Assembly: GCF_012863495.1 (NCBI RefSeq)
Contig: NZ_JAAVJL010000001.1
Location: forward strand, 930,001 to 994,000
Direction: 5' to 3'
DNA length: 64,000 nucleotides
DNA from: Pseudanabaena yagii GIHE-NHR1
GTDB lineage: Bacteria > Cyanobacteriota > Cyanobacteriia > Pseudanabaenales > Pseudanabaenaceae
Every line of letters begins with the position of its first letter. Within the stretch, counting starts at the first letter, position 1. Below the pieces are notes generated by a model. It worked only from the letters and a program-made list of their open reading frames with translations. It was not told where the DNA came from and made no database searches. Of the stretch, positions 1 to 64,000 are shown one piece after another. Both the position numbers and the translations under genes were made by a program.

Positions 1-3000
1 GGGTTGCCGACATTTCAAAAGCCCCTTTGTAACCGTGACGCATTGCTCCCGCTATCCATTTGGGATTAACGACACGCGATCGATAGACTCGCGCAATCTC
101 TTCACTCAATTTGCGAACCTTGGGCTGTGCCATCCGTGAATTATCACCAAAGTACACTTCTGGAGCGTTACCAGATATGGATTTGACAGCCGTTGTCATC
201 CCACCCTGAAATTGATAATAATCATCGGAATCGAGAATGTCATGCTCGCGATTGTCCTGATTTTGCAGTACGATTTGCATATTACTGAGTCGCTGGTTAA
301 AAGCTTCAGGGGCGGATTTACCCTCGGATTTACTGGTATAGGCGTAGGCACTCCAATTGATATAGGCTCGCGCTAAATCCTGCTCACTTTCCCAGTTTTG
401 CGACTCGATCAAACCTTGCAAACCTGCACCATAGGCGCTTGGCTTGGAGCCAAATACCCGATAACGCGATCGCTCTTGGGCTTGTTCTAAAGTTAATCCT
501 TCTCTTTGCCATTGTACGGATTCTGCTTGAACTTTTGCCGCTAGGGGATTCTGATCAGCAGGTTCATCAAGATTCGCCACTGCATTCACCGCACTATCAA
601 ATAAATCGATGAGATTTGGGAATGCATCTCGAAAGAATCCTGAAATCCGCAAAGTCACATCCACACGGGGACGACTGAGGATCGATAAAGGCAAAATCTC
701 AAAATCCACCACGCGCCGCGATACGCCATCCCAAACAGGTTGCACGCCTAATAAAGCCAGCGCTTCAGCTAGGTCATCACCACCCGTTCGCATTGTGGAA
801 GTTCCCCAAATCGATAGCCCTAAGGTTTGTGGATATTCGCCATGCTCTTGCGTGTAAGTTTCGATCAGCACATCCGCAGCCTTACGCCCAATATCCCAAG
901 CGGTTTCGGTCGGTACTGCGCGAATATCGACCGAATAGAAGTTCCGTCCAGTGGGTAATACTTCGGGTCTGCCCCTTGTCGGCGCACCTGATGCGCCACT
1001 AGGTACATATTCACCATTGAGTCCGCGCAGGAGATTCGTAATTTCTTGACTAGTTTTGTAGAGAGAGGGGAGGAGGCGATCGCGAATCCATGTTAGTTCT
1101 GTTTGAATCACCAGACCCTCACCCCAACCCTCTCCCGCAGGAGAGGGAGCAAGAAAAAGATTCCTATTCCCCTCTCCTGCGGGAGAGGGTCTAGGGGTGA
1201 GGGCATCCACCAACTCCGCTGCATATTCCTCTATAACTTCTACTGCATCGCCGATAATCCGACAATTCGCTAAACGTGGATGAGAAATTGCTGGAAGTGA
1301 ATCGCCTAAATTCGCAGTCAATGGATCGAAATCTAGACCCCAGTCTTGCGCGATCGCTCGCGTCAGCCCCAAACGATGAGCCGTCGGATTACGGGCGATC
1401 GCTACGACTAAATCCCTTAACTGCCGACCTTCTGGGCATTGACCGAAAATATGCAAACCATCACGAATTTGTGCTTCCTTAATTTCGCAAAGATAACCAT
1501 CGGCAGTGGTGAGAATCGTATTCAGCGAATCCTCTAAACGATCTAGGGAAATTCCTAAATCATGATAGAGATTTTCCTGCTTGATGGTTTCGATCAGGCG
1601 ATCGCGAATCATGCACAAGCGTGAAGGATCTAGGGTTTCTGCTTCGTAATATTCATCAATCAAGCCTTCCAATTGCTGCAAGCCACCATACAACTCGGCG
1701 CGAGTCATCGGCGGCGTGAGGTGATCGAGAATGACCGCTTGCGATCGCCTTTTCGCTTGAGAACCTTCTCCAGGGTCATTGACAATAAAGGGATAAAAAT
1801 GGGGCATCGCACCAAAGGCGGCTTCAGGATAGCAATTTTCTGACAGAGCCACACTTTTTCCAGGAAGCCATTCGAGATTGCCATGTTTGCCGATATGGGC
1901 GATCGCGTGGGCATTAAACTTGTCGCGCACCCAATGATAGAAAGCCATATAGTCATGGGTTGGCTCTAAATCGGGCGCATGGTAATTGAGGGTAGGATCG
2001 AGATCGTAGCCCCGTGATGGTTGAATACCGACAAAAATATTGCCGAATTGCATACCAGCGATCGCAAATTCTTTCTCGCACTTTGGCTGATTCCATCTTG
2101 TCTGAATTCCATTTTGGACGGGTTCAGGCAAATTCTGAAAATAGCTTTGATAATCTTCTAATGCTAAAGATTGATTAACCTGACGTACTCCAAAGGATTC
2201 GCGATCATTGGTTACACCTGTAGTTAATAACTTCATCAATTCATCGCTAGTTTCAGGAAGTTCACCAACGCTATAGCCTGAACTTCGCAAAGCCTTAAGA
2301 ATCTTTAAACAACTGGCTGGCGTATCTAAACCGACTCCGTTGGCTAATCTGCCATCACGATTAGGATAGTTAGCAAGAATCAGCGCAATTTTGCGATCGC
2401 CTATATCTGTATGCTTTAGCTGTATCCATTTCACCGCCAGATCTGCCACAAAATTGATGCGCGATCGCACAGGTTCATAGGTCAATACTTCCGTTTGCAA
2501 AGCGAGATTCTGACCCTGCATCGCTTTAAAGGAGACTGCCCTTGTAATAATCCTGCCATCAACTTCAGGCAAGACCACATTCATCGCCATATCGCGAGGA
2601 TTTAATCCCTGTGTACCATTTACCCAAGTTTTCTTAAGTCCGCCACTAAAAATCACCTGAAATACTGGCACATTCAAAGCTTCCCAAAGATCAACCTGTG
2701 GCGTATCGGTTTTTAAACTTGCCAAAGAGAAGCTAGTCGTATTCAAAATCACATCAACCTTTTGACCAGATTCAGGCAAGCAATAGTGAATTAATTCCGC
2801 TTGCACATCGGGTTCTTTTAAGGATGAAACATAAATAGGTAAAGGTGTAAGATTACGCTCAGTTAAGGCTTTACATAAAGCTGCGATCGCCCCCGTATTT
2901 CCTGACAAATAATGAGCGCGATAAAAAAGAATCGCCACTAATCCGAGATCCCCCCCAGCCCCCCTTGAGAAAGGGGGGAGAATTTCTTTCTTCTTCCCCC

Positions 3001-3568
3001 TTTTTAAGGCGGATTGAGGGGGATCAAATATCCCAATCCGAGGCACGGATTGCGGAATTGCATATTCTATCGGTATCTCTATAAATTCCTTAGCAATAAA
3101 CTTCAATAAATTCTGATAATTAGATATTCCTGCTTCGATGAAATATTGCCAAGCCTGATTCACCAAAGTTAGCGAGGTTGTGGAATGACTCGTTAAGCTC
3201 GGATCAGGTCGCTCATCCCCCGGCAATACAATCAAAACTGCGCCCGTATTTGCCACAGTTTCCTTAACCACCTCTAAGCCATAGCTCCAGTAAGACTGTC
3301 CCCCAATTAATCGCACAATAATGACTTTTGCTTGCTCTAAAACCTCTTCTGCATAAGTGTCGATCGCGATTTGTTGCTGCAATTGCAAGACATTCACCAC
3401 CCTAATCTGTGGAAAATCTTCAGGTAAGTTTGCCGTAGCCGCCGCAAGGGTTTGGATATCCGTATCCGCAGCCGTGATGATCACAATCGGTGCAGGTTGC
3501 TGATCAACAAAAACAACGCTGTCGGTGGACTGGTTCCATCCACCTGAAATAGTGGCAATACGGTGCAT
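1..3568 (-). CDS. cobN: Cobaltochelatase subunit CobN, 3' end outside the window
   Basis: Large subunit of the ATP-dependent chelatase that inserts cobalt into hydrogenobyrinic acid a,c-diamide in aerobic B12 synthesis. I read one open frame of about 1,189 codons from an ATG at 3568 to the window edge. It contains family blocks such as HIGKHGNLEWLPGK, SIWGTSTMRTGGDD and, at the very edge, AMRHGYKGAFEM, which lies near the C-terminus in the family, so only roughly the last 100 residues should be missing. Two segments do not look like CobN: residues about 184-208 and 788-818 are translated GC-rich palindromic repeats, both in frame and without stops. The start codon and first ~70 codons are duplicated near 6.2-6.4 kb. 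cobB and cobS also lie in this window. The identity is firm; whether the insert-bearing protein is fully active is unknown. Confidence 0.95.
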   Translation of the reverse strand, partial: MHRIATISGGWNQSTDSVVFVDQQPAPIVIITAADTDIQTLAAATANLPEDFPQIRVVNVLQLQQQIAIDTYAEEVLEQAKVIIVRLIGGQSYWSYGLEVVKETVANTGAVLIVLPGDERPDPSLTSHSTTSLTLVNQAWQYFIEAGISNYQNLLKFIAKEFIEIPIEYAIPQSVPRIGIFDPPQSALKRGKKKEILPPFSRGAGGDLGLVAILFYRAHYLSGNTGAIAALCKALTERNLTPLPIYVSSLKEPDVQAELIHYCLPESGQKVDVILNTTSFSLASLKTDTPQVDLWEALNVPVFQVIFSGGLKKTWVNGTQGLNPRDMAMNVVLPEVDGRIITRAVSFKAMQGQNLALQTEVLTYEPVRSRINFVADLAVKWIQLKHTDIGDRKIALILANYPNRDGRLANGVGLDTPASCLKILKALRSSGYSVGELPETSDELMKLLTTGVTNDRESFGVRQVNQSLALEDYQSYFQNLPEPVQNGIQTRWNQPKCEKEFAIAGMQFGNIFVGIQPSRGYDLDPTLNYHAPDLEPTHDYMAFYHWVRDKFNAHAIAHIGKHGNLEWLPGKSVALSENCYPEAAFGAMPHFYPFIVNDPGEGSQAKRRSQAVILDHLTPPMTRAELYGGLQQLEGLIDEYYEAETLDPSRLCMIRDRLIETIKQENLYHDLGISLDRLEDSLNTILTTADGYLCEIKEAQIRDGLHIFGQCPEGRQLRDLVVAIARNPTAHRLGLTRAIAQDWGLDFDPLTANLGDSLPAISHPRLANCRIIGDAVEVIEEYAAELVDALTPRPSPAGEGNRNLFLAPSPAGEGWGEGLVIQTELTWIRDRLLPSLYKTSQEITNLLRGLNGEYVPSGASGAPTRGRPEVLPTGRNFYSVDIRAVPTETAWDIGRKAADVLIETYTQEHGEYPQTLGLSIWGTSTMRTGGDDLAEALALLGVQPVWDGVSRRVVDFEILPLSILSRPRVDVTLRISGFFRDAFPNLIDLFDSAVNAVANLDEPADQNPLAAKVQAESVQWQREGLTLEQAQERSRYRVFGSKPSAYGAGLQGLIESQNWESEQDLARAYINWSAYAYTSKSEGKSAPEAFNQRLSNMQIVLQNQDNREHDILDSDDYYQFQGGMTTAVKSISGNAPEVYFGDNSRMAQPKVRKLSEEIARVYRSRVVNPKWIAGAMRHGYKGAFEMSAT
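1116..1204. repeat. GC-rich palindromic repeat inserted in frame in cobN (copy A)
   Basis: Imperfect palindrome starting CCCTCACCCC and ending GGGGTGAGGG, with two CTCCTGCGGGAG-type blocks facing each other around an AT-rich centre. Read on the cobN strand it gives a Pro/Gly-rich stretch (LTPRPSPAGEGN ... APSPAGEGWGEG) in frame. The same element is found at 7149-7236 and, split by an insertion sequence, at 51276-52676. Confidence 0.9.
2944..3022. repeat. Second-type palindromic repeat inserted in frame in cobN (copy B)
   Basis: Imperfect palindrome with runs of C then G (CCCCCCAGCCCCCCTT ... AAGGCGGATTGAGGGGGAT) around a TTTCTTTCTT centre. On the cobN strand it encodes PPQSALKRGKKKEILPPFSKGGWGGD in two blocks, in frame. 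It is a different repeat family from copy A but has the same design: opposed GC-rich arms around an AT-rich loop, with no stop codon in the frame used. Confidence 0.85.
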
Positions 3569-3570
3569 TA
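3361..3570 (-). repeat. cobN 5' direct repeat, left copy
   Basis: The first ~70 codons of cobN and the bases just upstream of its ATG recur at 6233-6443 in the same orientation. I count about 17 differences over roughly 190 aligned bases, nearly all synonymous. The unit between the two copies is about 2.9 kb and holds the TPR membrane protein gene. Confidence 0.85.
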
Positions 3571-3673
3571 ATTAGCTAAATTAAGGATAGACATCTCCAA
3601 TATAGCTTATAGGGTAAAAACAAATTGAATCCACTGAGTCTTTTGAAAATCCTGTAAATTTAAGTATAAGTAA

Positions 3674-5974
3674 CTATTTCGGATCTGACCAAGGGGCAAA
3701 TTTAATCTGGAATCCTCTCACTTCCAATCTGAAGTTAGTATAGGATGCTTTTACCAACTCTGGAAACTGAGGTGTTTTGAAGTTAGCATAAGGTAGTTGT
3801 TTCTCTAATCTTTGTATTGCTACTTGATTCATTGCTTCATAATCTACAATTTGACCATCCGCAGAGACTTTTAGCTTAAAAATAGCAGGTTCTTCATAAT
3901 AAATACCTTTATCATTCTTGAGAGCCAAAAAATTGTGGTTTAACTGTAAAATTGCCTGTAGTGCACCTAATTCTGAAGAATTATTAAGATCAGGAACATA
4001 TTCTTTAAATACTGAACTAATACGAGGTTCAAGTATAAGATTTTTGCAATTTTCATCCTTACAATTTTCTCCAAGATATTTCAAAGTGTTTGGATATGCC
4101 ATTGCCCAAGGGAGAATATGCTTCACTTTTCCCTCTGGAGAAAGCACAATCTTAAAATCAACGAATTCTATTTTGCCACCTTTAGCCAATTCTGTACTTA
4201 ATGTATTGATTGTCTTTTTCTCTAGTGCTTGTGTAATGAAAGTTTGAGTATTTCCCAATTCTCGTGACTGGTCATCATAGGCAAAGTATGCTATCAATTC
4301 TCCATCTTTGCTCAGTAATAATCTCCAAATGATATCTTGGGTATATTTCTTGTAACCTTTGACATAGTTCTTTTGAATAATCTGAGACCACTGATTGGCT
4401 AAATCTAACCAAGTCTCAAAGTCTTGGATAAGAACTATTCTGTTTCCATATTTAGATATGGCTTCTTGTTGGCGATAAAAGTAAACCAATCCCATAAAAG
4501 AGCTAATATTGCTAATCTCCGACGCAGAATGCACATCTAAATTCGAGCTTATAAATTTTTTATAATAGTTTTTGAACAAAGTTACATCGGATGGTATGTA
4601 GAAATTTACACCCAAACTTAGTCCAAACGTACAGTCGTCAGATAGATCCTTATCATTCATCAAGGGATCGCTTCCATGTACTCTTGAAGAGCCTGATATT
4701 CTGCCCAATAAAAAAGCTTGTTGGTAATAACATTTTGTTCTTTTAGATCCCAGAGTAGATGCAATTGTTACGGGATCTTGTTTTGCTGATTGAGATTTTT
4801 TTACTTCATCCTCAAGATAAAATAGGTTATCAGCAATTTCATTCAATGAATTTTTTGTCTTCTCGCTTATATTTCCCTCATATTTAAGCTTTGCCATCTC
4901 TGCAATAGCTTGATTAATCTGAATATCTGCGGATAACCTATGATCTTTACTAGGATCATCCCATTTGAGACTATAGTTAGTTATTGCTTTATTCGCACGC
5001 TCAAGTAAACTCTCAGCTTCGCGAACTACATCTTCATCAATTCCACCTTGCCAATTATTCTTTTGCAACTCTGACATAAGCATCACCCTTGCTTGAGCAT
5101 TTAGAAATTGGGGAACTCCATAGAAAGATCCTTTTTTGTATACTTTTAAAGCCTCATCAAAGTTACCTAATTTCTCATACAGAAAGCCAATAGCAATTTG
5201 TGATTTATAGTCATCCTGTGCAAAGTTTAAAGCTCGTTTATAACTTTGCACCGCTTGTGACCACTCGCCATTTTTTTCATGCTGCTGTGCCTGATCAAAG
5301 TAAAAATCCCCAACTTTAGGCAAGTTTTGATGGATGCCGTAGGCTGCTCCCATTAACAATAATGAAGCTCCAAAGGTAGCTTCAGCATGAAGCGAAGCAG
5401 GTATTTTCATACTCATCAAAGTACTTTCAACAGCTTTTTTGCCTTTATCAGTAAGCGCACCCCCTGCCACAAAAGCTAAGCCCGCACCCTGTCCGATTGT
5501 GCTGAGAGTACCTAAAAAATCAAAACCTTCATTAGAGAAAGCCTTCGCAGTTTGGGTAATAAAAGATGTTGCAACCACCAAACAAACTACTGTACCTACA
5601 TTCCATACCCAATCAAACTTATCTAACCAAGTCTTGGCTTGAGAATCTTCTATAACTGGGTCAAGATACCACCACCAAGCAGATTCTGGCGGCTGTAAAT
5701 TCTGGCGCATTTGTTTCAATTCTTTGTCAGTACAAGCAATGTCTGAGCGTTGCTTCAGTTCTAGGTCTAGCTCAGCTAGTTTTACTAATTGCTCATCATC
5801 TAGTTGTGCAACTTGGGAAAGCTCATCTTGGAGGCGATCGCGCGATCGCAATACTTGGAGAACTTGCCGATAAGATGACTTGGATTGAGATGGTAAACCT
5901 TTAAGAGCCTCCGCATAGTCAGTAAGGAGTTGGGCTAAATTAGACTCGTTATGCTGACTACCAAGGTTTTCCAT
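3674..5974 (-). CDS. TPR-containing membrane protein, function unknown
   Basis: 766 residues. The first ~100 residues are charged and helical. Three hydrophobic segments follow (about 124-142, 155-173, 198-214), then two or more TPR-type repeats at about 223-285 (GEWSQAVQSYKRALN, GNFDEALKVYKKG). The remaining ~480 residues have no motif I recognise. A protein of this layout is probably anchored in a membrane with a large soluble domain for protein contacts, but no partner is evident. The gene lies between the true cobN and a 5' fragment of a second cobN allele, so it appears to have interrupted a divergent cobN/cobB pair. HIP1 sites occur near its 5' end, so it is not obviously recent foreign DNA. 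Confidence 0.75.
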   Translation of the reverse strand: MENLGSQHNESNLAQLLTDYAEALKGLPSQSKSSYRQVLQVLRSRDRLQDELSQVAQLDDEQLVKLAELDLELKQRSDIACTDKELKQMRQNLQPPESAWWWYLDPVIEDSQAKTWLDKFDWVWNVGTVVCLVVATSFITQTAKAFSNEGFDFLGTLSTIGQGAGLAFVAGGALTDKGKKAVESTLMSMKIPASLHAEATFGASLLLMGAAYGIHQNLPKVGDFYFDQAQQHEKNGEWSQAVQSYKRALNFAQDDYKSQIAIGFLYEKLGNFDEALKVYKKGSFYGVPQFLNAQARVMLMSELQKNNWQGGIDEDVVREAESLLERANKAITNYSLKWDDPSKDHRLSADIQINQAIAEMAKLKYEGNISEKTKNSLNEIADNLFYLEDEVKKSQSAKQDPVTIASTLGSKRTKCYYQQAFLLGRISGSSRVHGSDPLMNDKDLSDDCTFGLSLGVNFYIPSDVTLFKNYYKKFISSNLDVHSASEISNISSFMGLVYFYRQQEAISKYGNRIVLIQDFETWLDLANQWSQIIQKNYVKGYKKYTQDIIWRLLLSKDGELIAYFAYDDQSRELGNTQTFITQALEKKTINTLSTELAKGGKIEFVDFKIVLSPEGKVKHILPWAMAYPNTLKYLGENCKDENCKNLILEPRISSVFKEYVPDLNNSSELGALQAILQLNHNFLALKNDKGIYYEEPAIFKLKVSADGQIVDYEAMNQVAIQRLEKQLPYANFKTPQFPELVKASYTNFRLEVRGFQIKFAPWSDPK

Positions 5975-6212
5975 AATCCAATACTTGCAAAAAACTTACT
6001 AGTTAAATTTCTCTATTGATAGGAAAGTGAGCAAACGGCTTAATTTAGTGGCAAGCGATCACATCTCACTTAACGTCAAAATGTCTCATTTATTTTCCGC
6101 TGTAATCATTGATTATTCACCAATTCCTTAATAATTTTTTGTTTTTGAGATCGCTAAAACTAAAACCAAAACATCTTCCAAACAATCTAAAAACCATTAC
6201 TTTAGCGATCGC

Positions 6213-6443
6213 CTAAATCTTTTTATCATAGATATCGATCGCAATTTGTTGCTGCAATTGCAATACATTCACCACCCGAATCTGTGGAAAATCTTCAGTC
6301 AAGTTCGCTGTAGCCGCCGCAAGGGTTTGGATATCCGTATCCGCAGCAGTAATAATCACTATCGGCGCAGGTTGCTGATCGACAAAAACAACGCTGTCGG
6401 TAGACTGGTTCCAGCCCCCTGATATAGTAGCAATACGGTGCAT
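6213..6443 (-). pseudogene. cobN: 5' fragment of a second cobN allele
   Basis: A 76-codon frame whose first ~70 codons match the CobN N-terminus (MHRIATISGGWNQSTDS...) almost residue for residue; I see one clear change within the match (P to T before EDF) and divergence after IAID. The frame then stops. The fragment keeps its ATG and may be expressed, but it holds only a small part of the ~1,200-residue protein and cannot be active. It lies head to head with cobB, 25 bp apart, probably marking the original cobN-cobB junction. The mostly synonymous differences suggest it comes from a functional allele rather than from decay of a local copy. Confidence 0.85.
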
Positions 6444-6468
6444 TAGGTTCAGCTAGGAAAATTAGGCA

Positions 6469-7875
6469 ATGGCAATTATTATCGCAGGTGAACGCAGTGG
6501 TGTGGGGAAAACTACAGTTACCTTGGCGCTACTAGCAGCCCTGAAAGCGCGATCGCAATCCGATCGAGTGCAATCCTTTAAGGTTGGGCCCGATTACATC
6601 GACCCGATGTTCCATGCCTATATCACAGGTCTACCCTGCCGCAATCTCGATCCCGTCTTAACCTCTGAAGACTATGTGCGCTCTTGCTTTTCTAAACATT
6701 CTCAAAATGCTGCATATTCTCTGATTGAAGGAGTAATGGGACTATTCGATGGTGCGACAGGTAAAGACGACACCGCCAGCACCGCCCACATCGCCAGATT
6801 ACTTAATGTACCAGTAGTTTTAATTCTCAATTGCGCCAGTACATCACGATCTATTGCCGCGATCGCTCACGGATATCGTACTTTCGATCCGCGTATTCAG
6901 ATTGCAGGTGTAGTTCTCAATCGCGTCGGTAGCGATCGCCATTTAGAGCTTTTAACTCAAGCCCTAGAGCCTTTAAATCTACCAATTCTCGGCGTTCTCC
7001 GTCGTCAAGATAATATTGCTATCCCTGATCGCCATTTAGGACTCATCCCCACTGCTGAAATGTCCGATCTTGATGGGATTATCGAACGATTGGCATATCT
7101 AGGCGAAACTTGCTTTGATTGGGAGAAGTTATTACCATTGATGAAAAGCCCTCACCCCCAACCACTCTCCTATGGGGAGAGGAGAGCAACTCTTACTCCC
7201 CCTCTCCTGCGGGAGAGGGGGCTGGGGGGTGAGGGCATTCGTATTGCGATCGCCCAAGATCGCGCCTTCAGTTTCTACTATGCCGATAATCTCGATTTAT
7301 TTCGAGAACTGGGAGCCGAATTAATTCCTTGGAGTCCAATTAGCGATCACACCTTACCAGAAAATATTCAAGGCTTATACTTTGGTGGTGGCTTTCCAGA
7401 AGTATTTGCTGCTGAGTTAGCCGAGAATAAAACCGCTAGAGAATCTGTTCACAAGGCAATTATTTCAGGAATACCTACCTATGCCGAATGTGGCGGCTTA
7501 ATGTACCTATGCGATCGCATTGTCGATTTTGAAGACAAATCTTTTCCGATGGTAAATATTTTTCCGACAGCAGCAAAAATGGGTAAGCGACTAACTTTAG
7601 GCTACCGACAGGCGATCGCTTTGCAAGATAGTCCCTTAGTAAATAAAGGCGATCGGGTGTGGGGACATGAGTTCCATCGCTCCTCCCTAGAAGAAATTAG
7701 CGATCGCCCCTTATATTCTCTACAGGGCTATGAATCTCATTTACAATATCCTTATGAAGGTTGGCAAAGATATCAAGTTCATGCATCCTATACTCATCTG
7801 CACTTTGGTGCTCAAACACATTTATTAAAAAGATTTTTAACGAACTGTCATAGCCAATATAGCTATAGCCAGTAA
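6469..7875 (+). CDS. cobB: Cobyrinic acid a,c-diamide synthase
   Basis: Amidates carboxylates a and c of (hydrogeno)byrinic acid using glutamine and ATP, in the B12 pathway. The N-terminal ATPase domain starts with a P-loop (GERSGVGKTTVT) followed by DYIDPMFH. The C-terminal class I glutamine amidotransferase domain has the nucleophile Cys341 in YAECGGLMYL. 468 residues, close to family length once the insert is removed. Residues about 227-256, between the two domains, are a translated palindromic repeat (SPHPQPLSYGERR ... LRERGLGGEG) that keeps the frame. The enzyme may be CobB (hydrogenobyrinate) or CbiA (cobyrinate) by pathway; cobN nearby favours CobB usage. A long hairpin follows the stop codon. 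Confidence 0.95.
   Translation: MAIIIAGERSGVGKTTVTLALLAALKARSQSDRVQSFKVGPDYIDPMFHAYITGLPCRNLDPVLTSEDYVRSCFSKHSQNAAYSLIEGVMGLFDGATGKDDTASTAHIARLLNVPVVLILNCASTSRSIAAIAHGYRTFDPRIQIAGVVLNRVGSDRHLELLTQALEPLNLPILGVLRRQDNIAIPDRHLGLIPTAEMSDLDGIIERLAYLGETCFDWEKLLPLMKSPHPQPLSYGERRATLTPPLLRERGLGGEGIRIAIAQDRAFSFYYADNLDLFRELGAELIPWSPISDHTLPENIQGLYFGGGFPEVFAAELAENKTARESVHKAIISGIPTYAECGGLMYLCDRIVDFEDKSFPMVNIFPTAAKMGKRLTLGYRQAIALQDSPLVNKGDRVWGHEFHRSSLEEISDRPLYSLQGYESHLQYPYEGWQRYQVHASYTHLHFGAQTHLLKRFLTNCHSQYSYSQ
7149..7236. repeat. GC-rich palindromic repeat inserted in frame in cobB (copy C)
   Basis: Same element as in cobN at 1116-1204 (CCCTCACCCCCAACC ... CTCCTGCGGGAGAGG ... GGTGAGGG), here read in another frame, again without stops. 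It falls in the linker between the ATPase and amidotransferase domains. Confidence 0.9.
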
Positions 7876-7887
7876 TTAGGATAAGAA

Positions 7888-7940
7888 AAAACCCAATAGA
7901 GAGTTGCGGCGCTTCGCGCCGCAACTCTCTATTGGGTTTT
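7888..7940. terminator. Hairpin, 25-bp perfect stem, TTC loop
   Basis: Arms 7888-7912 and 7916-7940 are perfect complements with core GGCGC-TTC-GCGCC; the ends are A4 and T4, so it can act as an intrinsic terminator in both directions. It follows the cobB stop codon by 12 bp. Confidence 0.8.
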
Positions 7941-7958
7941 ATATGGGCTATAGTTCTA

Positions 7959-7995
7959 AAAAGAAGAGACAACGCTTTGCGTTGTCTCTTCTTTT
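7959..7995. terminator. Hairpin, 17-bp perfect stem, TTT loop
   Basis: Arms 7959-7975 and 7979-7995 with core AACGC-TTT-GCGTT. It overlaps the stop codon of the leftward permease gene and is the second of two tandem hairpins between convergent genes. Confidence 0.75.
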
Positions 7996-8836
7996 AAATT
8001 ACGTCAGCAAATGTTTTTTCCATCTTCCTGAAGTACCAAATGCCACTCCAAAGTAACAGAAACACCAAAGCCAATGAAAGCAAAAATCCAGGGAGATAAA
8101 TTGTCGATTGACCTCCTATAATTGCCCAACGGAAACCATCAATTACACCCACCATCGGATTCAAGGAATAGAGTAAACGCCATTGCTCAGGGACAATGCT
8201 GCTACTGAAACCCACAGGGGAAATGTAGAGACCAAATTGAATAATAAAAGGAACTACAAACCGAAAATCTCGATATTGTACATTTAAAGCTGCAAGCCAT
8301 AGTCCTACTCCCATCGAAGCAGCACAGGAAATAAGAATAAAAACTGGCAATGTCAAAATTCGCCAATCAGGGACAAAGTTATACCATGCCATTAATCCTA
8401 AGAGAATCATCCCTGAAATCAAAAAATCAACAAAACTAACAATTACGGCACTAGTAGGTACAATCAAACGGGGAAAATATACTTTAGAAATCAGATTCGC
8501 GTTCCCAATCAAACTATTACTACATTCACTCAAGGCATTAGCAAAAAATTGCCAAGGTAACATCCCTGCAAATACAAGGATGGGATAGGGAACTCCTTGA
8601 GAAGGCAATTTAGCCAGTTGTCCAAATACAATTGTAAAAACAACCATTGTCAAAAATGGTCGCAATAATGCCCAAGCAATACCGATCGCAGTTTGTTTAT
8701 AACGCACCAGAATATCGCGCCAAGCCAAAAAATAAAATAGCTCTCGATAACGCCACAAATCTTTCCAATATTGCTTTTCTGTCCTTCCAGCCTCAAGAAC
8801 TAGTTCTTGCTGGGCTGTATTACTCTGTTCGTTCAT
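7994..8836 (-). CDS. ABC-2 type transporter permease, polysaccharide export type
   Basis: Membrane subunit of an ABC-2 exporter of the Wzm/TagG kind, which moves polysaccharide or polyol-phosphate chains across the inner membrane. About 280 residues, six hydrophobic segments, and family blocks near the N-terminus (RDILVRYKQTAIGIAWALLRPFLTMVVFT) and C-terminus (LYSLNPMVGVIDGFRWAI, split by loops). I start at the ATG at 8836 (MNEQSNT); a TTG 15 bases upstream is possible and neither has a clear Shine-Dalgarno. The matching ATPase (Wzt type) is not in the window. The exporter gene upstream on the same strand is 63 bp away, so they may be co-transcribed. Confidence 0.88.
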   Translation of the reverse strand: MNEQSNTAQQELVLEAGRTEKQYWKDLWRYRELFYFLAWRDILVRYKQTAIGIAWALLRPFLTMVVFTIVFGQLAKLPSQGVPYPILVFAGMLPWQFFANALSECSNSLIGNANLISKVYFPRLIVPTSAVIVSFVDFLISGMILLGLMAWYNFVPDWRILTLPVFILISCAASMGVGLWLAALNVQYRDFRFVVPFIIQFGLYISPVGFSSSIVPEQWRLLYSLNPMVGVIDGFRWAIIGGQSTIYLPGFLLSLALVFLLLWSGIWYFRKMEKTFADVI

Positions 8837-8899
8837 ATGTTTAAAATTCAAATTTAAATATTTGTAATTGATCGAAAAATCGATAAAAGAAGTAATTAT

Positions 8900-10771
8900 C
8901 TATAACTGTCCATGCTCTGGATTCTCTGAATTAGAAGAGGAATTTTGCATCTGGTGATATTTCCATAAAGCACCCTTTCTATCAATTAGCTCCTGATATG
9001 TACCCTGCTCAACGATCCTGCCTCTCTCCAGCACCACTACTTTATCGGCATTAGCAATTGTTGAAAGACGATGGGCGATCGCAATAACAGTACAGCCTTT
9101 AGATAATCGATCAAGCGACTCTTGAATTAGCCTCTCTGTTACCGAATCAAGGGCACTAGTAGCTTCATCCAAAATCAAAATATCTGGTTTACGAAGTAAC
9201 GCTCGAGCGATCGCAATTCTCTGGCATTGACCACCAGACAAACGCACCCCGCGATCGCCAAGTACTGTATCAAAGCCCTGCGGCATATCCAAAATGAAAT
9301 CAAGCGCATTAGCTTGACGTGCTGCCTCGACTAAAGTCTGTTCATCAACATGATCCACACCATAGGCAATGTTATAACGCACCGAAGCATTGAAGATGAA
9401 AGTATTTTGGCTAACGATTGCCATTCGACTTCGTAAAGAACTGATTTTAATATCTTTTAAATCAACTCCATCAATCAAAATTGTGCCACTAGTAGGATCA
9501 TATAATCTGGGGACTAAATCAGCCAAAGTCGTTTTCCCAGCCCCTGAACTCCCCACCAGAGCAGTAGTCTGACCACGTTTAATTGATAAATTAATATCAT
9601 GTAATACAGGCTTATCAGCAGAGTTATAACTAAAGTCAACAGCCAAAAATTCTATCGAATTTTCAAGATGAGTGAACTCTATTTCGCCATCTTTGAGATA
9701 AATCTTATCTTCTGTCGTTAAAACTTCTCGAAGTTTTGCCAATGAACCACCATAGCTACCGATTTCTACTCTTAATCCATTGACCTGCTCTACTAGAGGC
9801 ATCATTCTAAAGAGAATGAACATAAAGGTCAACAATGAAGCAGTTTGTAGCTTGCCACTGACAACAAAAACATGAAAGGCAGTCACAATCACGCAAATCA
9901 AAATAGTCGTAGAAATTGCTTCTGCTAATGGACGAATCAAATCGACAGCTTTATTCAATCGAAATAGCGCCTGTTTAACTCTTTCAGATACCCTATAGAA
10001 ACGGACTCTTTCAAAGTTCTGAGTAGCAGATGTTTGAATTGTTCGCATTGCGCTAATTAATTCAATGCCTGCGGATGTAAAATCGCCACCAGCCTGTGAC
10101 ACAGGAAAACTAGCTTCCCTCACTCGGACAACAAAGCTAGAGATAAATACAGAAAGCATCCCAAAGAGAACAAGCGATGCTAGTGATAGCTGCCAAGATA
10201 TCAAAAACATGGCAACAATATACACAATCAGGGTGGAACCTCTAATCGCAAAGCCAGAAACAGCTCCAAAACCTCTTTGAATAGTTGCAATCTCATTATT
10301 GAGACAGTTGACCAAATCTCCTGATCTAGCTTGAGAATAGTAGCTGAGGCTTAAACTAACTAGTTGCTCAAACATCGACTTCCTCATGCGATCCGCAAAG
10401 GATGCATCGGTAAGTTTGGCGTAAACAGGTCCCAAATAAGCAAATAGCGATCGCATCCAAGCCAAGAGAATCACTAAAAATCCAAGGCGAGCAATGCGAT
10501 CGTTGGTACTCGATTCTGGACTAAATATCCATAACTTGAGCCAGTCAAACCCTAAGTTAATAGCAGTAGTTTCAGGATTGGTGAGAACCTGTAGAAATGA
10601 ATTTATGACTACGAGAGCAGCGCCTTCAAAAACTGCCCCTAAAAAAGAGAATATAACTGCAAGAACAGCTATATCCCAAAAATATTTGAACTCTCGCAGA
10701 AAAATACGGTTTTCTTGCCAAAAGGCAGTAACCTGAATGAGGCTTCGGAAGAACGCGAAGACTTTCTGCAT
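8900..10771 (-). CDS. ABC exporter with fused membrane and ATPase domains (MsbA/HepA-like)
   Basis: About 623 residues from an ATG at 10771 (MQKVFAFF); earlier in-frame starts would run into pheS, which ends 25 bp away. The N-terminal half has about six membrane segments of the exporter type; the C-terminal half is an ATPase with Walker A (GSSGAGKTT), signature (LSGGQCQRIAIARALL) and Walker B (ILILDEATSALD). Such half-transporters dimerise and export lipids, glycolipids or peptides. The neighbouring Wzm-type permease and the resemblance to cyanobacterial HepA-type exporters hint at envelope polysaccharide or lipid work, but the substrate cannot be read from the sequence. Confidence 0.88.
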   Translation of the reverse strand: MQKVFAFFRSLIQVTAFWQENRIFLREFKYFWDIAVLAVIFSFLGAVFEGAALVVINSFLQVLTNPETTAINLGFDWLKLWIFSPESSTNDRIARLGFLVILLAWMRSLFAYLGPVYAKLTDASFADRMRKSMFEQLVSLSLSYYSQARSGDLVNCLNNEIATIQRGFGAVSGFAIRGSTLIVYIVAMFLISWQLSLASLVLFGMLSVFISSFVVRVREASFPVSQAGGDFTSAGIELISAMRTIQTSATQNFERVRFYRVSERVKQALFRLNKAVDLIRPLAEAISTTILICVIVTAFHVFVVSGKLQTASLLTFMFILFRMMPLVEQVNGLRVEIGSYGGSLAKLREVLTTEDKIYLKDGEIEFTHLENSIEFLAVDFSYNSADKPVLHDINLSIKRGQTTALVGSSGAGKTTLADLVPRLYDPTSGTILIDGVDLKDIKISSLRSRMAIVSQNTFIFNASVRYNIAYGVDHVDEQTLVEAARQANALDFILDMPQGFDTVLGDRGVRLSGGQCQRIAIARALLRKPDILILDEATSALDSVTERLIQESLDRLSKGCTVIAIAHRLSTIANADKVVVLERGRIVEQGTYQELIDRKGALWKYHQMQNSSSNSENPEHGQL

Positions 10772-10796
10772 ATGATAGATATCGCTCAAGAAATAG

Positions 10797-11801
10797 TTAA
10801 AACTGGCGCAAAAAGCGTAAGTCACTGGTAAATAGACGACGGATATCATCAATTTTATGCAAAACCATAGCGACTCGGTCAACACCAAAGCCCCATGCAA
10901 AACCAGTCACTAGTTCTGGATCATAGCCCACAGCTTTAAAGACATTGGGATCGACCATGCCGCAACCACCAAGCTCTAACCAACGACCATTCCACATGAC
11001 ATCTACTTCTGCGGATGGCTCAGTAAAAGGGAAATAGCTAGGACGGAAACGAATCGGGCATTCACCGAGAAGTTCTTCTACAAAGGTTTTGACCGTGCCC
11101 TTGAGATCGCCAAAAGTTAATCCTTCTTCGACGGCTAATAGCTCAATTTGATGGAAAATTGGTGAGTGGGTTGCATCAATATCATCTTTACGATACACCC
11201 GCCCCGGACAAGCAATTCTCAGTGGTGGTTCATTTTCTTCCATATAACGGATTTGGACAGAAGAAGTCTGCGATCGCAATAATTTACCATCACTCAAATA
11301 GAGCGTATCTGCCATGTCACGGGCAGGATGATCCGCAGGCGTATTTAAAGCCTCAAAATTATAATAATCCGTTTCGATTTCAGGTCCTTGAGCAACAGTA
11401 AAACCCAATCCCACCAGAATATCGAGCATCCGATCAATGGTGCTTTGGATAGGGTGCATTCTACCTTGATAGGATCGCAAGATCCCAGGCATAGTCACAT
11501 CAAGGGTTTCTGATTCTAAGCGCTTAGCAATTACTAACTGTTGAATCGCAACTTTGCGTTCTTCGAGTTGGTTTTGCAAGGTTTGCTTTACCTGATTGGC
11601 GATCGCACCGACTTGAGGACGCTCTTCGGCTGATAGTTTACCCATCGCGCCCAGAATTTGCGAAAGAGTTCCTTTCTTGCCTAAGTACTCAACCCTTAAT
11701 TGTTCTAATTCTTCAGGAGTTTGCACATCCCCAACTGATTTTGTCGCTAGTTCTGCCAGAGATTGCAATTGAGATTTTAAGCTCTCTAAGTCCGTTGCCA
11801 T
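10797..11801 (-). CDS. pheS: Phenylalanine--tRNA ligase alpha subunit
   Basis: Catalytic alpha subunit of the alpha2beta2 enzyme that charges tRNA-Phe. 334 residues, typical length. The N-terminal coiled-coil arm is at about 1-90. The class II core has motif 2-like [24 protein letters not shown] (split here) and motif 3 region [13 protein letters not shown]. Start chosen at the ATG at 11801 (MATDLES); the TTG immediately before it is less likely. pheT is not adjacent, as is common in cyanobacteria. Two transporter genes follow on the same strand. Confidence 0.96.
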
Positions 11802-11938
11802 CAACGTTTCCCGTTTATTTATGAAGAATTTTTGCTCTCCTCACTTTAGCAGAAAACATCCAAACTCTGCCGTTATTATGTAATTCTCATATTGCTACAG
11901 TGCAATGCGCTAAATTCAAAAATTTCTCTGTGCTACAA

Positions 11939-11987
11939 AAACAAAAGATGAGTGGTAGCGCTTTGCGCTACCACTCATCTTTTGTTT
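11939..11987. terminator. Hairpin, 23-bp perfect stem, TTT loop
   Basis: Arms 11939-11961 and 11965-11987, core TAGCGC-TTT-GCGCTA, ends AAAC/GTTT. It lies 20 bp past the stop of the leftward M23 peptidase gene, in terminator position for it. Confidence 0.75.
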
Positions 11988-12006
11988 AAGCAAGATTAAG
12001 ATGTAT

Positions 12007-14562
12007 TTATCTCTTGGCACTAGCAAGAAATGCCATTGGATCGATCGCACTACCACCATTCGGACGAATTTCAAAGTGAAGGTGAGGACCAGTACTAAAG
12101 CCAGTACTACCCATTGCCGCAATCACTTGACTTTGACCAACGCTCTGACCTTCTTTGACATAGATTTCGCTGAGGTGTCCATAGCGTGTGATTGTGCCAT
12201 CTGGATGACGAATATCGATCATATTGCCATAACCACCATCATTCCAGCCTGCATAATCTACAACACCTGTAGAAGCTGCCAAAATTGGAGTGCCAATTGG
12301 TGCGGCAATGTCAATACCTGCATGGAGTCTACCCCAACGCCAGCCAAAACCAGAACTGATCACACCATCTGCGGGCCAAATAAAGCCAGAAGATAGTCCG
12401 TAGTCATTTACATCGGGCAGATAGGCACTAGCAGTTAACTGGGGTAACTGAGGGGTAACTCCCGAACGATCACCGGGGTTAGCGATCGCACTACGACTAG
12501 AATCAAAATTGCGATCAGGGTTAGGCGAAGCATTTAAATTTGCTGCGGCAATCTTTGCAGCTTCCAATCGACGCGCTTCCTCTGCCTTGCGTGCAGCCTC
12601 TTTAATTTCAGCATCACGTACCTTGGCGTTCAGTTGGTCTACCTCAGTCTCTAAACGCTTAACTTCCAAGGAAGTCATTCTTGACTCAGCATCAGGCAAT
12701 AAAGCAACTTGGCTAGGTTTGCCGTTAGTAGCCATTGATTGTTCTACTGACTGAGATGCAGGAATCTTAGGTGCGAGGCTTGCTGCTAATCTTGCAGGAA
12801 TCTGCACGTTTGGCTCAGATGCAGGTTGTGAAACTACACCAGCAGGCTGAGACGTAGAATTAGCATTTTGCTCGATCGCTCGATTAGCAGGCACGCTCGG
12901 TGCGGTCAATACTGCAACGGGTGCTGATTTTACAGTTGGCTCAGATGCAGGTTGACTGGTTGCTTCGATCGGCGCATTACGAACAGCAACTCGTTGCTCA
13001 GATACCAGAGCAGCAGGAATCTGAGGAATTGACAAAGCTGTAGCAATCTTTGCCGAAAACTGAACTTTAGGCTCAGCTACGGGCTGAGAAGAATTAGCCT
13101 CAACTGGTGCTGAACGATTTACACTGTATTGCTCAGTGGCAATCGATGCAGGGATAGAGGGAGCTGAGATAGATCTCGCTGGCACATTGAGAGCAGTTGT
13201 TGATGTTGCCAAATTTTTCTTAGCATTGCCACCAAGTTCACCAAATAACTGATCTGGAGCAAATGGGAACAGAGAAACAGCAACTTTAAGGGCAGGTTCA
13301 GCAGCTACAGGTAAGCTTGGTTGAATAGATGTAGCCTTAGCTGGCAAGTTAGGAGATTGTTCCTGCACAGGAGCATTAGGTAAATTCGCCCCACTACCAG
13401 TAAGCTGCATCAAGCCATCCCAAGGGGATATACGATTCGCTGCGGCAACCTTGATACCTGCTGTGTTATTTGCCAAGACCATAGGAGTCGCCGCAGTAAC
13501 ACGTATCTGTGCAACCTCTTTTGGCGCAGCCGCAGAATTTACATTCGCAGTACTGTTGTTAGCCGATAAATCACCTACTGGCGATGGCACATCTTTAAAA
13601 GGCTTCTCATTATTTGCAGAAGCAACTGTCTGGACTACAGGTAGGCTGCGATCTTGAGGTAACTTTAGTTCTTGATTTAGCTCTAACCATTGAGGATTTT
13701 CTAGCTTATTCGCCTCAATGATGGACTTTTGAGTGATGCCATATCGTCTAGCGATTGTCTCAATAGTGTCCCCATTTTGCACCTTGTAAGCGATGTACTT
13801 CGGCTGCTTGGCGATCGCATTATCCGCAACATTAGCCTTAGAGTTGGTGCTAGCAAGAGTAGCAGTAGCTTTTTTACCCTCAAGCTCTTGCAAACGCTGC
13901 ATTAAACGCTCTTTTTCTGCAAGTAACTGTCTTCTGACATGACCTTCTTTTACTTGCATTAAGGTTGCAACATTACCTGGAATTACCAAAGGTTGATCGA
14001 TTGCTAAGAAGTCTCCCGAACTTAGCGATGTAAACTTGATAATTTCGTTTTTAGGAACATTGTAGTAACTAGAGATCGCTTCTAGCGTATCTCCTGGTTT
14101 TACCTTGTGAACTAACCCATTCACAGGTGGAATCATTAATTTCATACCAGGTTGTAACTCAGTATTCGCACTGATCGCGTTGGAAGCCGCGATCGCTGCC
14201 GCGTCAACTTGATAAATCTGAGTTAGTTTCCATAAAGTCTCATCTTCACGCACTTCATGAACAATTACCCCTTGTGTATTGTCCCATGTACCAGAAGCGA
14301 TCGCTGTGCGTGCCATTTCATATTTGCGATCCTGATTTTGTGCCATCACGTCCGTCAAAGTACGAGACGAAGCAGCGACAGGTGTAGCTTTGAGATTGTT
14401 ATTCGCTGATTGTTGGCTAACCAATACCCCCACAGTCCCTGCGGATAATGCAAAACCTATTGCTGCAAGCGAACGACGTACCTTCAAAGAGGACATCTTT
14501 TCGCCCAATGTCAGGGAAACATTGGTTGTTAGATCCTCGTCTTTGGAAGATATCTTTTTCAA
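12007..14562 (-). CDS. LysM and M23 (lysostaphin-type) peptidoglycan hydrolase
   Basis: 851 residues. A hydrophobic segment at about 31-48 is a membrane anchor or uncleaved signal. Three LysM peptidoglycan-binding repeats follow at about 101-146, 151-196 and 257-302 (VHEVREDETLWKL, VHKVKPGDTLEAI, AYKVQNGDTIETI). A long Ala/Pro/Ser-rich linker leads to a short coiled coil and a C-terminal M23 domain with zinc ligands in HAGIDIAAP and GPHLHFEIRP. It would cleave peptide cross-links of the wall, or activate amidases as NlpD/EnvC do; the full set of zinc motifs favours an active peptidase. The start is TTG at 14562: a strong GAGGAGG lies 7 nt upstream, better than at any later ATG. Confidence 0.93.
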   Translation of the reverse strand: MKKISSKDEDLTTNVSLTLGEKMSSLKVRRSLAAIGFALSAGTVGVLVSQQSANNNLKATPVAASSRTLTDVMAQNQDRKYEMARTAIASGTWDNTQGVIVHEVREDETLWKLTQIYQVDAAAIAASNAISANTELQPGMKLMIPPVNGLVHKVKPGDTLEAISSYYNVPKNEIIKFTSLSSGDFLAIDQPLVIPGNVATLMQVKEGHVRRQLLAEKERLMQRLQELEGKKATATLASTNSKANVADNAIAKQPKYIAYKVQNGDTIETIARRYGITQKSIIEANKLENPQWLELNQELKLPQDRSLPVVQTVASANNEKPFKDVPSPVGDLSANNSTANVNSAAAPKEVAQIRVTAATPMVLANNTAGIKVAAANRISPWDGLMQLTGSGANLPNAPVQEQSPNLPAKATSIQPSLPVAAEPALKVAVSLFPFAPDQLFGELGGNAKKNLATSTTALNVPARSISAPSIPASIATEQYSVNRSAPVEANSSQPVAEPKVQFSAKIATALSIPQIPAALVSEQRVAVRNAPIEATSQPASEPTVKSAPVAVLTAPSVPANRAIEQNANSTSQPAGVVSQPASEPNVQIPARLAASLAPKIPASQSVEQSMATNGKPSQVALLPDAESRMTSLEVKRLETEVDQLNAKVRDAEIKEAARKAEEARRLEAAKIAAANLNASPNPDRNFDSSRSAIANPGDRSGVTPQLPQLTASAYLPDVNDYGLSSGFIWPADGVISSGFGWRWGRLHAGIDIAAPIGTPILAASTGVVDYAGWNDGGYGNMIDIRHPDGTITRYGHLSEIYVKEGQSVGQSQVIAAMGSTGFSTGPHLHFEIRPNGGSAIDPMAFLASAKR

Positions 14563-14584
14563 AAAACTGCCTCCTCTAAACTAG

Positions 14585-15445
14585 CTTCGCTCCTAAAACA
14601 AATCAAGTGTGAGAACAAGACGAACTACATAAGCGTGTTTATGCAAATTACATAAATCACTAATTCGATTAAGGAGCAATTACAGATTCTAAGTTACCTT
14701 GCTTTTTTCTTTAAAACAAGTTCATGGTGAACAGCAAAAAATCCTTAATCATGTATTTCAATCATTCCCCAACCCTAGTGCACTTTGTGCATATTTTGTC
14801 AACAATCGATTCGGTAAAATAATCTCGCAAAATCCATAAAAACTAGACTTAGACTAATATCCCCCTAAAGATAGTTTTTACTCAAAAATTGAGTGCTTAA
14901 ACGATCAAGATTTTGAGTCTAGCAGGTAGTTTTACTTCATCTACGATCTTAAGGTATCTCTCATTTCCGTAGGTAGCAAGAGGGTACATTACAGTTTTTT
15001 ATAGAGTCAATCTATTAATTGCTCTTTCTTACGCCGATTTACTCTATTTTTTGCAGAAATACACAATACCCTCTTATGTAATCTTTTTTTAACAATTTAC
15101 ATAAAAAAATTTACGCAATACCTCGATATTGATTTTCCAAGATACCAATAGCTAGAAGCCAATGATGACAACTCTGCCATCGCCTTTGTTTTCTGGTAAA
15201 TAACGATACAGAATCGTACTAAGTACAGCAATAGCTTAAAATTACTTTAAAAATGCATTAAGAAATGAAACGACACTTATTAAGTTTGCCGCCTTCAGCA
15301 TAACTAAAGTGCAATAAGTAGCTCTATCCCTTGTTGGACAATACTTTTACTCATTGCATTCACTAAATATAAAAGTGTGATGTGTGGCACTATGAGGCGT
15401 AAATCATTAAATTCAGGCATCATTGGCTAAATTAAGGACTTTTTA
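14585..15445. other. 0.9-kb divergent control region without a gene
   Basis: AT-rich spacer between the leftward M23 peptidase and the rightward branching enzyme. I see no ORF of note, no RNA gene I can name and no HIP1 site. The palindrome TTACATAA/TTATGTAA occurs three times (14648-14655, 15074-15081, 15097-15104), and a short TGCAC-TTT-GTGCA inverted repeat lies near 14780. The length suggests promoters for both genes plus possible regulator sites or a small RNA. Confidence 0.4.
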
Positions 15446-15459
15446 GGAAAAGAAGATCT

Positions 15460-17058
15460 ATGAGCATTGGATATCTCGCGCTGGTCTTACACGCTCACCT
15501 GCCTTACGTCCGTCACCCTGAAAGTGACTATGTACTTGAAGAAGAATGGCTGTATGAGGCAATCACTGAGACTTATATTCCCCTAATTAAGGTTTATGAG
15601 GGACTCAGACGAGATGGCATTAATTTCAAAATGACCATGAGTATGACACCACCATTGGTGTCTATGTTGCGCGATCCACTTCTCCAAGAACGTTATGACA
15701 AGCACCTTGCGCTACTGCAACAACTAGTTGAGCTAGAGGTCATCCACAATGAACATAACGGTCATGTTAAGTATCTTGCTGAGTACTATGTCAAAGAATT
15801 TGCCGAAACTCGCGAAATTTGGGAAAAATATGGCGGCGATCTTGTAACCGCCTTCAAACAATTTCAAGACACCAACAATTTAGAGATCATCACCTGTGGC
15901 GCAACTCACGGATACCTGCCACTGATGAAAATGTATCCAGAGGCAGTCTGGGCACAGCTAGAAGTGGCAGTTGAGCATTATACAAATGAATTTGGACGTG
16001 CTCCTAATGGGATTTGGCTGCCAGAATGCGCTTACTATAACGGTTTAGAGCGAATGCTTGCCGATGTGGGCTTGCGCTATTTCCTCACTGATGGACATGG
16101 TATTTTGTACGGTCAGCCCCGCCCCAGATTTGGAACCTATGCCCCTGTATTCACAGAAACAGGTGTAGCTGCCTTTGCTCGAGACCATGAATCATCGCAG
16201 CAAGTATGGTCATCGAAGGTGGGCTATCCTGGCGATCCTGTTTATCGGGAATTTTACAAGGATTTGGGCTGGGAAGCTGATTATGAGTATATTAAGCCGT
16301 TTATCATGCCTAATGGTCAACGTAAAAATACGGGTATTAAGTACCACCGTATTACAGGGCGTGACTTTGGTTTAGATGCGAAGCAGCTTTATGATCCTTA
16401 CTGGGCAAAGGAAAAGGCGGCTGAACATGCGACTAACTTTATGCAGAATCGTCAAAGTCAAGTTAGTTACTTACATAATATGATGGGTCGCCCACCACTT
16501 GTAGTATCACCCTATGATGCGGAGTTGTTTGGTCACTGGTGGTATGAAGGTCCTTGGTTTATTGATTTCTTGATTCGTAAGTCCTATTACGATCAAACTA
16601 CCTATGAAATGACCCATCTTGCTGATTATCTCCGTGGCAATCCTACGCAACAGGTGTCACGTCCTGCCCAATCTAGTTGGGGCTACAAAGGTTTCCATGA
16701 ATATTGGCTCAATGAGACCAATGCATGGGTATATCAGCATTTGCATAAGGGTGCTGAGCGGATGATTCATCTCTCCTATCGTGAACCTGCGGATGAGTTG
16801 GAGTGGCGCGCACTCAATCAAGCCGCTAGAGAGTTACTCTTGGCTCAGTCCTCGGACTGGGCATTCATTATGCGAACTGGCACGATGGTTCCCTATGCTA
16901 TTAGAAGAACGCGATCGCACTTAATGCGTTTGGAAAAACTATTTGAAGATATTGAGTCAGGCAAGATTGATGCTGGCTGGCTAGAAAAAGTGGAATATAT
17001 GGACAATATCTTCCCTGACATCAATTACAGAACCTATCGCCCTCTTACAGCAGCTTAA
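15460..17058 (+). CDS. GH57 1,4-alpha-glucan branching enzyme
   Basis: Glycoside hydrolase family 57 protein, 532 residues, that cuts alpha-1,4 glucan and rejoins it as alpha-1,6 branches during glycogen making. It starts with the GH57 signature (YLALVLHAHLPYVRHPE). The likely nucleophile is Glu189 in GIWLPECAYYNG and the acid/base Asp353 in SPYDAELFGHWWYEGP; these match E183 and D354 of the Thermococcus branching enzyme in spacing and context. The C-terminal ~100 residues form the helical domain of this subfamily. A purine-rich AGGAAAAGAAG lies just before the ATG. An alpha-amylase of the same family is the alternative, but the motif contexts favour branching. Confidence 0.88.
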   Translation: MSIGYLALVLHAHLPYVRHPESDYVLEEEWLYEAITETYIPLIKVYEGLRRDGINFKMTMSMTPPLVSMLRDPLLQERYDKHLALLQQLVELEVIHNEHNGHVKYLAEYYVKEFAETREIWEKYGGDLVTAFKQFQDTNNLEIITCGATHGYLPLMKMYPEAVWAQLEVAVEHYTNEFGRAPNGIWLPECAYYNGLERMLADVGLRYFLTDGHGILYGQPRPRFGTYAPVFTETGVAAFARDHESSQQVWSSKVGYPGDPVYREFYKDLGWEADYEYIKPFIMPNGQRKNTGIKYHRITGRDFGLDAKQLYDPYWAKEKAAEHATNFMQNRQSQVSYLHNMMGRPPLVVSPYDAELFGHWWYEGPWFIDFLIRKSYYDQTTYEMTHLADYLRGNPTQQVSRPAQSSWGYKGFHEYWLNETNAWVYQHLHKGAERMIHLSYREPADELEWRALNQAARELLLAQSSDWAFIMRTGTMVPYAIRRTRSHLMRLEKLFEDIESGKIDAGWLEKVEYMDNIFPDINYRTYRPLTAA

Positions 17059-17145
17059 TTTTCTAAAAGATAAATGCAGGACAATACCACTTTATCTCTT
17101 GTAATTTTTTAGTAAATAACGCAAGTTCGGAATAATTTAAAACGA

Positions 17146-17186
17146 GCTTTGAGAGAGGGTTTGCTATGCAAACCCTCTCTCAAAGC
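17146..17186. terminator. Hairpin, 19-bp stem, TAT loop
   Basis: Arms 17146-17164 and 17168-17186, core TTTGC-TAT-GCAAA. It lies 88 bp after the branching-enzyme stop codon. Its 3' arm overlaps the 5' arm of the next hairpin by five bases, so the two cannot both form fully. Confidence 0.65.
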
Positions 17187-17232
17187 CCCAAAATAAAAGC
17201 CTTGCTAAGCAAGGCTTTTATTTTGGGGCTTT
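17182..17232. terminator. Hairpin, 24-bp perfect stem, TAA loop
   Basis: Arms 17182-17205 and 17209-17232, core CTTGC-TAA-GCAAG, ending in a short T run. Second of two overlapping inverted repeats after the branching-enzyme gene. Confidence 0.7.
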
Positions 17233-17307
17233 TAAAATTTGCCAGCTTAACCCAAACTGACGTTATCTAGTATGTCTTTTTCTTTACACTTATTTAATAA
17301 AACTTTA

Positions 17308-17346
17308 GTAACATACGCTACTATTTTTATACATATATGTTATGTT
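17308..17346 (+). promoter_or_regulatory. NtcA-type box with -10 element upstream of the 51-aa gene
   Basis: A perfect GTA-N8-TAC palindrome at 17308-17321 is followed 19 nt later by TATGTT (17341-17346), which fits the TAN3T -10 form of class II NtcA-activated promoters; the spacing is slightly under the usual 20-24. The ATG of the small gene is 48 nt further on. NtcA is the global nitrogen regulator of cyanobacteria. Confidence 0.6.
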
Positions 17347-17393
17347 AACCATATATTTAAATAATATGTAAAATCTCATAGGATAGTCCAGCC

Positions 17394-17549
17394 ATGAATA
17401 TCAGCCAAAGAAAGGCAGAAGCCGCCGCCAATCACAAAGCAAATCTATCAGCTTCAATTAAGCGCCGTATGGAAGTCGCTCGTTCTAATAACGACACTAG
17501 TTTGTTAAATATTCTTGAGCAAGAAATGAGACAGCTAGGCTTAAATTAA
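17394..17549 (+). CDS. pirA: 51-aa probable PII-interacting regulator PirA
   Basis: Short highly charged helical protein, MNISQRKAEAAANHKANL..., with KRRMEVARSNND and ending LEQEMRQLGLN. The length (51 residues) and the pattern RKAEAA-x-H-x-ANL ... RR-EVAR ... L-x-QE match what I recall of PirA, the small cyanobacterial protein that binds PII and releases its hold on N-acetylglutamate kinase, limiting arginine flux after ammonium shift. PirA genes are under NtcA control, and an NtcA-type box precedes this gene. A perfect hairpin with T run follows directly. The assignment is from memory of the family and needs a search; a different small PII-unrelated protein is possible. Confidence 0.62.
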   Translation: MNISQRKAEAAANHKANLSASIKRRMEVARSNNDTSLLNILEQEMRQLGLN

Positions 17550-17574
17550 AAAAAGGGCGCTCAGCGCCCTTTTT
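17550..17574. terminator. Intrinsic terminator, 11-bp stem
   Basis: A5-GGGCGC, loop TCA, GCGCCC-T5, starting one base after the stop codon of the 51-aa gene and lying between it and the convergent tldD gene. Classic bidirectional form. Confidence 0.9.
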
Positions 17575-17592
17575 ATTTAGCTGAACTAGCGC

Positions 17593-19083
17593 TTAACTAG
17601 CGCCACCGAAAACTTCTATGTTTTCAAATAAACAGACGGGGGATGCGTGTCCGACACGAATTACTTGATTAGGCTCACCTTTGCCGCAGAATGGGGAACC
17701 ATAGGCTTCTACAGTAGGTTGATCGCCCACTTTAGCAAGGCTGCTCCAAAATTGATTAGTGATGCCACGATAATTAGGGTTGCGGAGAGTTTTGGTTAAT
17801 TTGCCATTTTCGATGAGTTTGGCGTATTCGCAGCCAAATTGGAACTTGTTGCGATAGTCATCAATTGACCATGAGCGGTTGGACTCCATATATACGCCAT
17901 GTTCAATATCAGCAATGATTGATTCAAAGGAATGTTCGCCTGCTTCGAGGTTGATGTTTGCCATGCGATCAATCGCAGGACGATTCCATGAAGTAGCCCT
18001 AGCATTTGCCACACCTTGAAGCCCTGATCGCACTTGACTTTCGGAACTACCTAAACCTCGCAATAGTTTTCCCTCTTTAATTAAATATTCCTTAGTGGCG
18101 GGAATACCTGCATCATCAAAGGCATAGCTAGCAAATTCCCCAGCCCTAGTAGGGTCAAAGGTGACATTCATCAGCGAGGAGCCATACTGCATTTTGCCAA
18201 AATCCTCCAGTTTGACGAAGCTACCACCTGCGTAATTACGTTCGTCACCAAGAATGCGATCGATTTCTAGGGGATGTCCGATGCTTTCATGGATTTGTAG
18301 CAACATTTGATCGGGCGCAAGCACTAGGGATGTAGTTTCTGTAGGACATTCGGCGGCAGAAAGTAATTCCACAGCTTGCTCTCCAACTACTTTGGCTCTT
18401 TGCAAGATGGCACTGCGATCAAAAACTTCCATGCCGATTTGATTGCATCGGGCGAGTTGTCCATTATCACCACGACGCTGAATGATCGCCCCATCTTGGG
18501 CAGTTGCAGCATAGTCGGTAGCAACAACTAAAAACTTTTGATAAATATCCGAACCATTACTACTAATAAATTGGGTCTCTATTTCTGTAATTACGGCATA
18601 GGCACTGGTTTTGACAATTTTATCGGAGACCTTTAAGGTGTCGCAGATCTCAATTAGTAATTCATTGAGTTCTTTAGGGGCGATCGCATCGGTTGGCTTG
18701 AGAAAAGGTGAGAAATACTGTCCAACTGCCTTGGGTCTTTGATTAATTGTGAAGCGATGTACTGCCCACCTTGCCGCAGTTTTTGCTTGTTGGTAAGCTT
18801 TTTGGGCTGTGAGTTGCATATTGGCGAGATCAAGATGATTGGTACTGGCATAGCCAAACTGCCCATTGACTAATACTTCAATCATCACACCATGAGATAA
18901 GCTGCGACCATTGGACTGAGGAAGGCGATCGCGCACATAACGAGTAGTGTTAATCTCTTTAACTTCGCGTAAGCCAATCCATTCCGCTTGGGGTAAATCA
19001 ATATGAGATAGGGCAGTTTTTAAATCAAATTTCCAGTCAGATTTTAAGTCCAATGCAGAATCAGCATTTACATCAAGTTTCAT
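17593..19083 (-). CDS. tldD: TldD/PmbA-family metalloprotease
   Basis: TldD-type subunit of a zinc metalloprotease that, in E. coli with TldE (PmbA), trims unfolded peptides and leader peptides such as that of microcin B17. 496 residues from the ATG at 19083; a TTG 18 bases upstream is less likely. The zinc motif is HESIGHPLE (HExxxH form) in the middle of the protein, followed by family blocks (DDAGIPATKEYLIKEGKLL) and a C-terminal ESNRSWSIDDYRNKF segment. No TldE gene is in the window; cyanobacteria usually encode it elsewhere. Confidence 0.9.
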   Translation of the reverse strand: MKLDVNADSALDLKSDWKFDLKTALSHIDLPQAEWIGLREVKEINTTRYVRDRLPQSNGRSLSHGVMIEVLVNGQFGYASTNHLDLANMQLTAQKAYQQAKTAARWAVHRFTINQRPKAVGQYFSPFLKPTDAIAPKELNELLIEICDTLKVSDKIVKTSAYAVITEIETQFISSNGSDIYQKFLVVATDYAATAQDGAIIQRRGDNGQLARCNQIGMEVFDRSAILQRAKVVGEQAVELLSAAECPTETTSLVLAPDQMLLQIHESIGHPLEIDRILGDERNYAGGSFVKLEDFGKMQYGSSLMNVTFDPTRAGEFASYAFDDAGIPATKEYLIKEGKLLRGLGSSESQVRSGLQGVANARATSWNRPAIDRMANINLEAGEHSFESIIADIEHGVYMESNRSWSIDDYRNKFQFGCEYAKLIENGKLTKTLRNPNYRGITNQFWSSLAKVGDQPTVEAYGSPFCGKGEPNQVIRVGHASPVCLFENIEVFGGAS

Positions 19084-19128
19084 AGGTGGGTAGGATCTCA
19101 ATATAATTTTGTCATCATAGCCGAATTA

Positions 19129-19161
19129 AAAAAGAAGAGACGCTATGCGTCTCTTCTTTTT
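19129..19161. terminator. Hairpin, 15-bp perfect stem, TAT loop, after tRNA-Gly
   Basis: Arms 19129-19143 and 19147-19161, core GACGC-TAT-GCGTC with A5/T5 ends. It lies 9 bp past the 3' end of the leftward tRNA and can terminate it. Confidence 0.75.
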
Positions 19162-19170
19162 GTTGGATAA

Positions 19171-19241
19171 GCGGGTGATGGGATTCGAACCCACGACATT
19201 CTCCTTGGCAAGGAGATGCTCTACCACTGAGCCACACCCGC
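19171..19241 (-). tRNA. tRNA-Gly (anticodon GCC)
   Basis: 71 nt on the minus strand. The acceptor stem pairs GCGGGTG with CACCCGC; D-arm GCTCAGTGGTAGAGC, anticodon loop CTTGCCAA (GCC) on a CTCCT/AGGAG stem, T-arm GTGGGTTCGAATCCCAT. CCA is not encoded. Bases 19198-19241, the 5' part through the anticodon region, belong to a 126-bp repeat shared with 26782-26907, so this half and its promoter were supplied by the integrated element. Confidence 0.96.
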
Positions 19242-19323
19242 ATTTGGTGTTGTTTTTGTGCGCTTTTGCGTTTTGCGCTTTATTAATATGCCAAACATTG
19301 CAACTAATGTCAACTACTTTTTT
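19198..19323. repeat. 126-bp direct repeat, left att copy
   Basis: Identical, by my reading, to 26782-26907. It holds tRNA-Gly nucleotides 1-44 plus 82 bp upstream, including the tRNA promoter. Marks the left junction of the integrated element and completes the working tRNA gene. Confidence 0.95.
19282..19313 (-). promoter_or_regulatory. Promoter of tRNA-Gly inside the att repeat
   Basis: On the minus strand TTGACA (19313-19308) is followed by TATTAAT (19288-19282) at 19-nt spacing, or by CATATT at 17 nt, about 40 bp upstream of the tRNA. The same promoter is in the right-hand repeat, ahead of a tRNA fragment. Confidence 0.6.
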
Positions 19324-19478
19324 GAAAGCTGTTCTAAAAGCCTTATATAACAAGGTTTTCTAGGTTTTTAAAAAATCATAGAGGACATAGACTTAGTTTA
19401 TTGATATCAGGCATTATTCACATTGCTTTACACGCTTACGAAATTTTCTAAACCCAAAACCAAACCAAAAACTAACTA

Positions 19479-19500
19479 TTGGTACGGGATTGGTACGAAT
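19479..19500 (+). repeat. Tandem 11-bp repeat, left probable integrase arm site
   Basis: TTGGTACGGGA followed by TTGGTACGAAT. Its last bases include the start codon of the integrase gene (ATG at 19499). The same doublet occurs at the right end at 26708-26729 in the same orientation. Confidence 0.7.
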
Positions 19501-20644
19501 GAAAACTCCAAAAGGCACTATAGCTATAGAAAACAATGATAATCGCATACGGTTAAGATGGTCTTGTGAGTCAAAAAGATATTGCTTAGCTTTAGGATTG
19601 CCACACACAAGCGTCAACATGAAAGTAGCTGAGCAAAAGGCTAGACAGATCGAGCTAGATATTTTGTCTGGCAACTTTGACCCCACTCTAAACAAATATA
19701 GGATCAAGCAAGTAGCTGTCATTGCAAGTCCTGAAGTTGTAAAACCAAGTCAAGAACTCTTACTTCCTATCTGGGATAAATGGGTTGAGAGCTTGTGTTT
19801 ACCAACTAGAACGCTTTGTTCTCACTACGCTAGAATTAGGCGCTACATTGAAAAAGCAGATCCTTTGGCTACTGATGCTTCTTGGTATGAAGCGGTTGAG
19901 AGTTTATCCCCTAGTATCTGGAACAGTTCTTTGATCTATTTGGTATCTTGTCTCAATTGGGCAATCTCTGAAAAAATCATATCTGACAACCCTTTTTCAA
20001 AGTTGAAACGTAGAAAAGTATTAAAGAATCAGGTTAAACCTTTTAATCATGAGGAGGTAAGGGCAATAGTTAACGCTTTTCGCAATAACCTTTATTGTCC
20101 AAAGTCTTCAGCGTACAAGCATAGTTTTTATGCTGATTACATTGAGTTTTTATTTTTGACTGGTGTTAGACCTTCAGAAGCTATTGGGCTTCAGCGTCAA
20201 CATGTAGACTTTACTCGTAATGAGATTGTCATTAGTTCAGTCTTAGCTAGAGGAGATCAAGGACAGACAGCTAGTAAACATCGTGTCAGAAAAGAAACAA
20301 AAACAGGATCTATCCGTTTTCTGACAATGACAGCTAGGTTAACTGAAATGCTTGCGATTAGATGTCGCAATCTTAATCCTGAGGATTTAGTTTTTACTTC
20401 TCCCAATGGCAATGCAATTGATGACAAGAACTTTACAACGAGACAGTGGAAAGTCGTTTTAGCAGGGCTAGGGATCGAATATCGTAAGCCCTATACAACT
20501 AGACACACACTCGCATCAATGGCTTTAGAAGCTAATATGCCTATTACTTCTGTAGCTTATCTTCTGGGGCATTCAGACACAACAATGATTATGCAGACGT
20601 ATGGTCACGTTATAAATAGACCGTCTTTACCTGACTTTAGTTAA
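19499..20644 (+). CDS. Tyrosine recombinase (site-specific integrase)
   Basis: 381 residues, phage-type integrase expected to insert and excise the element at tRNA-Gly. The C-terminal catalytic domain has the Arg in FLTGVRPSEAIGLQ, a Lys in KTGSIRFLTM, the R-H pair in YTTRHTLASMALE, the His in LLGHSDTTM and the Tyr nucleophile in IMQTYGHVI. The N-terminal ~170 residues are the arm and core-binding parts. Start taken at ATG 19499; a TTG nine bases upstream is possible. The start codon is embedded in the tandem TTGGTACG repeat, so binding of integrase there could repress its own expression. A hairpin follows the gene. Confidence 0.93.
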   Translation: MKTPKGTIAIENNDNRIRLRWSCESKRYCLALGLPHTSVNMKVAEQKARQIELDILSGNFDPTLNKYRIKQVAVIASPEVVKPSQELLLPIWDKWVESLCLPTRTLCSHYARIRRYIEKADPLATDASWYEAVESLSPSIWNSSLIYLVSCLNWAISEKIISDNPFSKLKRRKVLKNQVKPFNHEEVRAIVNAFRNNLYCPKSSAYKHSFYADYIEFLFLTGVRPSEAIGLQRQHVDFTRNEIVISSVLARGDQGQTASKHRVRKETKTGSIRFLTMTARLTEMLAIRCRNLNPEDLVFTSPNGNAIDDKNFTTRQWKVVLAGLGIEYRKPYTTRHTLASMALEANMPITSVAYLLGHSDTTMIMQTYGHVINRPSLPDFS

Positions 20645-20651
20645 ACATTGA

Positions 20652-20690
20652 TAGCAAGGCTCACTAGGTTTAATTCTGGTGAGTCTTTTA
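20652..20690 (+). terminator. Terminator after the integrase gene
   Basis: Stem AAGGCTCAC pairs with GTGAGTCTT (one G-T pair) around a ~13-nt loop, followed by a T-rich stretch, starting just past the integrase stop codon. Confidence 0.6.
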
Positions 20691-20967
20691 TGTTATCGAT
20701 CGCAAAGAAATTTACCGATCGCACTAAACAAACAGCATATAAAATCAATGATCGGTTCTCCCCCTATCATGGTCGGTTCTCACACATTGATAGTAAAGAT
20801 TAGGATTGCTATTGTTTACTCACTGAAAGGCAGCAAAGTGAAGCCCTAAGAGAAGATAGAGAAAACGCTTCTCATTATCTATAAGACAGGATAGATAGAC
20901 CTGTCACCTAAGTTGTAGGCAACGCGCTACATGGCTTACTCTAAAGTTGATTAAGCATTTTAGGGAT

Positions 20968-21003
20968 TTTTTAAACAAACAAATATTTTTAAACAAACAA
21001 ATA
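20968..21003. repeat. Perfect 18-bp tandem repeat, iteron-like
   Basis: Two adjacent copies of TTTTTAAACAAACAAATA. It lies upstream of the helicase-like gene of the integrated element. Confidence 0.85.
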
Positions 21004-21274
21004 TCTGTCTGCTCACCAGACACTTGACCATAGAAGAAAAAGTATGGAACTGATGTCACTTTGTTCTCTTTCTATGTAGATCAAGTTTTAGCAAATACCA
21101 ATAAAGCAGCTATGAAATAGGGCTGTATGGATATTTGTATCAACAAGTTTCATTTGATTAGTAAATAAGCTTTCAAGTTTTTTACCGATCAACTGAATAT
21201 ATCCACAGAACATCAATTTTTTACAAATGATGTTCAGCTTTGCACTTCCTTAATGTTTTTAACAATCAAAAACT

Positions 21275-23308
21275 ATGGCACAAAACTACATTGATAATGT
21301 TGATACTGAATTTTTATTCTATGGACACAAGTATGAATCTTTCATCATGTGTGTAGATGCAGCTACTGACTTTCTCTCTACAAAAAGAGATCCAAACCAT
21401 TACAGTCAAGATCTAACACGCTATGACAAAAGTTGTGTGGAATCTGGTAAGTCCTATATAAATAATGTAGAAGATAACGGAAATCACACAAAACCTGAAT
21501 TAAAGCAAATTGATATAGGTCAACTTAGTAACCATATTCAGATCCTAGATGAACTGATTACAGGTAAATGGCTTCCTTACCATATCTATCGAGGTCTAGC
21601 TACTAATCTGGTATTGATTCATGGTGGTGTATCTATCTACAAGAAGTCACTAGCTACAATGTTAGAACTCTACAAAGATACAGTTGAGTTTCAACAGGCT
21701 TTACAAGACAACCCAAACTTTATATACAGGTTAAAGGTATTGCCTACAGTGATTAATCACTATGGAAAGCATTATGGTTATATACCTATCGATCTACAAT
21801 ATTTTTCACCACATTCTAATGACTGGACTTACATAAATCTACTGACACCATTGAGTCAGGTTGTAAGAGTAGAGCCATATCAAGGTAAACCTGTAGATGA
21901 AGTAAGACAAGAGTTTATAAACAAGTTCAATGAAGTAACTACAACACCAGATACTAATATCCATGTGTTCAGGGTTGCTACCGCAATAGGCAAGACGGAA
22001 CTATGCACTTCTCTAGAAAACGTACTTCTAGCATTTCCAGATCATGCTCTAAAAGATGAAGTGTCAACCAGAATGAAAGTAGATCATAAAGTGACACCTG
22101 ACACTAAGGACTTACCTACAGAGATTAAAAAGAAGCTAGATATTCTTTACCGTATAGGTGCATACTCAGCAGCTAATAGATTTCTAGGTGTATCAGCCAC
22201 AAACACTACAGTTAAACGCTACAACGTTGATATGTCAGCTTGCTATAACTCTAATGACACTGTGCTTACTACGCATAATAAGGCATTGCACTATAAGGAA
22301 TGGCAACACACAACGATTATTTTTGATGAAGATCCTTTTAAAACCATTTTGTCCAATGGCAAGACTACCCTAACAGAGCTTAGACAACTTAGAAATAAGA
22401 TGGTTGATGCAACTGTTAAGGATAAGCTTACACATTTGATTAATGAGATTGGGCAAACCGATCTTAATAGTCATACACCTGTAGATTTGTCGCTGTTTGA
22501 GGACTTTGAATTTATCCAAAAAGAAGTAGTTGATAATTGCGATAACTACAGTACCAACGTTTTACAGTTCTTTCAATCTAGTTGTTACTTGATTGACAAG
22601 GTTGAAAACAACATCATTCATTTTGGTAACAGGCATAAATTACCTACAGACAAGAAGGTTATTATTCTTTCGGCGACAGTAGATGAAGCTATTTATCGTC
22701 GTCTCTGTGGTAATCGTTTACGGTTCTACAATTTTAGCGATGTTCAGCCTACTGGGGTGATTTTGCAAAACGCAACATATTCATTTAGTAGTTCATCACT
22801 TACAGAACATCTTAAAGATATTGATGATATTTCAGCGCTAATTCCCACATCTTCATTGCCTACAATCACTCTTGCCAAGCACAAAAAAAGGCTTGGAGAG
22901 CTAGAGGTGAATATAGTTGATGATATGCACTTTGGAAAAGTGTCTGGATATGATGAGCTAAAAGGTCAAGACATTAATGTATTGGGAACTTTCTTTATAA
23001 ACCCTATCGCGATCTTTCTGTATGCCAAGCTACTTGATATGTCTATTGACAGTTATGAGTTTGAGAATCAGATTGTCATTCACAATGGGTTTAGGTTTCG
23101 CTTTAGCACTTATAACAATCAGGATTTAAGGAGTATCCACTTTTACATTGCTCAGACTGAACTTAGACAGGCTATAGGTAGATCTAGAGTAAACACTGAA
23201 CGATGCAAGGTGTATGTCTATTCCAATTTTCCTTTGCCTGAAGCTTGTGTTACGGCTGATGAGAAGGCGTTAGCTTTGGACAGATTGCGACGTGAGACAG
23301 ATAAATAG
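21275..23308 (+). CDS. SF2 helicase-like protein of the integrated element
   Basis: 677 residues. Motifs in helicase order: Walker A-like VATAIGKTEL (about 234-243, Lys240), Walker B IIFDEDP (348-354, a DExx box variant), motif III-like ILSATVDEA, and motif VI-like QAIGRSRVNTE near the C-terminus. The first ~200 residues have no motif I know and might be a DNA-binding, primase or adaptor domain. Within an element that has an integrase and no other replication gene, this is the best candidate for the replication or remodelling protein, but a defence helicase acting with the neighbouring nuclease is also possible. It converges on the nuclease gene, separated by 77 bp. Confidence 0.7.
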   Translation: MAQNYIDNVDTEFLFYGHKYESFIMCVDAATDFLSTKRDPNHYSQDLTRYDKSCVESGKSYINNVEDNGNHTKPELKQIDIGQLSNHIQILDELITGKWLPYHIYRGLATNLVLIHGGVSIYKKSLATMLELYKDTVEFQQALQDNPNFIYRLKVLPTVINHYGKHYGYIPIDLQYFSPHSNDWTYINLLTPLSQVVRVEPYQGKPVDEVRQEFINKFNEVTTTPDTNIHVFRVATAIGKTELCTSLENVLLAFPDHALKDEVSTRMKVDHKVTPDTKDLPTEIKKKLDILYRIGAYSAANRFLGVSATNTTVKRYNVDMSACYNSNDTVLTTHNKALHYKEWQHTTIIFDEDPFKTILSNGKTTLTELRQLRNKMVDATVKDKLTHLINEIGQTDLNSHTPVDLSLFEDFEFIQKEVVDNCDNYSTNVLQFFQSSCYLIDKVENNIIHFGNRHKLPTDKKVIILSATVDEAIYRRLCGNRLRFYNFSDVQPTGVILQNATYSFSSSSLTEHLKDIDDISALIPTSSLPTITLAKHKKRLGELEVNIVDDMHFGKVSGYDELKGQDINVLGTFFINPIAIFLYAKLLDMSIDSYEFENQIVIHNGFRFRFSTYNNQDLRSIHFYIAQTELRQAIGRSRVNTERCKVYVYSNFPLPEACVTADEKALALDRLRRETDK

Positions 23309-23327
23309 ATAGAGCCATCGTAGTCAA

Positions 23328-23379
23328 CTCAAAGCCATATATAGTAATGAGTTGACTATTTTCTCTTCTATGGTCTATG
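23328..23379. repeat. ~50-bp imperfect direct repeat flanking the nuclease gene, left copy
   Basis: Pattern TCAAAG-x-AGTAATGAGTT-x-TTCTCTTCTATGGTCTAT, recurring at 24328-24377 in the same orientation about 1,000 bp away with roughly four bases in five matching. Also sits in terminator position between the convergent helicase and nuclease genes (AGTCAACTC ... GAGTTGACT inverted repeat, then T-rich). Confidence 0.7.
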
Positions 23380-23385
23380 TAAGTG

Positions 23386-24171
23386 CTAAATAATGTTCCA
23401 TTCGCACTCCAGCCTAAAAATTACTTTTTTATAAAAATCAAACTGTCTAGAAGATGGTGTACGAATATGAGTAATACCCCCAGATTCTATAATTTCTGTT
23501 GCTTCAACTTGGGAAAGCTTGCTTATTTCTTCTTTCTCTTCTTTTGTTAATAGCTCATTTAGCTCTGCGTATGTTCGAGATTGAAAGAATGAATGAATAT
23601 CATCATCATTATTGCATTTATCAATCTCATTCTGCCAAAAAGATATTTTTTTGATTCTGTTTGACAAGGTAACAGACCCTGCATCCTGTGGTTTTTTAAA
23701 GATTTCTACCCAGATTGGGTAATGTTTTTTGAGCAAGTCATAATTACTCGGCTCTGCCAAATAACTACATAAATCATCCCAAAAAATTACATGAACAGGA
23801 AATTTGTTTTCCGATGTTCTTTCCTGAGTTAATTTCATAACAAAATTTTGTATTTCTGTATCTCTGGAGGTCGTAGTTGCAATGAGATATTCACTAATTG
23901 GATGGGTAAACTTTTTTGTCTTTTCAACCTCTGAAGTAATTGTTGTAGGCTTAAAACTTTTATCTTCAAAGCGTTTACATTGAACTGCGATATTTTTATC
24001 TGAATTACTTTGTCTACCGTAGATATCAACACCATTTTGAGCTTGTCCATGTCTTCCATATCTTTGTGCATATGGATCTTGCCAACGACGAGTATAAATT
24101 TCCCATACAATATCCTCGAATTCATCCCATGATTTAGGCTTGGGTAAGTCACTTGTTGAAGGTGTAGGCAT
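23386..24171 (-). CDS. PD-(D/E)XK-type nuclease-like protein
   Basis: 261 residues from the ATG at 24171 (MPTPSTSDLP). The N-terminal half has a restriction-endonuclease-like core: WDEFEDIVWEIY helix, then GRHGQAQNGVDIYG (catalytic Asp) and IAVQCKRF (the QxK of the motif), as in Mrr-like nucleases and the nuclease domains of several NTPase defence proteins. The remaining ~140 residues show no known domain, so the usual sensor partner would have to be a separate gene. It lies alone between two copies of a ~50-bp repeat. DNA cleavage is inferred from the motif only; the target is unknown. Confidence 0.75.
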   Translation of the reverse strand: MPTPSTSDLPKPKSWDEFEDIVWEIYTRRWQDPYAQRYGRHGQAQNGVDIYGRQSNSDKNIAVQCKRFEDKSFKPTTITSEVEKTKKFTHPISEYLIATTTSRDTEIQNFVMKLTQERTSENKFPVHVIFWDDLCSYLAEPSNYDLLKKHYPIWVEIFKKPQDAGSVTLSNRIKKISFWQNEIDKCNNDDDIHSFFQSRTYAELNELLTKEEKEEISKLSQVEATEIIESGGITHIRTPSSRQFDFYKKVIFRLECEWNII

Positions 24172-24541
24172 AATTAATTGGAAGTGTTGTAGATATAATT
24201 TCTGTAAGGTAAATATCACATAAATAGTCGGGTAAAGCAACCAATAAGCGTGATAGCCAACTTGTTACTAGTTTTGTTATCTGGTACTTCTAAAGCTAGG
24301 TGATATCTAGATTTTTTATTAAGCACTTCAAAGCTTTATAAAGTAATGGGTTAACTTGTTTCTCTTCTATGGTCTATTCAAATATTAACAGAAATAGCTA
24401 TTTTTAGCCCTTGTAAGCTCTTGAATATTTCAAATGTAAGAACATAAGCAAACAGTCGTGCAAGTCTTAAAATGCAAACAAATACAGAAAGAGAAGGATT
24501 AGTTTGTTGTATGAAATCCCCCTTCTCTTCTATGCAGCTTT
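24172..24541. other. Non-coding 370 bp upstream of the nuclease gene
   Basis: AT-rich spacer with the second ~50-bp repeat (24328-24377) and, near its right end, a GAGAAGG ... CCTTCTC inverted repeat followed by TCTATG (24491-24534) that can end the small membrane protein transcript. No ORF seen. Confidence 0.45.
24328..24377. repeat. ~50-bp imperfect direct repeat flanking the nuclease gene, right copy
   Basis: Second copy of the repeat at 23328-23379. It is not at the 3' end of any gene I can see, so a simple terminator role does not explain it. Confidence 0.65.
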
Positions 24542-24727
24542 TTATGTGTTTGAGTAAAGAATAGCAGCTACAATAAAACAGAGAAGACCTTTGATCTGGG
24601 ATATATTAGCATTTTCAATAAGCTGCGGTACAACTAACCCAATTGACCAACCACCTACCACAAAAAAGAAAATACCAAAAGCAGCAAATACACAAGCACC
24701 ATAGAAAGAAAGTTGTTGTTTTGACAT
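24542..24727 (-). CDS. Small protein with two membrane segments
   Basis: 61 residues from the ATG at 24727 (MSKQQLSFYG); a GTG 12 bases upstream is possible. Two hydrophobic stretches (ACVFAAFGIFFFVVGGW and GLLCFIVAAILY) joined by a short polar loop. I do not recognise a family. In the element it lies downstream of the SHOCT-type gene on the same strand and upstream of the nuclease gene, after a 125-bp gap. A holin-like or membrane effector role can be imagined but nothing in the sequence shows it. Confidence 0.55.
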   Translation of the reverse strand: MSKQQLSFYGACVFAAFGIFFFVVGGWSIGLVVPQLIENANISQIKGLLCFIVAAILYSNT

Positions 24728-24852
24728 TGTAAAATTCACGTTAAATTCATGTCAACACTACTACAAACTGTTAGTAAAAGCTACACAGAATAAATATTTT
24801 CTTCTATGTTTAGGCAAAAATGCTGATTGTGATTAAATCTACATAGAAAAAA

Positions 24853-25278
24853 CTAAAGTCTACTGAGTAGCTCTTTCTTTTTCTGATTAAACTCTTCTTG
24901 AGTTAATAAACCATCTTTGAGTAGTTCACCAAGTTGTCTAATTTGGTTGGGGATATCAGTATTATTTGGTGCTTCAAGATAAACCGTTTGACTTTCATTC
25001 AAAGATTCTTGTTCAACACCTATCAACCATTTAAAAGCATCACTCATAGCTGAATAAGATCCCCAAGCTTTTCTAATGTCATTAGGATCAAGTAATCTAC
25101 AATGACCAGTGAGTTTATTCTTTTGCAACCGCCAACCTTGATAAGAAGTTAGAGTATCCCAAAAAACTTGACCACCCATAGTAGGCGATTCTATATTTGG
25201 CATAGAGCCTATATACTCGCAGAATTTACCAATTAGGTTAGGGTTTGCGACTAATGTAATAAGTCCTTTTTGTAGCAT
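24853..25278 (-). CDS. Protein with C-terminal SHOCT-type motif
   Basis: 141 residues from the ATG at 25278 (MLQKGLITLV). The N-terminal ~100 residues start with LQKGLITLVANPN and include QVFWDTLTSYQGWRLQKNKLTGHCRLLDP, which I cannot place. The last ~32 residues (IRQLGELLKDGLLTQEEF followed by NQKKKELL) match the SHOCT helix pair, a short oligomerisation module found at protein ends. It lies 58 bp downstream of the LRAT-like gene on the same strand and may be co-transcribed with it. Molecular role unknown. Confidence 0.65.
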   Translation of the reverse strand: MLQKGLITLVANPNLIGKFCEYIGSMPNIESPTMGGQVFWDTLTSYQGWRLQKNKLTGHCRLLDPNDIRKAWGSYSAMSDAFKWLIGVEQESLNESQTVYLEAPNNTDIPNQIRQLGELLKDGLLTQEEFNQKKKELLSRL

Positions 25279-25336
25279 CCTAGTTCTCAAATTCTATTTG
25301 TACTGTTTATTCCAAAATCCTCACATAGTCTCTTTT

Positions 25337-26170
25337 CTATGTGCTTTTCTTAGTTCGTAAGTTTTCAACTTGAGTTGACCTAGCCTCACCATAAACCATC
25401 TCTCTAGCCCAATGCTCACAGTTATAAAGCAACTTATTCCATAGCTTATCTTTAGCTGCAATGAACTTCTTTCTTGACTCATCTATACGCGCCTCTATTT
25501 GGCTGTCAGAAACAGATTCAGGACGCTCTTTAAATAGCCACTCAGCTTTGTAAGGAGAGAAATAGACATAACCTAACCCAACTTCTGCTACTCGTCCTTG
25601 AGGTCTAATAGTCTCAATTGTAAAGAAGTGCGCGATGCTATAGCCCTGATGAGTTGCCCTCACAATTCCGTAGTGTTCATAGGGTCTACCCTCCTCATCT
25701 TGAGATGGATAAATAACCAGATCATTGGGTCTGATTACATTACCGTTAAGATCACAAATATCAGGAACAGCACTTAGAAGAGAAACCAACTGTCCAAGCC
25801 TATCTAACTGAACATCCGTAACCTCTTGCAGTGCAAAAAACCACTTAGGATCGCAATTATCCGTATATAGCTTAATTTCCTTATACTTGTCCTTAACCCA
25901 AACACCATGATTTTGAAGCTTTTTAACAGCATCAAAATGTTGATTGACATCATTTCTTACAAAAGTTTGGTCAAACTCAATTTGTAATAATTCTGCAATC
26001 GCCTCACAGTTTTCTATTACCTTCTTATCTTTAGTATGTCTAGCAATCTGACTTAAAGCTTTCTTGATAGTGTCACCATCGTATAAGCGATCTTGAGTCT
26101 CAGCAAACAAGCGTAATACTCTAGATGGATTTGGATTCATCAACTTTGGGCTTTGCTTTTTTCTGGTCAT
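25337..26170 (-). CDS. LRAT-like cysteine protein of the integrated element
   Basis: 277 residues. The N-terminal ~130 are helical and unrecognised. The C-terminal part has the circularly permuted NlpC/P60 layout of LRAT-like proteins: a beta-rich NDLVIYP, then His166 in YEHYGIVRA, His181 in IAHFFTIE, and NCEHWAREMVYG with Cys251. In the LRAT/H-Rev107 family the NCEHF-type Cys acts with histidines as acyltransferase or phospholipase; bacterial versions are thought to act on lipids or peptides. GAGG lies close before the ATG at 26170. As cargo of a mobile element, a membrane-lipid effector or a defence protein are both reasonable, and untested. Confidence 0.72.
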   Translation of the reverse strand: MTRKKQSPKLMNPNPSRVLRLFAETQDRLYDGDTIKKALSQIARHTKDKKVIENCEAIAELLQIEFDQTFVRNDVNQHFDAVKKLQNHGVWVKDKYKEIKLYTDNCDPKWFFALQEVTDVQLDRLGQLVSLLSAVPDICDLNGNVIRPNDLVIYPSQDEEGRPYEHYGIVRATHQGYSIAHFFTIETIRPQGRVAEVGLGYVYFSPYKAEWLFKERPESVSDSQIEARIDESRKKFIAAKDKLWNKLLYNCEHWAREMVYGEARSTQVENLRTKKST

Positions 26171-26258
26171 CTTCCTCTGTCATCTTTTTGATAACGTATT
26201 CACTCACAGCACCTGTAGCTTTTTTACTAGACTTCCTGACAGCATCATCGTTGACCAT
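26121..26258 (-). CDS. Possible 45-aa Lys-rich protein overlapping the LRAT-like gene
   Basis: ATG at 26258, MVNDDAVRKSSKKATGAV and later EDDQKKAKPKVDE, stop at 26121. It overlaps the first 50 bases of the LRAT-like gene in another frame. The composition is plausible for a small soluble protein and translation could be coupled, but there is no family match I know, and it could be chance. Confidence 0.3.
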   Translation of the reverse strand: MVNDDAVRKSSKKATGAVSEYVIKKMTEEDDQKKAKPKVDESKSI

Positions 26259-26781
26259 AATTTACCTAAACTTTTTGTATAACTTTACCTAGATAAACAA
26301 TACAACCAACTTTAAAAGAACGCTACGGTGTTACGAAAAATAAAAAATTAAACTGATTATTATCTTAATTTGCATCTTAGTAACCTATCTTAACCTTGCT
26401 CAGTATAAGTACTCATAGAATAAATACGATCTACTCTTGTTTTACAAGGACATACAGCTTGAATGAGTATTTATACTTATTATTAGAAGCATCACTTTAT
26501 TTCTATGGTTGCCTTTTAGTCTTGTCGCGAGTCTAGCTTTCTCACTATAGGATCAAGATAGTCAATATCTTGAAATCTTCGCATAAATATTTTCTTATAG
26601 ATTTACGGGATATTATAAAAAATACCTATATAAATAGCCCTTAAAAAACCCCTTACTAGCAATCATTTCTCTTTACTTAACGCTTGAAATGCTTTACTAT
26701 TAAGGAGTTGGTACGGAATTGGTACGGAAAATATTTGTAATTTGTAAAACCTTTGTGAATAGAGCGTTACAGATTGGATGA
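26259..26781. other. Non-coding right end of the integrated element
   Basis: AT-rich, about 520 bp, no ORF of note. It should hold the promoter of the leftward cargo genes. The tandem TTGGTACGGAA doublet at 26708-26729 is the only clear structure, 53 bp from the right att repeat. Confidence 0.45.
26708..26729 (+). repeat. Tandem 11-bp repeat, right probable integrase arm site
   Basis: Two perfect copies of TTGGTACGGAA, matching the doublet at the integrase start codon. In the excised circle the two doublets would lie on either side of the att core, as arm sites of lambda-type integrases do. Confidence 0.7.
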
Positions 26782-26907
26782 ATTCTCCTTGGCAAGGAGA
26801 TGCTCTACCACTGAGCCACACCCGCATTTGGTGTTGTTTTTGTGCGCTTTTGCGTTTTGCGCTTTATTAATATGCCAAACATTGCAACTAATGTCAACTA
26901 CTTTTTT
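26782..26907. repeat. 126-bp direct repeat, right att copy with tRNA-Gly fragment
   Basis: Identical to 19198-19323. Contains tRNA-Gly nucleotides 1-44 and the upstream promoter but lacks the 3' part, so it is the displaced original 5' half of the host tRNA gene and cannot make a tRNA. Confidence 0.95.
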
Positions 26908-26948
26908 AAACAAACTAAAACTCCCTACGGGAGTTTTAGTTTGTTTAA
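26906..26948. terminator. Hairpin, 20-bp perfect stem, TAC loop
   Basis: Arms 26906-26925 and 26929-26948, core ACTCCC-TAC-GGGAGT. It overlaps the stop codon of the leftward flavin reductase gene and begins at the edge of the right att repeat. Confidence 0.75.
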
Positions 26949-27433
26949 TATTTGAAGCCATTTTTGCGTGTGTGGACAGCAGGTTCACCTTCACGGAGGC
27001 GATCGCCTGCATTAATTGTTGCCAAGATGATCGTATGGTCACCCGCATCAAGGCTACTAGTTACCGTCGCATCAAGATAAGCGATCGCCTCGGTGAGATA
27101 AAGCTGACCACTAGGAGCAGTTGCCGTATCAACACCATCAAAAGGATCGACATCGGGTGCGAAGCCTTTCGCAAAATGTCCAATGATTTTTCCCTGTCCC
27201 TTTTCAGCAACATTAATCACCACGGGACTACCTACAGTTAAGAATGACTCAATTGGTCTACCTTTACCAACCACAAAAGTTACAGATGGCGGATTAAAGC
27301 CTGCTTGTTGTACCCAAGAAGCGAGCATCGTACCCGTTGCACCATTTTGTTGAGAAGTAACGATAAACAAGCCACTGGGAATTGTCCCGATCGCAGCTCC
27401 AAGTTGTTCATTTTGGGAAATAGTTTCGGTCAT
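26945..27433 (-). CDS. Flavin reductase-domain protein
   Basis: 162 residues, a stand-alone FMN-binding split-barrel of the flavin reductase family. Landmarks are the N-terminal IGTIPSGLFIVTSQQNG and the MLASWVQQAGFNPPSVTFVV block that forms the FMN site, then DHTIILATI near the end. In cyanobacteria the same domain is the C-terminal part of flavodiiron proteins (Flv1-4), and this protein resembles that domain alone. It would reduce flavin with NAD(P)H or bind FMN for electron transfer; no diiron or flavodoxin domain is present. ATG at 27433. Confidence 0.88.
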   Translation of the reverse strand: MTETISQNEQLGAAIGTIPSGLFIVTSQQNGATGTMLASWVQQAGFNPPSVTFVVGKGRPIESFLTVGSPVVINVAEKGQGKIIGHFAKGFAPDVDPFDGVDTATAPSGQLYLTEAIAYLDATVTSSLDAGDHTIILATINAGDRLREGEPAVHTRKNGFKY

Positions 27434-27507
27434 TTTTTAGATTGGATTTTAGCTATTGAGGAAGTCTGTTTTAGCTTACCGTTTCAGACGGACACAAGTT
27501 AAGACAT

Positions 27508-27542
27508 AAGAAAAAGGCGACGCAATGCGTCGCCTTTTTCTT
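27508..27542. terminator. Hairpin, 16-bp perfect stem, AAT loop
   Basis: Arms 27508-27523 and 27527-27542, core GACGC-AAT-GCGTC with A5/T5. It lies about 95 bp past the stop of the leftward 44-aa membrane protein gene. Confidence 0.65.
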
Positions 27543-27636
27543 GACTCTAAGAATATTTCAAGGGCATTAGCAAAGCTAAAATCCTTAAAAACAAAAAATT
27601 AAATGTACAAATAAGGGTCAATTCAGGGTCAAAATA

Positions 27637-27771
27637 CTAGACGTAAGCAGTCTGGAAGCCCCACCAGAGCAGGAACCCGATCGCACTCAGAACAACAACG
27701 CTCGATAGCACGATTGATAAAGGGCTATCGGCATTTTCAAACTTCATGATGCCGCGATTAAAATCTGACAT
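27637..27771 (-). CDS. 44-aa single-span membrane protein, thylakoid small-subunit style
   Basis: MSDFNRGIMKFENADSPLS, then one membrane helix (IVLSSVVVLSAIGFLLWWGF) and a short QTAYV tail. The size and layout resemble the small single-helix subunits of cyanobacterial photosynthetic and NDH complexes, and the N-terminal NRGIMKFENADSP looks conserved to me, but I cannot name the subunit. An ATG and a TAG define it cleanly, and a HIP1-like GATCGC lies inside. It is transcribed divergently from the GIY-YIG gene. Confidence 0.7.
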   Translation of the reverse strand: MSDFNRGIMKFENADSPLSIVLSSVVVLSAIGFLLWWGFQTAYV

Positions 27772-27901
27772 ATAAGCAAAACCTAACTAGTTGATTTAGA
27801 TTACTTAAGCAAAACAATTTAGTTATAGCTCAACTATGAGTGAAATTACTCAAAAGTAACAAAATCTCTGGGAATCAGGACTCTAGGATAAGAAATTACC
27901 T

Positions 27902-28309
27902 ATGCTCGAAAGGATGCGTATTTTTTGGTTGCCATCAAAGCCCGTTAAAAAATTAAAAGAGTTACCTCAAGATGCAGGGGTCTATTACATTACGGCACTG
28001 TGGATCGTGCTGTATGTGGGTAAAGCTAAAAATCTCCGCAATCGTTGGAAGACAAACCATCATCGCTATCAACAATTTAAGTTACTACACCCCTTTGGTA
28101 GACTACATTACAAGGTTTTAGCAGATAGCCAAATCACTTCCTATGAAAAATCAGAAATCACAAAATTTCGTCCTGCGTGGAATGGTACGGCTAGAGTCAC
28201 TTTTTGGAATCTACTATGTTTATTTGTAGCCGTGTGGGGACGCGTGATTATTTATACCTTGTTGCTATTGCTGGCGATCGCTGCTTTTATTTATCTACTC
28301 ATGCAATGA
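27902..28309 (+). CDS. GIY-YIG domain protein with C-terminal membrane tail
   Basis: 135 residues. Residues about 20-95 are a GIY-YIG nuclease domain: GVYYI (GIY strand), VLYVGKAKNLRNRWKTN (YIG strand and catalytic Arg), YEKSEITKFRPAWN (catalytic Glu). The last ~35 residues are strongly hydrophobic (FWNLLCLFVAVWGRVIIYTL, then LLLLAIAAFIYLLMQ) and should form one or two membrane helices. Family members include homing and restriction endonucleases and UvrC; a membrane-anchored stand-alone version is unusual and might act at the membrane on incoming DNA. Function unproven. Confidence 0.78.
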   Translation: MLERMRIFWLPSKPVKKLKELPQDAGVYYITALWIVLYVGKAKNLRNRWKTNHHRYQQFKLLHPFGRLHYKVLADSQITSYEKSEITKFRPAWNGTARVTFWNLLCLFVAVWGRVIIYTLLLLLAIAAFIYLLMQ

Positions 28310-28391
28310 GTCAAGGACTTGATTTATGTGCCAACGCTAGAGCCTATTTGTTGATGCTAAATTAGATAGTTAATCATCAGGAGATTGATAT

Positions 28392-28577
28392 ATGCCACAG
28401 CTAATTGGAATTTTGGTACTAGTCGCCTATATATTTGGCGTTGTGAAATTTTTGCAAGGTTTTCAACGCACCGATTTTTCGGGTAATCAGATTGGACTTG
28501 CTTTACTCTGGCCAGTCCTATTTGTCATGAATGGTAACTATCGCAAAAATTTCTTCAAAGCACTTAAAGGCTCTTAA
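28392..28577 (+). CDS. Small membrane protein, unknown
   Basis: 61 residues, MPQLIGILVLVAYIFGVVKF then QRTDFSGNQIGLALLWPVLFVMN, giving two hydrophobic segments and a basic C-terminus (NYRKNFFKALKGS). I do not know the family, although it has the look of a conserved cyanobacterial small protein. An AGGAG precedes the ATG at good distance. Its stop codon overlaps the start of the next gene (TAATG), so translation is probably coupled to the ABC permease. Confidence 0.7.
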   Translation: MPQLIGILVLVAYIFGVVKFLQGFQRTDFSGNQIGLALLWPVLFVMNGNYRKNFFKALKGS

Positions 28578-29605
28578 TGAACTGGTGGAAAAGGCTCAGA
28601 TCCAATCCTCTCGCTTGGATTGGAATCACGATTTTAACTATTTTTTATGCGGCGGCTCTATTTGCTGATTTCGTAACGCCTTACGGAGTCAACGAACAGG
28701 TAAAAAATGCCGCTTTGCTCCCACCTACGCAAATACATTGGCATGATCGCCAAGGTCAATATATTGGCGCACATGTCTATCCCACCACCCAAGGTAAGGT
28801 CGATCTCGAAACAGGCGATCGCGCCTTGATCGTTGACTATACCAAACCATCACAGATTCAGATTTTCCATGGTGGACACTTATTTAGGACTACTAGTGAA
28901 GGAAAGCTAAACTTACTAGGAACTGACGAACAAGGACGGGATCAATTAACTCGCTTACTGCATGGCGGCAGAATTAGTCTATTGATAGGCTTTATCGGTA
29001 CGACTATTTCCTATGCGATCGGTTGCCTTGTTGGTGGTATTTCTGGCTATATTGGCGGCTGGCTAGATGTAGTCTTGATGCGCTTCGTCGAGATTTTAAT
29101 GTCAGTTCCCTCAATTTATTTATTAGTAGCATTAGCTGCAATTTTGCCTCCCCAAATCAGTAATACTCAACGATTCGCGTTAATCATTGCGATTATTTCC
29201 TTTGTGTCATGGGCAGGACTAGCCAGAATCATTCGTGGACAGGTATTGTCCATCAAAGAGCAAACCTTTATTTTGGCGGCTCGTGCCTCAGGCGCAAGTC
29301 CATTGCGGATTATTGTGAACCATGTTTTACCTCAAACCATCACCTTCATTATTATTTCGGCAACTCTCGACATCCCCCGATTTATTGTCGTAGAAGCTGT
29401 CTTAAGCCTTGTTGGACTAGGCATCCAACCTCCCGATCCGTCATGGGGTAATATGCTATCTTTGTCTACTAACGCTTCGATTGTGATCCTGCAACCTTGG
29501 CTAGTGTGGACTCCTGCATTAGCGATCGTGTTAACGGTGCTATCATTTAACCTCTTAGGAGACAGTTTGCGTGATGCGCTTGACCCCAAAAACATTAGGC
29601 AATAA
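28577..29605 (+). CDS. Peptide/nickel-type ABC transporter permease (DppC/OppC-like)
   Basis: 342 residues, inner-membrane subunit of a binding-protein-dependent importer. A first membrane helix (AWIGITILTIFYAAALFADF) is followed by an extended external segment, then the core with LLGTDEQGRDQLTRLLHGGRIS-type and ARASGASPLRIIVNHVLPQ (EAA loop that contacts the ATPase) motifs, as in DppC/OppC. The external loop between helix 1 and the DEQGRD motif is longer than usual. The other subunits are not adjacent, a common state in cyanobacteria. Substrate class (oligopeptide or nickel) is not decidable from one subunit. Confidence 0.9.
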   Translation: MNWWKRLRSNPLAWIGITILTIFYAAALFADFVTPYGVNEQVKNAALLPPTQIHWHDRQGQYIGAHVYPTTQGKVDLETGDRALIVDYTKPSQIQIFHGGHLFRTTSEGKLNLLGTDEQGRDQLTRLLHGGRISLLIGFIGTTISYAIGCLVGGISGYIGGWLDVVLMRFVEILMSVPSIYLLVALAAILPPQISNTQRFALIIAIISFVSWAGLARIIRGQVLSIKEQTFILAARASGASPLRIIVNHVLPQTITFIIISATLDIPRFIVVEAVLSLVGLGIQPPDPSWGNMLSLSTNASIVILQPWLVWTPALAIVLTVLSFNLLGDSLRDALDPKNIRQ

Positions 29606-29882
29606 GCTTTAGGCAGTTTGCTCTAGCAAGTATAAGGTTGACAAAACCTATGACCCATAACAGTTTTAGTATCAGTTTTTCAGTCAGTAACTTTTAGCAT
29701 GATTTCAGATTGCAACAGCCTCAGAATTTCCAAAAAGTCTTCAAATATGTCGCCAAAAAACTCATGCAATTAGGTAGTATGAGATGAGGATCTAGACTAT
29801 TTTGTATTTTCTATGACGGGTTTTTGCTCTTTCGTCATGTCAATCTGAAAGTTAGCATCAGCAAAATAGGAGTATATTCAGC

Positions 29883-31571
29883 GTGCAGTACTTAGCGGAA
29901 CTTCAAAAAACTCAAGCAGCTTTTGGATTAGGTGGTAACTCGTCTGTCCGTCTACTGGCACGTAATACGGGTGAAAACGTTTGGCAGCCGATTACGAATG
30001 AGCAAGTTTTACAGGTTCAAGATTCGAGTCAAGCTAAAGATTTTAAAGATGGCCAGATGGTAATTGCTGAAGTTACAGCAAGTAACCAAGTACAAAGTAT
30101 CCAAGATGCCTCTAAAAAAATTGTCAATATCTTGCAGGCTTTTTCGCGCTCGCAAGACAAATATAAATCTGCGGAAGAAGAAGTTGAACAATGGAAGCAA
30201 TCTCTCAATTTTCAGAGCCAAGAGTTGCATCGTCGTGAGCAAGAATTAGAACAAAAGGAATTAGAGCTAGAACACCTTGATACAAGACGGCAAGAAATTG
30301 AGGAGTTAGAGGATAAGTTTGCTAAAGAACGTAGTGAAATTGAACAGTTAAGAAAAAGTATCGAAGCTGAGCGCGGACAGTTTGAAGCTAAGGCAGCCGC
30401 GCTCACCTCTGATCAAGCCGAACATCTCAAACATCTCATCGGTCAATTATCATCTAGTTTTACCAATCCAGATTCTCTTAGGGATCGAATTCATAGTGCC
30501 CTCGATTTAATTAATAAGCGTCAGGAAGTACTGACGAGCTTTTGGCAAAACTTAGATAGTTTAAAAAATGAAGCCGAAAAGCAAAAGAGCATTCTCAACA
30601 AATCGACAGAAGAGTTGAATGCCCGTAAAAATCAATGGCAGCAAACTCAAATTGCTCTAGCAGACGCACAGGCAGAGTTAAAGGCTCAACGCGGTATTCT
30701 CAAACTGCAAGAGAATAATATGGCGATGTCTAGGGTGCAACTCGATGCTCAAATCGATCTCTATGAGCAAACATCTAGTGCGATCGAGGCATTTGGTGGT
30801 CCTGGTAGCATGGAAGTCCTCAGTCCAGAGGAAGAAAACCGCCTCCAGTCAATGCCAATTGAGGAGCTAGAGTCAACCATTAAGGCGTTACAAGCAGATT
30901 TTGATAAATTAACTAACTATATTGGTGCTCAAGAAGATGAGTTAGCGGGACTAGAGGGAGAAATCGCAGATTTGCAGAGTCAGGTCGAAACTGCTGACCA
31001 GTTTGCCAAAATCGAATTAGAAAGTAATAAAGAATTTGCTGAGGAGCAGTACAAACTTCTTGAAGAAAGCGTTTCAGGGATGAGACGTGGGATGCAAGAG
31101 AGACTGTCACTCCTTAATCAGCAAAAGGCGATTTTAGATCGACGCAAAGGTATTAATGTCGAAGCAAGCCCAGTTCAAAGTTTATTACCTCTGTTATCCC
31201 AAATCGAAGCGCAAAAGAACCACCAAGAGCAGGAGTTGCGGAAAATGGAGAGCCAGATTGAGGCTGTCAGAAACTATACACAACAACAGCAAGAAATGCT
31301 GGCTAAGCAGACTCAAGAGCATTTGCAACAGGAGCAAGCTATTCGCACAGCCGAAGCCCAACAACAAGAACGGATTAGAGCTGTGGCAGAGTTGTTAGGG
31401 CAAATTAGTGCACAAGAACAACTATTGAGACCTGTACAGGATATCGTGGATACCTTGCGTCCACAGTTAGAAGCTGCGGCTCAGGATCTAGGTGTCATAG
31501 CCAATGGCAGCAATTCTTCACAAGTTCTCGCTGACTTACAATCTGTCATTCAAACCTTAGTTGCTGCATAG
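29883..31571 (+). CDS. hmpF: Pilus motility protein HmpF, coiled coil
   Basis: 562 residues. The N-terminal ~75 residues form a conserved globular part (YLAELQKTQAAFGLGGN, then VIAEVTASNQVQSIQ), followed by long coiled coils rich in Glu, Gln and Lys (EEEVEQWKQSLNFQSQELHRR, split) and a conserved C-terminal segment. This matches HmpF of filamentous cyanobacteria, needed for type IV pilus-driven gliding and phototaxis of hormogonia, where it localises to cell poles. Start is GTG at 29883; AGGAG lies 11 nt upstream. A 60-aa Cys-rich protein gene follows 5 bp after the stop codon. Confidence 0.85.
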   Translation: MQYLAELQKTQAAFGLGGNSSVRLLARNTGENVWQPITNEQVLQVQDSSQAKDFKDGQMVIAEVTASNQVQSIQDASKKIVNILQAFSRSQDKYKSAEEEVEQWKQSLNFQSQELHRREQELEQKELELEHLDTRRQEIEELEDKFAKERSEIEQLRKSIEAERGQFEAKAAALTSDQAEHLKHLIGQLSSSFTNPDSLRDRIHSALDLINKRQEVLTSFWQNLDSLKNEAEKQKSILNKSTEELNARKNQWQQTQIALADAQAELKAQRGILKLQENNMAMSRVQLDAQIDLYEQTSSAIEAFGGPGSMEVLSPEEENRLQSMPIEELESTIKALQADFDKLTNYIGAQEDELAGLEGEIADLQSQVETADQFAKIELESNKEFAEEQYKLLEESVSGMRRGMQERLSLLNQQKAILDRRKGINVEASPVQSLLPLLSQIEAQKNHQEQELRKMESQIEAVRNYTQQQQEMLAKQTQEHLQQEQAIRTAEAQQQERIRAVAELLGQISAQEQLLRPVQDIVDTLRPQLEAAAQDLGVIANGSNSSQVLADLQSVIQTLVAA

Positions 31572-31576
31572 ACTCT

Positions 31577-31759
31577 ATGAAAGTTGACTGTTCTAATGCA
31601 TCTACGACTAATCTTGAAGTTCTAGAATTTCAAGGACAGCAAAGTACAGAAAATGTTAGAGAAATTAAGTCTGAACAAATCCTCTGCCAACATTGTCTAC
31701 GTACTGCTAGCAATGGGATTAAGTGTCAAGGAATGTGTGTTGCCGATAGTGGCTATTAA
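31577..31759 (+). CDS. 60-aa protein with a C-terminal four-Cys motif
   Basis: MKVDCSNASTTNLEVLEF..., ending CQHCLRTASNGIKCQGMCVADSGY: a C-x2-C-x9-C-x3-C pattern suited to one zinc ion. It starts 5 bp after hmpF and is followed directly by a terminator, so the two are very likely one transcript. I do not know a named family, but the Cys segment appears too ordered to be chance. It may bind zinc and act with HmpF; this is inference from position. Confidence 0.7.
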   Translation: MKVDCSNASTTNLEVLEFQGQQSTENVREIKSEQILCQHCLRTASNGIKCQGMCVADSGY

Positions 31760-31804
31760 ACTCAAAAAGAAAGGGGGCTAAGCCCCCTTTCTTTTTGAGT
31801 TTAA
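31756..31804. terminator. Hairpin, 23-bp perfect stem, TAA loop
   Basis: Arms 31756-31778 and 31782-31804, core GGGGGC-TAA-GCCCCC. It overlaps the stop codons of both convergent genes (the 60-aa gene and cyclophilin) and can serve both. Confidence 0.85.
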
Positions 31805-32283
31805 TCTTCAATTTTGATTGAGATAATTTTGTCGCCGCGACGAATGGCTTGAGCAACTTCCACATCATCGGTGTAACCGAAAGCAGCATATTGACCATCT
31901 AAAAATGATGCATCACCAAGGGTCACAAAAAATTGACTGGTGGCACTATTGGGGTCATTAGTACGTGCCATAGAGAATACGCCAGCCTTGTTGTGCTTGA
32001 TCACAGGCTTTTTACCGCGAGCCAAAACATTGCCAATTGTTGCTTCGTTGTCACCTTCTGCCCAGATTTCTAGCTTAATGTGATCGCCTGATCCGCCAGT
32101 ACCATTACCGAGAGGATCGCCACCTTGAATGACAAAACCAGGTTCGACACGGTGAAAAGTTAATCCATCATAAAAACCATGCTTGGCGAGGTCTACGAAA
32201 TTTTTCACAGTGATGGGGGCATGTTGGTCATCAAGCTCAGCACGCATGGTTCCCTTAGCGGTCTCAATTACAGCACGGATCAT
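31801..32283 (-). CDS. Cyclophilin-type peptidyl-prolyl cis-trans isomerase
   Basis: 160 residues, cytoplasmic form with no signal peptide. Catalyses proline isomerisation in protein folding. Family landmarks: FYDGLTFHRVEPGFVIQGGD with the catalytic Arg in FHR, GVFSMARTNDPNSATSQFFV and FLDGQYAAFGYT. Length is typical of bacterial PpiB. An N-terminal ATG with MIRAVIETAKG follows the family pattern. Confidence 0.95.
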   Translation of the reverse strand: MIRAVIETAKGTMRAELDDQHAPITVKNFVDLAKHGFYDGLTFHRVEPGFVIQGGDPLGNGTGGSGDHIKLEIWAEGDNEATIGNVLARGKKPVIKHNKAGVFSMARTNDPNSATSQFFVTLGDASFLDGQYAAFGYTDDVEVAQAIRRGDKIISIKIED

Positions 32284-32417
32284 AAATAAACTTACCTAAA
32301 ATTTTTTGCAAGGTTAGAGCAGCTTAAAGTATAACAATCGCTGGGGCAAATGTCTGTAAACATCAAAAGTGTTGCGATCGCATGATCTTTACAGCGCTTT
32401 GCGCTCAAACCCAAACC

Positions 32418-32466
32418 AAGAAAAAATTTAAAAGTGTTGCTTTGCAACACTTTTAAATTTTTTCTT
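32418..32466. repeat. Inverted repeat in a divergent promoter region
   Basis: Arms 32418-32440 and 32444-32466, 23-bp perfect stem, loop TTT, core GTTGC-TTT-GCAAC; weaker pairing (CTCAAAC/GTTTGAG) extends it to about 32404-32480. It lies between two divergent starts (cyclophilin and phasin-like), so it does not end a known transcript. Confidence 0.8.
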
Positions 32467-32562
32467 CTGGTTCGTTTGAGAGGAAATTGCTGTAAGCCCC
32501 TTATTCAATTTGAGGAGTATGATGGAGAGATAGATCGTCTTTTTTAAGGATCGCGTAGGGTT

Positions 32563-32886
32563 ATGGATAGCAATAATTTGCTGAAGCAGTTATTAATGCT
32601 TGGTGTCGGTACAACTTCGATTGTGCTGGAAAAGATCAAGGACGCTAGCGAAGATTGGGTCAAGGATGGCAAGATCGATCCAGAGCAAGCCGCAGAGATG
32701 TTTAATGATATTGCCGATCGCCTTAAGTCGGAACAGGGAAATTTAGAGTCTTTAATTCAGCGTCAAATTCGCAATGTGATGCAGGATTTGGGTGTACCGC
32801 GTCAAAATGAAATGGATGAATTGCGGGGAAGAATCGATCGCCTTGAGCGTCAAGTACGCGAATTAGAAAATAAACAGTGGCGCTAG
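32563..32886 (+). CDS. Phasin-like coiled-coil protein
   Basis: 107 residues, helical: an amphipathic start (NNLLKQLLMLGVGTTSIVLEKI), a KDGKIDPEQAAEMFNDIADRL middle and a leucine-zipper-like end (ELRGRIDRLERQVRELENK). This matches the short cyanobacterial proteins annotated as phasin family, related to granule-coating proteins of polyhydroxyalkanoate inclusions. Whether this strain makes such granules cannot be seen here; a general scaffold role is possible. A hairpin separates it from rsmI. Confidence 0.75.
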   Translation: MDSNNLLKQLLMLGVGTTSIVLEKIKDASEDWVKDGKIDPEQAAEMFNDIADRLKSEQGNLESLIQRQIRNVMQDLGVPRQNEMDELRGRIDRLERQVRELENKQWR

Positions 32887-32891
32887 ATCAA

Positions 32892-32950
32892 AACCGAATA
32901 TTTTTGTTAAGAGTGTTGCATTGCAACACTTTTAACAAAAATATTCGGTT
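32892..32950. terminator. Hairpin, 28-bp stem, ATT loop
   Basis: Arms 32892-32919 and 32923-32950, one G-T pair, core GTTGC-ATT-GCAAC. It follows the phasin-like gene by 6 bp and ends 21 bp before rsmI. Its inner 9 bp resembles that of the hairpin at 32418-32466. Confidence 0.75.
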
Positions 32951-32971
32951 GCTATATATGGATATTAATTA

Positions 32972-33808
32972 ATGGAAGCTTCAGGAATTCTCTATTTGGT
33001 GGGAACGCCGATTGGTAATTTGGAGGATATGACTTTTCGGGCGATCGCCACGCTCAAACAGGTGGATTTAATTGCTGCTGAAGATACAAGGCATACGGGC
33101 AAGCTCCTGCATCATTTTGGGATTGAGACACCCCAAACCAGTTATCACGAACATAATGCCCATAAGCGCGTACCTGAATTAGTCGAGAAATTACAGCAAG
33201 GTATGGCGATCGCCCTAGTCACCGATGCAGGTATGCCCGCAATTTCTGACCCCGGAGTAGAACTAGTACAAGGTTGCATTGCCGCAGGGGTGCGCGTAGT
33301 CCCCATCCCCGTAGTCACCGCAGGAATTGCCGCTTTGACAGCTTCAGGTTTTGCGACCCAGTATTTTGGCTTTGATGGATTTTTACCAACGGATAAAAAG
33401 GAACGCCGCGATCGCCTAGAAATTTTGAGATCGGAAACTCGCACGATGATTCTCTATGAAGCACCACATCGGTTATTGCGTACCCTTGAAGATTTAGCCG
33501 AGAGTTTTGGCAAAGAAAGACGCATCTCGGTGGCAAGGGAATTAACCAAACTCCATGAGGAATTTTGGCGCGGCTCCATCGAAGAGGCGATCGCCTATTT
33601 CACAGATCATGCCCCCAAAGGAGAATTCACATTAGTTTTAGAAGGCGCGAAACCTAGTGAAAAGCATGTATGGACGGAGGAAGTAATTTTAAAAGAGTTA
33701 CAAAATTTGATTGATGCTGGTATTTCGCGATCGGATGCTAGTCGGCAATTAGCAGAGCTAGCTGATTTACCCCGTCGCCAAATTTATCAGTTAGCACTGA
33801 CGCTATAG
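32972..33808 (+). CDS. rsmI: 16S rRNA (cytidine1402-2'-O)-methyltransferase
   Basis: 278 residues. Methylates the ribose of C1402 in the ribosomal P site using SAM. The tetrapyrrole-methylase fold shows LYLVGTPIGNLEDMTFRA at the N-terminus, AEDTRHTGKLL, VTDAGMPAISDPG and LPTDKKERRDRLE, all RsmI landmarks. Length and domain order are typical, and the C-terminal helical part is present. Confidence 0.96.
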   Translation: MEASGILYLVGTPIGNLEDMTFRAIATLKQVDLIAAEDTRHTGKLLHHFGIETPQTSYHEHNAHKRVPELVEKLQQGMAIALVTDAGMPAISDPGVELVQGCIAAGVRVVPIPVVTAGIAALTASGFATQYFGFDGFLPTDKKERRDRLEILRSETRTMILYEAPHRLLRTLEDLAESFGKERRISVARELTKLHEEFWRGSIEEAIAYFTDHAPKGEFTLVLEGAKPSEKHVWTEEVILKELQNLIDAGISRSDASRQLAELADLPRRQIYQLALTL

Positions 33809-33843
33809 CGATCGTTGCCTTGTGTTAGGACAAAAATCAAAAG

Positions 33844-33888
33844 CCAAGAATAGAATGGCGGCGCGAAGCGCCGCCATTCTATTCTTGG
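33844..33888. terminator. Hairpin, 21-bp perfect stem, GAA loop
   Basis: Arms 33844-33864 and 33868-33888, core GGCGC-GAA-GCGCC. It lies 35 bp after the rsmI stop codon and 100 bp before the next gene. Confidence 0.7.
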
Positions 33889-33989
33889 ATAAATAGATCA
33901 CGCCTGAACTTTTATTACTTAGAATCAACAAAAGTAGAGACTCATCTATGCTATTTATTGAGAATCAGCCACATTAATCTGGAGGTTTT

Positions 33990-36839
33990 ATGCTCAGTAG
34001 GTTGTCAGAACAAAAAATGCATGTCATTAAATTAGTTCTTGCGGCTGGTTGGTTGATCCTCATCTTATCTCTTCTCTACGATCCGATTTCACCTTACTTC
34101 AGCGATCCTAGTAATCTCACTAGCCCCCTGAGAATTGATCCCAACAAATATTTAGATCCATCTCAATGCGTCAAGATTCAAGGCATTTGTCAACCTGAAA
34201 CTCCCTATGGCGTTGGAGCAAGGCTATTCTGGTCAGTCATTATCCCCGCAGGACTGATCACCATTTTTGTATTTGGGCATGAGGTATGGCGGCGTATTTG
34301 CCCCTTATCTTTTTTCTCACAAATTCCCAGAGCATTAGGGATTCAACGCAAGCAAAAAATCACCTCTCCTAATGGAAAAACTCGTTATCAACTATTTAGC
34401 GTCGATAAGAATTCTTGGTTAGGCAAAAATCATTTATATCTCCAATTTGGTTTGTTTTTTCTAGGAATAAACATTCGCATTCTATTTGTTAATTCTGATC
34501 GCCTAGCATTAGCCATCTTTTTAATCCTCACAATTTTGGCAGCGATCGCTGTTGGTTATCTCTTTGCAGGTAAAAGTTGGTGTCAATATTTTTGTCCGAT
34601 GGCTCCAGTCCAAATCGTATTCACAGGAACCAGAGGTTTATTCGATAGCCAATCGCACTTAGGACAAAGGTTAAGCATTACTCAGTCCATGTGCCGCGAA
34701 TTTGACAAATCAACGGGCAAGGAAAAAAGTGCCTGTGTCGCTTGCCAAAATCCTTGCATTGACATTGACTCTGAGAGATCCTATTGGGAGCAGATCGAGC
34801 GTCCCGATCGCAAACTTCTCTATTACGGATATTTAGGTTTAGTATTTGGTTTTTTCTTTTATTACTTTCTCTATGCTGGCAATTGGGATTACCTCTACTC
34901 TGGCATCTGGTCGCACGAAGATGGACAGATATCTAGGATTCTCAGCCCAGGATTTTATATTTTCAATCAAGCCATACCAATTCCCAAATTGATTGCCGCA
35001 CCTCTGACCCTAGCAGTATTTACTTTTGGGGGGTATATGTTGGGAGAGCTTAGTGAAAGGCTCTATCGTCAGCATCTCCACAAGAATGGGAAAAAACTAA
35101 CTAACGACCAGATATTGCACCAAATTTTTACAATTTTCACCGTAGTTGCTTGGAACATATTTTGGATATTCATCAGCCGACCTGCACCGATGGAGAGGCT
35201 TTTAACTGGCTTTACAGTTTTAGTAAGCGGTTTATGGTTTGCTCAAACTTTCTGGCGCACTTCTGAACAGTATGAAAGAGAGGGATTAGCAAATAAACTC
35301 CGTCGCCAATTGGAGAAATTGGGTCTCGACATGTCGAAATTTTTACAACGGGGTACGGATGAGCTCAAACCCGATGAGGTCTATGTATTGGCAAAAGTAC
35401 TGCCTGAAGTTAACCGAGAACAGCGCGAAAAAGTATATCGTGGTGTTTTAGTTGAGGCTTTGGATGATGGCACTATCAGCTCTAAGGAAGAGAATTTACT
35501 CAAAGAACTTCGTAAAGAATTAGAGATCGATATCGATCAGCATTATGCAATGCTTGCTAGTTTAGGTATTGAAGATCCCACACTCTTTAATCCTGATCGG
35601 CAATTTACATTGGAAAAACGGTTGCGTTTAGATGCCTATCGCAAGAACTTAGAATTTTTGATTTTTGATTTGGTTGATAGTGGTATCCCCATCAGTGAAG
35701 CGTTAAACCAGAAAAAAGATCGCGTTACCGCTCTCAGACAGGAATATCAAATCAGCGATGAAGAGGATGAGCTAATCATTGATGAAATCTTAGGTGAAGA
35801 AGGTAGCTTAGCCCAAAATGCTCAACAGCTATTGCAAGGTTTATGGAATCTCCATTCTAAGGTGATTAATTTAGAGGACTTGCCAACCGATCCTAGTAAT
35901 TCTGTCTACCAATTACTCCGTAATATTTTGATTGATCGCGAAAAAGCGGTCATTAATAAACTAATGGCGATCGTGGAGGTATTAGGGGATGGCGCAATGG
36001 TTTCTCAAATTATCAACTCGATCAATTTACTGACACCAATTACCTTCAGACAAGTTTTAGATAAAAAGAGAACTGAGCATTTTTGGTCAGATCGCTTTCA
36101 TCAGAATGTAATCAATCTCATTGAGCAGACAACTGAAACAAGCGTAGATATCTCAACAGCAAAAATCTTGCCTGAAGATGTGACTGGAACCCTAATTAGT
36201 GTCTTGGAAAGATTCTTACATGAAGATGTTGAGCCTTTGGTGCAAGCCTTAAGCCTACAGGCTCTAAGCACCATTGATTTGGCTAAAGCCCAGCGTGCCG
36301 CCACAGAAATATTACAAAAAGGTATGGATGCGACTTCAATTTTGGCGGAAACTGCCCAAGCGGTAATGCAAGTTGGCGAGAATCAATCTGAGCCTAGAAA
36401 TTTAACCACCTTAGAGAAAGCTCTATATTTATTTGAAACTCGCTTCTTCCATCACATCAATATCAATACCTTAATTGAAATTGCACGGCATTGTCAGCCC
36501 CAAAGCTTTGCCCAAGGCGAAGTCCTTTGTCGGGAAGGGGATGATAGTAATGAGTTACTGATTATTATCGATGGACAAGTCGATGTGATCATGCAACAAG
36601 AGGATGGTTCGCTTAAGGTTGTTAATCAATGTACACGGGGTGAGACGATTGGTGAGTTGGGTGTATTGACCCAGACCAATCGCACCGCCACCGTGTCGGT
36701 AGAAAGTACCGAGGCTAGGGTTTTGACTCTGAGCGATCGCGATCTTGAGCATCTGCTCCAACGCAATCCTCTATTGTCTAGTACGCTTCTATCAATTGTG
36801 AGCAGCCGTTTACAAAGAATTCTCGGACAAATAAAGTGA
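33990..36839 (+). CDS. NapH-type membrane Fe-S protein fused to a cyclic-nucleotide-binding domain
   Basis: 949 residues with GGAGG five bases before the ATG. The first ~430 residues are a polytopic membrane domain of NapH/CcoG type: RRICPLSFF, SWCQYFCPMAPVQ and CVACQNPCIDID are cysteine clusters for [4Fe-4S] binding. A long soluble helical part follows, with charged repeats (residues ~450-820). The last ~125 residues are a CNB domain (FAQGEVLCREGDDSNELLIIIDGQ, split; then GETIGELGVLTQTNRTATV), with the phosphate-binding cassette region recognisable. The layout suggests electron transfer gated by cAMP or cGMP, or a sensor. The redox partners are unknown. A related membrane core occurs at 56475-58622 with another fusion. 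Confidence 0.82.
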   Translation: MLSRLSEQKMHVIKLVLAAGWLILILSLLYDPISPYFSDPSNLTSPLRIDPNKYLDPSQCVKIQGICQPETPYGVGARLFWSVIIPAGLITIFVFGHEVWRRICPLSFFSQIPRALGIQRKQKITSPNGKTRYQLFSVDKNSWLGKNHLYLQFGLFFLGINIRILFVNSDRLALAIFLILTILAAIAVGYLFAGKSWCQYFCPMAPVQIVFTGTRGLFDSQSHLGQRLSITQSMCREFDKSTGKEKSACVACQNPCIDIDSERSYWEQIERPDRKLLYYGYLGLVFGFFFYYFLYAGNWDYLYSGIWSHEDGQISRILSPGFYIFNQAIPIPKLIAAPLTLAVFTFGGYMLGELSERLYRQHLHKNGKKLTNDQILHQIFTIFTVVAWNIFWIFISRPAPMERLLTGFTVLVSGLWFAQTFWRTSEQYEREGLANKLRRQLEKLGLDMSKFLQRGTDELKPDEVYVLAKVLPEVNREQREKVYRGVLVEALDDGTISSKEENLLKELRKELEIDIDQHYAMLASLGIEDPTLFNPDRQFTLEKRLRLDAYRKNLEFLIFDLVDSGIPISEALNQKKDRVTALRQEYQISDEEDELIIDEILGEEGSLAQNAQQLLQGLWNLHSKVINLEDLPTDPSNSVYQLLRNILIDREKAVINKLMAIVEVLGDGAMVSQIINSINLLTPITFRQVLDKKRTEHFWSDRFHQNVINLIEQTTETSVDISTAKILPEDVTGTLISVLERFLHEDVEPLVQALSLQALSTIDLAKAQRAATEILQKGMDATSILAETAQAVMQVGENQSEPRNLTTLEKALYLFETRFFHHININTLIEIARHCQPQSFAQGEVLCREGDDSNELLIIIDGQVDVIMQQEDGSLKVVNQCTRGETIGELGVLTQTNRTATVSVESTEARVLTLSDRDLEHLLQRNPLLSSTLLSIVSSRLQRILGQIK

Positions 36840-36846
36840 TGATGTC

Positions 36847-36861
36847 CTGCGCTCCGCGCAG
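36847..36861. terminator. Short hairpin, core CTGCGC-TCC-GCGCAG
   Basis: Six-base perfect stem, extendable by TGT/ACA across a mismatch. It lies between the convergent Fe-S/CNB gene and the pseudouridine synthase gene. Confidence 0.5.
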
Positions 36862-36869
36862 AACATTAC

Positions 36870-37832
36870 TCATCTTTTACGCCGCAAGACGGTCAGTAGC
36901 TTCTCAAAGCCTTCGGGCAATGGCGCAATATTTTCAATGAGTTCGCCTGAGACTGGATGCGTAAAGGTCAACCGCCATGCGTGGAGAGCTTGACCTGAGA
37001 GATATTGCGAAACTTCTTTATTGGGATGTCCATAGACAGGATCACCTGCGATCGCCCAGCCCATATATGCTGAATGCACTCTAATTTGATGGGTGCGTCC
37101 CGTTTCCAAATCAAATTTAACGAGGGTGTAATTGCCTAAGCGTTCCTTAATTTGCCAATGGGTAACGGCTTTGCGTCCATTTTCGACCACTGCCATTTTT
37201 TTGCGATCGCTATGATGTCTAGCGATCGCCGCATCAATCACTCCTGATTCACCCCCTAATTGACCTTTGGGAACTCCACGCACAATTCCTAAATATTCCC
37301 GTCGTGCTGTTTTTGCCTGTATCTGAGCTTGTAAATCCTGATGGGCGCGATCATTTTTCGCCACCACCATCACGCCACTTGTGTCTTTATCTAAACGATG
37401 TACGATGCCCGGACGTTGAGTTCCATTTATGCCTGATAGTTCCTTACAATGAGCTAAGAGAGCATTTACTAAGGTTCCATCACTATGCCCTGCGGCAGGA
37501 TGTACGACTAGTCCCGCAGGTTTATTAATGACAATCAAATGCTCGTCTTCGTAGAGAATATCTAAGGGAATCTCTTGAGCAATTAAATCTAGAGGTGTTG
37601 CTGCTGGGGTGATTAACTGAATGCGATCGCCTGCCTTGATTAAGTCCTTTTTGTTATTACAAGTAACGTCATTAACGGTGACATAACCTTCATCAATTAA
37701 GGCTTGTATTCGCGATCGCGATAAATCCGTATGCTGCGCTAAAAAGCGATCAATGCGCTCTGGTTTAGCTAATTCTGACGTAACTTCAATCAAATTAAGA
37801 TTATTTTCTGGAGGAATTATCTCTAAGTTCAT
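36870..37832 (-). CDS. RluD-type 23S rRNA pseudouridine synthase
   Basis: 320 residues. An N-terminal S4 RNA-binding domain (about 24-80, RIDRFLAQHTDLSRSRIQALI) is followed by the RluA-family catalytic domain with HRLDKDTSGVMVVAK, where Asp148 is the nucleophile, and a GRTHQIRVHSAYMG motif. RluD modifies positions 1911/1915/1917 in helix 69; RluC-type enzymes share the layout, so target position is not certain. Confidence 0.9.
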   Translation of the reverse strand: MNLEIIPPENNLNLIEVTSELAKPERIDRFLAQHTDLSRSRIQALIDEGYVTVNDVTCNNKKDLIKAGDRIQLITPAATPLDLIAQEIPLDILYEDEHLIVINKPAGLVVHPAAGHSDGTLVNALLAHCKELSGINGTQRPGIVHRLDKDTSGVMVVAKNDRAHQDLQAQIQAKTARREYLGIVRGVPKGQLGGESGVIDAAIARHHSDRKKMAVVENGRKAVTHWQIKERLGNYTLVKFDLETGRTHQIRVHSAYMGWAIAGDPVYGHPNKEVSQYLSGQALHAWRLTFTHPVSGELIENIAPLPEGFEKLLTVLRRKR

Positions 37833-37928
37833 AGAAAATCATTATAGCGCTTTCCAGTCTAGCATTAGCTTTACTTCTTTCCGCTATAGATCCGCTATAG
37901 AATAGTGGGATAGTGAAAATATATAAAT

Positions 37929-39263
37929 ATGCAAATATCTTTAGAAAATCTATTAGAAGAAGTATCAGGTATTGAGACGATTACTAATCCTGCACAAGTT
38001 GCGAAACTTTCGGAAGATTATGCACACTTTAGTCCCGTCCTCGTTCCATTGTTAGCAGGAAAAGTTGGCGATGTCGTGGTACGACCTAGTAACGAAAGTG
38101 AAGTATTGAGGATTGCCCAAACCTGTGTGAAATATAAAATCCCTCTGACTGTCAGGGGTAGTGGAACAGGAAACTATGGACAATGCACGCCGATGCGTGG
38201 TGGGATAATTTTAGAAACTTCTCGCCTACAAGCAATCAAATGGATAAAAGCAGGACTAGCCTGTGTGGAAGCAGGCGTAAAAATGGTAACCCTTGATAAA
38301 AAAGCCCAAGAAATTGGTTGGGAATCGCGGATGGTTCCATCAACTTTTAGAACTGCTACCGTTGGTGGATTTATTGCTGGCGGCAGTGGCGGTATTGGTT
38401 CGGTTTTATATGGACAATTGCGCGATCGCGGAAATTTACGCGCTGTGCGTGTCGTTACCCTCGAAGATGAACCCCGTATTATCGAGTTGCGAGGCGATGA
38501 TGTCCAAAAGGTCAATCATGCCTATGGCACAAATGGCATTATTACAGAACTAGAAGTTCCTTTGGCGACCGCCTATGGCTGGTCAGAGTTTGTAGTTAGT
38601 TTTACGGACTTCATGACTGCGGCAAGATTTGGGCAGGCTCTTGGTAATAGTGATGGCATTATCAAAAAGCTGATTAGTGTCCATGCTGCACCAAGTAGCA
38701 ATTATTTCACAGCTTTACAGAGCTATATTCCCAAGGATTCCCATTGTGCATTGGTGCTTGTTGCTGAAAGCGATCGCGAACCATTTCTCAGCCTTGTTAA
38801 GGAATTTCAAGGTGAAGTTTGCTATGAGAAAAATGCTCAGGAAGCAAGTAAAGGACTCAGCCTTGTTGAGTTTTCTTGGAATCACACGACACTCCATGCC
38901 CGTGCTACCGATGACTCTTTTACCTATCTTCAGAGCCTATTTTTAAACGATCCGAAATTGGAACTTGTGCAACGGATGCATGAATATTTTGGTGACGAGG
39001 TAATTATGCACTTGGAGTTTATTCGGGTAAATGGGGTGGTCATTCCTGCGGCGATTCAATTGGTACGCTTCACGACAGGCGATCGCCTCAATGAGATCAT
39101 TGCCTACCACGAATCGCAGGGAGTATTCATCGCCAATCCCCATACCTATATTCTCGAAGATGGTGGTATGAAAACCGTAGATTACGCTCAGTTGAATTTC
39201 AAGCGCATGGTTGATCCTTACGGATTAATGAATCCCGATAAGATGAAAGCTTGGAAGTCATAA
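37929..39263 (+). CDS. FAD-binding oxidase (PCMH/GlcD type)
   Basis: 444 residues. The N-terminal FAD-binding domain of the PCMH fold shows VVRPSNESEVLRIAQTC, PLTVRGSGTGNYGQC and VGGFIAGGSGGIGS-type pyrophosphate-binding stretches. The C-terminal half resembles the cap of glycolate/lactate dehydrogenase-type enzymes and ends YGLMNPDKMKAW. The substrate is probably a 2-hydroxy acid or similar; nothing here fixes it. No Fe-S domain is fused and no partner subunit lies adjacent. Confidence 0.85.
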   Translation: MQISLENLLEEVSGIETITNPAQVAKLSEDYAHFSPVLVPLLAGKVGDVVVRPSNESEVLRIAQTCVKYKIPLTVRGSGTGNYGQCTPMRGGIILETSRLQAIKWIKAGLACVEAGVKMVTLDKKAQEIGWESRMVPSTFRTATVGGFIAGGSGGIGSVLYGQLRDRGNLRAVRVVTLEDEPRIIELRGDDVQKVNHAYGTNGIITELEVPLATAYGWSEFVVSFTDFMTAARFGQALGNSDGIIKKLISVHAAPSSNYFTALQSYIPKDSHCALVLVAESDREPFLSLVKEFQGEVCYEKNAQEASKGLSLVEFSWNHTTLHARATDDSFTYLQSLFLNDPKLELVQRMHEYFGDEVIMHLEFIRVNGVVIPAAIQLVRFTTGDRLNEIIAYHESQGVFIANPHTYILEDGGMKTVDYAQLNFKRMVDPYGLMNPDKMKAWKS

Positions 39264-39267
39264 AAAA

Positions 39268-39302
39268 GGGACGCTAAAAAATTAGCGGAGAAAAAACGTC
39301 CC
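39268..39302. terminator. Compound stem GGGACG / CGTCCC with inner CGCTAA / TTAGCG
   Basis: Outer arms 39268-39273 and 39297-39302, inner arms 39272-39277 and 39282-39287, preceded by A-rich sequence right at the FAD oxidase stop codon. The arms overlap by two bases so alternative folds compete. Confidence 0.5.
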
Positions 39303-39314
39303 ACCATGTTCACA

Positions 39315-39362
39315 TGGCTTCGACTCCGCTCAGCCAACGTTGGCTGAGCGGAATCGAAGCCA
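39315..39362. repeat. 48-bp palindrome (TGGCTTCGA ... TCGAAGCCA)
   Basis: Nearly perfect inverted repeat without loop, containing CCGCTCAGCCAAC/GTTGGCTGAGCGG, with one mismatched pair. It lies between convergent genes. It resembles short dispersed palindromes found in many copies in bacterial genomes. Confidence 0.8.
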
Positions 39363-39402
39363 CAGGTACTTTTATTAATAGCAAATTTTTAAGCTTACTT
39401 TC

Positions 39403-40671
39403 TTAGGATTTGGCGACCATACTTTTATAGGTTCCATCTAATACTGATAGCGCCGCCACATATTGCGGATCTTCCTTAGTACCTAGTTGCTTACGAGTGA
39501 TTGGTTGCGTAAGTTCAACTTCCACATCGGGAATGATGCCGCGTTTGTGGATATTGTGATGTTTAGGAGTTTCGTATTTGGCGATCGTCACCGCTAAACC
39601 TGAACCATCTTCCAATTCATAGAGAGATTGAATTAATCCCTTACCAAAAGTTGTTGTCCCCACAAGCTGAGCACGATCGTTCTCTTGTAACGCACCAGCG
39701 AGGATTTCACTAGCGCTAGCCGTGCCACCATCCGTAAGCACTACTAACGGAGCCTTAGTAATGGCATCGCCTTTGGCTTCAAAACTTTCTTGCACGCCAT
39801 GACGATCTACGGTATAAACGACAGTTCCTTCAGGAATCCACATCCGCGCAATTTGTAAACCTGCATCAAATAGTCCCCCTGGATTACCGCGTAGATCAAG
39901 TACATAGCGATCTGCGCCTTGAGATTGAAATTTCTTCAAGGTCTTTTCCATATCCGCCGATGCATTACCATTGAATTGATTTAAGCGGATATAGCCGACT
40001 TTATGATTTTCTTCTTGGTTGAGCTTAGCAATGATTGGTGTAACCGCAATGCGATCGCGTTTAATCACCACATCAAGCTGCTCAAATCCTTTGCTATCAG
40101 CAAGAGGACGCTCTAGGCTCAGCTTCACTTCAGAGCCGATCGCTCCACGCATTCTGTTAGCACATTCATCAAGGGACAAGCCTTTAGTGGGAATGTTATC
40201 AATGCCAACAATGCGATCGCGCGATCTCACACCCGCCACATCCGCAGGCGAACCTTCAATCGGTGCAATCACTGTCACCTTGTTATCAGGTTCATCGACA
40301 ACTATTTGCAAGCCCACACCTGTTAACTCCCCCGATGTGCTGGTCTGCATACTTTTAAATTTGTCTGGTTCTAGCAAACGGGTGAAGGGATCATCCAAAG
40401 TTGCGAGCATTTCGCGAATTGCCGCATAGGTATCTTCACGACTATTAAATTTGCGATTGATAAATTGACGACGTACTTTGTACCAGTTTTGATGGTTAAA
40501 ATCCGAATCCACATAGGAACGGTTGACGATTTGCCAAACATTAGTGAGGAATTTTTGTTCTTGCAAATAGTCTGTCACCGCAGCATTTGCCCCGCCAATC
40601 CAGAAAAATTGCAAGGCGATCGCCATCAAACCAATCACAAGCCAAGACCAAATCCGACGCTGTTTTATCAT
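39403..40671 (-). CDS. C-terminal processing protease (S41A, Ctp family)
   Basis: 422 residues. A signal peptide or anchor at about 10-30 (WLVIGLMAIALQFFWIGGANA) sends it to the periplasm or thylakoid lumen. A PDZ domain follows (GVGLQIVVDEPDNKV, IEGSPADVAGVRSRDRIVGI), then the peptidase core with the Ser in GGTASASEILAGAL and the Lys in TTFGKGLIQS. Members include CtpA, which matures the D1 protein of photosystem II, and CtpB/CtpC; I cannot decide which from sequence alone. Divergent from cobS with two inverted repeats between. Confidence 0.92.
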   Translation of the reverse strand: MIKQRRIWSWLVIGLMAIALQFFWIGGANAAVTDYLQEQKFLTNVWQIVNRSYVDSDFNHQNWYKVRRQFINRKFNSREDTYAAIREMLATLDDPFTRLLEPDKFKSMQTSTSGELTGVGLQIVVDEPDNKVTVIAPIEGSPADVAGVRSRDRIVGIDNIPTKGLSLDECANRMRGAIGSEVKLSLERPLADSKGFEQLDVVIKRDRIAVTPIIAKLNQEENHKVGYIRLNQFNGNASADMEKTLKKFQSQGADRYVLDLRGNPGGLFDAGLQIARMWIPEGTVVYTVDRHGVQESFEAKGDAITKAPLVVLTDGGTASASEILAGALQENDRAQLVGTTTFGKGLIQSLYELEDGSGLAVTIAKYETPKHHNIHKRGIIPDVEVELTQPITRKQLGTKEDPQYVAALSVLDGTYKSMVAKS

Positions 40672-40755
40672 GCTCTCTACGCAAACTCTCGATGCAAAAA
40701 ACTATTGCCTCTATCCTAGCTAATCTTTCTTCGCTCGCAAACGTTCCTAAGGTTT

Positions 40756-40802
40756 AATATCCAGAGAGTTGCGGCACGAAGTGCCGCAACTCTCTGGATA
40801 TT
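40756..40802. repeat. Inverted repeat, 22-bp perfect stem, GAA loop, in a divergent promoter region
   Basis: Arms 40756-40777 and 40781-40802, core GGCAC-GAA-GTGCC. It lies between the divergent starts of ctp (40671) and cobS (40882). The outer AGAGAGTTGCGG block also occurs in the hairpin at 7888-7940. Confidence 0.85.
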
Positions 40803-40826
40803 ACGTCCTAATCTGGCTGACAGCAG

Positions 40827-40869
40827 CTATAAATTAGAAAGCCCACAAAGTGGCTTTTCTAATTTATAG
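40827..40869. repeat. Inverted repeat just upstream of cobS
   Basis: CTATAAATTAGAAA pairs with TTTCTAATTTATAG; the inner GC-rich part pairs with a slip. It ends 12 bp before the cobS ATG and would lie in its 5' leader. It is not a cobalamin riboswitch: there is no GCCACTG B12 box in the upstream 200 bp. Confidence 0.7.
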
Positions 40870-40881
40870 AGTTTGATCCAA

Positions 40882-41634
40882 ATGCAGCATTGGCGGAAAT
40901 TTCAAGCAGCCTTAATTTTTTATACCTGTCTGCCCCTACGTCCCAAGGGAATGCTCGATTTTCGGGGAATTGCTGTCTATGCGCCACTAATCGGGATTTT
41001 TATCGGTAGTGCGATCGCCTGCTTAGATCTCCTGTTAGGACTTCTTAAGCCTACGCCTGAATTTATTTATCTGCGATCGCTACTTACGATTTTATTAGGA
41101 TTATTGATTACGGGCGGTTTACATCTCGATGGGGCAATGGATACTGCCGACGGGCTTGCTGTTACCGATCCCAATCGTCGCCTTGAGGTGATGGCGGATA
41201 GTCATACGGGAGCCTTTGGCGCAATGGCAGCGATCACCATTTTGCTTTTAAAAGTAGTTGCGCTTGCGGCAATTAGAGATCAGCGATTTTGGATTTTAGC
41301 CAATGTTTGGGCTTGGGCAAGGTGGGGACAGTTACGAGCAATCATGGCTTATCCCTATCTCAAAGCGATCGGTAAGGGCAAATTTCATCAAGAGGATTTG
41401 CATCAATGGCAGGTGTGGCTAGTGGCAATTCTATTGACAATGAGTAATTTAGCGATCGCCTATTTTTTCCATGCAATCTATTTAGGAATTGGTATAACGA
41501 TAATCGGTTTTAGCCTTGCATGGCTCATTGGTGCATGGTTTAATCGCCAGTTCGGTGGGCATACAGGCGATACTTACGGTGCGATCGTCGAGTGGACAGA
41601 AGCTCTGAGTTTATGTGCGATCGCCTTTTTATAA
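40882..41634 (+). CDS. cobS: Adenosylcobinamide-GDP ribazoletransferase (cobalamin synthase)
   Basis: 250 residues, integral membrane enzyme that joins adenosylcobinamide-GDP and alpha-ribazole to make B12 near the end of the pathway. Motifs: FYTCLPLR near the start, GGLHLDGAMDTADGLAV (the conserved Asp-rich motif), VMADSHTGAFGAMA, and GGHTGDTYGAIVEWTEA at the C-terminus. About six membrane segments. ATG at 40882 chosen; a TTG nine bases upstream is possible but has no better ribosome site. Third B12 gene in the window after cobN and cobB. Confidence 0.95.
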   Translation: MQHWRKFQAALIFYTCLPLRPKGMLDFRGIAVYAPLIGIFIGSAIACLDLLLGLLKPTPEFIYLRSLLTILLGLLITGGLHLDGAMDTADGLAVTDPNRRLEVMADSHTGAFGAMAAITILLLKVVALAAIRDQRFWILANVWAWARWGQLRAIMAYPYLKAIGKGKFHQEDLHQWQVWLVAILLTMSNLAIAYFFHAIYLGIGITIIGFSLAWLIGAWFNRQFGGHTGDTYGAIVEWTEALSLCAIAFL

Positions 41635-41695
41635 AGTTCCTGAATCTTTTTGAGATTGCTATATTATGGAGATTAAAAGCTAAAATTTTAATGCT

Positions 41696-42481
41696 ATGAA
41701 AATATTAGAACAAACACCTAGGAGACTGGTGTTCTACAGTAGACCTATCGGACTGTGGCTATTTACAGCCATATTCCCTACGATTGGTATTTTGATTGGT
41801 ATTTTTTTCATAGACATCAACTCTTTTAGCTGCAAACGCCAAGGCTCAAGCAATGATTTGTGCCAAAAAACAACTATTAGTACGCTAGGAACACGCACAA
41901 CTCAAATTCCACTTAACGATTTGCTAGGTGCTGAGGTCAGACAAAAATATGACAAGCAAGAAATATCCCACCGTCTTGAAATTAATACCAAGCAGGGTAT
42001 CGTTCCATTAGGTCAGGGATGGGGAGGCGGAAGTAGTTCTTTTAGCGAAAGTGCAATGGCTGCCCAAATCAATAATTTTTTGCGAAATAGTCAACAGAAA
42101 TCAGTCTCAATCACTCTATATCCAAGTGCAATTTTACTAATTTGGTTTTTCCTATGGGTCCCAATTACTTTATTGATATTCTTTACTGTTGCTCAGGTTA
42201 GGATTTGTACATTTGACAAAAATCTTCAAAAATTGAAGGTGGAAGTAAAAGGTTTATTGGGTTACAAATCGTCTGAATATCCTCTAGAGCAAATTTCAGA
42301 TGTTATCATTTTAGAATCAGCATCAAGCAATAGTATCGCAGTAAATCCAGTCTATGTGGTTCTCGATTCAGGACAAAAGATATCTGTTTACTTGACATCA
42401 TTATCTAATAGTAGCGATTGGTTCCAAAAAGCTCAAGAAAGCACCAACTTAATCAAGTCTTTCTTGGGACTTCCCATTTAA
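41696..42481 (+). CDS. Membrane protein, unknown
   Basis: 261 residues. Two hydrophobic regions (LWLFTAIFPTIGILIGIFF at about 20-38 and AILLIWFFLWVPITLLIFF at about 145-163) enclose a soluble segment with two cysteines and a Gly/Ser-rich patch (GQGWGGGSSSFSES). The C-terminal ~90 residues look like a PH-type beta sandwich. I do not recognise the family. It lies 39 bp before the AAA ATPase gene on the same strand and has no HIP1 site, as do the ATPase gene and most of the next one, so these could be one acquired block. A membrane part of a three-gene defence locus is a possibility only. Confidence 0.55.
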   Translation: MKILEQTPRRLVFYSRPIGLWLFTAIFPTIGILIGIFFIDINSFSCKRQGSSNDLCQKTTISTLGTRTTQIPLNDLLGAEVRQKYDKQEISHRLEINTKQGIVPLGQGWGGGSSSFSESAMAAQINNFLRNSQQKSVSITLYPSAILLIWFFLWVPITLLIFFTVAQVRICTFDKNLQKLKVEVKGLLGYKSSEYPLEQISDVIILESASSNSIAVNPVYVVLDSGQKISVYLTSLSNSSDWFQKAQESTNLIKSFLGLPI

Positions 42482-42520
42482 TATTTTCCTATCTCATTAA
42501 GTTGAAACCTAGAATAGATT

Positions 42521-43654
42521 ATGTTATCCAAACTTAAAGTCCAACATTATAAAAGCCTCTTTGACACTGAAATAGATCTAGAACCACTAACTGTCTTTAT
42601 TGGGCCAAATGGCTCTGGCAAGTCCAATATTTGTGAATCTCTAGTTGTATTATCTGATTTCCTTAATAGACTGGCAGGGAGTATCAATAACGCATACAAT
42701 GCCAAGGATTTTTTTTCCCAATCACTTCAAGCCGTGAGTAAAACCCAAGTAAATATTGAGTCTAAATTTTGGCATGGTAATTTAGATCATCTTTGTTTCA
42801 TAGTCAGTGCTCTTAAAAAAAATGAAACCGCTTTATCCAAACTGACTGATCTTTTCGTGAGTTTTGCTTACCCACAGCAAAATATTTTAATAAAAATCCT
42901 TGAAAACGAGATTGCCAAGGAAACTTCAGAGGCTTCACATACGCTTTCTTTAAGTGCATTTCTGGTTGCCAACAACTATCAATTTTCTCCAATTGCAGAA
43001 GCTTTGCGTAAGATTTGTATTTACGATTTTGCTCCACTAAATTTGTCTAACCAAGTTTCATCCAATGGCAGTATGGCAAGAACAGGAGAGGGGATAGCTT
43101 ATGCTTTAGTTGATATCTTACTTAGTAATCGTAAAGGTTTTGATGAATTAGAAGAGAGGCTAAAATTTCTTGTTCCAAACATACAAAAAATCTCATTACC
43201 TCGTAGTAGTAATCAGAGTTTCTCATTACAATTGATAGATAAATATTCAGAACATCATATTCCTGCTTCTGATATATCTGATGGCACATTGAGGATATTA
43301 GCTTTTCTGACAGCGCTATATCAAGAAAACACCCCTAGTATTATTTGCTTTGAAGAAATCGAAAATGGCGTGCATCCTTGGCTACTGCACAAAATGATGG
43401 AGCTATTAAAACTTGTTTCCACGGAAGGAATCACTGGTAAACCAGTTCAAGTATTGATTACAACCCATTCTCCCACGCTACTAAATTATGTCGAACCACA
43501 TCAAGTCCGCGCTGTAGAACTTGATAACGAAGGCAAAACTCAAGTTCATAACTTGCCCACAGATTCTGTCCGTTTTCAAAAAGCACTAGAAGCCTATGAT
43601 GGTTCTCTTGGTGAACTTTGGTTTACCAACCAGTTTGGAGGTAATCCTGCATGA
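42521..43654 (+). CDS. AAA family ATPase (AAA_21/OLD-like)
   Basis: 377 residues, ABC-type ATPase fold of the RecF/OLD group. Walker A is GPNGSGKSN (28-36, Lys34), the signature-like motif ISDGTLRILAFLTAL, Walker B IICFEEIENGVHP and the switch His in TTHSPTLLNYV. The helical insertion between Walker A and the signature lies where OLD-family proteins carry theirs. Proteins of this type power several anti-phage systems with a nuclease partner. Its last 4 bases overlap the start of the next gene, which encodes a TOPRIM-like protein, so the two should be co-translated. Confidence 0.85.
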   Translation: MLSKLKVQHYKSLFDTEIDLEPLTVFIGPNGSGKSNICESLVVLSDFLNRLAGSINNAYNAKDFFSQSLQAVSKTQVNIESKFWHGNLDHLCFIVSALKKNETALSKLTDLFVSFAYPQQNILIKILENEIAKETSEASHTLSLSAFLVANNYQFSPIAEALRKICIYDFAPLNLSNQVSSNGSMARTGEGIAYALVDILLSNRKGFDELEERLKFLVPNIQKISLPRSSNQSFSLQLIDKYSEHHIPASDISDGTLRILAFLTALYQENTPSIICFEEIENGVHPWLLHKMMELLKLVSTEGITGKPVQVLITTHSPTLLNYVEPHQVRAVELDNEGKTQVHNLPTDSVRFQKALEAYDGSLGELWFTNQFGGNPA

Positions 43655-44403
43655 ATCGTGCGATTCGGATTGGGTTAATTGCTGAAGGAGAAGCAGAACT
43701 CGGTGCAAGTATTCCATATATCAACCCAGAAGATGGTGGAAAAATTATCGAAAGATGTAGAGAAGGTGCTTTGCATACTCTGATTAGACGAGAGCTTCAA
43801 GCCATTGGTTTAGATTGTGACTTTGTGCAAAGACATCCTACAAATCATGAAAGTGGAATTTTTACGAGGCGGACTGGGCACTCAATTTTACAACCCAAAT
43901 ATCTTGCCCAAGTGGTCATCGCATGGAAACCTGAAGAGATCGATATGATTTTGATAGTGGTTGATGCCGACGACGTTTTATCCAAAAGACAGCATGATTT
44001 AGAAATTGCTTTAGCTAAAATTCGTAGTAATCATTTAGATGAGAATGAACAGGAAATTAGCGATCGCAGTGCGGGTGGATTAGCAATTAGAAATTTTGAG
44101 ACATGGTTACTTGCCGATACTCAGACTATTTCACAGGTTTTAGGCGTAGATATTGCCAAGTTAGAAAACTTAGAGGATTTAGAAAATACAAAAGAGATTT
44201 TAGAAGATGCGATCGCAAATTCTACATACCTAAATGAGAAAACAAATAATCAACGACCATTAAAAATCCGTTGGGATCTTGCCACTCACATAAATTTAGA
44301 CATCATTAAAAACCATTGTCCTCATGGATATGCAGCCTTTACTCAAAACCTCATAGCAGCAGCAATATGCACCACAAAAAATCAGTTCATTGTTAAATCG
44401 TAG
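43651..44403 (+). CDS. DUF4276-type TOPRIM-like protein
   Basis: 250 residues. GLIAEGEAELGA near the N-terminus offers the TOPRIM Glu, and ILIVVDADDV (D105-x-D107-D108) the metal-binding Asp pair, so it may be a nuclease. NFETWLLADTQTI and a late HCPHGYAAFTQNL fit DUF4276 as I recall it. The gene starts in an ATGA overlap with the AAA ATPase gene, a sign of a stoichiometric pair. ATPase plus TOPRIM pairs such as PARIS (AriA/AriB) and OLD systems are anti-phage; this pair is of similar design, with a different TOPRIM family. Role inferred. Confidence 0.75.
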   Translation: MNRAIRIGLIAEGEAELGASIPYINPEDGGKIIERCREGALHTLIRRELQAIGLDCDFVQRHPTNHESGIFTRRTGHSILQPKYLAQVVIAWKPEEIDMILIVVDADDVLSKRQHDLEIALAKIRSNHLDENEQEISDRSAGGLAIRNFETWLLADTQTISQVLGVDIAKLENLEDLENTKEILEDAIANSTYLNEKTNNQRPLKIRWDLATHINLDIIKNHCPHGYAAFTQNLIAAAICTTKNQFIVKS

Positions 44404-44536
44404 AAACTTTAGCGATCGCTATCACACAATATGTATGCTGATAAACACATAAAAGCAAGGACTGCGATCGCCTATTCATATTGAGGGATTTTGGATAATA
44501 GTCTCAAGTTAGCCATATCCTTGTAGAGAGACTATC

Positions 44537-44884
44537 ATGAGTAAAACGACTTGGAATATTCTCGGTATCCTTACCATTGTGGCGGGGATCCTGCTGTTCA
44601 TGTTAGCCCCAGAAAGATATGCAGCCTTAACTCCAGAACAGCGTCCTACATTTATAGCAGGTGGGGTTTTAATTTTGGCAGTACTTGGCGCGATCGCTAG
44701 TACTTGCTTCTTTCCCAAGTCACGTCCTGTAACCTTACGGATTTTAGGTGCGATCGGCATAGCATCTTGCATATTTACTCTGATCGAAGGTGCTCATCAA
44801 GGAAACTTTTCTAGATTTCCCGTAACGATTGGGTTTTGGCTGCCAGGGTCAGTTTATCTGGTAGTTAAAGGCAAAATGACCTAG
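44537..44884 (+). CDS. Small integral membrane protein, unknown
   Basis: 115 residues with about four hydrophobic segments (NILGILTIVAGILLFML, TFIAGGVLILAVLGAIAST, TLRILGAIGIASCIFTLIE, FPVTIGFWLPGSVYLVV). AGAGAG lies before the ATG. No recognised family. It precedes the M16 peptidase gene by 31 bp on the same strand and may be expressed with it. It contains a GCGATCGC site, so it is probably native. Confidence 0.7.
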   Translation: MSKTTWNILGILTIVAGILLFMLAPERYAALTPEQRPTFIAGGVLILAVLGAIASTCFFPKSRPVTLRILGAIGIASCIFTLIEGAHQGNFSRFPVTIGFWLPGSVYLVVKGKMT

Positions 44885-44915
44885 ATAATTAATCACATCA
44901 ACCATCCATAAACCA

Positions 44916-46382
44916 ATGAATTTACTTCGAGATTTAGTTTTATTTCCTCTATTACTATGCGTTGCTAGCACAACCATACCTAAATCTCTAGAAGCTAAAT
45001 CAAATCCATCAATTCCCCTAGAACGCTATCAGCTAGCCAATGGCTTGCGTGTGTGGCATCAATATCGACCAGATAGCCAATCTGTGATTGTCTATCTGGT
45101 AATAAAAACTGGCTCGCGGAATGAGACTGCTGCCAATAATGGGATTTCTCACTATGTCGAGCATATGGTCTTTACGGGCACAGAACGTTGGAATGAAGAA
45201 CAGGTTAAAGATACAATCTCTAACATTGGTGGGTCATGGAATGGTTGGACAGATCGAGAGCAGACTGGTTACTATGCACTGGTTGCCGATCGCGATATCT
45301 CAACAGCTTTAGATTGGCTATCGCAAATAGTCTTTCATCCGACATTTCCTGTGGATAAGGTGGAGAAAGAGCGACATGTGGTTTTCCAAGAAAAGGGAGG
45401 ACAGTATGGATGGTTGATCAATCAGTTAGAAGCATGGGGATATGGTTACGATCTTAGTCGAGAAGTGGAAAAAGCACTATTCCCAAATTCCACTTTGACA
45501 ATGAGTGTGATTGGAGAAGAGGATTCCCTGAAACGAATTGATCGGAATATGTTGCTGGATTATTACAAACAGCATTACACCACTGAGAATGCGACTCTGA
45601 TCGTGGTTGGCAATATTGAGCCATCACAATTGAAACCCATGGTAACAACCTACTTTGGTAATTTGCGATCGCAAGGGAAACCCAACTCAATTACAAACGC
45701 AATCCCAGCCAATCAAGGAGCCTATCGCGTCAAAGTTGCAGGGCCGATGCTCAATGATCAAATTCGCTTAATGACAGGAGCACAAACTGTCGGTGATAAA
45801 CATCGCGATCGCTGGAGTCTTGATGTTTTAGCGAAAATGATGAATCGTGATTTAACAGACGAGATTCGCACAAAGCGGGGCTTGGTTTATAGTTTATCGG
45901 CTTATAACAATAGTTATGAGGATGTGGGATATTTCGCAGTCTTTACTCGTTCCGAAGAAAAACATCGAGATACGATTTTACAACTCATTGATAGCTATAT
46001 AGAGAATGTGCGACAAGGCAAAGTAGATGAAAAACGTTTAGCAGAAGCAAAAACAGCGTTAATTCGGTCTTGGCTGATCTCACGAGAAGGTAATGGCGCG
46101 ATCGCAGGCTCATTGATATCTTGGTCAGCTATACTCTCAAACACGGAAACCATCCCAGATTATGTCTCAGAAATTGAGAAAGTTTCGGCAAAGGATCTTG
46201 TTCGCGTTGTCCAAACCTATTTTGTGCCACAACATCGTTTTGTAGCAATACATCAGCCTGCCATTACTTTAATCGTTGGGTTACAAATTGCTGGGATAGT
46301 CATCATCATTATTGTAGGAGGGTTCATTATCTATAAAATATGGCGGCGGAAAAAGGTCACGAAAGAAGTTAATTCTCTCTGA
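44916..46382 (+). CDS. M16 family zinc peptidase with C-terminal membrane anchor
   Basis: 488 residues. An N-terminal signal or anchor (DLVLFPLLLCVASTTIP) leads to the inverzincin motif HYVEH (His79, Glu82, His83) with the distal zinc Glu about 76 residues later in HVVFQEKGG. The second domain has the conserved RGLVYSLSAYN. Unusually, the end is a single strong membrane helix (TLIVGLQIAGIVIIIIVGGF) with a basic tail (KIWRRKK), so the peptidase domain would be held at the membrane on the outer side. Only one M16 pair of domains is present; partners are often a second protein. Confidence 0.88.
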   Translation: MNLLRDLVLFPLLLCVASTTIPKSLEAKSNPSIPLERYQLANGLRVWHQYRPDSQSVIVYLVIKTGSRNETAANNGISHYVEHMVFTGTERWNEEQVKDTISNIGGSWNGWTDREQTGYYALVADRDISTALDWLSQIVFHPTFPVDKVEKERHVVFQEKGGQYGWLINQLEAWGYGYDLSREVEKALFPNSTLTMSVIGEEDSLKRIDRNMLLDYYKQHYTTENATLIVVGNIEPSQLKPMVTTYFGNLRSQGKPNSITNAIPANQGAYRVKVAGPMLNDQIRLMTGAQTVGDKHRDRWSLDVLAKMMNRDLTDEIRTKRGLVYSLSAYNNSYEDVGYFAVFTRSEEKHRDTILQLIDSYIENVRQGKVDEKRLAEAKTALIRSWLISREGNGAIAGSLISWSAILSNTETIPDYVSEIEKVSAKDLVRVVQTYFVPQHRFVAIHQPAITLIVGLQIAGIVIIIIVGGFIIYKIWRRKKVTKEVNSL

Positions 46383-46416
46383 GTCATTCTCAATAACAAT
46401 AATATTGGCAGTTTAT

Positions 46417-48267
46417 ATGAGCTTCATTACAAAAGAAAGATTAATAAGTGGATTCGGCATTCTTTTTTTATGTGCCAGCTTTCCGATGGCTAGTTTAGCT
46501 AAAACTCCAGAGATTGAAAGTAACATCAAGATGGGCGGGATTCCTACTGTTTGTCATTTACAAAGGTTGAAAACGATTACGGAACCGACAAAACAAGTCT
46601 CAGTCTTCGCGCTCCAACTCAGACGCTATCAGAAAGCCAATCAAGATCGCCTTGTGTTGCAACTAGTTAATGGCATGGACAAGAAGCAATTTCCTGAAAT
46701 GCAAGTAGAGGCATTGATACAGGTTGTATACCATTACATAGCAGTAAATGAACCTGAAAAAGCAGTTTCTGTGCTTAATCAAGCATCCCAGTTACTACAA
46801 AATGATTTGTCATCAATCAGCAATAATGAGCAATCTAGATGGCAAACCCTTGTTTTTTATAGAGAGAAGTATGATCTTTGGGGAAACTTAGGAATGCTTT
46901 TTATCGAATTAAAACAGCCAGAACTGGCAGAGAAAGCTCTTTTACAAGGACTAAATATCAAACAACAAAAACTCAATGAATCGCCTAGAGACAAGGTTGA
47001 GTATATGGTGAAGATTGCTAGAGGATTGTTTGCCTTGGGCAAGCAAGAACAGGCGATCGCTATGTTAGATAAGAGCTTAGAAGTCACCCAATCCCTCAAA
47101 AAAAGTAATAGCGGTAGAGATAGACAAGACTGGCTAAATTTATTGAACAATCTCAGTTGGGAATATCGTGCGTTCGGAAAAGTTAGTAAAGCTGAGCAGT
47201 TGTTTGCCCAGATTCTTGACTATGCCAACTCCTTTGGTAACCCATTAAGTAAAGTCTGGTGGCTATCGATAATTGCCGAAAGAACTTACTTACCTCCTTC
47301 TGTATTAGATTTTGGCGATGAACGTCAAGCTAAATTGAAGCAGATATTTGGCAAGATTTTACAGACTGCAATCTCGCATCCGACGATTGAGATGAGCAGA
47401 TTTATCACCTATGCGTTAGCCTCAGAATGGTTGCAGTTTTCAGGAGTGGACTCGGCAATGCAGATAGTCAATACTATTGCTGATCCAGTAGAGCGATTTA
47501 AAGGTCTATCTCCCATTTTAGCGAACATTCGCAGTGAAAATGCTAGCAAAGACATCGATCTGCTCGCACCGTTATTACATGAAGCAGAATCGCTAGCGCG
47601 AACAATTCCATCAACTGCTGATCGCGATCAAGCTTGGAATGTCATTGCTAAGACCTATGCCAAGTTAGGTCAATCTCAAACAGCACTACAGATGATTGAG
47701 CAGATTCAATCGGTGGAGCAAAAGCAACAGACTTTGATTGATGTGGCAGATAACCTAGCTCGGAACGACAATCCTGATTTAGCTCTCAGTCTGATCAAGA
47801 ATTTACCAAATAATTTAATGCAGCAAGTTGTATACGACTCAATTCAGGCTTATCTCAAAAATGGAAAGCTAGAAGCCGCCCAAAGTCTACAAGGTCGTTT
47901 ATCCCCAACTTATCGAAATTTTGTCTTGGCAGATCTAGCCAAAGGTTTCGCAAAAGCTGGGCATACCACCAAAGCGCTGAAACTATTGCAACAAGTTACG
48001 GAAACTCGTTGGCAACTTGAGTCCTTTATTTTAATTGTCAAGCAATTTCTTGATGTCGGCGATCTGGAGCAAGCCTTGGTATTTGCTCAACAGATGCCTC
48101 AGTCTTCAGAACCAGATATTTCTTCCAAGGCTTCGTTATTAGAAGAAATTGCGATCGCCTATGCAGAATCAGGACAATATGAAAAATCTCTGCAAATATC
48201 GCAATCTCTCCAAGATCGCTCCATATCTCAACTAGTAACCTGCGCCAAGGGACATACAGGAAAATAA
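46417..48267 (+). CDS. Secreted or anchored helical repeat (TPR-like) protein
   Basis: 616 residues from the ATG at 46417; a TTG 12 bases upstream is possible. The signal sequence ISGFGILFLCASFPMASLA is probably cleaved near AKTPE. The rest is helical repeats in the TPR manner (NEPEKAVSVLNQASQLL, KQPELAEKALLQGLNI, GKQEQAIAMLDKSLEV, GHTTKALKLLQQV, GQYEKSLQISQSL). It is likely a periplasmic or lumenal scaffold. No catalytic motif. It follows the M16 peptidase by 34 bp and could be in the same operon. Confidence 0.75.
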   Translation: MSFITKERLISGFGILFLCASFPMASLAKTPEIESNIKMGGIPTVCHLQRLKTITEPTKQVSVFALQLRRYQKANQDRLVLQLVNGMDKKQFPEMQVEALIQVVYHYIAVNEPEKAVSVLNQASQLLQNDLSSISNNEQSRWQTLVFYREKYDLWGNLGMLFIELKQPELAEKALLQGLNIKQQKLNESPRDKVEYMVKIARGLFALGKQEQAIAMLDKSLEVTQSLKKSNSGRDRQDWLNLLNNLSWEYRAFGKVSKAEQLFAQILDYANSFGNPLSKVWWLSIIAERTYLPPSVLDFGDERQAKLKQIFGKILQTAISHPTIEMSRFITYALASEWLQFSGVDSAMQIVNTIADPVERFKGLSPILANIRSENASKDIDLLAPLLHEAESLARTIPSTADRDQAWNVIAKTYAKLGQSQTALQMIEQIQSVEQKQQTLIDVADNLARNDNPDLALSLIKNLPNNLMQQVVYDSIQAYLKNGKLEAAQSLQGRLSPTYRNFVLADLAKGFAKAGHTTKALKLLQQVTETRWQLESFILIVKQFLDVGDLEQALVFAQQMPQSSEPDISSKASLLEEIAIAYAESGQYEKSLQISQSLQDRSISQLVTCAKGHTGK

Positions 48268-48324
48268 GGAACCGATTTTTTGTGGCGCGGCGAAGCCGCG
48301 CCACAAAAAATTTGGTTCCTTATT
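48263..48324. terminator. Hairpin, about 29-bp stem, GAA loop
   Basis: AATAAGGAACC...GCGCGGC-GAA-GCCGCGC...GGTTCCTTATT, with one unpaired base. It begins at the stop codon of the repeat-protein gene. The core GCGCGGC-GAA-GCCGCGC is shared with the degraded hairpin at 56426-56476. Confidence 0.8.
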
Positions 48325-48479
48325 AAATCGCAGAACCCTAAGCGATCGCCATAAAACCAAGCGCTTGGCAAATGCGTGTATACTCAATTTGCCAAGCAAA
48401 AATCAATCACAGCCAAGTTTTGGAGTTTAGGGTTTGCCATAGGCAAAAGTCCAAATTGCGATAACAGATAAACTGAACT

Positions 48480-49274
48480 ATGCAGCTTAGATATATATTT
48501 CGCGTTGTTAAGACTATGTTCTTAACCTATTACGCCTACATGCTCGAATATCGTGCCGAGCTGTTTATCTGGTTACTATCTAATTCTTTGCCATTTATTT
48601 TGATGGGAGCATGGCTCAAGGCTTCAGAAAATGGTAGCTTTGGCATGACATCGCTAGAATTTATCCGTTACTTTCTCGCCGTATTTATCGTGCGCCAGTT
48701 TAATATTGTCTGGGTGATTTGGGACTTTGAGAAGGAACTCATTTCAGGTCAACTTTCCCATCGGCTATTACAACCCATCGATCCCTTTTGGCATCATTTA
48801 ATCAATCACATTGCCGAGCGTTGGGCAAGATTACCGATGTTGGTGGTTTTGGTAGCACTATTTTTTATTCTCTATCCACAATCATTTTGGATACCCTCAT
48901 TAGCAACTGGTTTACTCGCAACATTTCTGGTGGCGATCGCCTTTTTATTACGCTTCCTAATTCAATATACCTTTGGAATGCTTGCCTTTTGGACAGAACG
49001 CGCTAGTGCGATCGAGCAACTCTGGTTTTTATCCTATATATTTCTCTCAGGAATTATTGCGCCCTTAGAAGTGTTTCCCCCATTAGCGAGGGATATCGTC
49101 CTATGGACTCCATTTCCCTATATGGTCTATTTCCCCTCTGCGATTTTAGTGGGCAAGGCGGTAAATATCTGGCAGGGAATTGGCGTAATGGGGGGATGGA
49201 TGGCAGTTACTTTTGTAATCAATCGCTGGCTATGGCGTAAGGGCATTAAACAATATTCGGGAATGGGTGCATAA
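48480..49274 (+). CDS. ABC-2 family transporter permease
   Basis: 264 residues, six predicted membrane segments. It matches the ABC-2 family often annotated as DUF990-type permease, of which cyanobacteria have pairs: family blocks include RAELFIWLLSNSLPFILMG, FEKELISGQLSHRLLQPIDP and LWTPFPYMVYFPSAILVGK. It should work with an ATPase and often a second permease, neither of which is adjacent. Substrate unknown; family members export lipids, drugs or antibiotics. Confidence 0.85.
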   Translation: MQLRYIFRVVKTMFLTYYAYMLEYRAELFIWLLSNSLPFILMGAWLKASENGSFGMTSLEFIRYFLAVFIVRQFNIVWVIWDFEKELISGQLSHRLLQPIDPFWHHLINHIAERWARLPMLVVLVALFFILYPQSFWIPSLATGLLATFLVAIAFLLRFLIQYTFGMLAFWTERASAIEQLWFLSYIFLSGIIAPLEVFPPLARDIVLWTPFPYMVYFPSAILVGKAVNIWQGIGVMGGWMAVTFVINRWLWRKGIKQYSGMGA

Positions 49275-49376
49275 AATCTATCTAAAAACCAAGCTTAAGC
49301 CTCTTTTCTGATTCAACAAGAGTGAGAAATGCTATATTCTCCACAATAAATTGCCATAAAAGCAGGGATTAACAAT

Positions 49377-50258
49377 ATGAAATGGGATGAAATGCGGGAG
49401 AGCGACAACGTAGAAGATGTGCGTGACGGCTCATCTAGCTCAAGCTCATCACCATTAGGAATGCTCGGCGGTCTAGGTGGACTAGGCTTTGGTGGTATTG
49501 CGATCGCCCTAGTTGCGGGTCTAGTTTTTAAAGTTAATCCTGCTCAGCTTTTAGGCTTTTTATCTAATACAAAGCAACCTGCACCACAGTCTCTAGTCAA
49601 ACAACCCACCAAAGATCGTGACTCTGCCTTTGTCAAATCAATTCTTGGTGATACCGAAGATACTTGGGGAAGAATTTTTAAACAACAACTAAATACTAAC
49701 TATCAAGCCCCTAAATTAGTCCTATTTGCAGGTTCCGTTAATTCGGCATGTGGCTCCGCAAAAACTTCGGCAGGTCCCTTTTACTGCCCTGCGGACAAAA
49801 AAGTATACCTAGATATGGGTTTCTTTAAATATCTAGAAGCTACGGCTGGTAGTGATGCGGACTTTGCGCGAGCCTATGCGATCGCCCATGAAGTCGGTCA
49901 TCATATCCAAAATTTACGCGGCATATCTGGTAATGTCAGACAGCTAAAGGCAAGCTCTAACAAGGTCAAAGCTAACGAACTCTCAGTACGTCAGGAATTA
50001 CAAGCGGATTGCCTTGCGGGTGTATGGGGACATTTCACGGCTCAGCGTGGTCTGATTTCCGATCAAGATATTACTAAGGCTCTCAATACAGCTACGCAAA
50101 TTGGTGATGACTACTTACAAAAACAGTCAAAGAGTGGACATGTAGTTCCCGAATCCTTTACGCATGGCACATCTCAACAAAGGGTCACTTGGTTTAAGCG
50201 TGGTCTGGATACGGGAGATATGAATCAGTGTGATACATTTGCCACCAATCAATTGTAA
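49377..50258 (+). CDS. Neutral zinc metallopeptidase (YpfJ type)
   Basis: 293 residues of the YpfJ/zinc peptidase family. The charged N-terminus MKWDEMRESDNVEDVRDG and a Ser/Gly-rich stretch lead to one membrane helix (about 34-50). The soluble domain has SACGSAKTSAGPFYCPADKKVYLD and the zinc motif HEVGHHIQNL (His171, Glu172, His175), with SVRQELQADCLAGVWGH holding the third ligand. Family function is poorly known. Length and motif order are typical. Confidence 0.92.
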   Translation: MKWDEMRESDNVEDVRDGSSSSSSSPLGMLGGLGGLGFGGIAIALVAGLVFKVNPAQLLGFLSNTKQPAPQSLVKQPTKDRDSAFVKSILGDTEDTWGRIFKQQLNTNYQAPKLVLFAGSVNSACGSAKTSAGPFYCPADKKVYLDMGFFKYLEATAGSDADFARAYAIAHEVGHHIQNLRGISGNVRQLKASSNKVKANELSVRQELQADCLAGVWGHFTAQRGLISDQDITKALNTATQIGDDYLQKQSKSGHVVPESFTHGTSQQRVTWFKRGLDTGDMNQCDTFATNQL

Positions 50259-50279
50259 ACAAAGGGATGAGAAGCGTCC

Positions 50280-51197
50280 CTACAGTCCCTGATCAGTCCA
50301 TGATGTAGGATCTTCTAAAGGCTCTAAATGCGTAAATACTTTGATATTGGGGATAGTTGCCATAATTTTGGATTCAATCTCTTCGCATAAGTCATGTCCC
50401 TCCTGCACAGTCCATGTTCCTGAGACTAAGACATGAAAATAGACAAACCTCTTTGTGCCTGCAATTCTGGTACGAATATCGTGAAATTGGATCTTCTGGC
50501 GATCGTAAGCCGATAAAATCTCATCGATCATTTGCCTTTCCATTAATGGAATAGAAGCATCTAACAGCGCCGATCCACTCTCCTGTATTAGCTTTACGCC
50601 AGTCCAGACAATATTTGCCGCGACCAATAGAGCGATTAAGGGATCAAGAATCAGCCATCCTGTTACAGATACTAATAATATGCCGAGGATTACCCCCACA
50701 GAAGTCCATACATCGGTAAGTAAATGATGAGCATCAGCACGTAACGTAATCGACTGGAGGCGTTTCCCTGCTTTGAGTAAGATCAGGGCAAGTCCACCGT
50801 TGATTGCTGATGCGACTAGGGATAAGACTAAACCGAAACTGATCTGCTCTAGAGGCTGAGGATGCAAGAGTCTAGGGATTGCCGCGATCGCAATACTAAC
50901 CGCCGCAACTAAAATTAATGCGCCTTCAAACCCACTGGAAAAATATTCAGCTTTGGAATGTCCGAAGGCATGTTCCTCGTCTGGAGGTTTCGCGGCATAG
51001 GTTAAAGCCCACACTGCACCGATTGCGGCAATGAGATTGACTCCTGATTCAAGGGCATCGGATAAAAATCCAATGGAATTAGTTAATAAATAAGCACCTA
51101 ATTTCAATCCGATAGTAAGGATGGCGGCTCCAATCGACAGAAAAGCATAAGAACGAGCGGATCTATTTTGCATATCAGATTTTCTAAGAACAGTCAT
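50280..51197 (-). CDS. Cation diffusion facilitator transporter
   Basis: 305 residues, CDF family metal/proton antiporter that exports Zn, Fe, Co or similar cations. Membrane domain with about six helices; the HD pairs of the transport site appear in [13 protein letters not shown] (helix 2 variant) and [15 protein letters not shown] (helix 5). The C-terminal cytoplasmic domain ([26 protein letters not shown], split) is the metal-sensing ferredoxin-like fold. Helix 2 has SD then ES rather than the usual HxxxD, so metal selectivity may be altered. ATG at 51197. Confidence 0.9.
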
Positions 51198-51212
51198 CCA
51201 AGTGATACATCG

Positions 51213-51243
51213 GGTTTCATTTTGCCGTAGGCAAAATGAAACC
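51213..51243. repeat. Inverted repeat, 14-bp perfect stem, GTA loop, upstream of the CDF gene
   Basis: Arms 51213-51226 and 51230-51243 (GGTTTCATTTTGCC-GTA-GGC...). It lies 15 bp upstream of the CDF start codon and so is not its terminator. It shares GGTTTCATTTT with the ends of the nearby insertion sequence, which may be coincidence. Confidence 0.75.
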
Positions 51244-51311
51244 TCAAAACTCTTACTAGCTGATGGTAAGTGGAACCCTCATCCCCCAACCCCTTTTCCC
51301 GCAGGAGAAGG

Positions 51312-52593
51312 CAGGGTGGTTTCATTTTCGGGAAGTGATAGTGAGAAGGGATTACAGAAAAACAGCAAAGCCAAAATAGTAAAAAATGGTCTGTTAAGAG
51401 CTAAACAAAAAGCAAAACCAGACCATGAACTTTATAGAACAATTAAAGCAGATCCCAGACCATCGGAAAAGTAAAGGTAAGCGACATCCACTATGGCTAG
51501 TCATGTGCTTAACCTTGCTGGGAGTATTGTGTAATTATCACGGATATCGACCCTTAGCAGATTTCTGTGAGAAACATTGGCAAACCCTACAAACAAGGCT
51601 AGAGCTAGCACCAGAGAGTCGAATCCCGTCATATTCGACCTTTCGTCGTGTCATTCAAGGAGTAGAAATTGAGCCAATAGTTAAACTATTTAACGAGTGG
51701 TGTAGAAATAGCTATACAGGCGAATCAGGGCAATGGCTGGCGATGGACGGAAAAAGCATCAAATGTACTGTCTCCAATCAGACTGATTCTAGGCAAAACT
51801 TTACCAGTACCGTATCAGCCTTTACCCATGAAACGGGAGAAGTAATAGCCCTTGCCGTATCCGAAAACAAACAAATTAGTGAAATCGAAGTCGTTAAACA
51901 AGTGATTACCTCTTTACAAGGGCAGAAAGCCTCTTTCACCCTAGATGCCTTACATTGCCAAAAAGATACGGTGAAATTAATTGTTGAACAGGAACAGCAT
52001 TATTTGATTGCGCTCAAAAATAATCAACCGAATTTGCTCAAGATTTTGGATAACTTACATCAAACCACGGAAGCCCTTAGCTATGCTGAAGAGTTTGACA
52101 AATCTCATAGCCGTCAAGTGCGCCGTCGCGTTTGGGTTTATCCTGCGCCGACTCACCTACGTAAACAATGGTCGTCTCTACAGTCTTTGATTTATGTGGA
52201 ACGCGAGGGCTGGCGTGATGACAAGCCTTTTGTCGAATCAGTTGGTTATATTTCTGACTTGTCTCTCAAGGCGGCTCAGTTTCTTGACCCGATTCGCCTA
52301 CACTGGGGCATTGAAAATCGCTTACATTGGGTGCGCGATGTCCTTTTTCAAGAGGATACGGGGTTACGTCGTGGTGGTAATGCTCCTACTATTTGGGCAA
52401 TTATTCACTGTTTTATCATGACCACTGTTCGTCGCCTTGGCTTTCGGACGATTCCTCAGGGGCAACGGGTTCTCGCGAATCAGGTTCATCAAGTTTTTGA
52501 TATTCTCTCCTGCTCTTATTCTTACTGATTTCCTCCTTCTAAATTTTCTGCTTCTCCCTTCCTGCTTGCTTTTCCGAAAATGAAACCACCCTG
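51312..52593 (+). mobile_element. ISAs1-family insertion sequence, 1,282 bp
   Basis: Terminal inverted repeats of about 20 bp (CAGGGTGGTTTC... at the left, ...GAAACCACCCTG at the right) enclose one transposase gene. A 19-bp direct repeat (51293-51311 and 52594-52612) flanks it. The element appears intact. No HIP1 site lies inside. Confidence 0.92.
51425..52528 (+). CDS. ISAs1-family transposase
   Basis: 367 residues, DDE transposase with the N-terminal ISAs1-associated domain (FIEQLKQIPDHRKSKGKRHP, then LVMCLTLLGVLCNYHGYRPLADF) and the catalytic domain with LAMDGKSIKC (first Asp), FTLDALHCQK (second Asp) and HWGIENRLHWVRDVLFQED (Glu in the Y/W-x-x-R-x-x-E-type region). Full length without frameshift, so likely active. 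The gene fills most of the insertion sequence. Confidence 0.94.
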   Translation: MNFIEQLKQIPDHRKSKGKRHPLWLVMCLTLLGVLCNYHGYRPLADFCEKHWQTLQTRLELAPESRIPSYSTFRRVIQGVEIEPIVKLFNEWCRNSYTGESGQWLAMDGKSIKCTVSNQTDSRQNFTSTVSAFTHETGEVIALAVSENKQISEIEVVKQVITSLQGQKASFTLDALHCQKDTVKLIVEQEQHYLIALKNNQPNLLKILDNLHQTTEALSYAEEFDKSHSRQVRRRVWVYPAPTHLRKQWSSLQSLIYVEREGWRDDKPFVESVGYISDLSLKAAQFLDPIRLHWGIENRLHWVRDVLFQEDTGLRRGGNAPTIWAIIHCFIMTTVRRLGFRTIPQGQRVLANQVHQVFDILSCSYSY

Positions 52594-52972
52594 CTTTTCC
52601 CGCAGGAGAAGGGGAGCAAAACCCATATTATTTTCTTGTTCCCCTCTCCTGCGGGAGAGGGGCTAGGGGTGAGGGCTTTACAACTTTCCAAATAACACCA
52701 GTTACTAGAATTGCTTTTTTGTTTGCAAATGTGTATGGATACCTTTGCAAATCACTGTAGTAATCACACCAGTATAAAGATTGATGGCTGGAACTAATTG
52801 ACGTTTACCAATCCTTAACCCATAGATGATAGGCAGCACTTCGTACCACCTATTATCTAGCGGGAGTGAGTTTTTGGTGGATATTTTATGAGATCTGCTT
52901 ATTGATTTAAGAATATGTGAACGTTTTATCGTATATAAGAGTCTAAAGGTATCAACCATTGACGTGACTGTT

Positions 52973-54391
52973 ATGCAAACCGAGAACCAGCTAGAACCGA
53001 AGGAAGATAATCTCCCCGAAGAACTATCCGATTTTCCCGACGAGCTTGCTCCGCCCAAGAAATCGTTTCTAGGACGCTGGAAATGGCGGATTGCCATTGT
53101 CTTAATCCTTGCGTTAGTTGGCGGTGGTGGTTACTATGCCTACACTCAAATGATTGCCCCTGCCAGTAATCAAGGCAGCCGTAAACGCGATCGCGTAATT
53201 TCGATAAAGCGGACTGATTTACCGATCATCGTTACCGCAAATGGCACGATCCAGCCCGAAAAATCCATCAACGTCAGTCCTAAAAGTTCAGGTAGGCTCA
53301 AGAGTTTATTAGTCAAAGAAGGGCAATCTGTGACCGCAGGACAGATCCTCGCCTATATGGATGAGTCCAATACCTTAGGACAAATTACCCAAGCTGATGG
53401 GCAATTGGCGGCAGCGCAGGCAAGTCTCGACCTCCTCCGCGCAGGCAATCGTTCTCAAGATATTGCCCAAGCCCAAGCAAACTTAGCTAATGCCCAAGCT
53501 ACCCTCGAACAGTCAGAAATCGTTTATCGTCAAAATCAACAGCTATATAAAGAAGGGGCGATCGCTTCTAGGGATCTGGATGCTTCAAGGACAACAATGG
53601 AAGCAAATCGCGCTAAAGTCACCCAAGCGAGAGAGGCTTTATCGTTGCAACAGGCAGGTTCACGACCTGAGGATATTGATCGCGCTCAGGCTCAAGTTGT
53701 GGCGGCAGCAGGTACTTTGCAAACTGTGCAATCACAATTGGAAGATACGATTATTCGCGCTCCCTTTGATGGTGTAGTAGTTAGGAAGTATGCCGATCCG
53801 GGAGCCTTTGTAACTCCCACAACTTCAGGCAGTGCAGTAAGTTCCGCAACGGCTTCTTCAATTCTTGCCCTTGCTAGCAATAACCAAGTCGTCGCCAATG
53901 TTGCCGAAGCAAATATTGCTCAAATTGCCGTCGGTCAGGAGGTCTCCTTTCAAGTTGACGCTTATCCCAATAAGAAATTTAGCGGGCGGGTCGTATCGAT
54001 TTCACCACAGGCGATCGTTAATCAAAATGTCACCAGTTTTGAGGTGAAGGCAGAAATCACTTCTAAGGACAAGGAAATGTTGCGATCGGGCATGAATGCT
54101 AGCTTAGAATTTCGGGCAGGACAACTAAAGGATGTTTTGGTCGTACCCACCGTTGCGATCGTGCGGCAGCAGGGCAGTACAGGGGTCTATGTGAAGACAG
54201 AACAGAATACAACTCCTGTATTTACACAAATTGAAACAGGTGTCACCGTGGATGACAAAACCGAAGTGAAGTCAGGCTTGAATGGTGATGAGAAAATCTT
54301 TGTTTCCTTCCCTGAAGGTTCCCGTCCCAAGACCGAGCCTAGAGGTGTTCCGGGGTTAACGCCTTCTACGCCGCAGAGACAACGAGGGTAA
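52973..54391 (+). CDS. Periplasmic adaptor of an ABC efflux pump (HlyD/MacA family)
   Basis: 472 residues from the ATG at 52973 (MQTENQLE); a GTG nine bases earlier is possible. A cytoplasmic acidic N-terminus and one membrane anchor (WRIAIVLILALVGGGGYYAY) lead to the adaptor domains: a barrel-sandwich half (TVTANGTIQPEKSINV-type), a long coiled-coil hairpin (LAAAQASLDLLRAGNRSQDI, TTMEANRAKVTQAREAL), the second half (TIIRAPFDGVVVRKYADPGAFV) and a C-terminal beta domain. It should link the inner-membrane ABC complex to an outer-membrane channel. First gene of a three-gene set with permease and ATPase, similar in order to cyanobacterial devBCA. Confidence 0.9.
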   Translation: MQTENQLEPKEDNLPEELSDFPDELAPPKKSFLGRWKWRIAIVLILALVGGGGYYAYTQMIAPASNQGSRKRDRVISIKRTDLPIIVTANGTIQPEKSINVSPKSSGRLKSLLVKEGQSVTAGQILAYMDESNTLGQITQADGQLAAAQASLDLLRAGNRSQDIAQAQANLANAQATLEQSEIVYRQNQQLYKEGAIASRDLDASRTTMEANRAKVTQAREALSLQQAGSRPEDIDRAQAQVVAAAGTLQTVQSQLEDTIIRAPFDGVVVRKYADPGAFVTPTTSGSAVSSATASSILALASNNQVVANVAEANIAQIAVGQEVSFQVDAYPNKKFSGRVVSISPQAIVNQNVTSFEVKAEITSKDKEMLRSGMNASLEFRAGQLKDVLVVPTVAIVRQQGSTGVYVKTEQNTTPVFTQIETGVTVDDKTEVKSGLNGDEKIFVSFPEGSRPKTEPRGVPGLTPSTPQRQRG

Positions 54392-54407
54392 AGGTGAGAA
54401 TAAATTT

Positions 54408-55706
54408 ATGCAAAAGTTAAAGCCAATCGCCAAACCTCCAGCAAAAACATTGGCAAGGCAACGTATTCAGGTTGCGAAAGTTCCTTTTGCAGAGATTCTG
54501 ACTATGGCAGCAGAATCTCTGTGGAATAATCGTCTCCGCACAGCCCTGACGATGCTAGGCGTAATCATTGGGATTGCGGCGGTAATTGCGATTACATCGA
54601 TCGGACAAGGCATTCAGAAGTCAACCGAAAATCAGTTACAGGCGCTTGGTACAAATTCGATTAACGTCCTCACAGGTTCAGCAAGAACAGGTGGTATTAA
54701 TCAGGGTGGTGGTTCTGCTTCCACTTTGACCTTAGAAGATGCTCAAGCTGTAGCCAAAGCCCCTGCGATCAAGTTGATGTCCGCATATTTACAGCGCAAT
54801 AGACAGGTTTCCTACGGTAATCAAAATACTTCCACGACGGTGATTGGCACGGATGTTAATTATTCACCAATTCGGAATACTTTCCCAACTGAGGGTAGAT
54901 ATTTTGAGCAAGAAGATATTGATAATGCTAAATCCTTAGTAGTACTTGGCTCGAAGGTGAAATCTGATTTGTTTGGTCGGGCAAATGCGATCGGCGAGAG
55001 AATTCGCATTCAGGGAGAGCAGTACCAAGTCATCGGGGTAATGGAATCAAAAGGAGCTTCAGGTGGTTTCGATCAGGACGATCGCGTATATATTCCTTTA
55101 AAAAATATGTCAGCGCGACAGGTTGGCAATAATTCTTTGCAAGGCATCTCCGTGAGTGGTTTTTGGGTACAGGCTCTAGACGAATCCGAAATTGAGGCGG
55201 CTCAATTCCAATTAACCAATCTCCTGCGTCTGCGCCATAAGATTTATCCACCTCAGCCCGATGATTTCCGCATTGTCAACCAAACGGATATTGTCAGCGC
55301 TTTTACAAATATTGTCGGATTGCTAACCCTGATGGTCGGCGCGATCGCTGCCATATCTCTGATCGTTGGTGGTATTGGTATTGCTAATATCATGCTCGTT
55401 TCCGTGGTCGAGCGCACCCGTGAAATCGGTGTCCGCAAAGCGCTAGGAGCAACGAGAGCTGCCATTCTCAATCAGTTTCTCACCGAGGCGATTTTAGTCT
55501 CAGGGCTGGGTGGCATAGTTGGAATTGGGTTAGGAGTAGCGATCGCCTATGGTTCAGCAACAATTTTTCAGTTCCCATTTCTGATCTCAATTTGGGCAGT
55601 TTTGGCAGGTTTTGGCTTATCAATGATTGTTGGCTTAGTGGCAGGGGTAATTCCCGCCCGCAGTGCCGCCAAACTCGATCCTATTCAAGCGCTTAGAAGC
55701 GACTAA
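54408..55706 (+). CDS. MacB-like ABC permease (FtsX superfamily)
   Basis: 432 residues. N-terminal helix and MacB-type start (NNRLRTALTMLGVIIGIAAVIA), a ~220-residue periplasmic domain, then three C-terminal membrane helices with ERTREIGVRKALGAT (the conserved ATPase-contact loop) and PARSAAKLDPIQALR. Unlike MacB of proteobacteria it has no fused ATPase. It begins 16 bp after the adaptor gene with AAAGGTGAG ahead of the ATG. A hairpin lies between it and the ATPase gene. Confidence 0.92.
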   Translation: MQKLKPIAKPPAKTLARQRIQVAKVPFAEILTMAAESLWNNRLRTALTMLGVIIGIAAVIAITSIGQGIQKSTENQLQALGTNSINVLTGSARTGGINQGGGSASTLTLEDAQAVAKAPAIKLMSAYLQRNRQVSYGNQNTSTTVIGTDVNYSPIRNTFPTEGRYFEQEDIDNAKSLVVLGSKVKSDLFGRANAIGERIRIQGEQYQVIGVMESKGASGGFDQDDRVYIPLKNMSARQVGNNSLQGISVSGFWVQALDESEIEAAQFQLTNLLRLRHKIYPPQPDDFRIVNQTDIVSAFTNIVGLLTLMVGAIAAISLIVGGIGIANIMLVSVVERTREIGVRKALGATRAAILNQFLTEAILVSGLGGIVGIGLGVAIAYGSATIFQFPFLISIWAVLAGFGLSMIVGLVAGVIPARSAAKLDPIQALRSD

Positions 55707-55711
55707 TTTAT

Positions 55712-55744
55712 GAGAGAGCGTAAACCTTCGGTTTACGCTCTCTC
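55712..55744. terminator. Hairpin, 15-bp perfect stem, TTC loop, inside an operon
   Basis: Arms 55712-55726 and 55730-55744 (GAGAGAGCG...ACC-TTC-GGT...). It is in the 61-bp gap between permease and ATPase genes that ought to be co-transcribed, and it has no T run, so it may be a processing or stability element. Confidence 0.6.
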
Positions 55745-55767
55745 GAATATAACGCAAGTGACTAACT

Positions 55768-56430
55768 ATGATTCGTTTAGAAAATATCCGCAAAGCCTAC
55801 CGACTCGGTGAAGTTGATGTTCCCGTTCTTAAAGGTATTGATTTAGAGATTCAATCTGGGGAATATGCCGCAATCATGGGGATGTCAGGCTCAGGCAAAT
55901 CCACCCTCATGAATATCATCGGCTGCCTCGATCGCCCGACCAAAGGGAAATATTATCTCGAAAATCGGGAGTTAACCACCTATAACGATGATGAACTCGC
56001 CTATATTCGCAATCGTCGCATTGGGTTTGTATTTCAGCAGTTTAATCTCCTAGCCCGTTCAACTGCCCTTGAGAACGTGATGCTACCGATGATTTATTCC
56101 AATATTCCTAAGGAAAAGCGTCGTCGTCTGGCTGTCGAAGCCTTAACAAAAGTGGGACTTAGCGATCGCATGGCAAATCGTCCCAATCAACTATCAGGCG
56201 GACAACAGCAACGGGTAGCGATCGCTCGAGCCTTAGCCAATCGTCCAGCCTTAATTCTTGCCGATGAACCAACGGGAGCTTTAGATACGCATACTTCTCA
56301 TGAGGTGATGAATTTGCTTGCTGACTTAAATGAGCAGGGGATTACGATTGTGCTGGTAACTCATGAGCCAGATGTCGCTGAGAGAACTCGCCGCATTATT
56401 CGCATTCAAGATGGGTTGATTTCTAAATAA
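55768..56430 (+). CDS. ABC transporter ATPase (MacB/LolD type)
   Basis: 220 residues. Walker [17 protein letters not shown]-loop [10 protein letters not shown], signature [15 protein letters not shown], Walker [13 protein letters not shown] and switch His in [10 protein letters not shown]. It should drive the preceding permease and adaptor as a tripartite efflux system for macrolides, lipids or peptides; substrate unknown. A degraded hairpin follows. Confidence 0.94.
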
Positions 56431-56476
56431 AAACCCTTTATGCCTCGGCAAAGCCGCGCCATAAAGGGTTTTTATT
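56426..56476. terminator. Hairpin with 16-bp outer stem and imperfect inner part
   Basis: AATAAAAACCCTTTAT pairs with ATAAAGGGTTTTTATT; the inner GCCTCGGC/GCCGCGCC part has mismatches. It overlaps the stop codons of the convergent ATPase and AAA+/NapH genes. The inner sequence looks like a mutated form of the GCGCGGC-GAA-GCCGCGC core at 48263-48324. Confidence 0.75.
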
Positions 56477-58622
56477 AAAGGATAATTACCCACAAGGCGA
56501 TCGCTAAAAGTAGCGTACTCACATGCTGAGGTAAGAGCGATCGCCAAGACTGACGGGCAATCTTTTGGGTTAAAACCCATGTCAGTAGCACTGAAAAAAT
56601 CAACACAGTTCCTTGCAAAAATGCTGTTACCGCAGGATGGGCGATCAAAATAGGAAGACTTGAGCCATCCATTCCCAAAGTTGCCCAAGTCACGGGCAAG
56701 ACACGACCAGCTTCTTGTAGGAAAAGACGTAAATAATGGGCAAGATTTGCGCCCAGAGCTAGGGGTAAATATCCATAGGCAAGCTGGATAAAGGACTTGG
56801 GTTTACAGGTGTTAAGCCCATAGGGTAACTGATTGTCTTGGCAACTTTTCTTCCAATTAACCATGATGAAATGGAGCGATCGCATCATGCCATAGGCAAC
56901 TAAAGGAACTGCTGCTACAAACAGCAAAATCAGCACCGATAGTCCTAAATGCGGTAAGAATTCATCTGCATTAATTTGCCATGCGATCGCTGTTTGAATC
57001 TCTGGCAATCGATGGAGAAACGCCCCGCCTAGCAATAGCAGTAACAATGCGACTTCGTAGGTGCGCGGCACATGGGTTGTCCATAACTCGATCGCAGATG
57101 GACGGAGATTGAACTCTACGGAACGATGGGGGCAAGCCTTGAGACAGGTCATACATAGAACACAGTCGCGATTGTCTTGCAGTTGAGCAGGATGGGAATA
57201 TAACGGACAGCCATTAGTTTCCAAACCTTCGCCTTTTTTCGCGCCACCCTTATAGCATTGATAGGTAGTGCATTCTGCGGAGCAAGTCCCTTGCTGAGCA
57301 CGTAACTCGGTCATGGAGAGTTTTGCAAATAGTCCATTCATGCCGCCAATTGGACAGAGATAGCGACACCAATATCTCCGCTCAAAAATTAATGAGCAAA
57401 TCATTGCTCCTGCCGTAATCAACAGTAGTAAATAAGCCGAAAGATAAGCGGTATTTTGTAAATCCCACAGTTCTTCCCAGAGATAAATCAGTACAAATAG
57501 ACCAAAGAGAAACCAACCACCCCATCGTTCGGAAAGATCCCGATTCCAATGTTTTAGCTGTCGGGGAAAGAGCCACAGTGAGATTTTTTGCGTGACTTCT
57601 CCATAAATCATAAATGGACAGATCGCGCACCACAGTCGCCCCACAAATGGAAATCCGATCAAAATCAATGGCCACCACCATGCCCAAAATAAGTTAAGGG
57701 CAACATTGCGATCGCGGGTTTGGGGGGCTAAAAATAGCGTCGCGACAACAATCGCAAAAAATGTGAGCGTAAATCCGTAGTTAATGCGATCGGTGAACCA
57801 TTCACTGCGTAAGAAACGGCGCAAACTAGGATAGGCATTGAGTAGATTAAACCGAAATTTCTTTCCCTTGGGTTGGGGCGACCAAAACACAGCCTCAGTT
57901 AGAAATGGCTCATTCAAGGACTGCACGATCGCCCGTCCTACTAAAAATCGGAGTTCCTTTAAATTTTCTGGGAAGTCATAGCCTTGTAAACTACGGAGGG
58001 CTTCGGCAGTAATTGTCGGTTTAGGAATACCGCGATCGCGACAGAATAGACTAATGTAATATTCCACATGGGGTTTAATGTCAGCCTTACGGACTCTCAA
58101 TGCAGGAACTTTAATGGAATGTTTCACATGGGATTCGCAAGTGGGTTGAGATTTCTCTGTCACCATGATGATCCGCGTTTCACAGATTAACGGCTCCTCC
58201 TGTTCATCACTACCGACGGGTCTATAGGTGCGCGTTTCTAAAAGCTGCACAATCTTAGGAATCAGTTCCTCTGGTAGTTCTTGAATATTATTTAAAACGA
58301 GAGTTCCTGTTCCCAAATAGGTCAATAAGCCAGCATTCCCCCCTGCTCTCCCAAATAGCTCAGCTCCACTTACCTGTACTAAATTGCAATTGACTTTAGC
58401 GATCGCTTCCCGTCGATAGGTCGAGTTAAAATGAATCAACGCCGCAATATTATCCTTATCCAGCCCCGGTTCTCCAAGGATTAATACTGGCTCTCGATCT
58501 TCACTTGCCTGTTTAATTTCATGGCGTAGTCGCGTTGCATAACGACTCTTACCAATGATTCCGCGCTCGGCTTTAGTAATTAAGTAAGGCTGTAAAACCT
58601 GCGATCGCTCTTTTATAAACAT
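56475..58622 (-). CDS. Sigma-54-activator-type AAA+ domain fused to a NapH-type Fe-S membrane protein
   Basis: 715 residues. Residues about 20-260 are an AAA+ domain of the NtrC/PspF kind (GKSRYATRLRHEIKQASEDREPVLILGEPG, split; AKVNCNLVQVSGAELFGRAGG; TLVLNNIQELPEELIPKIVQLLETR), followed by the helical lid. The P-loop reads GEPGLDKDN instead of GExGTGKE, and the sigma-54 contact GAFTGA is replaced by AGGNAGL, so it cannot be a normal activator. The C-terminal ~450 residues are a membrane domain with Cys clusters CAICPF, CRYLCPIGG and CVLCMTCLKACPHR for [4Fe-4S]. The AAA part may sense or regulate electron transfer. ATG at 58622. Confidence 0.82.
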   Translation of the reverse strand: MFIKERSQVLQPYLITKAERGIIGKSRYATRLRHEIKQASEDREPVLILGEPGLDKDNIAALIHFNSTYRREAIAKVNCNLVQVSGAELFGRAGGNAGLLTYLGTGTLVLNNIQELPEELIPKIVQLLETRTYRPVGSDEQEEPLICETRIIMVTEKSQPTCESHVKHSIKVPALRVRKADIKPHVEYYISLFCRDRGIPKPTITAEALRSLQGYDFPENLKELRFLVGRAIVQSLNEPFLTEAVFWSPQPKGKKFRFNLLNAYPSLRRFLRSEWFTDRINYGFTLTFFAIVVATLFLAPQTRDRNVALNLFWAWWWPLILIGFPFVGRLWCAICPFMIYGEVTQKISLWLFPRQLKHWNRDLSERWGGWFLFGLFVLIYLWEELWDLQNTAYLSAYLLLLITAGAMICSLIFERRYWCRYLCPIGGMNGLFAKLSMTELRAQQGTCSAECTTYQCYKGGAKKGEGLETNGCPLYSHPAQLQDNRDCVLCMTCLKACPHRSVEFNLRPSAIELWTTHVPRTYEVALLLLLLGGAFLHRLPEIQTAIAWQINADEFLPHLGLSVLILLFVAAVPLVAYGMMRSLHFIMVNWKKSCQDNQLPYGLNTCKPKSFIQLAYGYLPLALGANLAHYLRLFLQEAGRVLPVTWATLGMDGSSLPILIAHPAVTAFLQGTVLIFSVLLTWVLTQKIARQSWRSLLPQHVSTLLLAIALWVIIL

Positions 58623-58666
58623 AGTTTCACTAGATCGATTTGTATTGCAGTTTATTATGGATCAGT

Positions 58667-58700
58667 TAGGAAAGGGGGCTAGTTCGTAGCCCCTTTCCTA
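58667..58700. repeat. Inverted repeat in a divergent promoter region
   Basis: TAGGAAAGGGG...GCTA-GTTCG-TAGC...CCCCTTTCCTA with one unpaired G. It lies between the divergent starts of the AAA+/NapH gene (58622) and the sulfurtransferase gene (58725). Confidence 0.75.
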
Positions 58701-58724
58701 AAAATTAGCGATAAAATTAAAACT

Positions 58725-59537
58725 ATGCCTAATCCTCACATTGTTTCCGCTAACTGGCTACAGGAACATCTCCATGATCCACAGGTGGTCGTGGTTGATT
58801 GTCGGTTTTCGTTAATGGATATAGCTCTTGGGCGTAAGCAATATCAAGAGAGTCATATTGAAGGAGCCTATTATCTCGATCTCAATCTTGATTTATCTAG
58901 TCCTGTCCAAAAACATGGCGGTAGACATCCTTTGCCAGATTTCGAGCAGCTAGCCACAAAGCTATCGCAAATCGGCGTAACGAGTGAAACAACCGTGGTT
59001 GCCTATGATGATTCGCGATTTGCCTTTGCCTCAAGGTTATGGTGGCTATTGTGCTATATGGGACATGAGCGCGTTGCCCTTCTCGATGGCGGTTTTGCAG
59101 GGTGGAAAGCCCAAAATTATGCAACTAGTTCGGAAATTCCTCATCCTAGAATTGGGAAGTTTATCCCCAAATTACAAACGGAATGGGTAGTTGATATCGA
59201 AACCGTGAAAGCGCGTAAGGATTTACCAGAAGTAGTTTTAGTAGATTCGCGTGAAGGCGATCGCTATCGGGGTGAACGCGAACCCATCGATCCGATCGCT
59301 GGTCACATCGAAGGCGCAGTTAACTATCCTTGGATGGAAGTTACTAACGAGCAGGGTTTTGTGGTGGCTAATCAAAGCGATCGCTGGCGGTCAGTCAAAA
59401 ATGCTGAGGAAGTAATTGTGTATTGCGGTTCGGGTGTAACTGCCTGTGTAAATTTATTATCGTTGAAACTTGCGGGAATTGAGACTGGCAAACTCTATGC
59501 AGGTAGTTGGAGTGATTGGTGTTCGTATTTAGAATAA
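58725..59537 (+). CDS. Thiosulfate/3-mercaptopyruvate sulfurtransferase
   Basis: 270 residues, two rhodanese domains. The N-terminal one is inactive (WWLLCYMGHERVALLDGGFAGW), the C-terminal one has the catalytic Cys in VIVYCGSGVTACVN. It transfers sulfane sulfur to cyanide or thiols. The CGSGVTA loop is the mercaptopyruvate sulfurtransferase form rather than the CRKGVTA of thiosulfate:cyanide enzymes. Typical length and layout. Confidence 0.93.
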   Translation: MPNPHIVSANWLQEHLHDPQVVVVDCRFSLMDIALGRKQYQESHIEGAYYLDLNLDLSSPVQKHGGRHPLPDFEQLATKLSQIGVTSETTVVAYDDSRFAFASRLWWLLCYMGHERVALLDGGFAGWKAQNYATSSEIPHPRIGKFIPKLQTEWVVDIETVKARKDLPEVVLVDSREGDRYRGEREPIDPIAGHIEGAVNYPWMEVTNEQGFVVANQSDRWRSVKNAEEVIVYCGSGVTACVNLLSLKLAGIETGKLYAGSWSDWCSYLE

Positions 59538-59554
59538 AGGCGGTCGCTCTTGAT

Positions 59555-59701
59555 TTATGGATCTAACTTTAATAATCTTTGATACTGGATAAAGTTGTCT
59601 CTTAGTTCTTCAGGCAAGAAAGGTAAATCTTTGGCTTGAATATCCTGAGGCAAGGTGATTCTATCTGCTTTTTGGTAGCTTTTTTTTGATTCATTTGTCA
59701 T
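59555..59701 (-). CDS. 48-aa protein translationally coupled to XisI-type gene
   Basis: MTNESKKSYQKADRITLP..., then LPFLPEELRDNFIQYQRLL and LDP. The ATG overlaps the TGA of the XisI-type gene (ATGA at 59701-59698), a strong sign that it is a real, coupled gene. No family recognised. A pair of this kind could be a two-subunit or toxin-antitoxin-like unit, but nothing shows it directly. Confidence 0.6.
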   Translation of the reverse strand: MTNESKKSYQKADRITLPQDIQAKDLPFLPEELRDNFIQYQRLLKLDP

Positions 59702-60123
59702 AGATCTAGTCCTTGTTTACGGTATTTATCAATCAATAGATTTGTAAATTCATTTTGTGGTTGCTGAGATATTGAATTGTTCTTCTTCTTTGCGGCGACT
59801 AGTTCACGGATACGAGGTGATTGTAACCCTAACACCATATCGTCTTCGGGAATACCTCTAGCAATGAGTTCTTGATCGACAAATATTTCGGTGGCGTTGT
59901 GTTGCAGCCAAACTTTGTTATCAATAATATCAATCTGCATAGGACAGCCATAAATTCGCCGAGCGCCTTGCCAACCAACATGAACATGAACTAGTAAATA
60001 GTGATCGCGCTTTTCATCGAATATTAGTTCAGCAGTGACGTTTTCATTGGGTGAGACACTTTCTTGGGCATATTCTTCGAGAAAGGTACGCACGATCTGG
60101 CGATAACGTTCTAATCGATCCAT
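59698..60123 (-). CDS. XisI-type protein (fdxN element excision controlling family)
   Basis: 141 residues. The family core is MDRLERYRQIVRTFLEEYA, DEKRDHYLLVHVHVGWQGARR (split), RIYGCPMQIDIIDNKVWLQHNATEI and VLGLQSPRIREL. In Anabaena XisI and XisH control excision of the fdxN element with XisF; but xisI genes are common in cyanobacteria without such elements, often next to xisH. No xisH is here; instead a 48-aa gene follows. The C-terminus is extended by ~25 residues (NNSISQQPQNEFTNLLIDKY) compared with XisI as I remember it. GAGGAG and a TATAAT (60150-60145) precede the ATG. Confidence 0.85.
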   Translation of the reverse strand: MDRLERYRQIVRTFLEEYAQESVSPNENVTAELIFDEKRDHYLLVHVHVGWQGARRIYGCPMQIDIIDNKVWLQHNATEIFVDQELIARGIPEDDMVLGLQSPRIRELVAAKKKNNSISQQPQNEFTNLLIDKYRKQGLDL

Positions 60124-60131
60124 TGTTCTAT

Positions 60132-60150
60132 CTCCTCTTTTTATATTATA
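60132..60150 (-). promoter_or_regulatory. -10 box and ribosome site of the XisI-type gene
   Basis: On the minus strand TATAAT at 60150-60145 and GAGGAG at 60137-60132, 8 nt before the ATG. The short distance implies a very short leader. Confidence 0.55.
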
Positions 60151-60424
60151 TTGACGTTTAACTGACCCTAAATTATGATGTTATTTTATAATTTTAAGTA
60201 ACTTATAGCAGACCTAGATCATTTATGAGAAGTTTGAACTTTTAAGTTGCCACACCATAAAGCATCTAGTTGAATTCTTTCTCACGACTTATTTAGGATT
60301 GCTATATCTATAAATTCAATTAACTGTACAAAGTTTTTTCAGCAATTGATATTTATTTTTTACTTCTGTATATTGAATTTAATCTTTTAATACAAAATCT
60401 ACTGTTTAATAAACTTTTAAGTTA
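60151..60424. other. AT-rich spacer between XisI-type and TPR genes
   Basis: Divergent promoter region of about 270 bp. I see no ORF, RNA gene, hairpin or HIP1 site. The base composition is like that of the TPR gene to its right. Confidence 0.4.
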
Positions 60425-61480
60425 ATGCAAAAGAACACTCAGTTAGAATTTAGTTTCTCATTAAACAAATCTCTAATTCTTTCTTTTCATATTCTATTGG
60501 AGTTAGCATTAGTTAACTTTATTAGTCTATATCTTCATGGTTCACCACAAGCCTACGCACAAACCCTTATACAGCCACCAATCATTTTATCTCAAGCAAC
60601 AAGTGATGACTTAATCAAGCAAGGCGAAGCATTATATAATGAAAGTCGCTATCAAGAGGCATTAGTCTTATTTGAAAAAGCTACTCAGTTAAATCCTAAT
60701 AATGCTAGTTACTGGAATTGGAAAGGTATTACTTTAGCTAACTTAAAGCTTTATAAAGAAGCAATACAAGCTTATGATAAAGCTAATAAGCTTCAACCTA
60801 GTAGCGTTTATTTGTACAACCGAGGACTATCACTAGAAAGTCTAAAACTATACCAAGATGCTTTGTCATCTTACGATAAGGCTATAAGCCTTAAAAACGA
60901 TTATGTAAATGCGTGGATAGAAAGAGGAGATGTGCTTCAAAAATTAGAACGCTATCAAGATGCCATCGAATCTTTTGAAAAAGCAATTCAATTAGCTGGC
61001 GGTAGTGCTAGAGCTTGGTATCTAAAGGGTTTTGTTTTAGACAAAAAAATTGAGAAATATGGTGAAGCCCTCACTGCTTACGAGGAAGCTTTGCGAATTG
61101 ACCCTGATTACAACTCTTATATATGGCTTAGAAAAGCATATATTCATTACAAGAACAAACAATTTTTGGAAGCAATCATGTCTTTAGATAATTCTATAAG
61201 AATAAGTCAAAATTCTTGTGATTGGCATTTGAGAGGAACAGCTTTAAATGAATTAGAAAGATATGAGGAAGCAATATCTTCATTTAATCAAGCAATAAAA
61301 CTTAATGCTTATTGTGCAGGAGATAACAGAAAACTAGAAGATTCATATTATGGGAAAGGCACAGCCTATGCTAGGCTCAACCGATATATAGATGCAAGAG
61401 ATAGCTTTAGAAAAGTTCTTGAGATTAACCCTTCATATAAGAATGCGTTAACTGCATTAAGAGCACTACCTAAGCCATAA
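60425..61480 (+). CDS. Secreted TPR repeat protein
   Basis: 351 residues. A hydrophobic stretch at about 15-37 (ILSFHILLELALVNFISLYL) acts as signal or anchor, followed by PQAYAQT. From about 60 on, eight or so TPR units of 34 residues: YNESRYQEALVLFEKATQLN, LKLYKEAIQAYDKANKLQP, LKLYQDALSSYDKAISLK, LERYQDAIESFEKAIQLA and so on, with one longer unit. It is a protein-binding scaffold outside the cytoplasm. The gene is AT-rich and lacks HIP1 sites, unlike most neighbours. It converges on the CHAT protein gene, 10 bp away. Confidence 0.85.
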   Translation: MQKNTQLEFSFSLNKSLILSFHILLELALVNFISLYLHGSPQAYAQTLIQPPIILSQATSDDLIKQGEALYNESRYQEALVLFEKATQLNPNNASYWNWKGITLANLKLYKEAIQAYDKANKLQPSSVYLYNRGLSLESLKLYQDALSSYDKAISLKNDYVNAWIERGDVLQKLERYQDAIESFEKAIQLAGGSARAWYLKGFVLDKKIEKYGEALTAYEEALRIDPDYNSYIWLRKAYIHYKNKQFLEAIMSLDNSIRISQNSCDWHLRGTALNELERYEEAISSFNQAIKLNAYCAGDNRKLEDSYYGKGTAYARLNRYIDARDSFRKVLEINPSYKNALTALRALPKP

Positions 61481-61490
61481 TCTTCAAGTA

Positions 61491-63137
61491 TTACTTTCCT
61501 ATATTGATTGGGGGGAGATCGATTTTAGTGTTGTTTGGGAGAGTAGGTGTAGGAGATGAGGATGGTAGAGTTTTTATTGGATTTGATCCAGAGTTAGATT
61601 TTTGGAAAATGATATCAGCCTTTTCCTGCCAAAATATAGTTGATACATTTCGGGCTATATTTTTAGCATCATCTAGCCTACCTTCATCTATAGCTCTATT
61701 TGCCTCATTTATTAGTTTCTCGTTGCTTTTCCATTCTATTTGCCATTTCGATGATAATTCTTGAGATTTATTTCTCATGTCATCATTATTTGTAGCAATT
61801 AATTGCAGCAAATTAAGTGATTCATTTAATTTACCTTCTTCCTGATATTGTTTAGTGGCATTATCTAAAATTGTTAGCGACCATTTATCAATCAGTTTCT
61901 TCGACTCTGGATAAACAACGCTATTAGAACTAATTGTAGTGATAAGTAAGAAAGCATCAGTTAACTTGCCATTTTTTACCATTTCTTGAGATTGTATTAT
62001 TTTTGATTTATCTTCCTGAAGCATTCCAGCTTGACATTCTTTCTTAATTAATCGTGCTATCTGATCATAAGATGAGTTAACAAAAATAGAATTATTTTGT
62101 TCAACACACTCTTTATATTTATTTGCTAGTTTTAAGTTTTCAATTTTTTCTATTTCTGCAAACAAAAATCTATCATTCTGATATTGTTGTGCATATATAT
62201 AAATTAAAACAAAAGGAATTGGAAGAATAATTATTAAACCAATAATAAGTTTAAATTTATTCGATTGAGACAAATAAGTTCTAATTTTTTTTATTAAAGT
62301 TAGCCTTGATGAATTGAGTAATTTTATATCTCTTATTCCCTTCAAAATATTTTTTTTCATGCCTAAAGATTGTAGATTTTCATTTTCCACAACTTTGATT
62401 GTTTCTCCTTTCTTTCTTAAAATGAGAATTTTAGTTGCTTCTTCGTTGGCAAGATCGAATTCGATTGCTACCTTACCCCATTTAAAAGCCTCTTCATAAC
62501 TCTTCCCTGACCCGATCGCATCATAAAACCCCTGTGAAAACTTAATCGCCACATTATCCTCAACCACATCACGCATCCCAATCGTAAACAGAATATTTGC
62601 CGCGATCGCATCACCCTGCACATCCGAATAACAAGCATTCAACACCACACATTCCAAATGCTCCTCACAAAGCTGTAACAAATTTGCTAATGGTTTTGCA
62701 GGTACAAACTTAATTTCATCATTGTTATTAGTCGAACGCGATCGCACCTCTCCCCCTTCCGAACGATAGATCGCACTTGCCGACTCATCACTCACAAACA
62801 GCAAACCCTGCTCCCCCGAACCGTGACCGCTAAAATGCAAAACATGGGGTTCTAAATCCAACAAAGCCCGACGTAATTCTGAAGGAGTAGCCGCCAGCCG
62901 ATATTCCACCTCAAAATTATCCCGTTTGCGCGATCGCCTTAACGCCTCTTGGATGGTTTTTACCTCATGATCTAGCTTCAAAGGTGATGAGCCTAACGGA
63001 TTAGCCGCTACTACCAAAATCCTAACGCGATCGCCTGATTGTGCTAACCGTTCCGCAATACCGACATTCAGGTTCTGCACATTCACAGTACCGCCCTGAA
63101 CATTAATACCAATTTTTTCAGCCAAGGGATCGGTCAT
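61491..63137 (-). CDS. CHAT-domain (caspase-like) protein with membrane helix
   Basis: 548 residues. After GINVQGGTVNVQNLNVG comes a CHAT domain at about 35-235: catalytic His105 in LHFSGHGSGEQG and Cys169 in VVLNACYSD, both as in the separase/caspase-like family. A membrane helix at about 296-317 (LIIGLIIILPIPFVLIYIYA) is followed by ~230 helical residues with no known motif. CHAT proteases act in bacterial programmed cell death and anti-phage defence. The 5' half of the gene is richer in GC and has HIP1 sites, the 3' half (roughly 61491-62450) is AT-rich and has none, suggesting a composite gene. Confidence 0.85.
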   Translation of the reverse strand: MTDPLAEKIGINVQGGTVNVQNLNVGIAERLAQSGDRVRILVVAANPLGSSPLKLDHEVKTIQEALRRSRKRDNFEVEYRLAATPSELRRALLDLEPHVLHFSGHGSGEQGLLFVSDESASAIYRSEGGEVRSRSTNNNDEIKFVPAKPLANLLQLCEEHLECVVLNACYSDVQGDAIAANILFTIGMRDVVEDNVAIKFSQGFYDAIGSGKSYEEAFKWGKVAIEFDLANEEATKILILRKKGETIKVVENENLQSLGMKKNILKGIRDIKLLNSSRLTLIKKIRTYLSQSNKFKLIIGLIIILPIPFVLIYIYAQQYQNDRFLFAEIEKIENLKLANKYKECVEQNNSIFVNSSYDQIARLIKKECQAGMLQEDKSKIIQSQEMVKNGKLTDAFLLITTISSNSVVYPESKKLIDKWSLTILDNATKQYQEEGKLNESLNLLQLIATNNDDMRNKSQELSSKWQIEWKSNEKLINEANRAIDEGRLDDAKNIARNVSTIFWQEKADIIFQKSNSGSNPIKTLPSSSPTPTLPNNTKIDLPPINIGK

Positions 63138-63268
63138 GATGCTAGAAATTACTGACTATCACATTATCGTCAGATTTAGAGATAATTACAAGTACTTATA
63201 TTTCGCGATTAGTGACTTTGTTTGAAGCGATCGCCTCAACATCAAACATCTGAGACAAATTACAGCAA

Positions 63269-63655
63269 TCAGATCGCAAATTCTTGTTCCAGAATATCTA
63301 AAAGTTCCAGAATGCTTAGAGAATTACCAGAAATGACATTTTCTTCCGACTCCACATGAATATGATGCGGGAAATTAGGCAAATTAGGGAAATGCGGCAC
63401 ATTGTCCCAACGTTTTCTTAAGATAATGCGATCGCTGTCCATCCACTGATAGCGATACCTAGTCGTTGCAACAACATTCTCCGTAATTTTGAAATACTCA
63501 GCAATTTCCAAGAAATCATCATTACTGAGTGTAACCCTTGCTCGAAAATAACCGCGATCGCCTAAATCTAATTCTTCAATAATCGTAAATGCAGCGATCG
63601 CATTGCTGGAAATCAGTCTAGATTTAATATTTTCAAGATATTGACTAGCTTCCAT
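63269..63655 (-). CDS. TumE/DUF6516-type protein
   Basis: 128 residues from the ATG at 63655 (MEASQYLENI). The pattern RARVTLSNDDFLEIAEYF, TRYRYQWMDSDRIILRKRWDN and FPHHIHVESE fits the TumE (DUF6516) family of putative toxins of small two-gene modules. It starts 5 bp after the stop codon of the next gene, so the two form one unit. Toxicity is a family proposal, not evident here. Confidence 0.7.
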   Translation of the reverse strand: MEASQYLENIKSRLISSNAIAAFTIIEELDLGDRGYFRARVTLSNDDFLEIAEYFKITENVVATTRYRYQWMDSDRIILRKRWDNVPHFPNLPNFPHHIHVESEENVISGNSLSILELLDILEQEFAI

Positions 63656-63660
63656 AATGT

Positions 63661-63978
63661 CTATTGTCTTTTGGGCTGTAACACCTGCAAACGCTCTTGA
63701 ACAGATTGCCAAAGCTCATAAATAACACCCCATTCAAAATAATCCATCTCATCACCTAAACTACCCTCACTAAATCGTTGATAGAAAATCTCTGAAGGTA
63801 TTTGATACTGAAGTTCGTATGCTTGTAACTTTGCTTGAAGATCAGAAGCTTGCTTAAGATTATTAGCTCGCTCTAACTCGATGATCTTATTAAGGGAACG
63901 CTCAATTAAATTACTTCGATAGCCCTGTCGATAGAGTAAGTCTAGAATTTGTAAGGGTTCCGATGTTTGTGAAATCAT
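63661..63978 (-). CDS. Partner protein of the TumE-type gene
   Basis: 105 residues, helical: MISQTSEPLQILDLLYRQGY, then NKIIELERANNLKQASDLQ and IPSEIFYQRFSEGSLGDEMD. No HTH of the kind found in TumA antitoxins is evident; LQAKLQAYELQYQIPSEIF resembles the short cyanobacterial proteins that precede DUF6516 genes. It is the upstream gene of the pair and is the likelier antitoxin by position. A small DNA-free binding role is possible. Confidence 0.6.
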   Translation of the reverse strand: MISQTSEPLQILDLLYRQGYRSNLIERSLNKIIELERANNLKQASDLQAKLQAYELQYQIPSEIFYQRFSEGSLGDEMDYFEWGVIYELWQSVQERLQVLQPKRQ

Positions 63979-64000
63979 AGTTTTATACCCTTTTTTCCAA

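What the first reader, a model, noticed from the sequence alone, without database searches (positions are those of the whole stretch)
42521..44403. AAA ATPase and TOPRIM-like DUF4276 gene pair as a candidate anti-phage system
The two genes overlap by four bases. The ATPase has full ABC/OLD-type motifs and the partner has EGE...DADD as a TOPRIM nuclease core. The design matches PARIS and OLD-type defence but with another TOPRIM family. The upstream membrane-protein gene (39 bp away) also lacks HIP1 sites and may belong to it.
Basis: partly seen in the sequence, partly recalled or inferred. Interest (0 to 1): 0.6.

Follow-up and report, generated by a model that had tools for sequence, protein, structure and literature searches.

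The report
ATPase–TOPRIM pair resembling known defence candidate
A cyanobacterium carries a two-gene unit, an ATPase and a probable metal-dependent nuclease, that looks like a distant cousin of an already catalogued candidate anti-phage system (HEC-01), so it is an unstudied relative rather than a new kind of thing.

Summary
The pair is real: ORFs 42521-43654 and 43651-44403 overlap by 4 bp, and 13 of 13 homologous cyanobacterial loci keep that overlap. The ATPase is of OLD/PtuA/Rad50 type. The partner is a divergent DUF4276 protein, below Pfam's cut-off, in which the five carboxylates of OLD/RNase M5-type TOPRIM nucleases (E12, E16, D105, D107, E150) are invariant in 13 aligned sequences. AlphaFold gave no usable model (pLDDT 44), so the fold is inferred. 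PADLOC-DB (2023) already lists such pairs as HEC-01 (ATPase E 7e-48, partner E 9e-9). The PARIS rule fails (no DUF4435). The upstream membrane gene does not belong: it is absent beside 13 of 13 homologous pairs and occurs without the pair in a relative. Close relatives sit singly, mostly among metabolic genes; no defence-gene enrichment was shown. ATPase residues 45-165 are hypervariable between near-invariant motifs, as expected of a sensor. Best reading: a stand-alone, split-OLD, PARIS-like module in which the ATPase senses phage and the nuclease aborts infection; the defence role is untested. New, divergent member of a known kind.

The parts
42521..43654 (+). ABC ATPase (AAA_21/AAA_15, OLD/PtuA-like), 377 aa; presumed sensor and holder of the nuclease
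   Evidence: Pfam AAA_21 E 4.1e-31, AAA_15 4e-24; PADLOC HEC-01A E 7.1e-48; Foldseek of the model: retron/Septu PtuA and Rad50 (model pLDDT 58)
42602..42625 (+). Walker A GPNGSGKS, Lys34
   Evidence: sequence; K34 invariant in 13 aligned sequences
42653..43015 (+). hypervariable segment, ATPase residues 45-165, candidate sensor region
   Evidence: mean 41% aa identity to 12 homologues against 90% (1-44) and 93% (241-377); dN/dS 0.30-1.21 against 0-0.07 in residues 1-44 and 241-377 in nine chosen pairs
43277..43294 (+). ABC signature SDGTLR (residues 253-258)
   Evidence: invariant in 13 aligned sequences
43340..43357 (+). Walker B-like IICFEE (residues 274-279)
   Evidence: E278 and E279 invariant in 13 aligned sequences
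43460..43474 (+). H-loop TTHSP (residues 314-318)
   Evidence: invariant in 13 aligned sequences
43651..43654 (+). 4-bp ATGA overlap of ATPase stop and partner start
   Evidence: same overlap in 13 of 13 homologous loci
43651..44403 (+). divergent DUF4276 / HEC-01B-like protein, 250 aa; probable TOPRIM nuclease (effector)
   Evidence: DUF4276 28.0 bits, E 3e-6, below cut-off; HEC-01B E 8.9e-9; 13 of 13 aligned members hit HEC-01B models at E <= 0.001; hhalign 93.6% to a canonical DUF4276 alignment over 199 columns
43684..43698 (+). TOPRIM motif 1 EGEAE (E12, E16)
   Evidence: both Glu invariant in 13 aligned sequences
43963..43974 (+). TOPRIM DxD motif DADD (D105, D107, D108)
   Evidence: the three Asp invariant in 13 aligned sequences
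44098..44100 (+). E150, fifth carboxylate (equivalent of E508 of B. pseudomallei OLD by order and spacing, inference)
   Evidence: invariant in 13 aligned sequences; aligned with Glu in 25 of 25 canonical DUF4276
41696..42481 (+). membrane-protein ORF; judged NOT part of the system
   Evidence: no homologue (tblastn E <= 1e-4) in any of the 13 homologous loci L005-L017; 69% identical homologue after cobS without the pair in G401 (L073)

Best explanation
The pair is a compact, stand-alone two-gene immune module of the split-OLD type, a divergent relative of PADLOC candidate HEC-01. Shown by sequence: an OLD/PtuA-type ABC ATPase whose stop overlaps the start of a DUF4276-family protein carrying the five-carboxylate TOPRIM motif. 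Inferred: the ATPase forms an oligomer that holds the nuclease inactive and uses its hypervariable segment (residues 45-165) to sense a phage product. Sensing releases or activates the nuclease, which cleaves host or phage nucleic acid with two metal ions and aborts the infection, as AriA and AriB do in PARIS. The membrane gene upstream plays no part.
For: ATPase families and PtuA/Rad50-like fold. Strict pairing: exact 4-bp overlap in 13 of 13 close loci; an ABC ATPase immediately upstream in 32 of 33 DUF4276 loci examined, the 33rd having an ATPase fragment about 1.1 kb upstream. Metal ligands E12, E16, D105, D107, E150 invariant, in the order and with spacing like E400, E404, D455, D457, E508 of OLD (PMC6755086, passages read); the pattern arises in 118 of 20000 column permutations, with spacing ranges that I set after seeing the sequence. 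HEC-01 matches in both genes. Patchy distribution: 11 of 386 phylum genomes, 5 of the 11 broken or fragmentary, 4 of 26 in the genus. Several unrelated chromosomal sites. Hypervariable segment between near-invariant motifs. PARIS mechanism as model (PMC12409363, PMC11455837, passages read).
Against: No experiment. The TOPRIM fold was not obtained (pLDDT 44; no significant Foldseek hit). This subfamily alone gives no profile match to OLD TOPRIM (0.25%). Of 10 flanking proteins scanned none is a clear defence gene, except perhaps a Uma2 'putative restriction endonuclease'. Flank and cobS-site scans did not show a significant excess of defence genes. The hypervariable segment may be merely relaxed: a related family shows a weaker form of the same pattern, and the window-L005 comparison gives dN/dS 0.07 there, with saturated dS. 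No copy in the phage, plasmid or viral-contig collections.
Confidence: 0.6

Rival explanations
1. A housekeeping or DNA-repair ATPase-nuclease, like the archaeal OLD protein Cran1, which acts in the cell cycle rather than in defence.
For: Flanks are mostly metabolic or housekeeping genes. OLD-family proteins with a cell-cycle role exist (PMC12796447, abstract read).
Against: Present in only 4 of 26 genus genomes and 11 of 386 phylum genomes, 5 of the 11 broken or fragmentary. Different chromosomal sites in different lineages.
Confidence: 0.15
2. A toxin-antitoxin pair maintained as a selfish addiction module rather than for immunity.
For: Small, solitary, overlapping two-gene cassette, patchy, at several sites; one copy has a full-length ATPase and a partner lacking its middle (G255, L026).
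Against: No plasmid or phage copy found. For PARIS, deletion of either gene was not toxic, which its authors took to exclude a toxin-antitoxin system (PMC9122126, passage read).
Confidence: 0.15
3. The module includes the upstream membrane protein and is a three-gene membrane-associated system.
For: 39-bp gap, same strand, no HIP1 in that gene.
Against: Absent from 13 of 13 homologous loci. Three other Pseudanabaena loci have the pair directly after cobS without it (L005, L006, L017); G401 has the membrane gene after cobS without the pair.
Confidence: 0.03
4. The partner is not an active nuclease: a degenerate TOPRIM or another fold acting as a binding protein.
For: Low-confidence model. In 18 of 25 canonical cyanobacterial DUF4276 sequences the second Asp of DxD is Tyr. 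10 of 13 members also match a CARF4--CARF_PDDEXK model weakly (best E 3.2e-5).
Against: In this subfamily all five carboxylates, full DxD included, are invariant in 13 aligned sequences.
Confidence: 0.12

Closest known systems
HEC-01 (Hma-embedded candidate 01, PADLOC-DB v2.0.0)
   Same: Same two parts: ATPase best hit HEC-01A E 7.1e-48, partner best hit HEC-01B E 8.9e-9; 13 of 13 aligned partners hit HEC-01B models. Another pair in the same genome (L001) is plainly HEC-01 (2.4e-139 and 7.7e-77).
PARIS (AriA + AriB)
   Same: Separate ABC ATPase and TOPRIM-type genes in one unit; the ATPase passes the AAA_15 and AAA_21 thresholds of the published rule (rule in PMC9122126, passage read).
   Different: Partner has no DUF4435 match up to E = 1 and no AriB match.
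OLD family nucleases (class 1 OLD, Gabija GajA)
   Same: ABC ATPase plus TOPRIM with E-x3-E, DxD, E metal ligands; class 1 OLD also stand alone, away from defence genes (PMC10568477, passage read).
   Different: Two separate genes; no GajB-type helicase among the neighbours scanned.
Septu / retron PtuA-PtuB
   Same: ATPase fold: best Foldseek hits are PtuA, TM-score by query 0.41-0.51.
   Different: No HNH PtuB match for the partner in Pfam, PADLOC or NCBIfam. A reverse transcriptase was not looked for by a dedicated search.

Membership tests
HEC-01 (PADLOC) | HEC-01A-type AAA ATPase gene | tested here: met
   E 7.1e-48, residues 2-372 of 377
HEC-01 (PADLOC) | adjacent HEC-01B / DUF4276 gene | tested here: inconclusive
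   HEC-01B E 8.9e-9, 33.6 bits; 13 of 13 aligned members match; but DUF4276 is below the Pfam cut-off (28.0 against 30.2) and PADLOC's own thresholds were not available
HEC-01 (PADLOC) | found embedded within Hma systems (how the candidate got its name) | tested here: inconclusive
   10 flanking proteins of close relatives are mostly metabolic; a PADLOC scan of 117 of 168 flanking ORFs shows no Hma among the 25 families listed of 137; Hma itself was not searched for
PARIS | ATPase with AAA_15 >= 32 or AAA_21 >= 27 bits | tested here: met
   86.4 and 109.6 bits; rule from PMC9122126
PARIS | partner with DUF4435 >= 27 bits (AriB) | tested here: not met
   no DUF4435 match up to E = 1; AriB not among the 15 PADLOC families matched by the partner up to E = 1
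TOPRIM superfamily, OLD/M5 type | invariant Glu after strand 1, DxD, further acidic ligands (E-x3-E and a Glu about 50 aa after DxD) | tested here: met
   E12, E16, D105, D107, E150 invariant in 13 aligned sequences; ligands as in PMC6755086. Sequence-level test only
TOPRIM superfamily, OLD/M5 type | TOPRIM fold | tested here: inconclusive
   AlphaFold pLDDT 44, order of strands and helices compatible; Foldseek nothing significant; canonical DUF4276 against OLD 27% over 21 columns, eight column-shuffled controls at most 0.22%; this subfamily alone 0.25%
Gabija / class 2 OLD | adjacent UvrD/Rep-like helicase GajB | tested here: not met
   neighbours scanned: cobS, membrane ORF and 115-aa ORF without match, M16 peptidase, TPR protein
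Anti-phage defence system | protects against phage | not testable with these tools
   needs plating assays

The most novel reading that the evidence does not exclude
A distinct cyanobacterial lineage of split-OLD immunity that stands alone among metabolic genes, keeps a complete five-carboxylate nuclease site, and carries an arms-race sensor segment (ATPase residues 45-165) that evolves about ten times faster at the protein level than the ABC motifs around it to follow changing cyanophage triggers, so that exchanging this segment would exchange phage specificity.
Probability: 0.3. Interest if true: 0.5.

Novelty: new member of a known kind. Interest (0 to 1): 0.33.

Why it matters
If right, a short natural two-gene unit from cyanobacteria would be an easy test of how HEC-01-type pairs work. 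I found no paper in the library that holds the word DUF4276 and no statement that HEC-01 itself was tested. The sharply bounded variable segment points to where a phage trigger may bind. DUF4276 genes are common in cyanobacteria (42 of 194 genomes), so a result would carry over to many loci. As a finding it extends a known class rather than opening a new one.

Tried and rejected
PDB sequence search with the partner: nothing by single sequence; by profile only two outer surface protein C chains at E 0.04-0.06, judged chance. A canonical DUF4276 protein: nine PDB matches at E 0.08-0.85, judged chance.

Distant relatives in viral contigs: none confirmed, two queries. Plasmids and phages: no match.

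Profile comparison with RloB: not significant (0.05%, where one RloB row, L142, was a wrong ORF; 18% for A1 after that row was dropped). With OLD TOPRIM, 3 sequences: not significant (0.04%). With 12 sequences: 27% for canonical DUF4276, 0.25% for this subfamily alone. Those 12 were the ones of 33 OLD loci that passed a script filter asking for an EG motif at the expected place; 21 were dropped. So the EG they share with DUF4276 is partly by selection; the acidic fifth residue (12 of 12) and the DxD (found by the pattern in 10 of 12) are not.

Membrane gene as third part: rejected. HIP1 argument: rejected. Exact ends of the inserted cassette: not resolved; the ureB-ureC gap varies from -7 to 1336 bp in the 10 of 30 loci without the pair where both genes were in view.

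Flank scan: 117 of 168 flanking ORFs of L005-L016 (some left out to keep the set small) matched 137 PADLOC families, 25 listed. The list includes RT-Protease_XI in 2 ORFs (5.9e-141), PD-T4-6 kinase models in 2, and mad2, mad3, mad6, mad8, AriA models in 2-4. No control was run for this scan, so it neither shows nor excludes enrichment.

cobS 3' side as a defence hotspot: the first three ORFs after cobS in 17 genus genomes without the pair (50 ORFs; the near-duplicate G391 left out) matched 104 families, 25 listed, some very strongly (DpdF, Cas10b, MTase_I, PsyrT). PDB searches of six of the 50 ORFs showed a Cas10/Cmr2-like protein (G399) and a type I methyltransferase (G346), and otherwise a TPR protein, RecQ, SbtA and pyruvate dehydrogenase E1. 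The DpdF and PsyrT hits are probably the RecQ (inference). A control of 51 ORFs from arbitrary coordinates of the same 17 genomes, some on the same short contigs, listed no Cas or R-M family but did list PDC-M38A, PDC-S03, AbiLi, HerA and MkoA (25 of 82 families shown). At least 2 of 17 against none seen in 17 is not significant; no enrichment is claimed.

Full report
WHAT IS THERE. Two ORFs on the + strand, 42521-43654 (377 aa) and 43651-44403 (250 aa), overlap by the four bases ATGA. The first has Walker A GPNGSGKS with Lys34, signature SDGTLR, Walker B-like IICFEE and TTHSP. The second has EGEAE near the start and DADD at 105-108. Two points do not: DUF4276 is hit at 28.0 bits, under the curated cut-off of 30.2, and the HIP1 argument fails. 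The partner gene has two HIP1 octamers, and stretches without HIP1 are common in this window (42% of 786-bp stretches).

THE PAIR IS A CONSERVED UNIT. One scan of public genome contigs gave 13 cyanobacterial loci, L005-L017. All 13 have the ATPase directly upstream with exactly the same 4-bp overlap (in L017 the partner is cut by the contig end). Against the 12 complete pairs, median dN/dS to the window is 0.16 for the partner and 0.14 for the ATPase, saturated comparisons dropped. Among DUF4276 genes at large 33 loci were examined: the 4 of this genome (one being the pair itself) and 29 of the best-scoring elsewhere, one per genome, not all matches. An ABC ATPase lies immediately upstream on the same strand in 32. 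In the 33rd (L092) a C-terminal ATPase fragment lies about 1.1 kb upstream, with opposite-strand ORFs between that look like an insertion sequence (my reading). Such genes are common: 42 of 194 phylum genomes have a DUF4276 match.

THE ATPASE. Pfam gives AAA_21 and AAA_15. PADLOC gives HEC-01A first (7.1e-48), with PDC-M07A, PDC-M25A, AriA, AbiLi, mad3 and GajA models behind it. A moderate AlphaFold model (pLDDT 58) matches retron and Septu PtuA and Rad50. The most striking feature is uneven conservation. Residues 1-44 and 241-377 are 90% and 93% identical on average to 12 homologues, residues 45-165 only 41%, residues 166-240 67%; median dN is about 0.60 in 45-165 and 0.05 in the two conserved ends. 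In nine chosen, not independent, pairwise comparisons dN/dS in 45-165 was 0.30-1.21, against 0-0.07 in residues 1-44 and 241-377 and 0.09-0.34 in 166-240 (one comparison had no change in 1-44). Against this, window-L005 gives 0.07 in 45-165 with saturated dS. A related ATPase group shows the same tendency more weakly (entropy 0.70-0.92 bits at residues 81-160 against 0.2-0.4 near the C-terminus). This suggests a sensor surface in conflict, but relaxed constraint is not excluded.

THE PARTNER. Evidence that it is a TOPRIM nuclease is by sequence. In B. pseudomallei OLD the metal ligands include E400, E404, D455, D457 and E508 (PMC6755086, passages read). Here E12, E16, D105, D107 and E150 keep the same order and a like spacing and are invariant in 13 aligned sequences. 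The pattern arises in 118 of 20000 permutations of the columns, with spacing ranges that I set after seeing the sequence. The first and the last Glu align with Glu in 25 of 25 canonical DUF4276 proteins, and the second with Glu or Asp in 22 of 25; in that alignment the DxD columns were not aligned reliably. By pattern, 18 of 25 canonical sequences have D-x-Y at this place, so this subfamily is the one with the full DxD. Twelve OLD TOPRIM sequences show EGxx[E/D]; the EG was part of how they were picked, the acidic fifth residue was not. Profile comparison links this subfamily to canonical DUF4276 (93.6%, 199 columns). It links canonical DUF4276 weakly to OLD TOPRIM (27% over 21 columns; eight shuffled controls at most 0.22%), and this subfamily alone not at all (0.25%). 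Weak Pfam matches to RloB and DUF3226 occur in 2 of 13 members each. AlphaFold failed (pLDDT 44), although its order of strands and helices is compatible with TOPRIM; Foldseek found nothing significant. The fold is likely but not shown.

DISTRIBUTION AND SITES. The partner is found in 11 of 386 phylum genomes, 5 of the 11 broken or fragmentary, and in 4 of 26 genus genomes. It follows cobS in the three other Pseudanabaena loci directly (L005, L006, L017) and in the window with the membrane gene between. Elsewhere it lies in the ureB-ureC gap, antisense to urease (L008, L013, L016; L011 beside ureC only), upstream of gpmI (L009, L010, L012, L015), beside an aldehyde dehydrogenase (L007) or a SpoIIE-type regulator (L014). 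In trees of both proteins each site shared by three or four rows forms one group (partner: ure 97/96, gpmI 98/98, cobS 100/99; ATPase: 100/100, 79/92, 100/100). I infer that the pair changes site rarely and is often lost or broken. Nothing was found in the phage, plasmid or viral collections.

THE MEMBRANE GENE. It has no homologue in any of the 13 homologous loci. A 69% identical homologue follows cobS in G401 without the pair. It is an independent occupant of the same site.

DEFENCE CONTEXT. Of 10 flanking proteins of close relatives scanned with Pfam, nine have a family: urease alpha and beta, an ABC-F-like ATPase, iPGM, aldehyde dehydrogenase, a zinc oxidoreductase, HlyD, a SpoIIE-type regulator, and a Uma2 protein that Pfam calls a putative restriction endonuclease. 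Uma2 was scanned in L009; L012 and L015 hold members of its BLAST cluster. A PADLOC scan of 117 of 168 flanking ORFs matched 137 families, 25 listed, among them RT-Protease_XI in 2 ORFs (5.9e-141) and kinase and MADS models; it had no control. After cobS, at least 2 of 17 genomes without the pair carry a clear defence gene (Cas10/Cmr2-like in G399, type I methyltransferase in G346). A control from other places of the same genomes listed no Cas or R-M family but did list AbiLi, HerA and PDC models. The difference is not significant and both lists were capped. The other three DUF4276 pairs of this genome lie near genes that read like an M16 peptidase, a ThyX and a TruB (my reading, not scanned).

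WHAT IT IS CLOSEST TO. HEC-01 of PADLOC-DB v2, where both genes find their best matches; another pair in this genome is plainly HEC-01. HEC means Hma-embedded candidate (PMC10855318 and PMC12988326, passages read). PMC12988326 says that several HECs including HEC-06 have shown antiviral activity. HEC-01 is reported as detected in a Desulfovibrio piger strain (PMC12724379, passage read). I found no statement that HEC-01 itself was tested (searches; most papers listed there were not opened). The founding paper (Payne and colleagues) is recalled, not read. It is not PARIS by the published rule (AAA_15 32, AAA_21 27, DUF4435 27 bits; PMC9122126, passages read): the partner has no DUF4435 match.

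MECHANISM. In PARIS, AriA forms a hexamer that sequesters AriB and releases it as a dimeric tRNase on sensing Ocr (PMC12409363 and PMC11455837, passages read). By analogy the ATPase here would hold the nuclease, sense a phage product with its variable segment, and release or activate the nuclease. Shown: pairing, motifs, selection, distribution. Inferred: oligomer, sensing, release, substrate, defence.

VERDICT. A real, conserved, divergent member of a catalogued candidate class. Interest is moderate to low; the variable segment and the complete metal site make it a convenient test case.

Noticed in passing
window 18925-26999: The longest HIP1-free stretch of the window (8 kb) includes tRNA-Gly (19170-19241) next to a phage-type integrase (19490-20641) and holds an Mrr_cat_2 restriction endonuclease match (23389-24240, 26.2 bits over a cut-off of 22): a likely integrated island.
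   Followed up: partly
window 61494-63137 and 60425-61477: A CHAT-domain (caspase-like protease) protein next to a TPR protein on the opposite strand, in an AT-rich stretch.
   Followed up: no
L008, L013, L016 (ureB-ureC gap); L108-L137: The gap between urease genes ureB and ureC runs from -7 to 1336 bp in the 10 of 30 loci without the pair where both genes were in view, and is 2121-2130 bp where the pair sits antisense inside it: an insertion-prone place between two operon genes.
   Followed up: partly
L059-L078, 3' of cobS: Judged by ORF sizes, what follows cobS differs in most of the Pseudanabaena genomes compared, while a CtpA homologue on the other side was seen in 18 of 20 stretches; one genome has a Cas10/Cmr2-like gene and one a type I methyltransferase there.
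   Followed up: partly
G000: L001, L002, L004: The same genome has three more DUF4276 genes, each with an ABC ATPase directly upstream, very different in sequence from the pair studied.
   Followed up: partly
L095, L096, L100: A DUF4276 subgroup with EE instead of EG in motif 1 and DED in motif 2, also with an ABC ATPase upstream.
   Followed up: no
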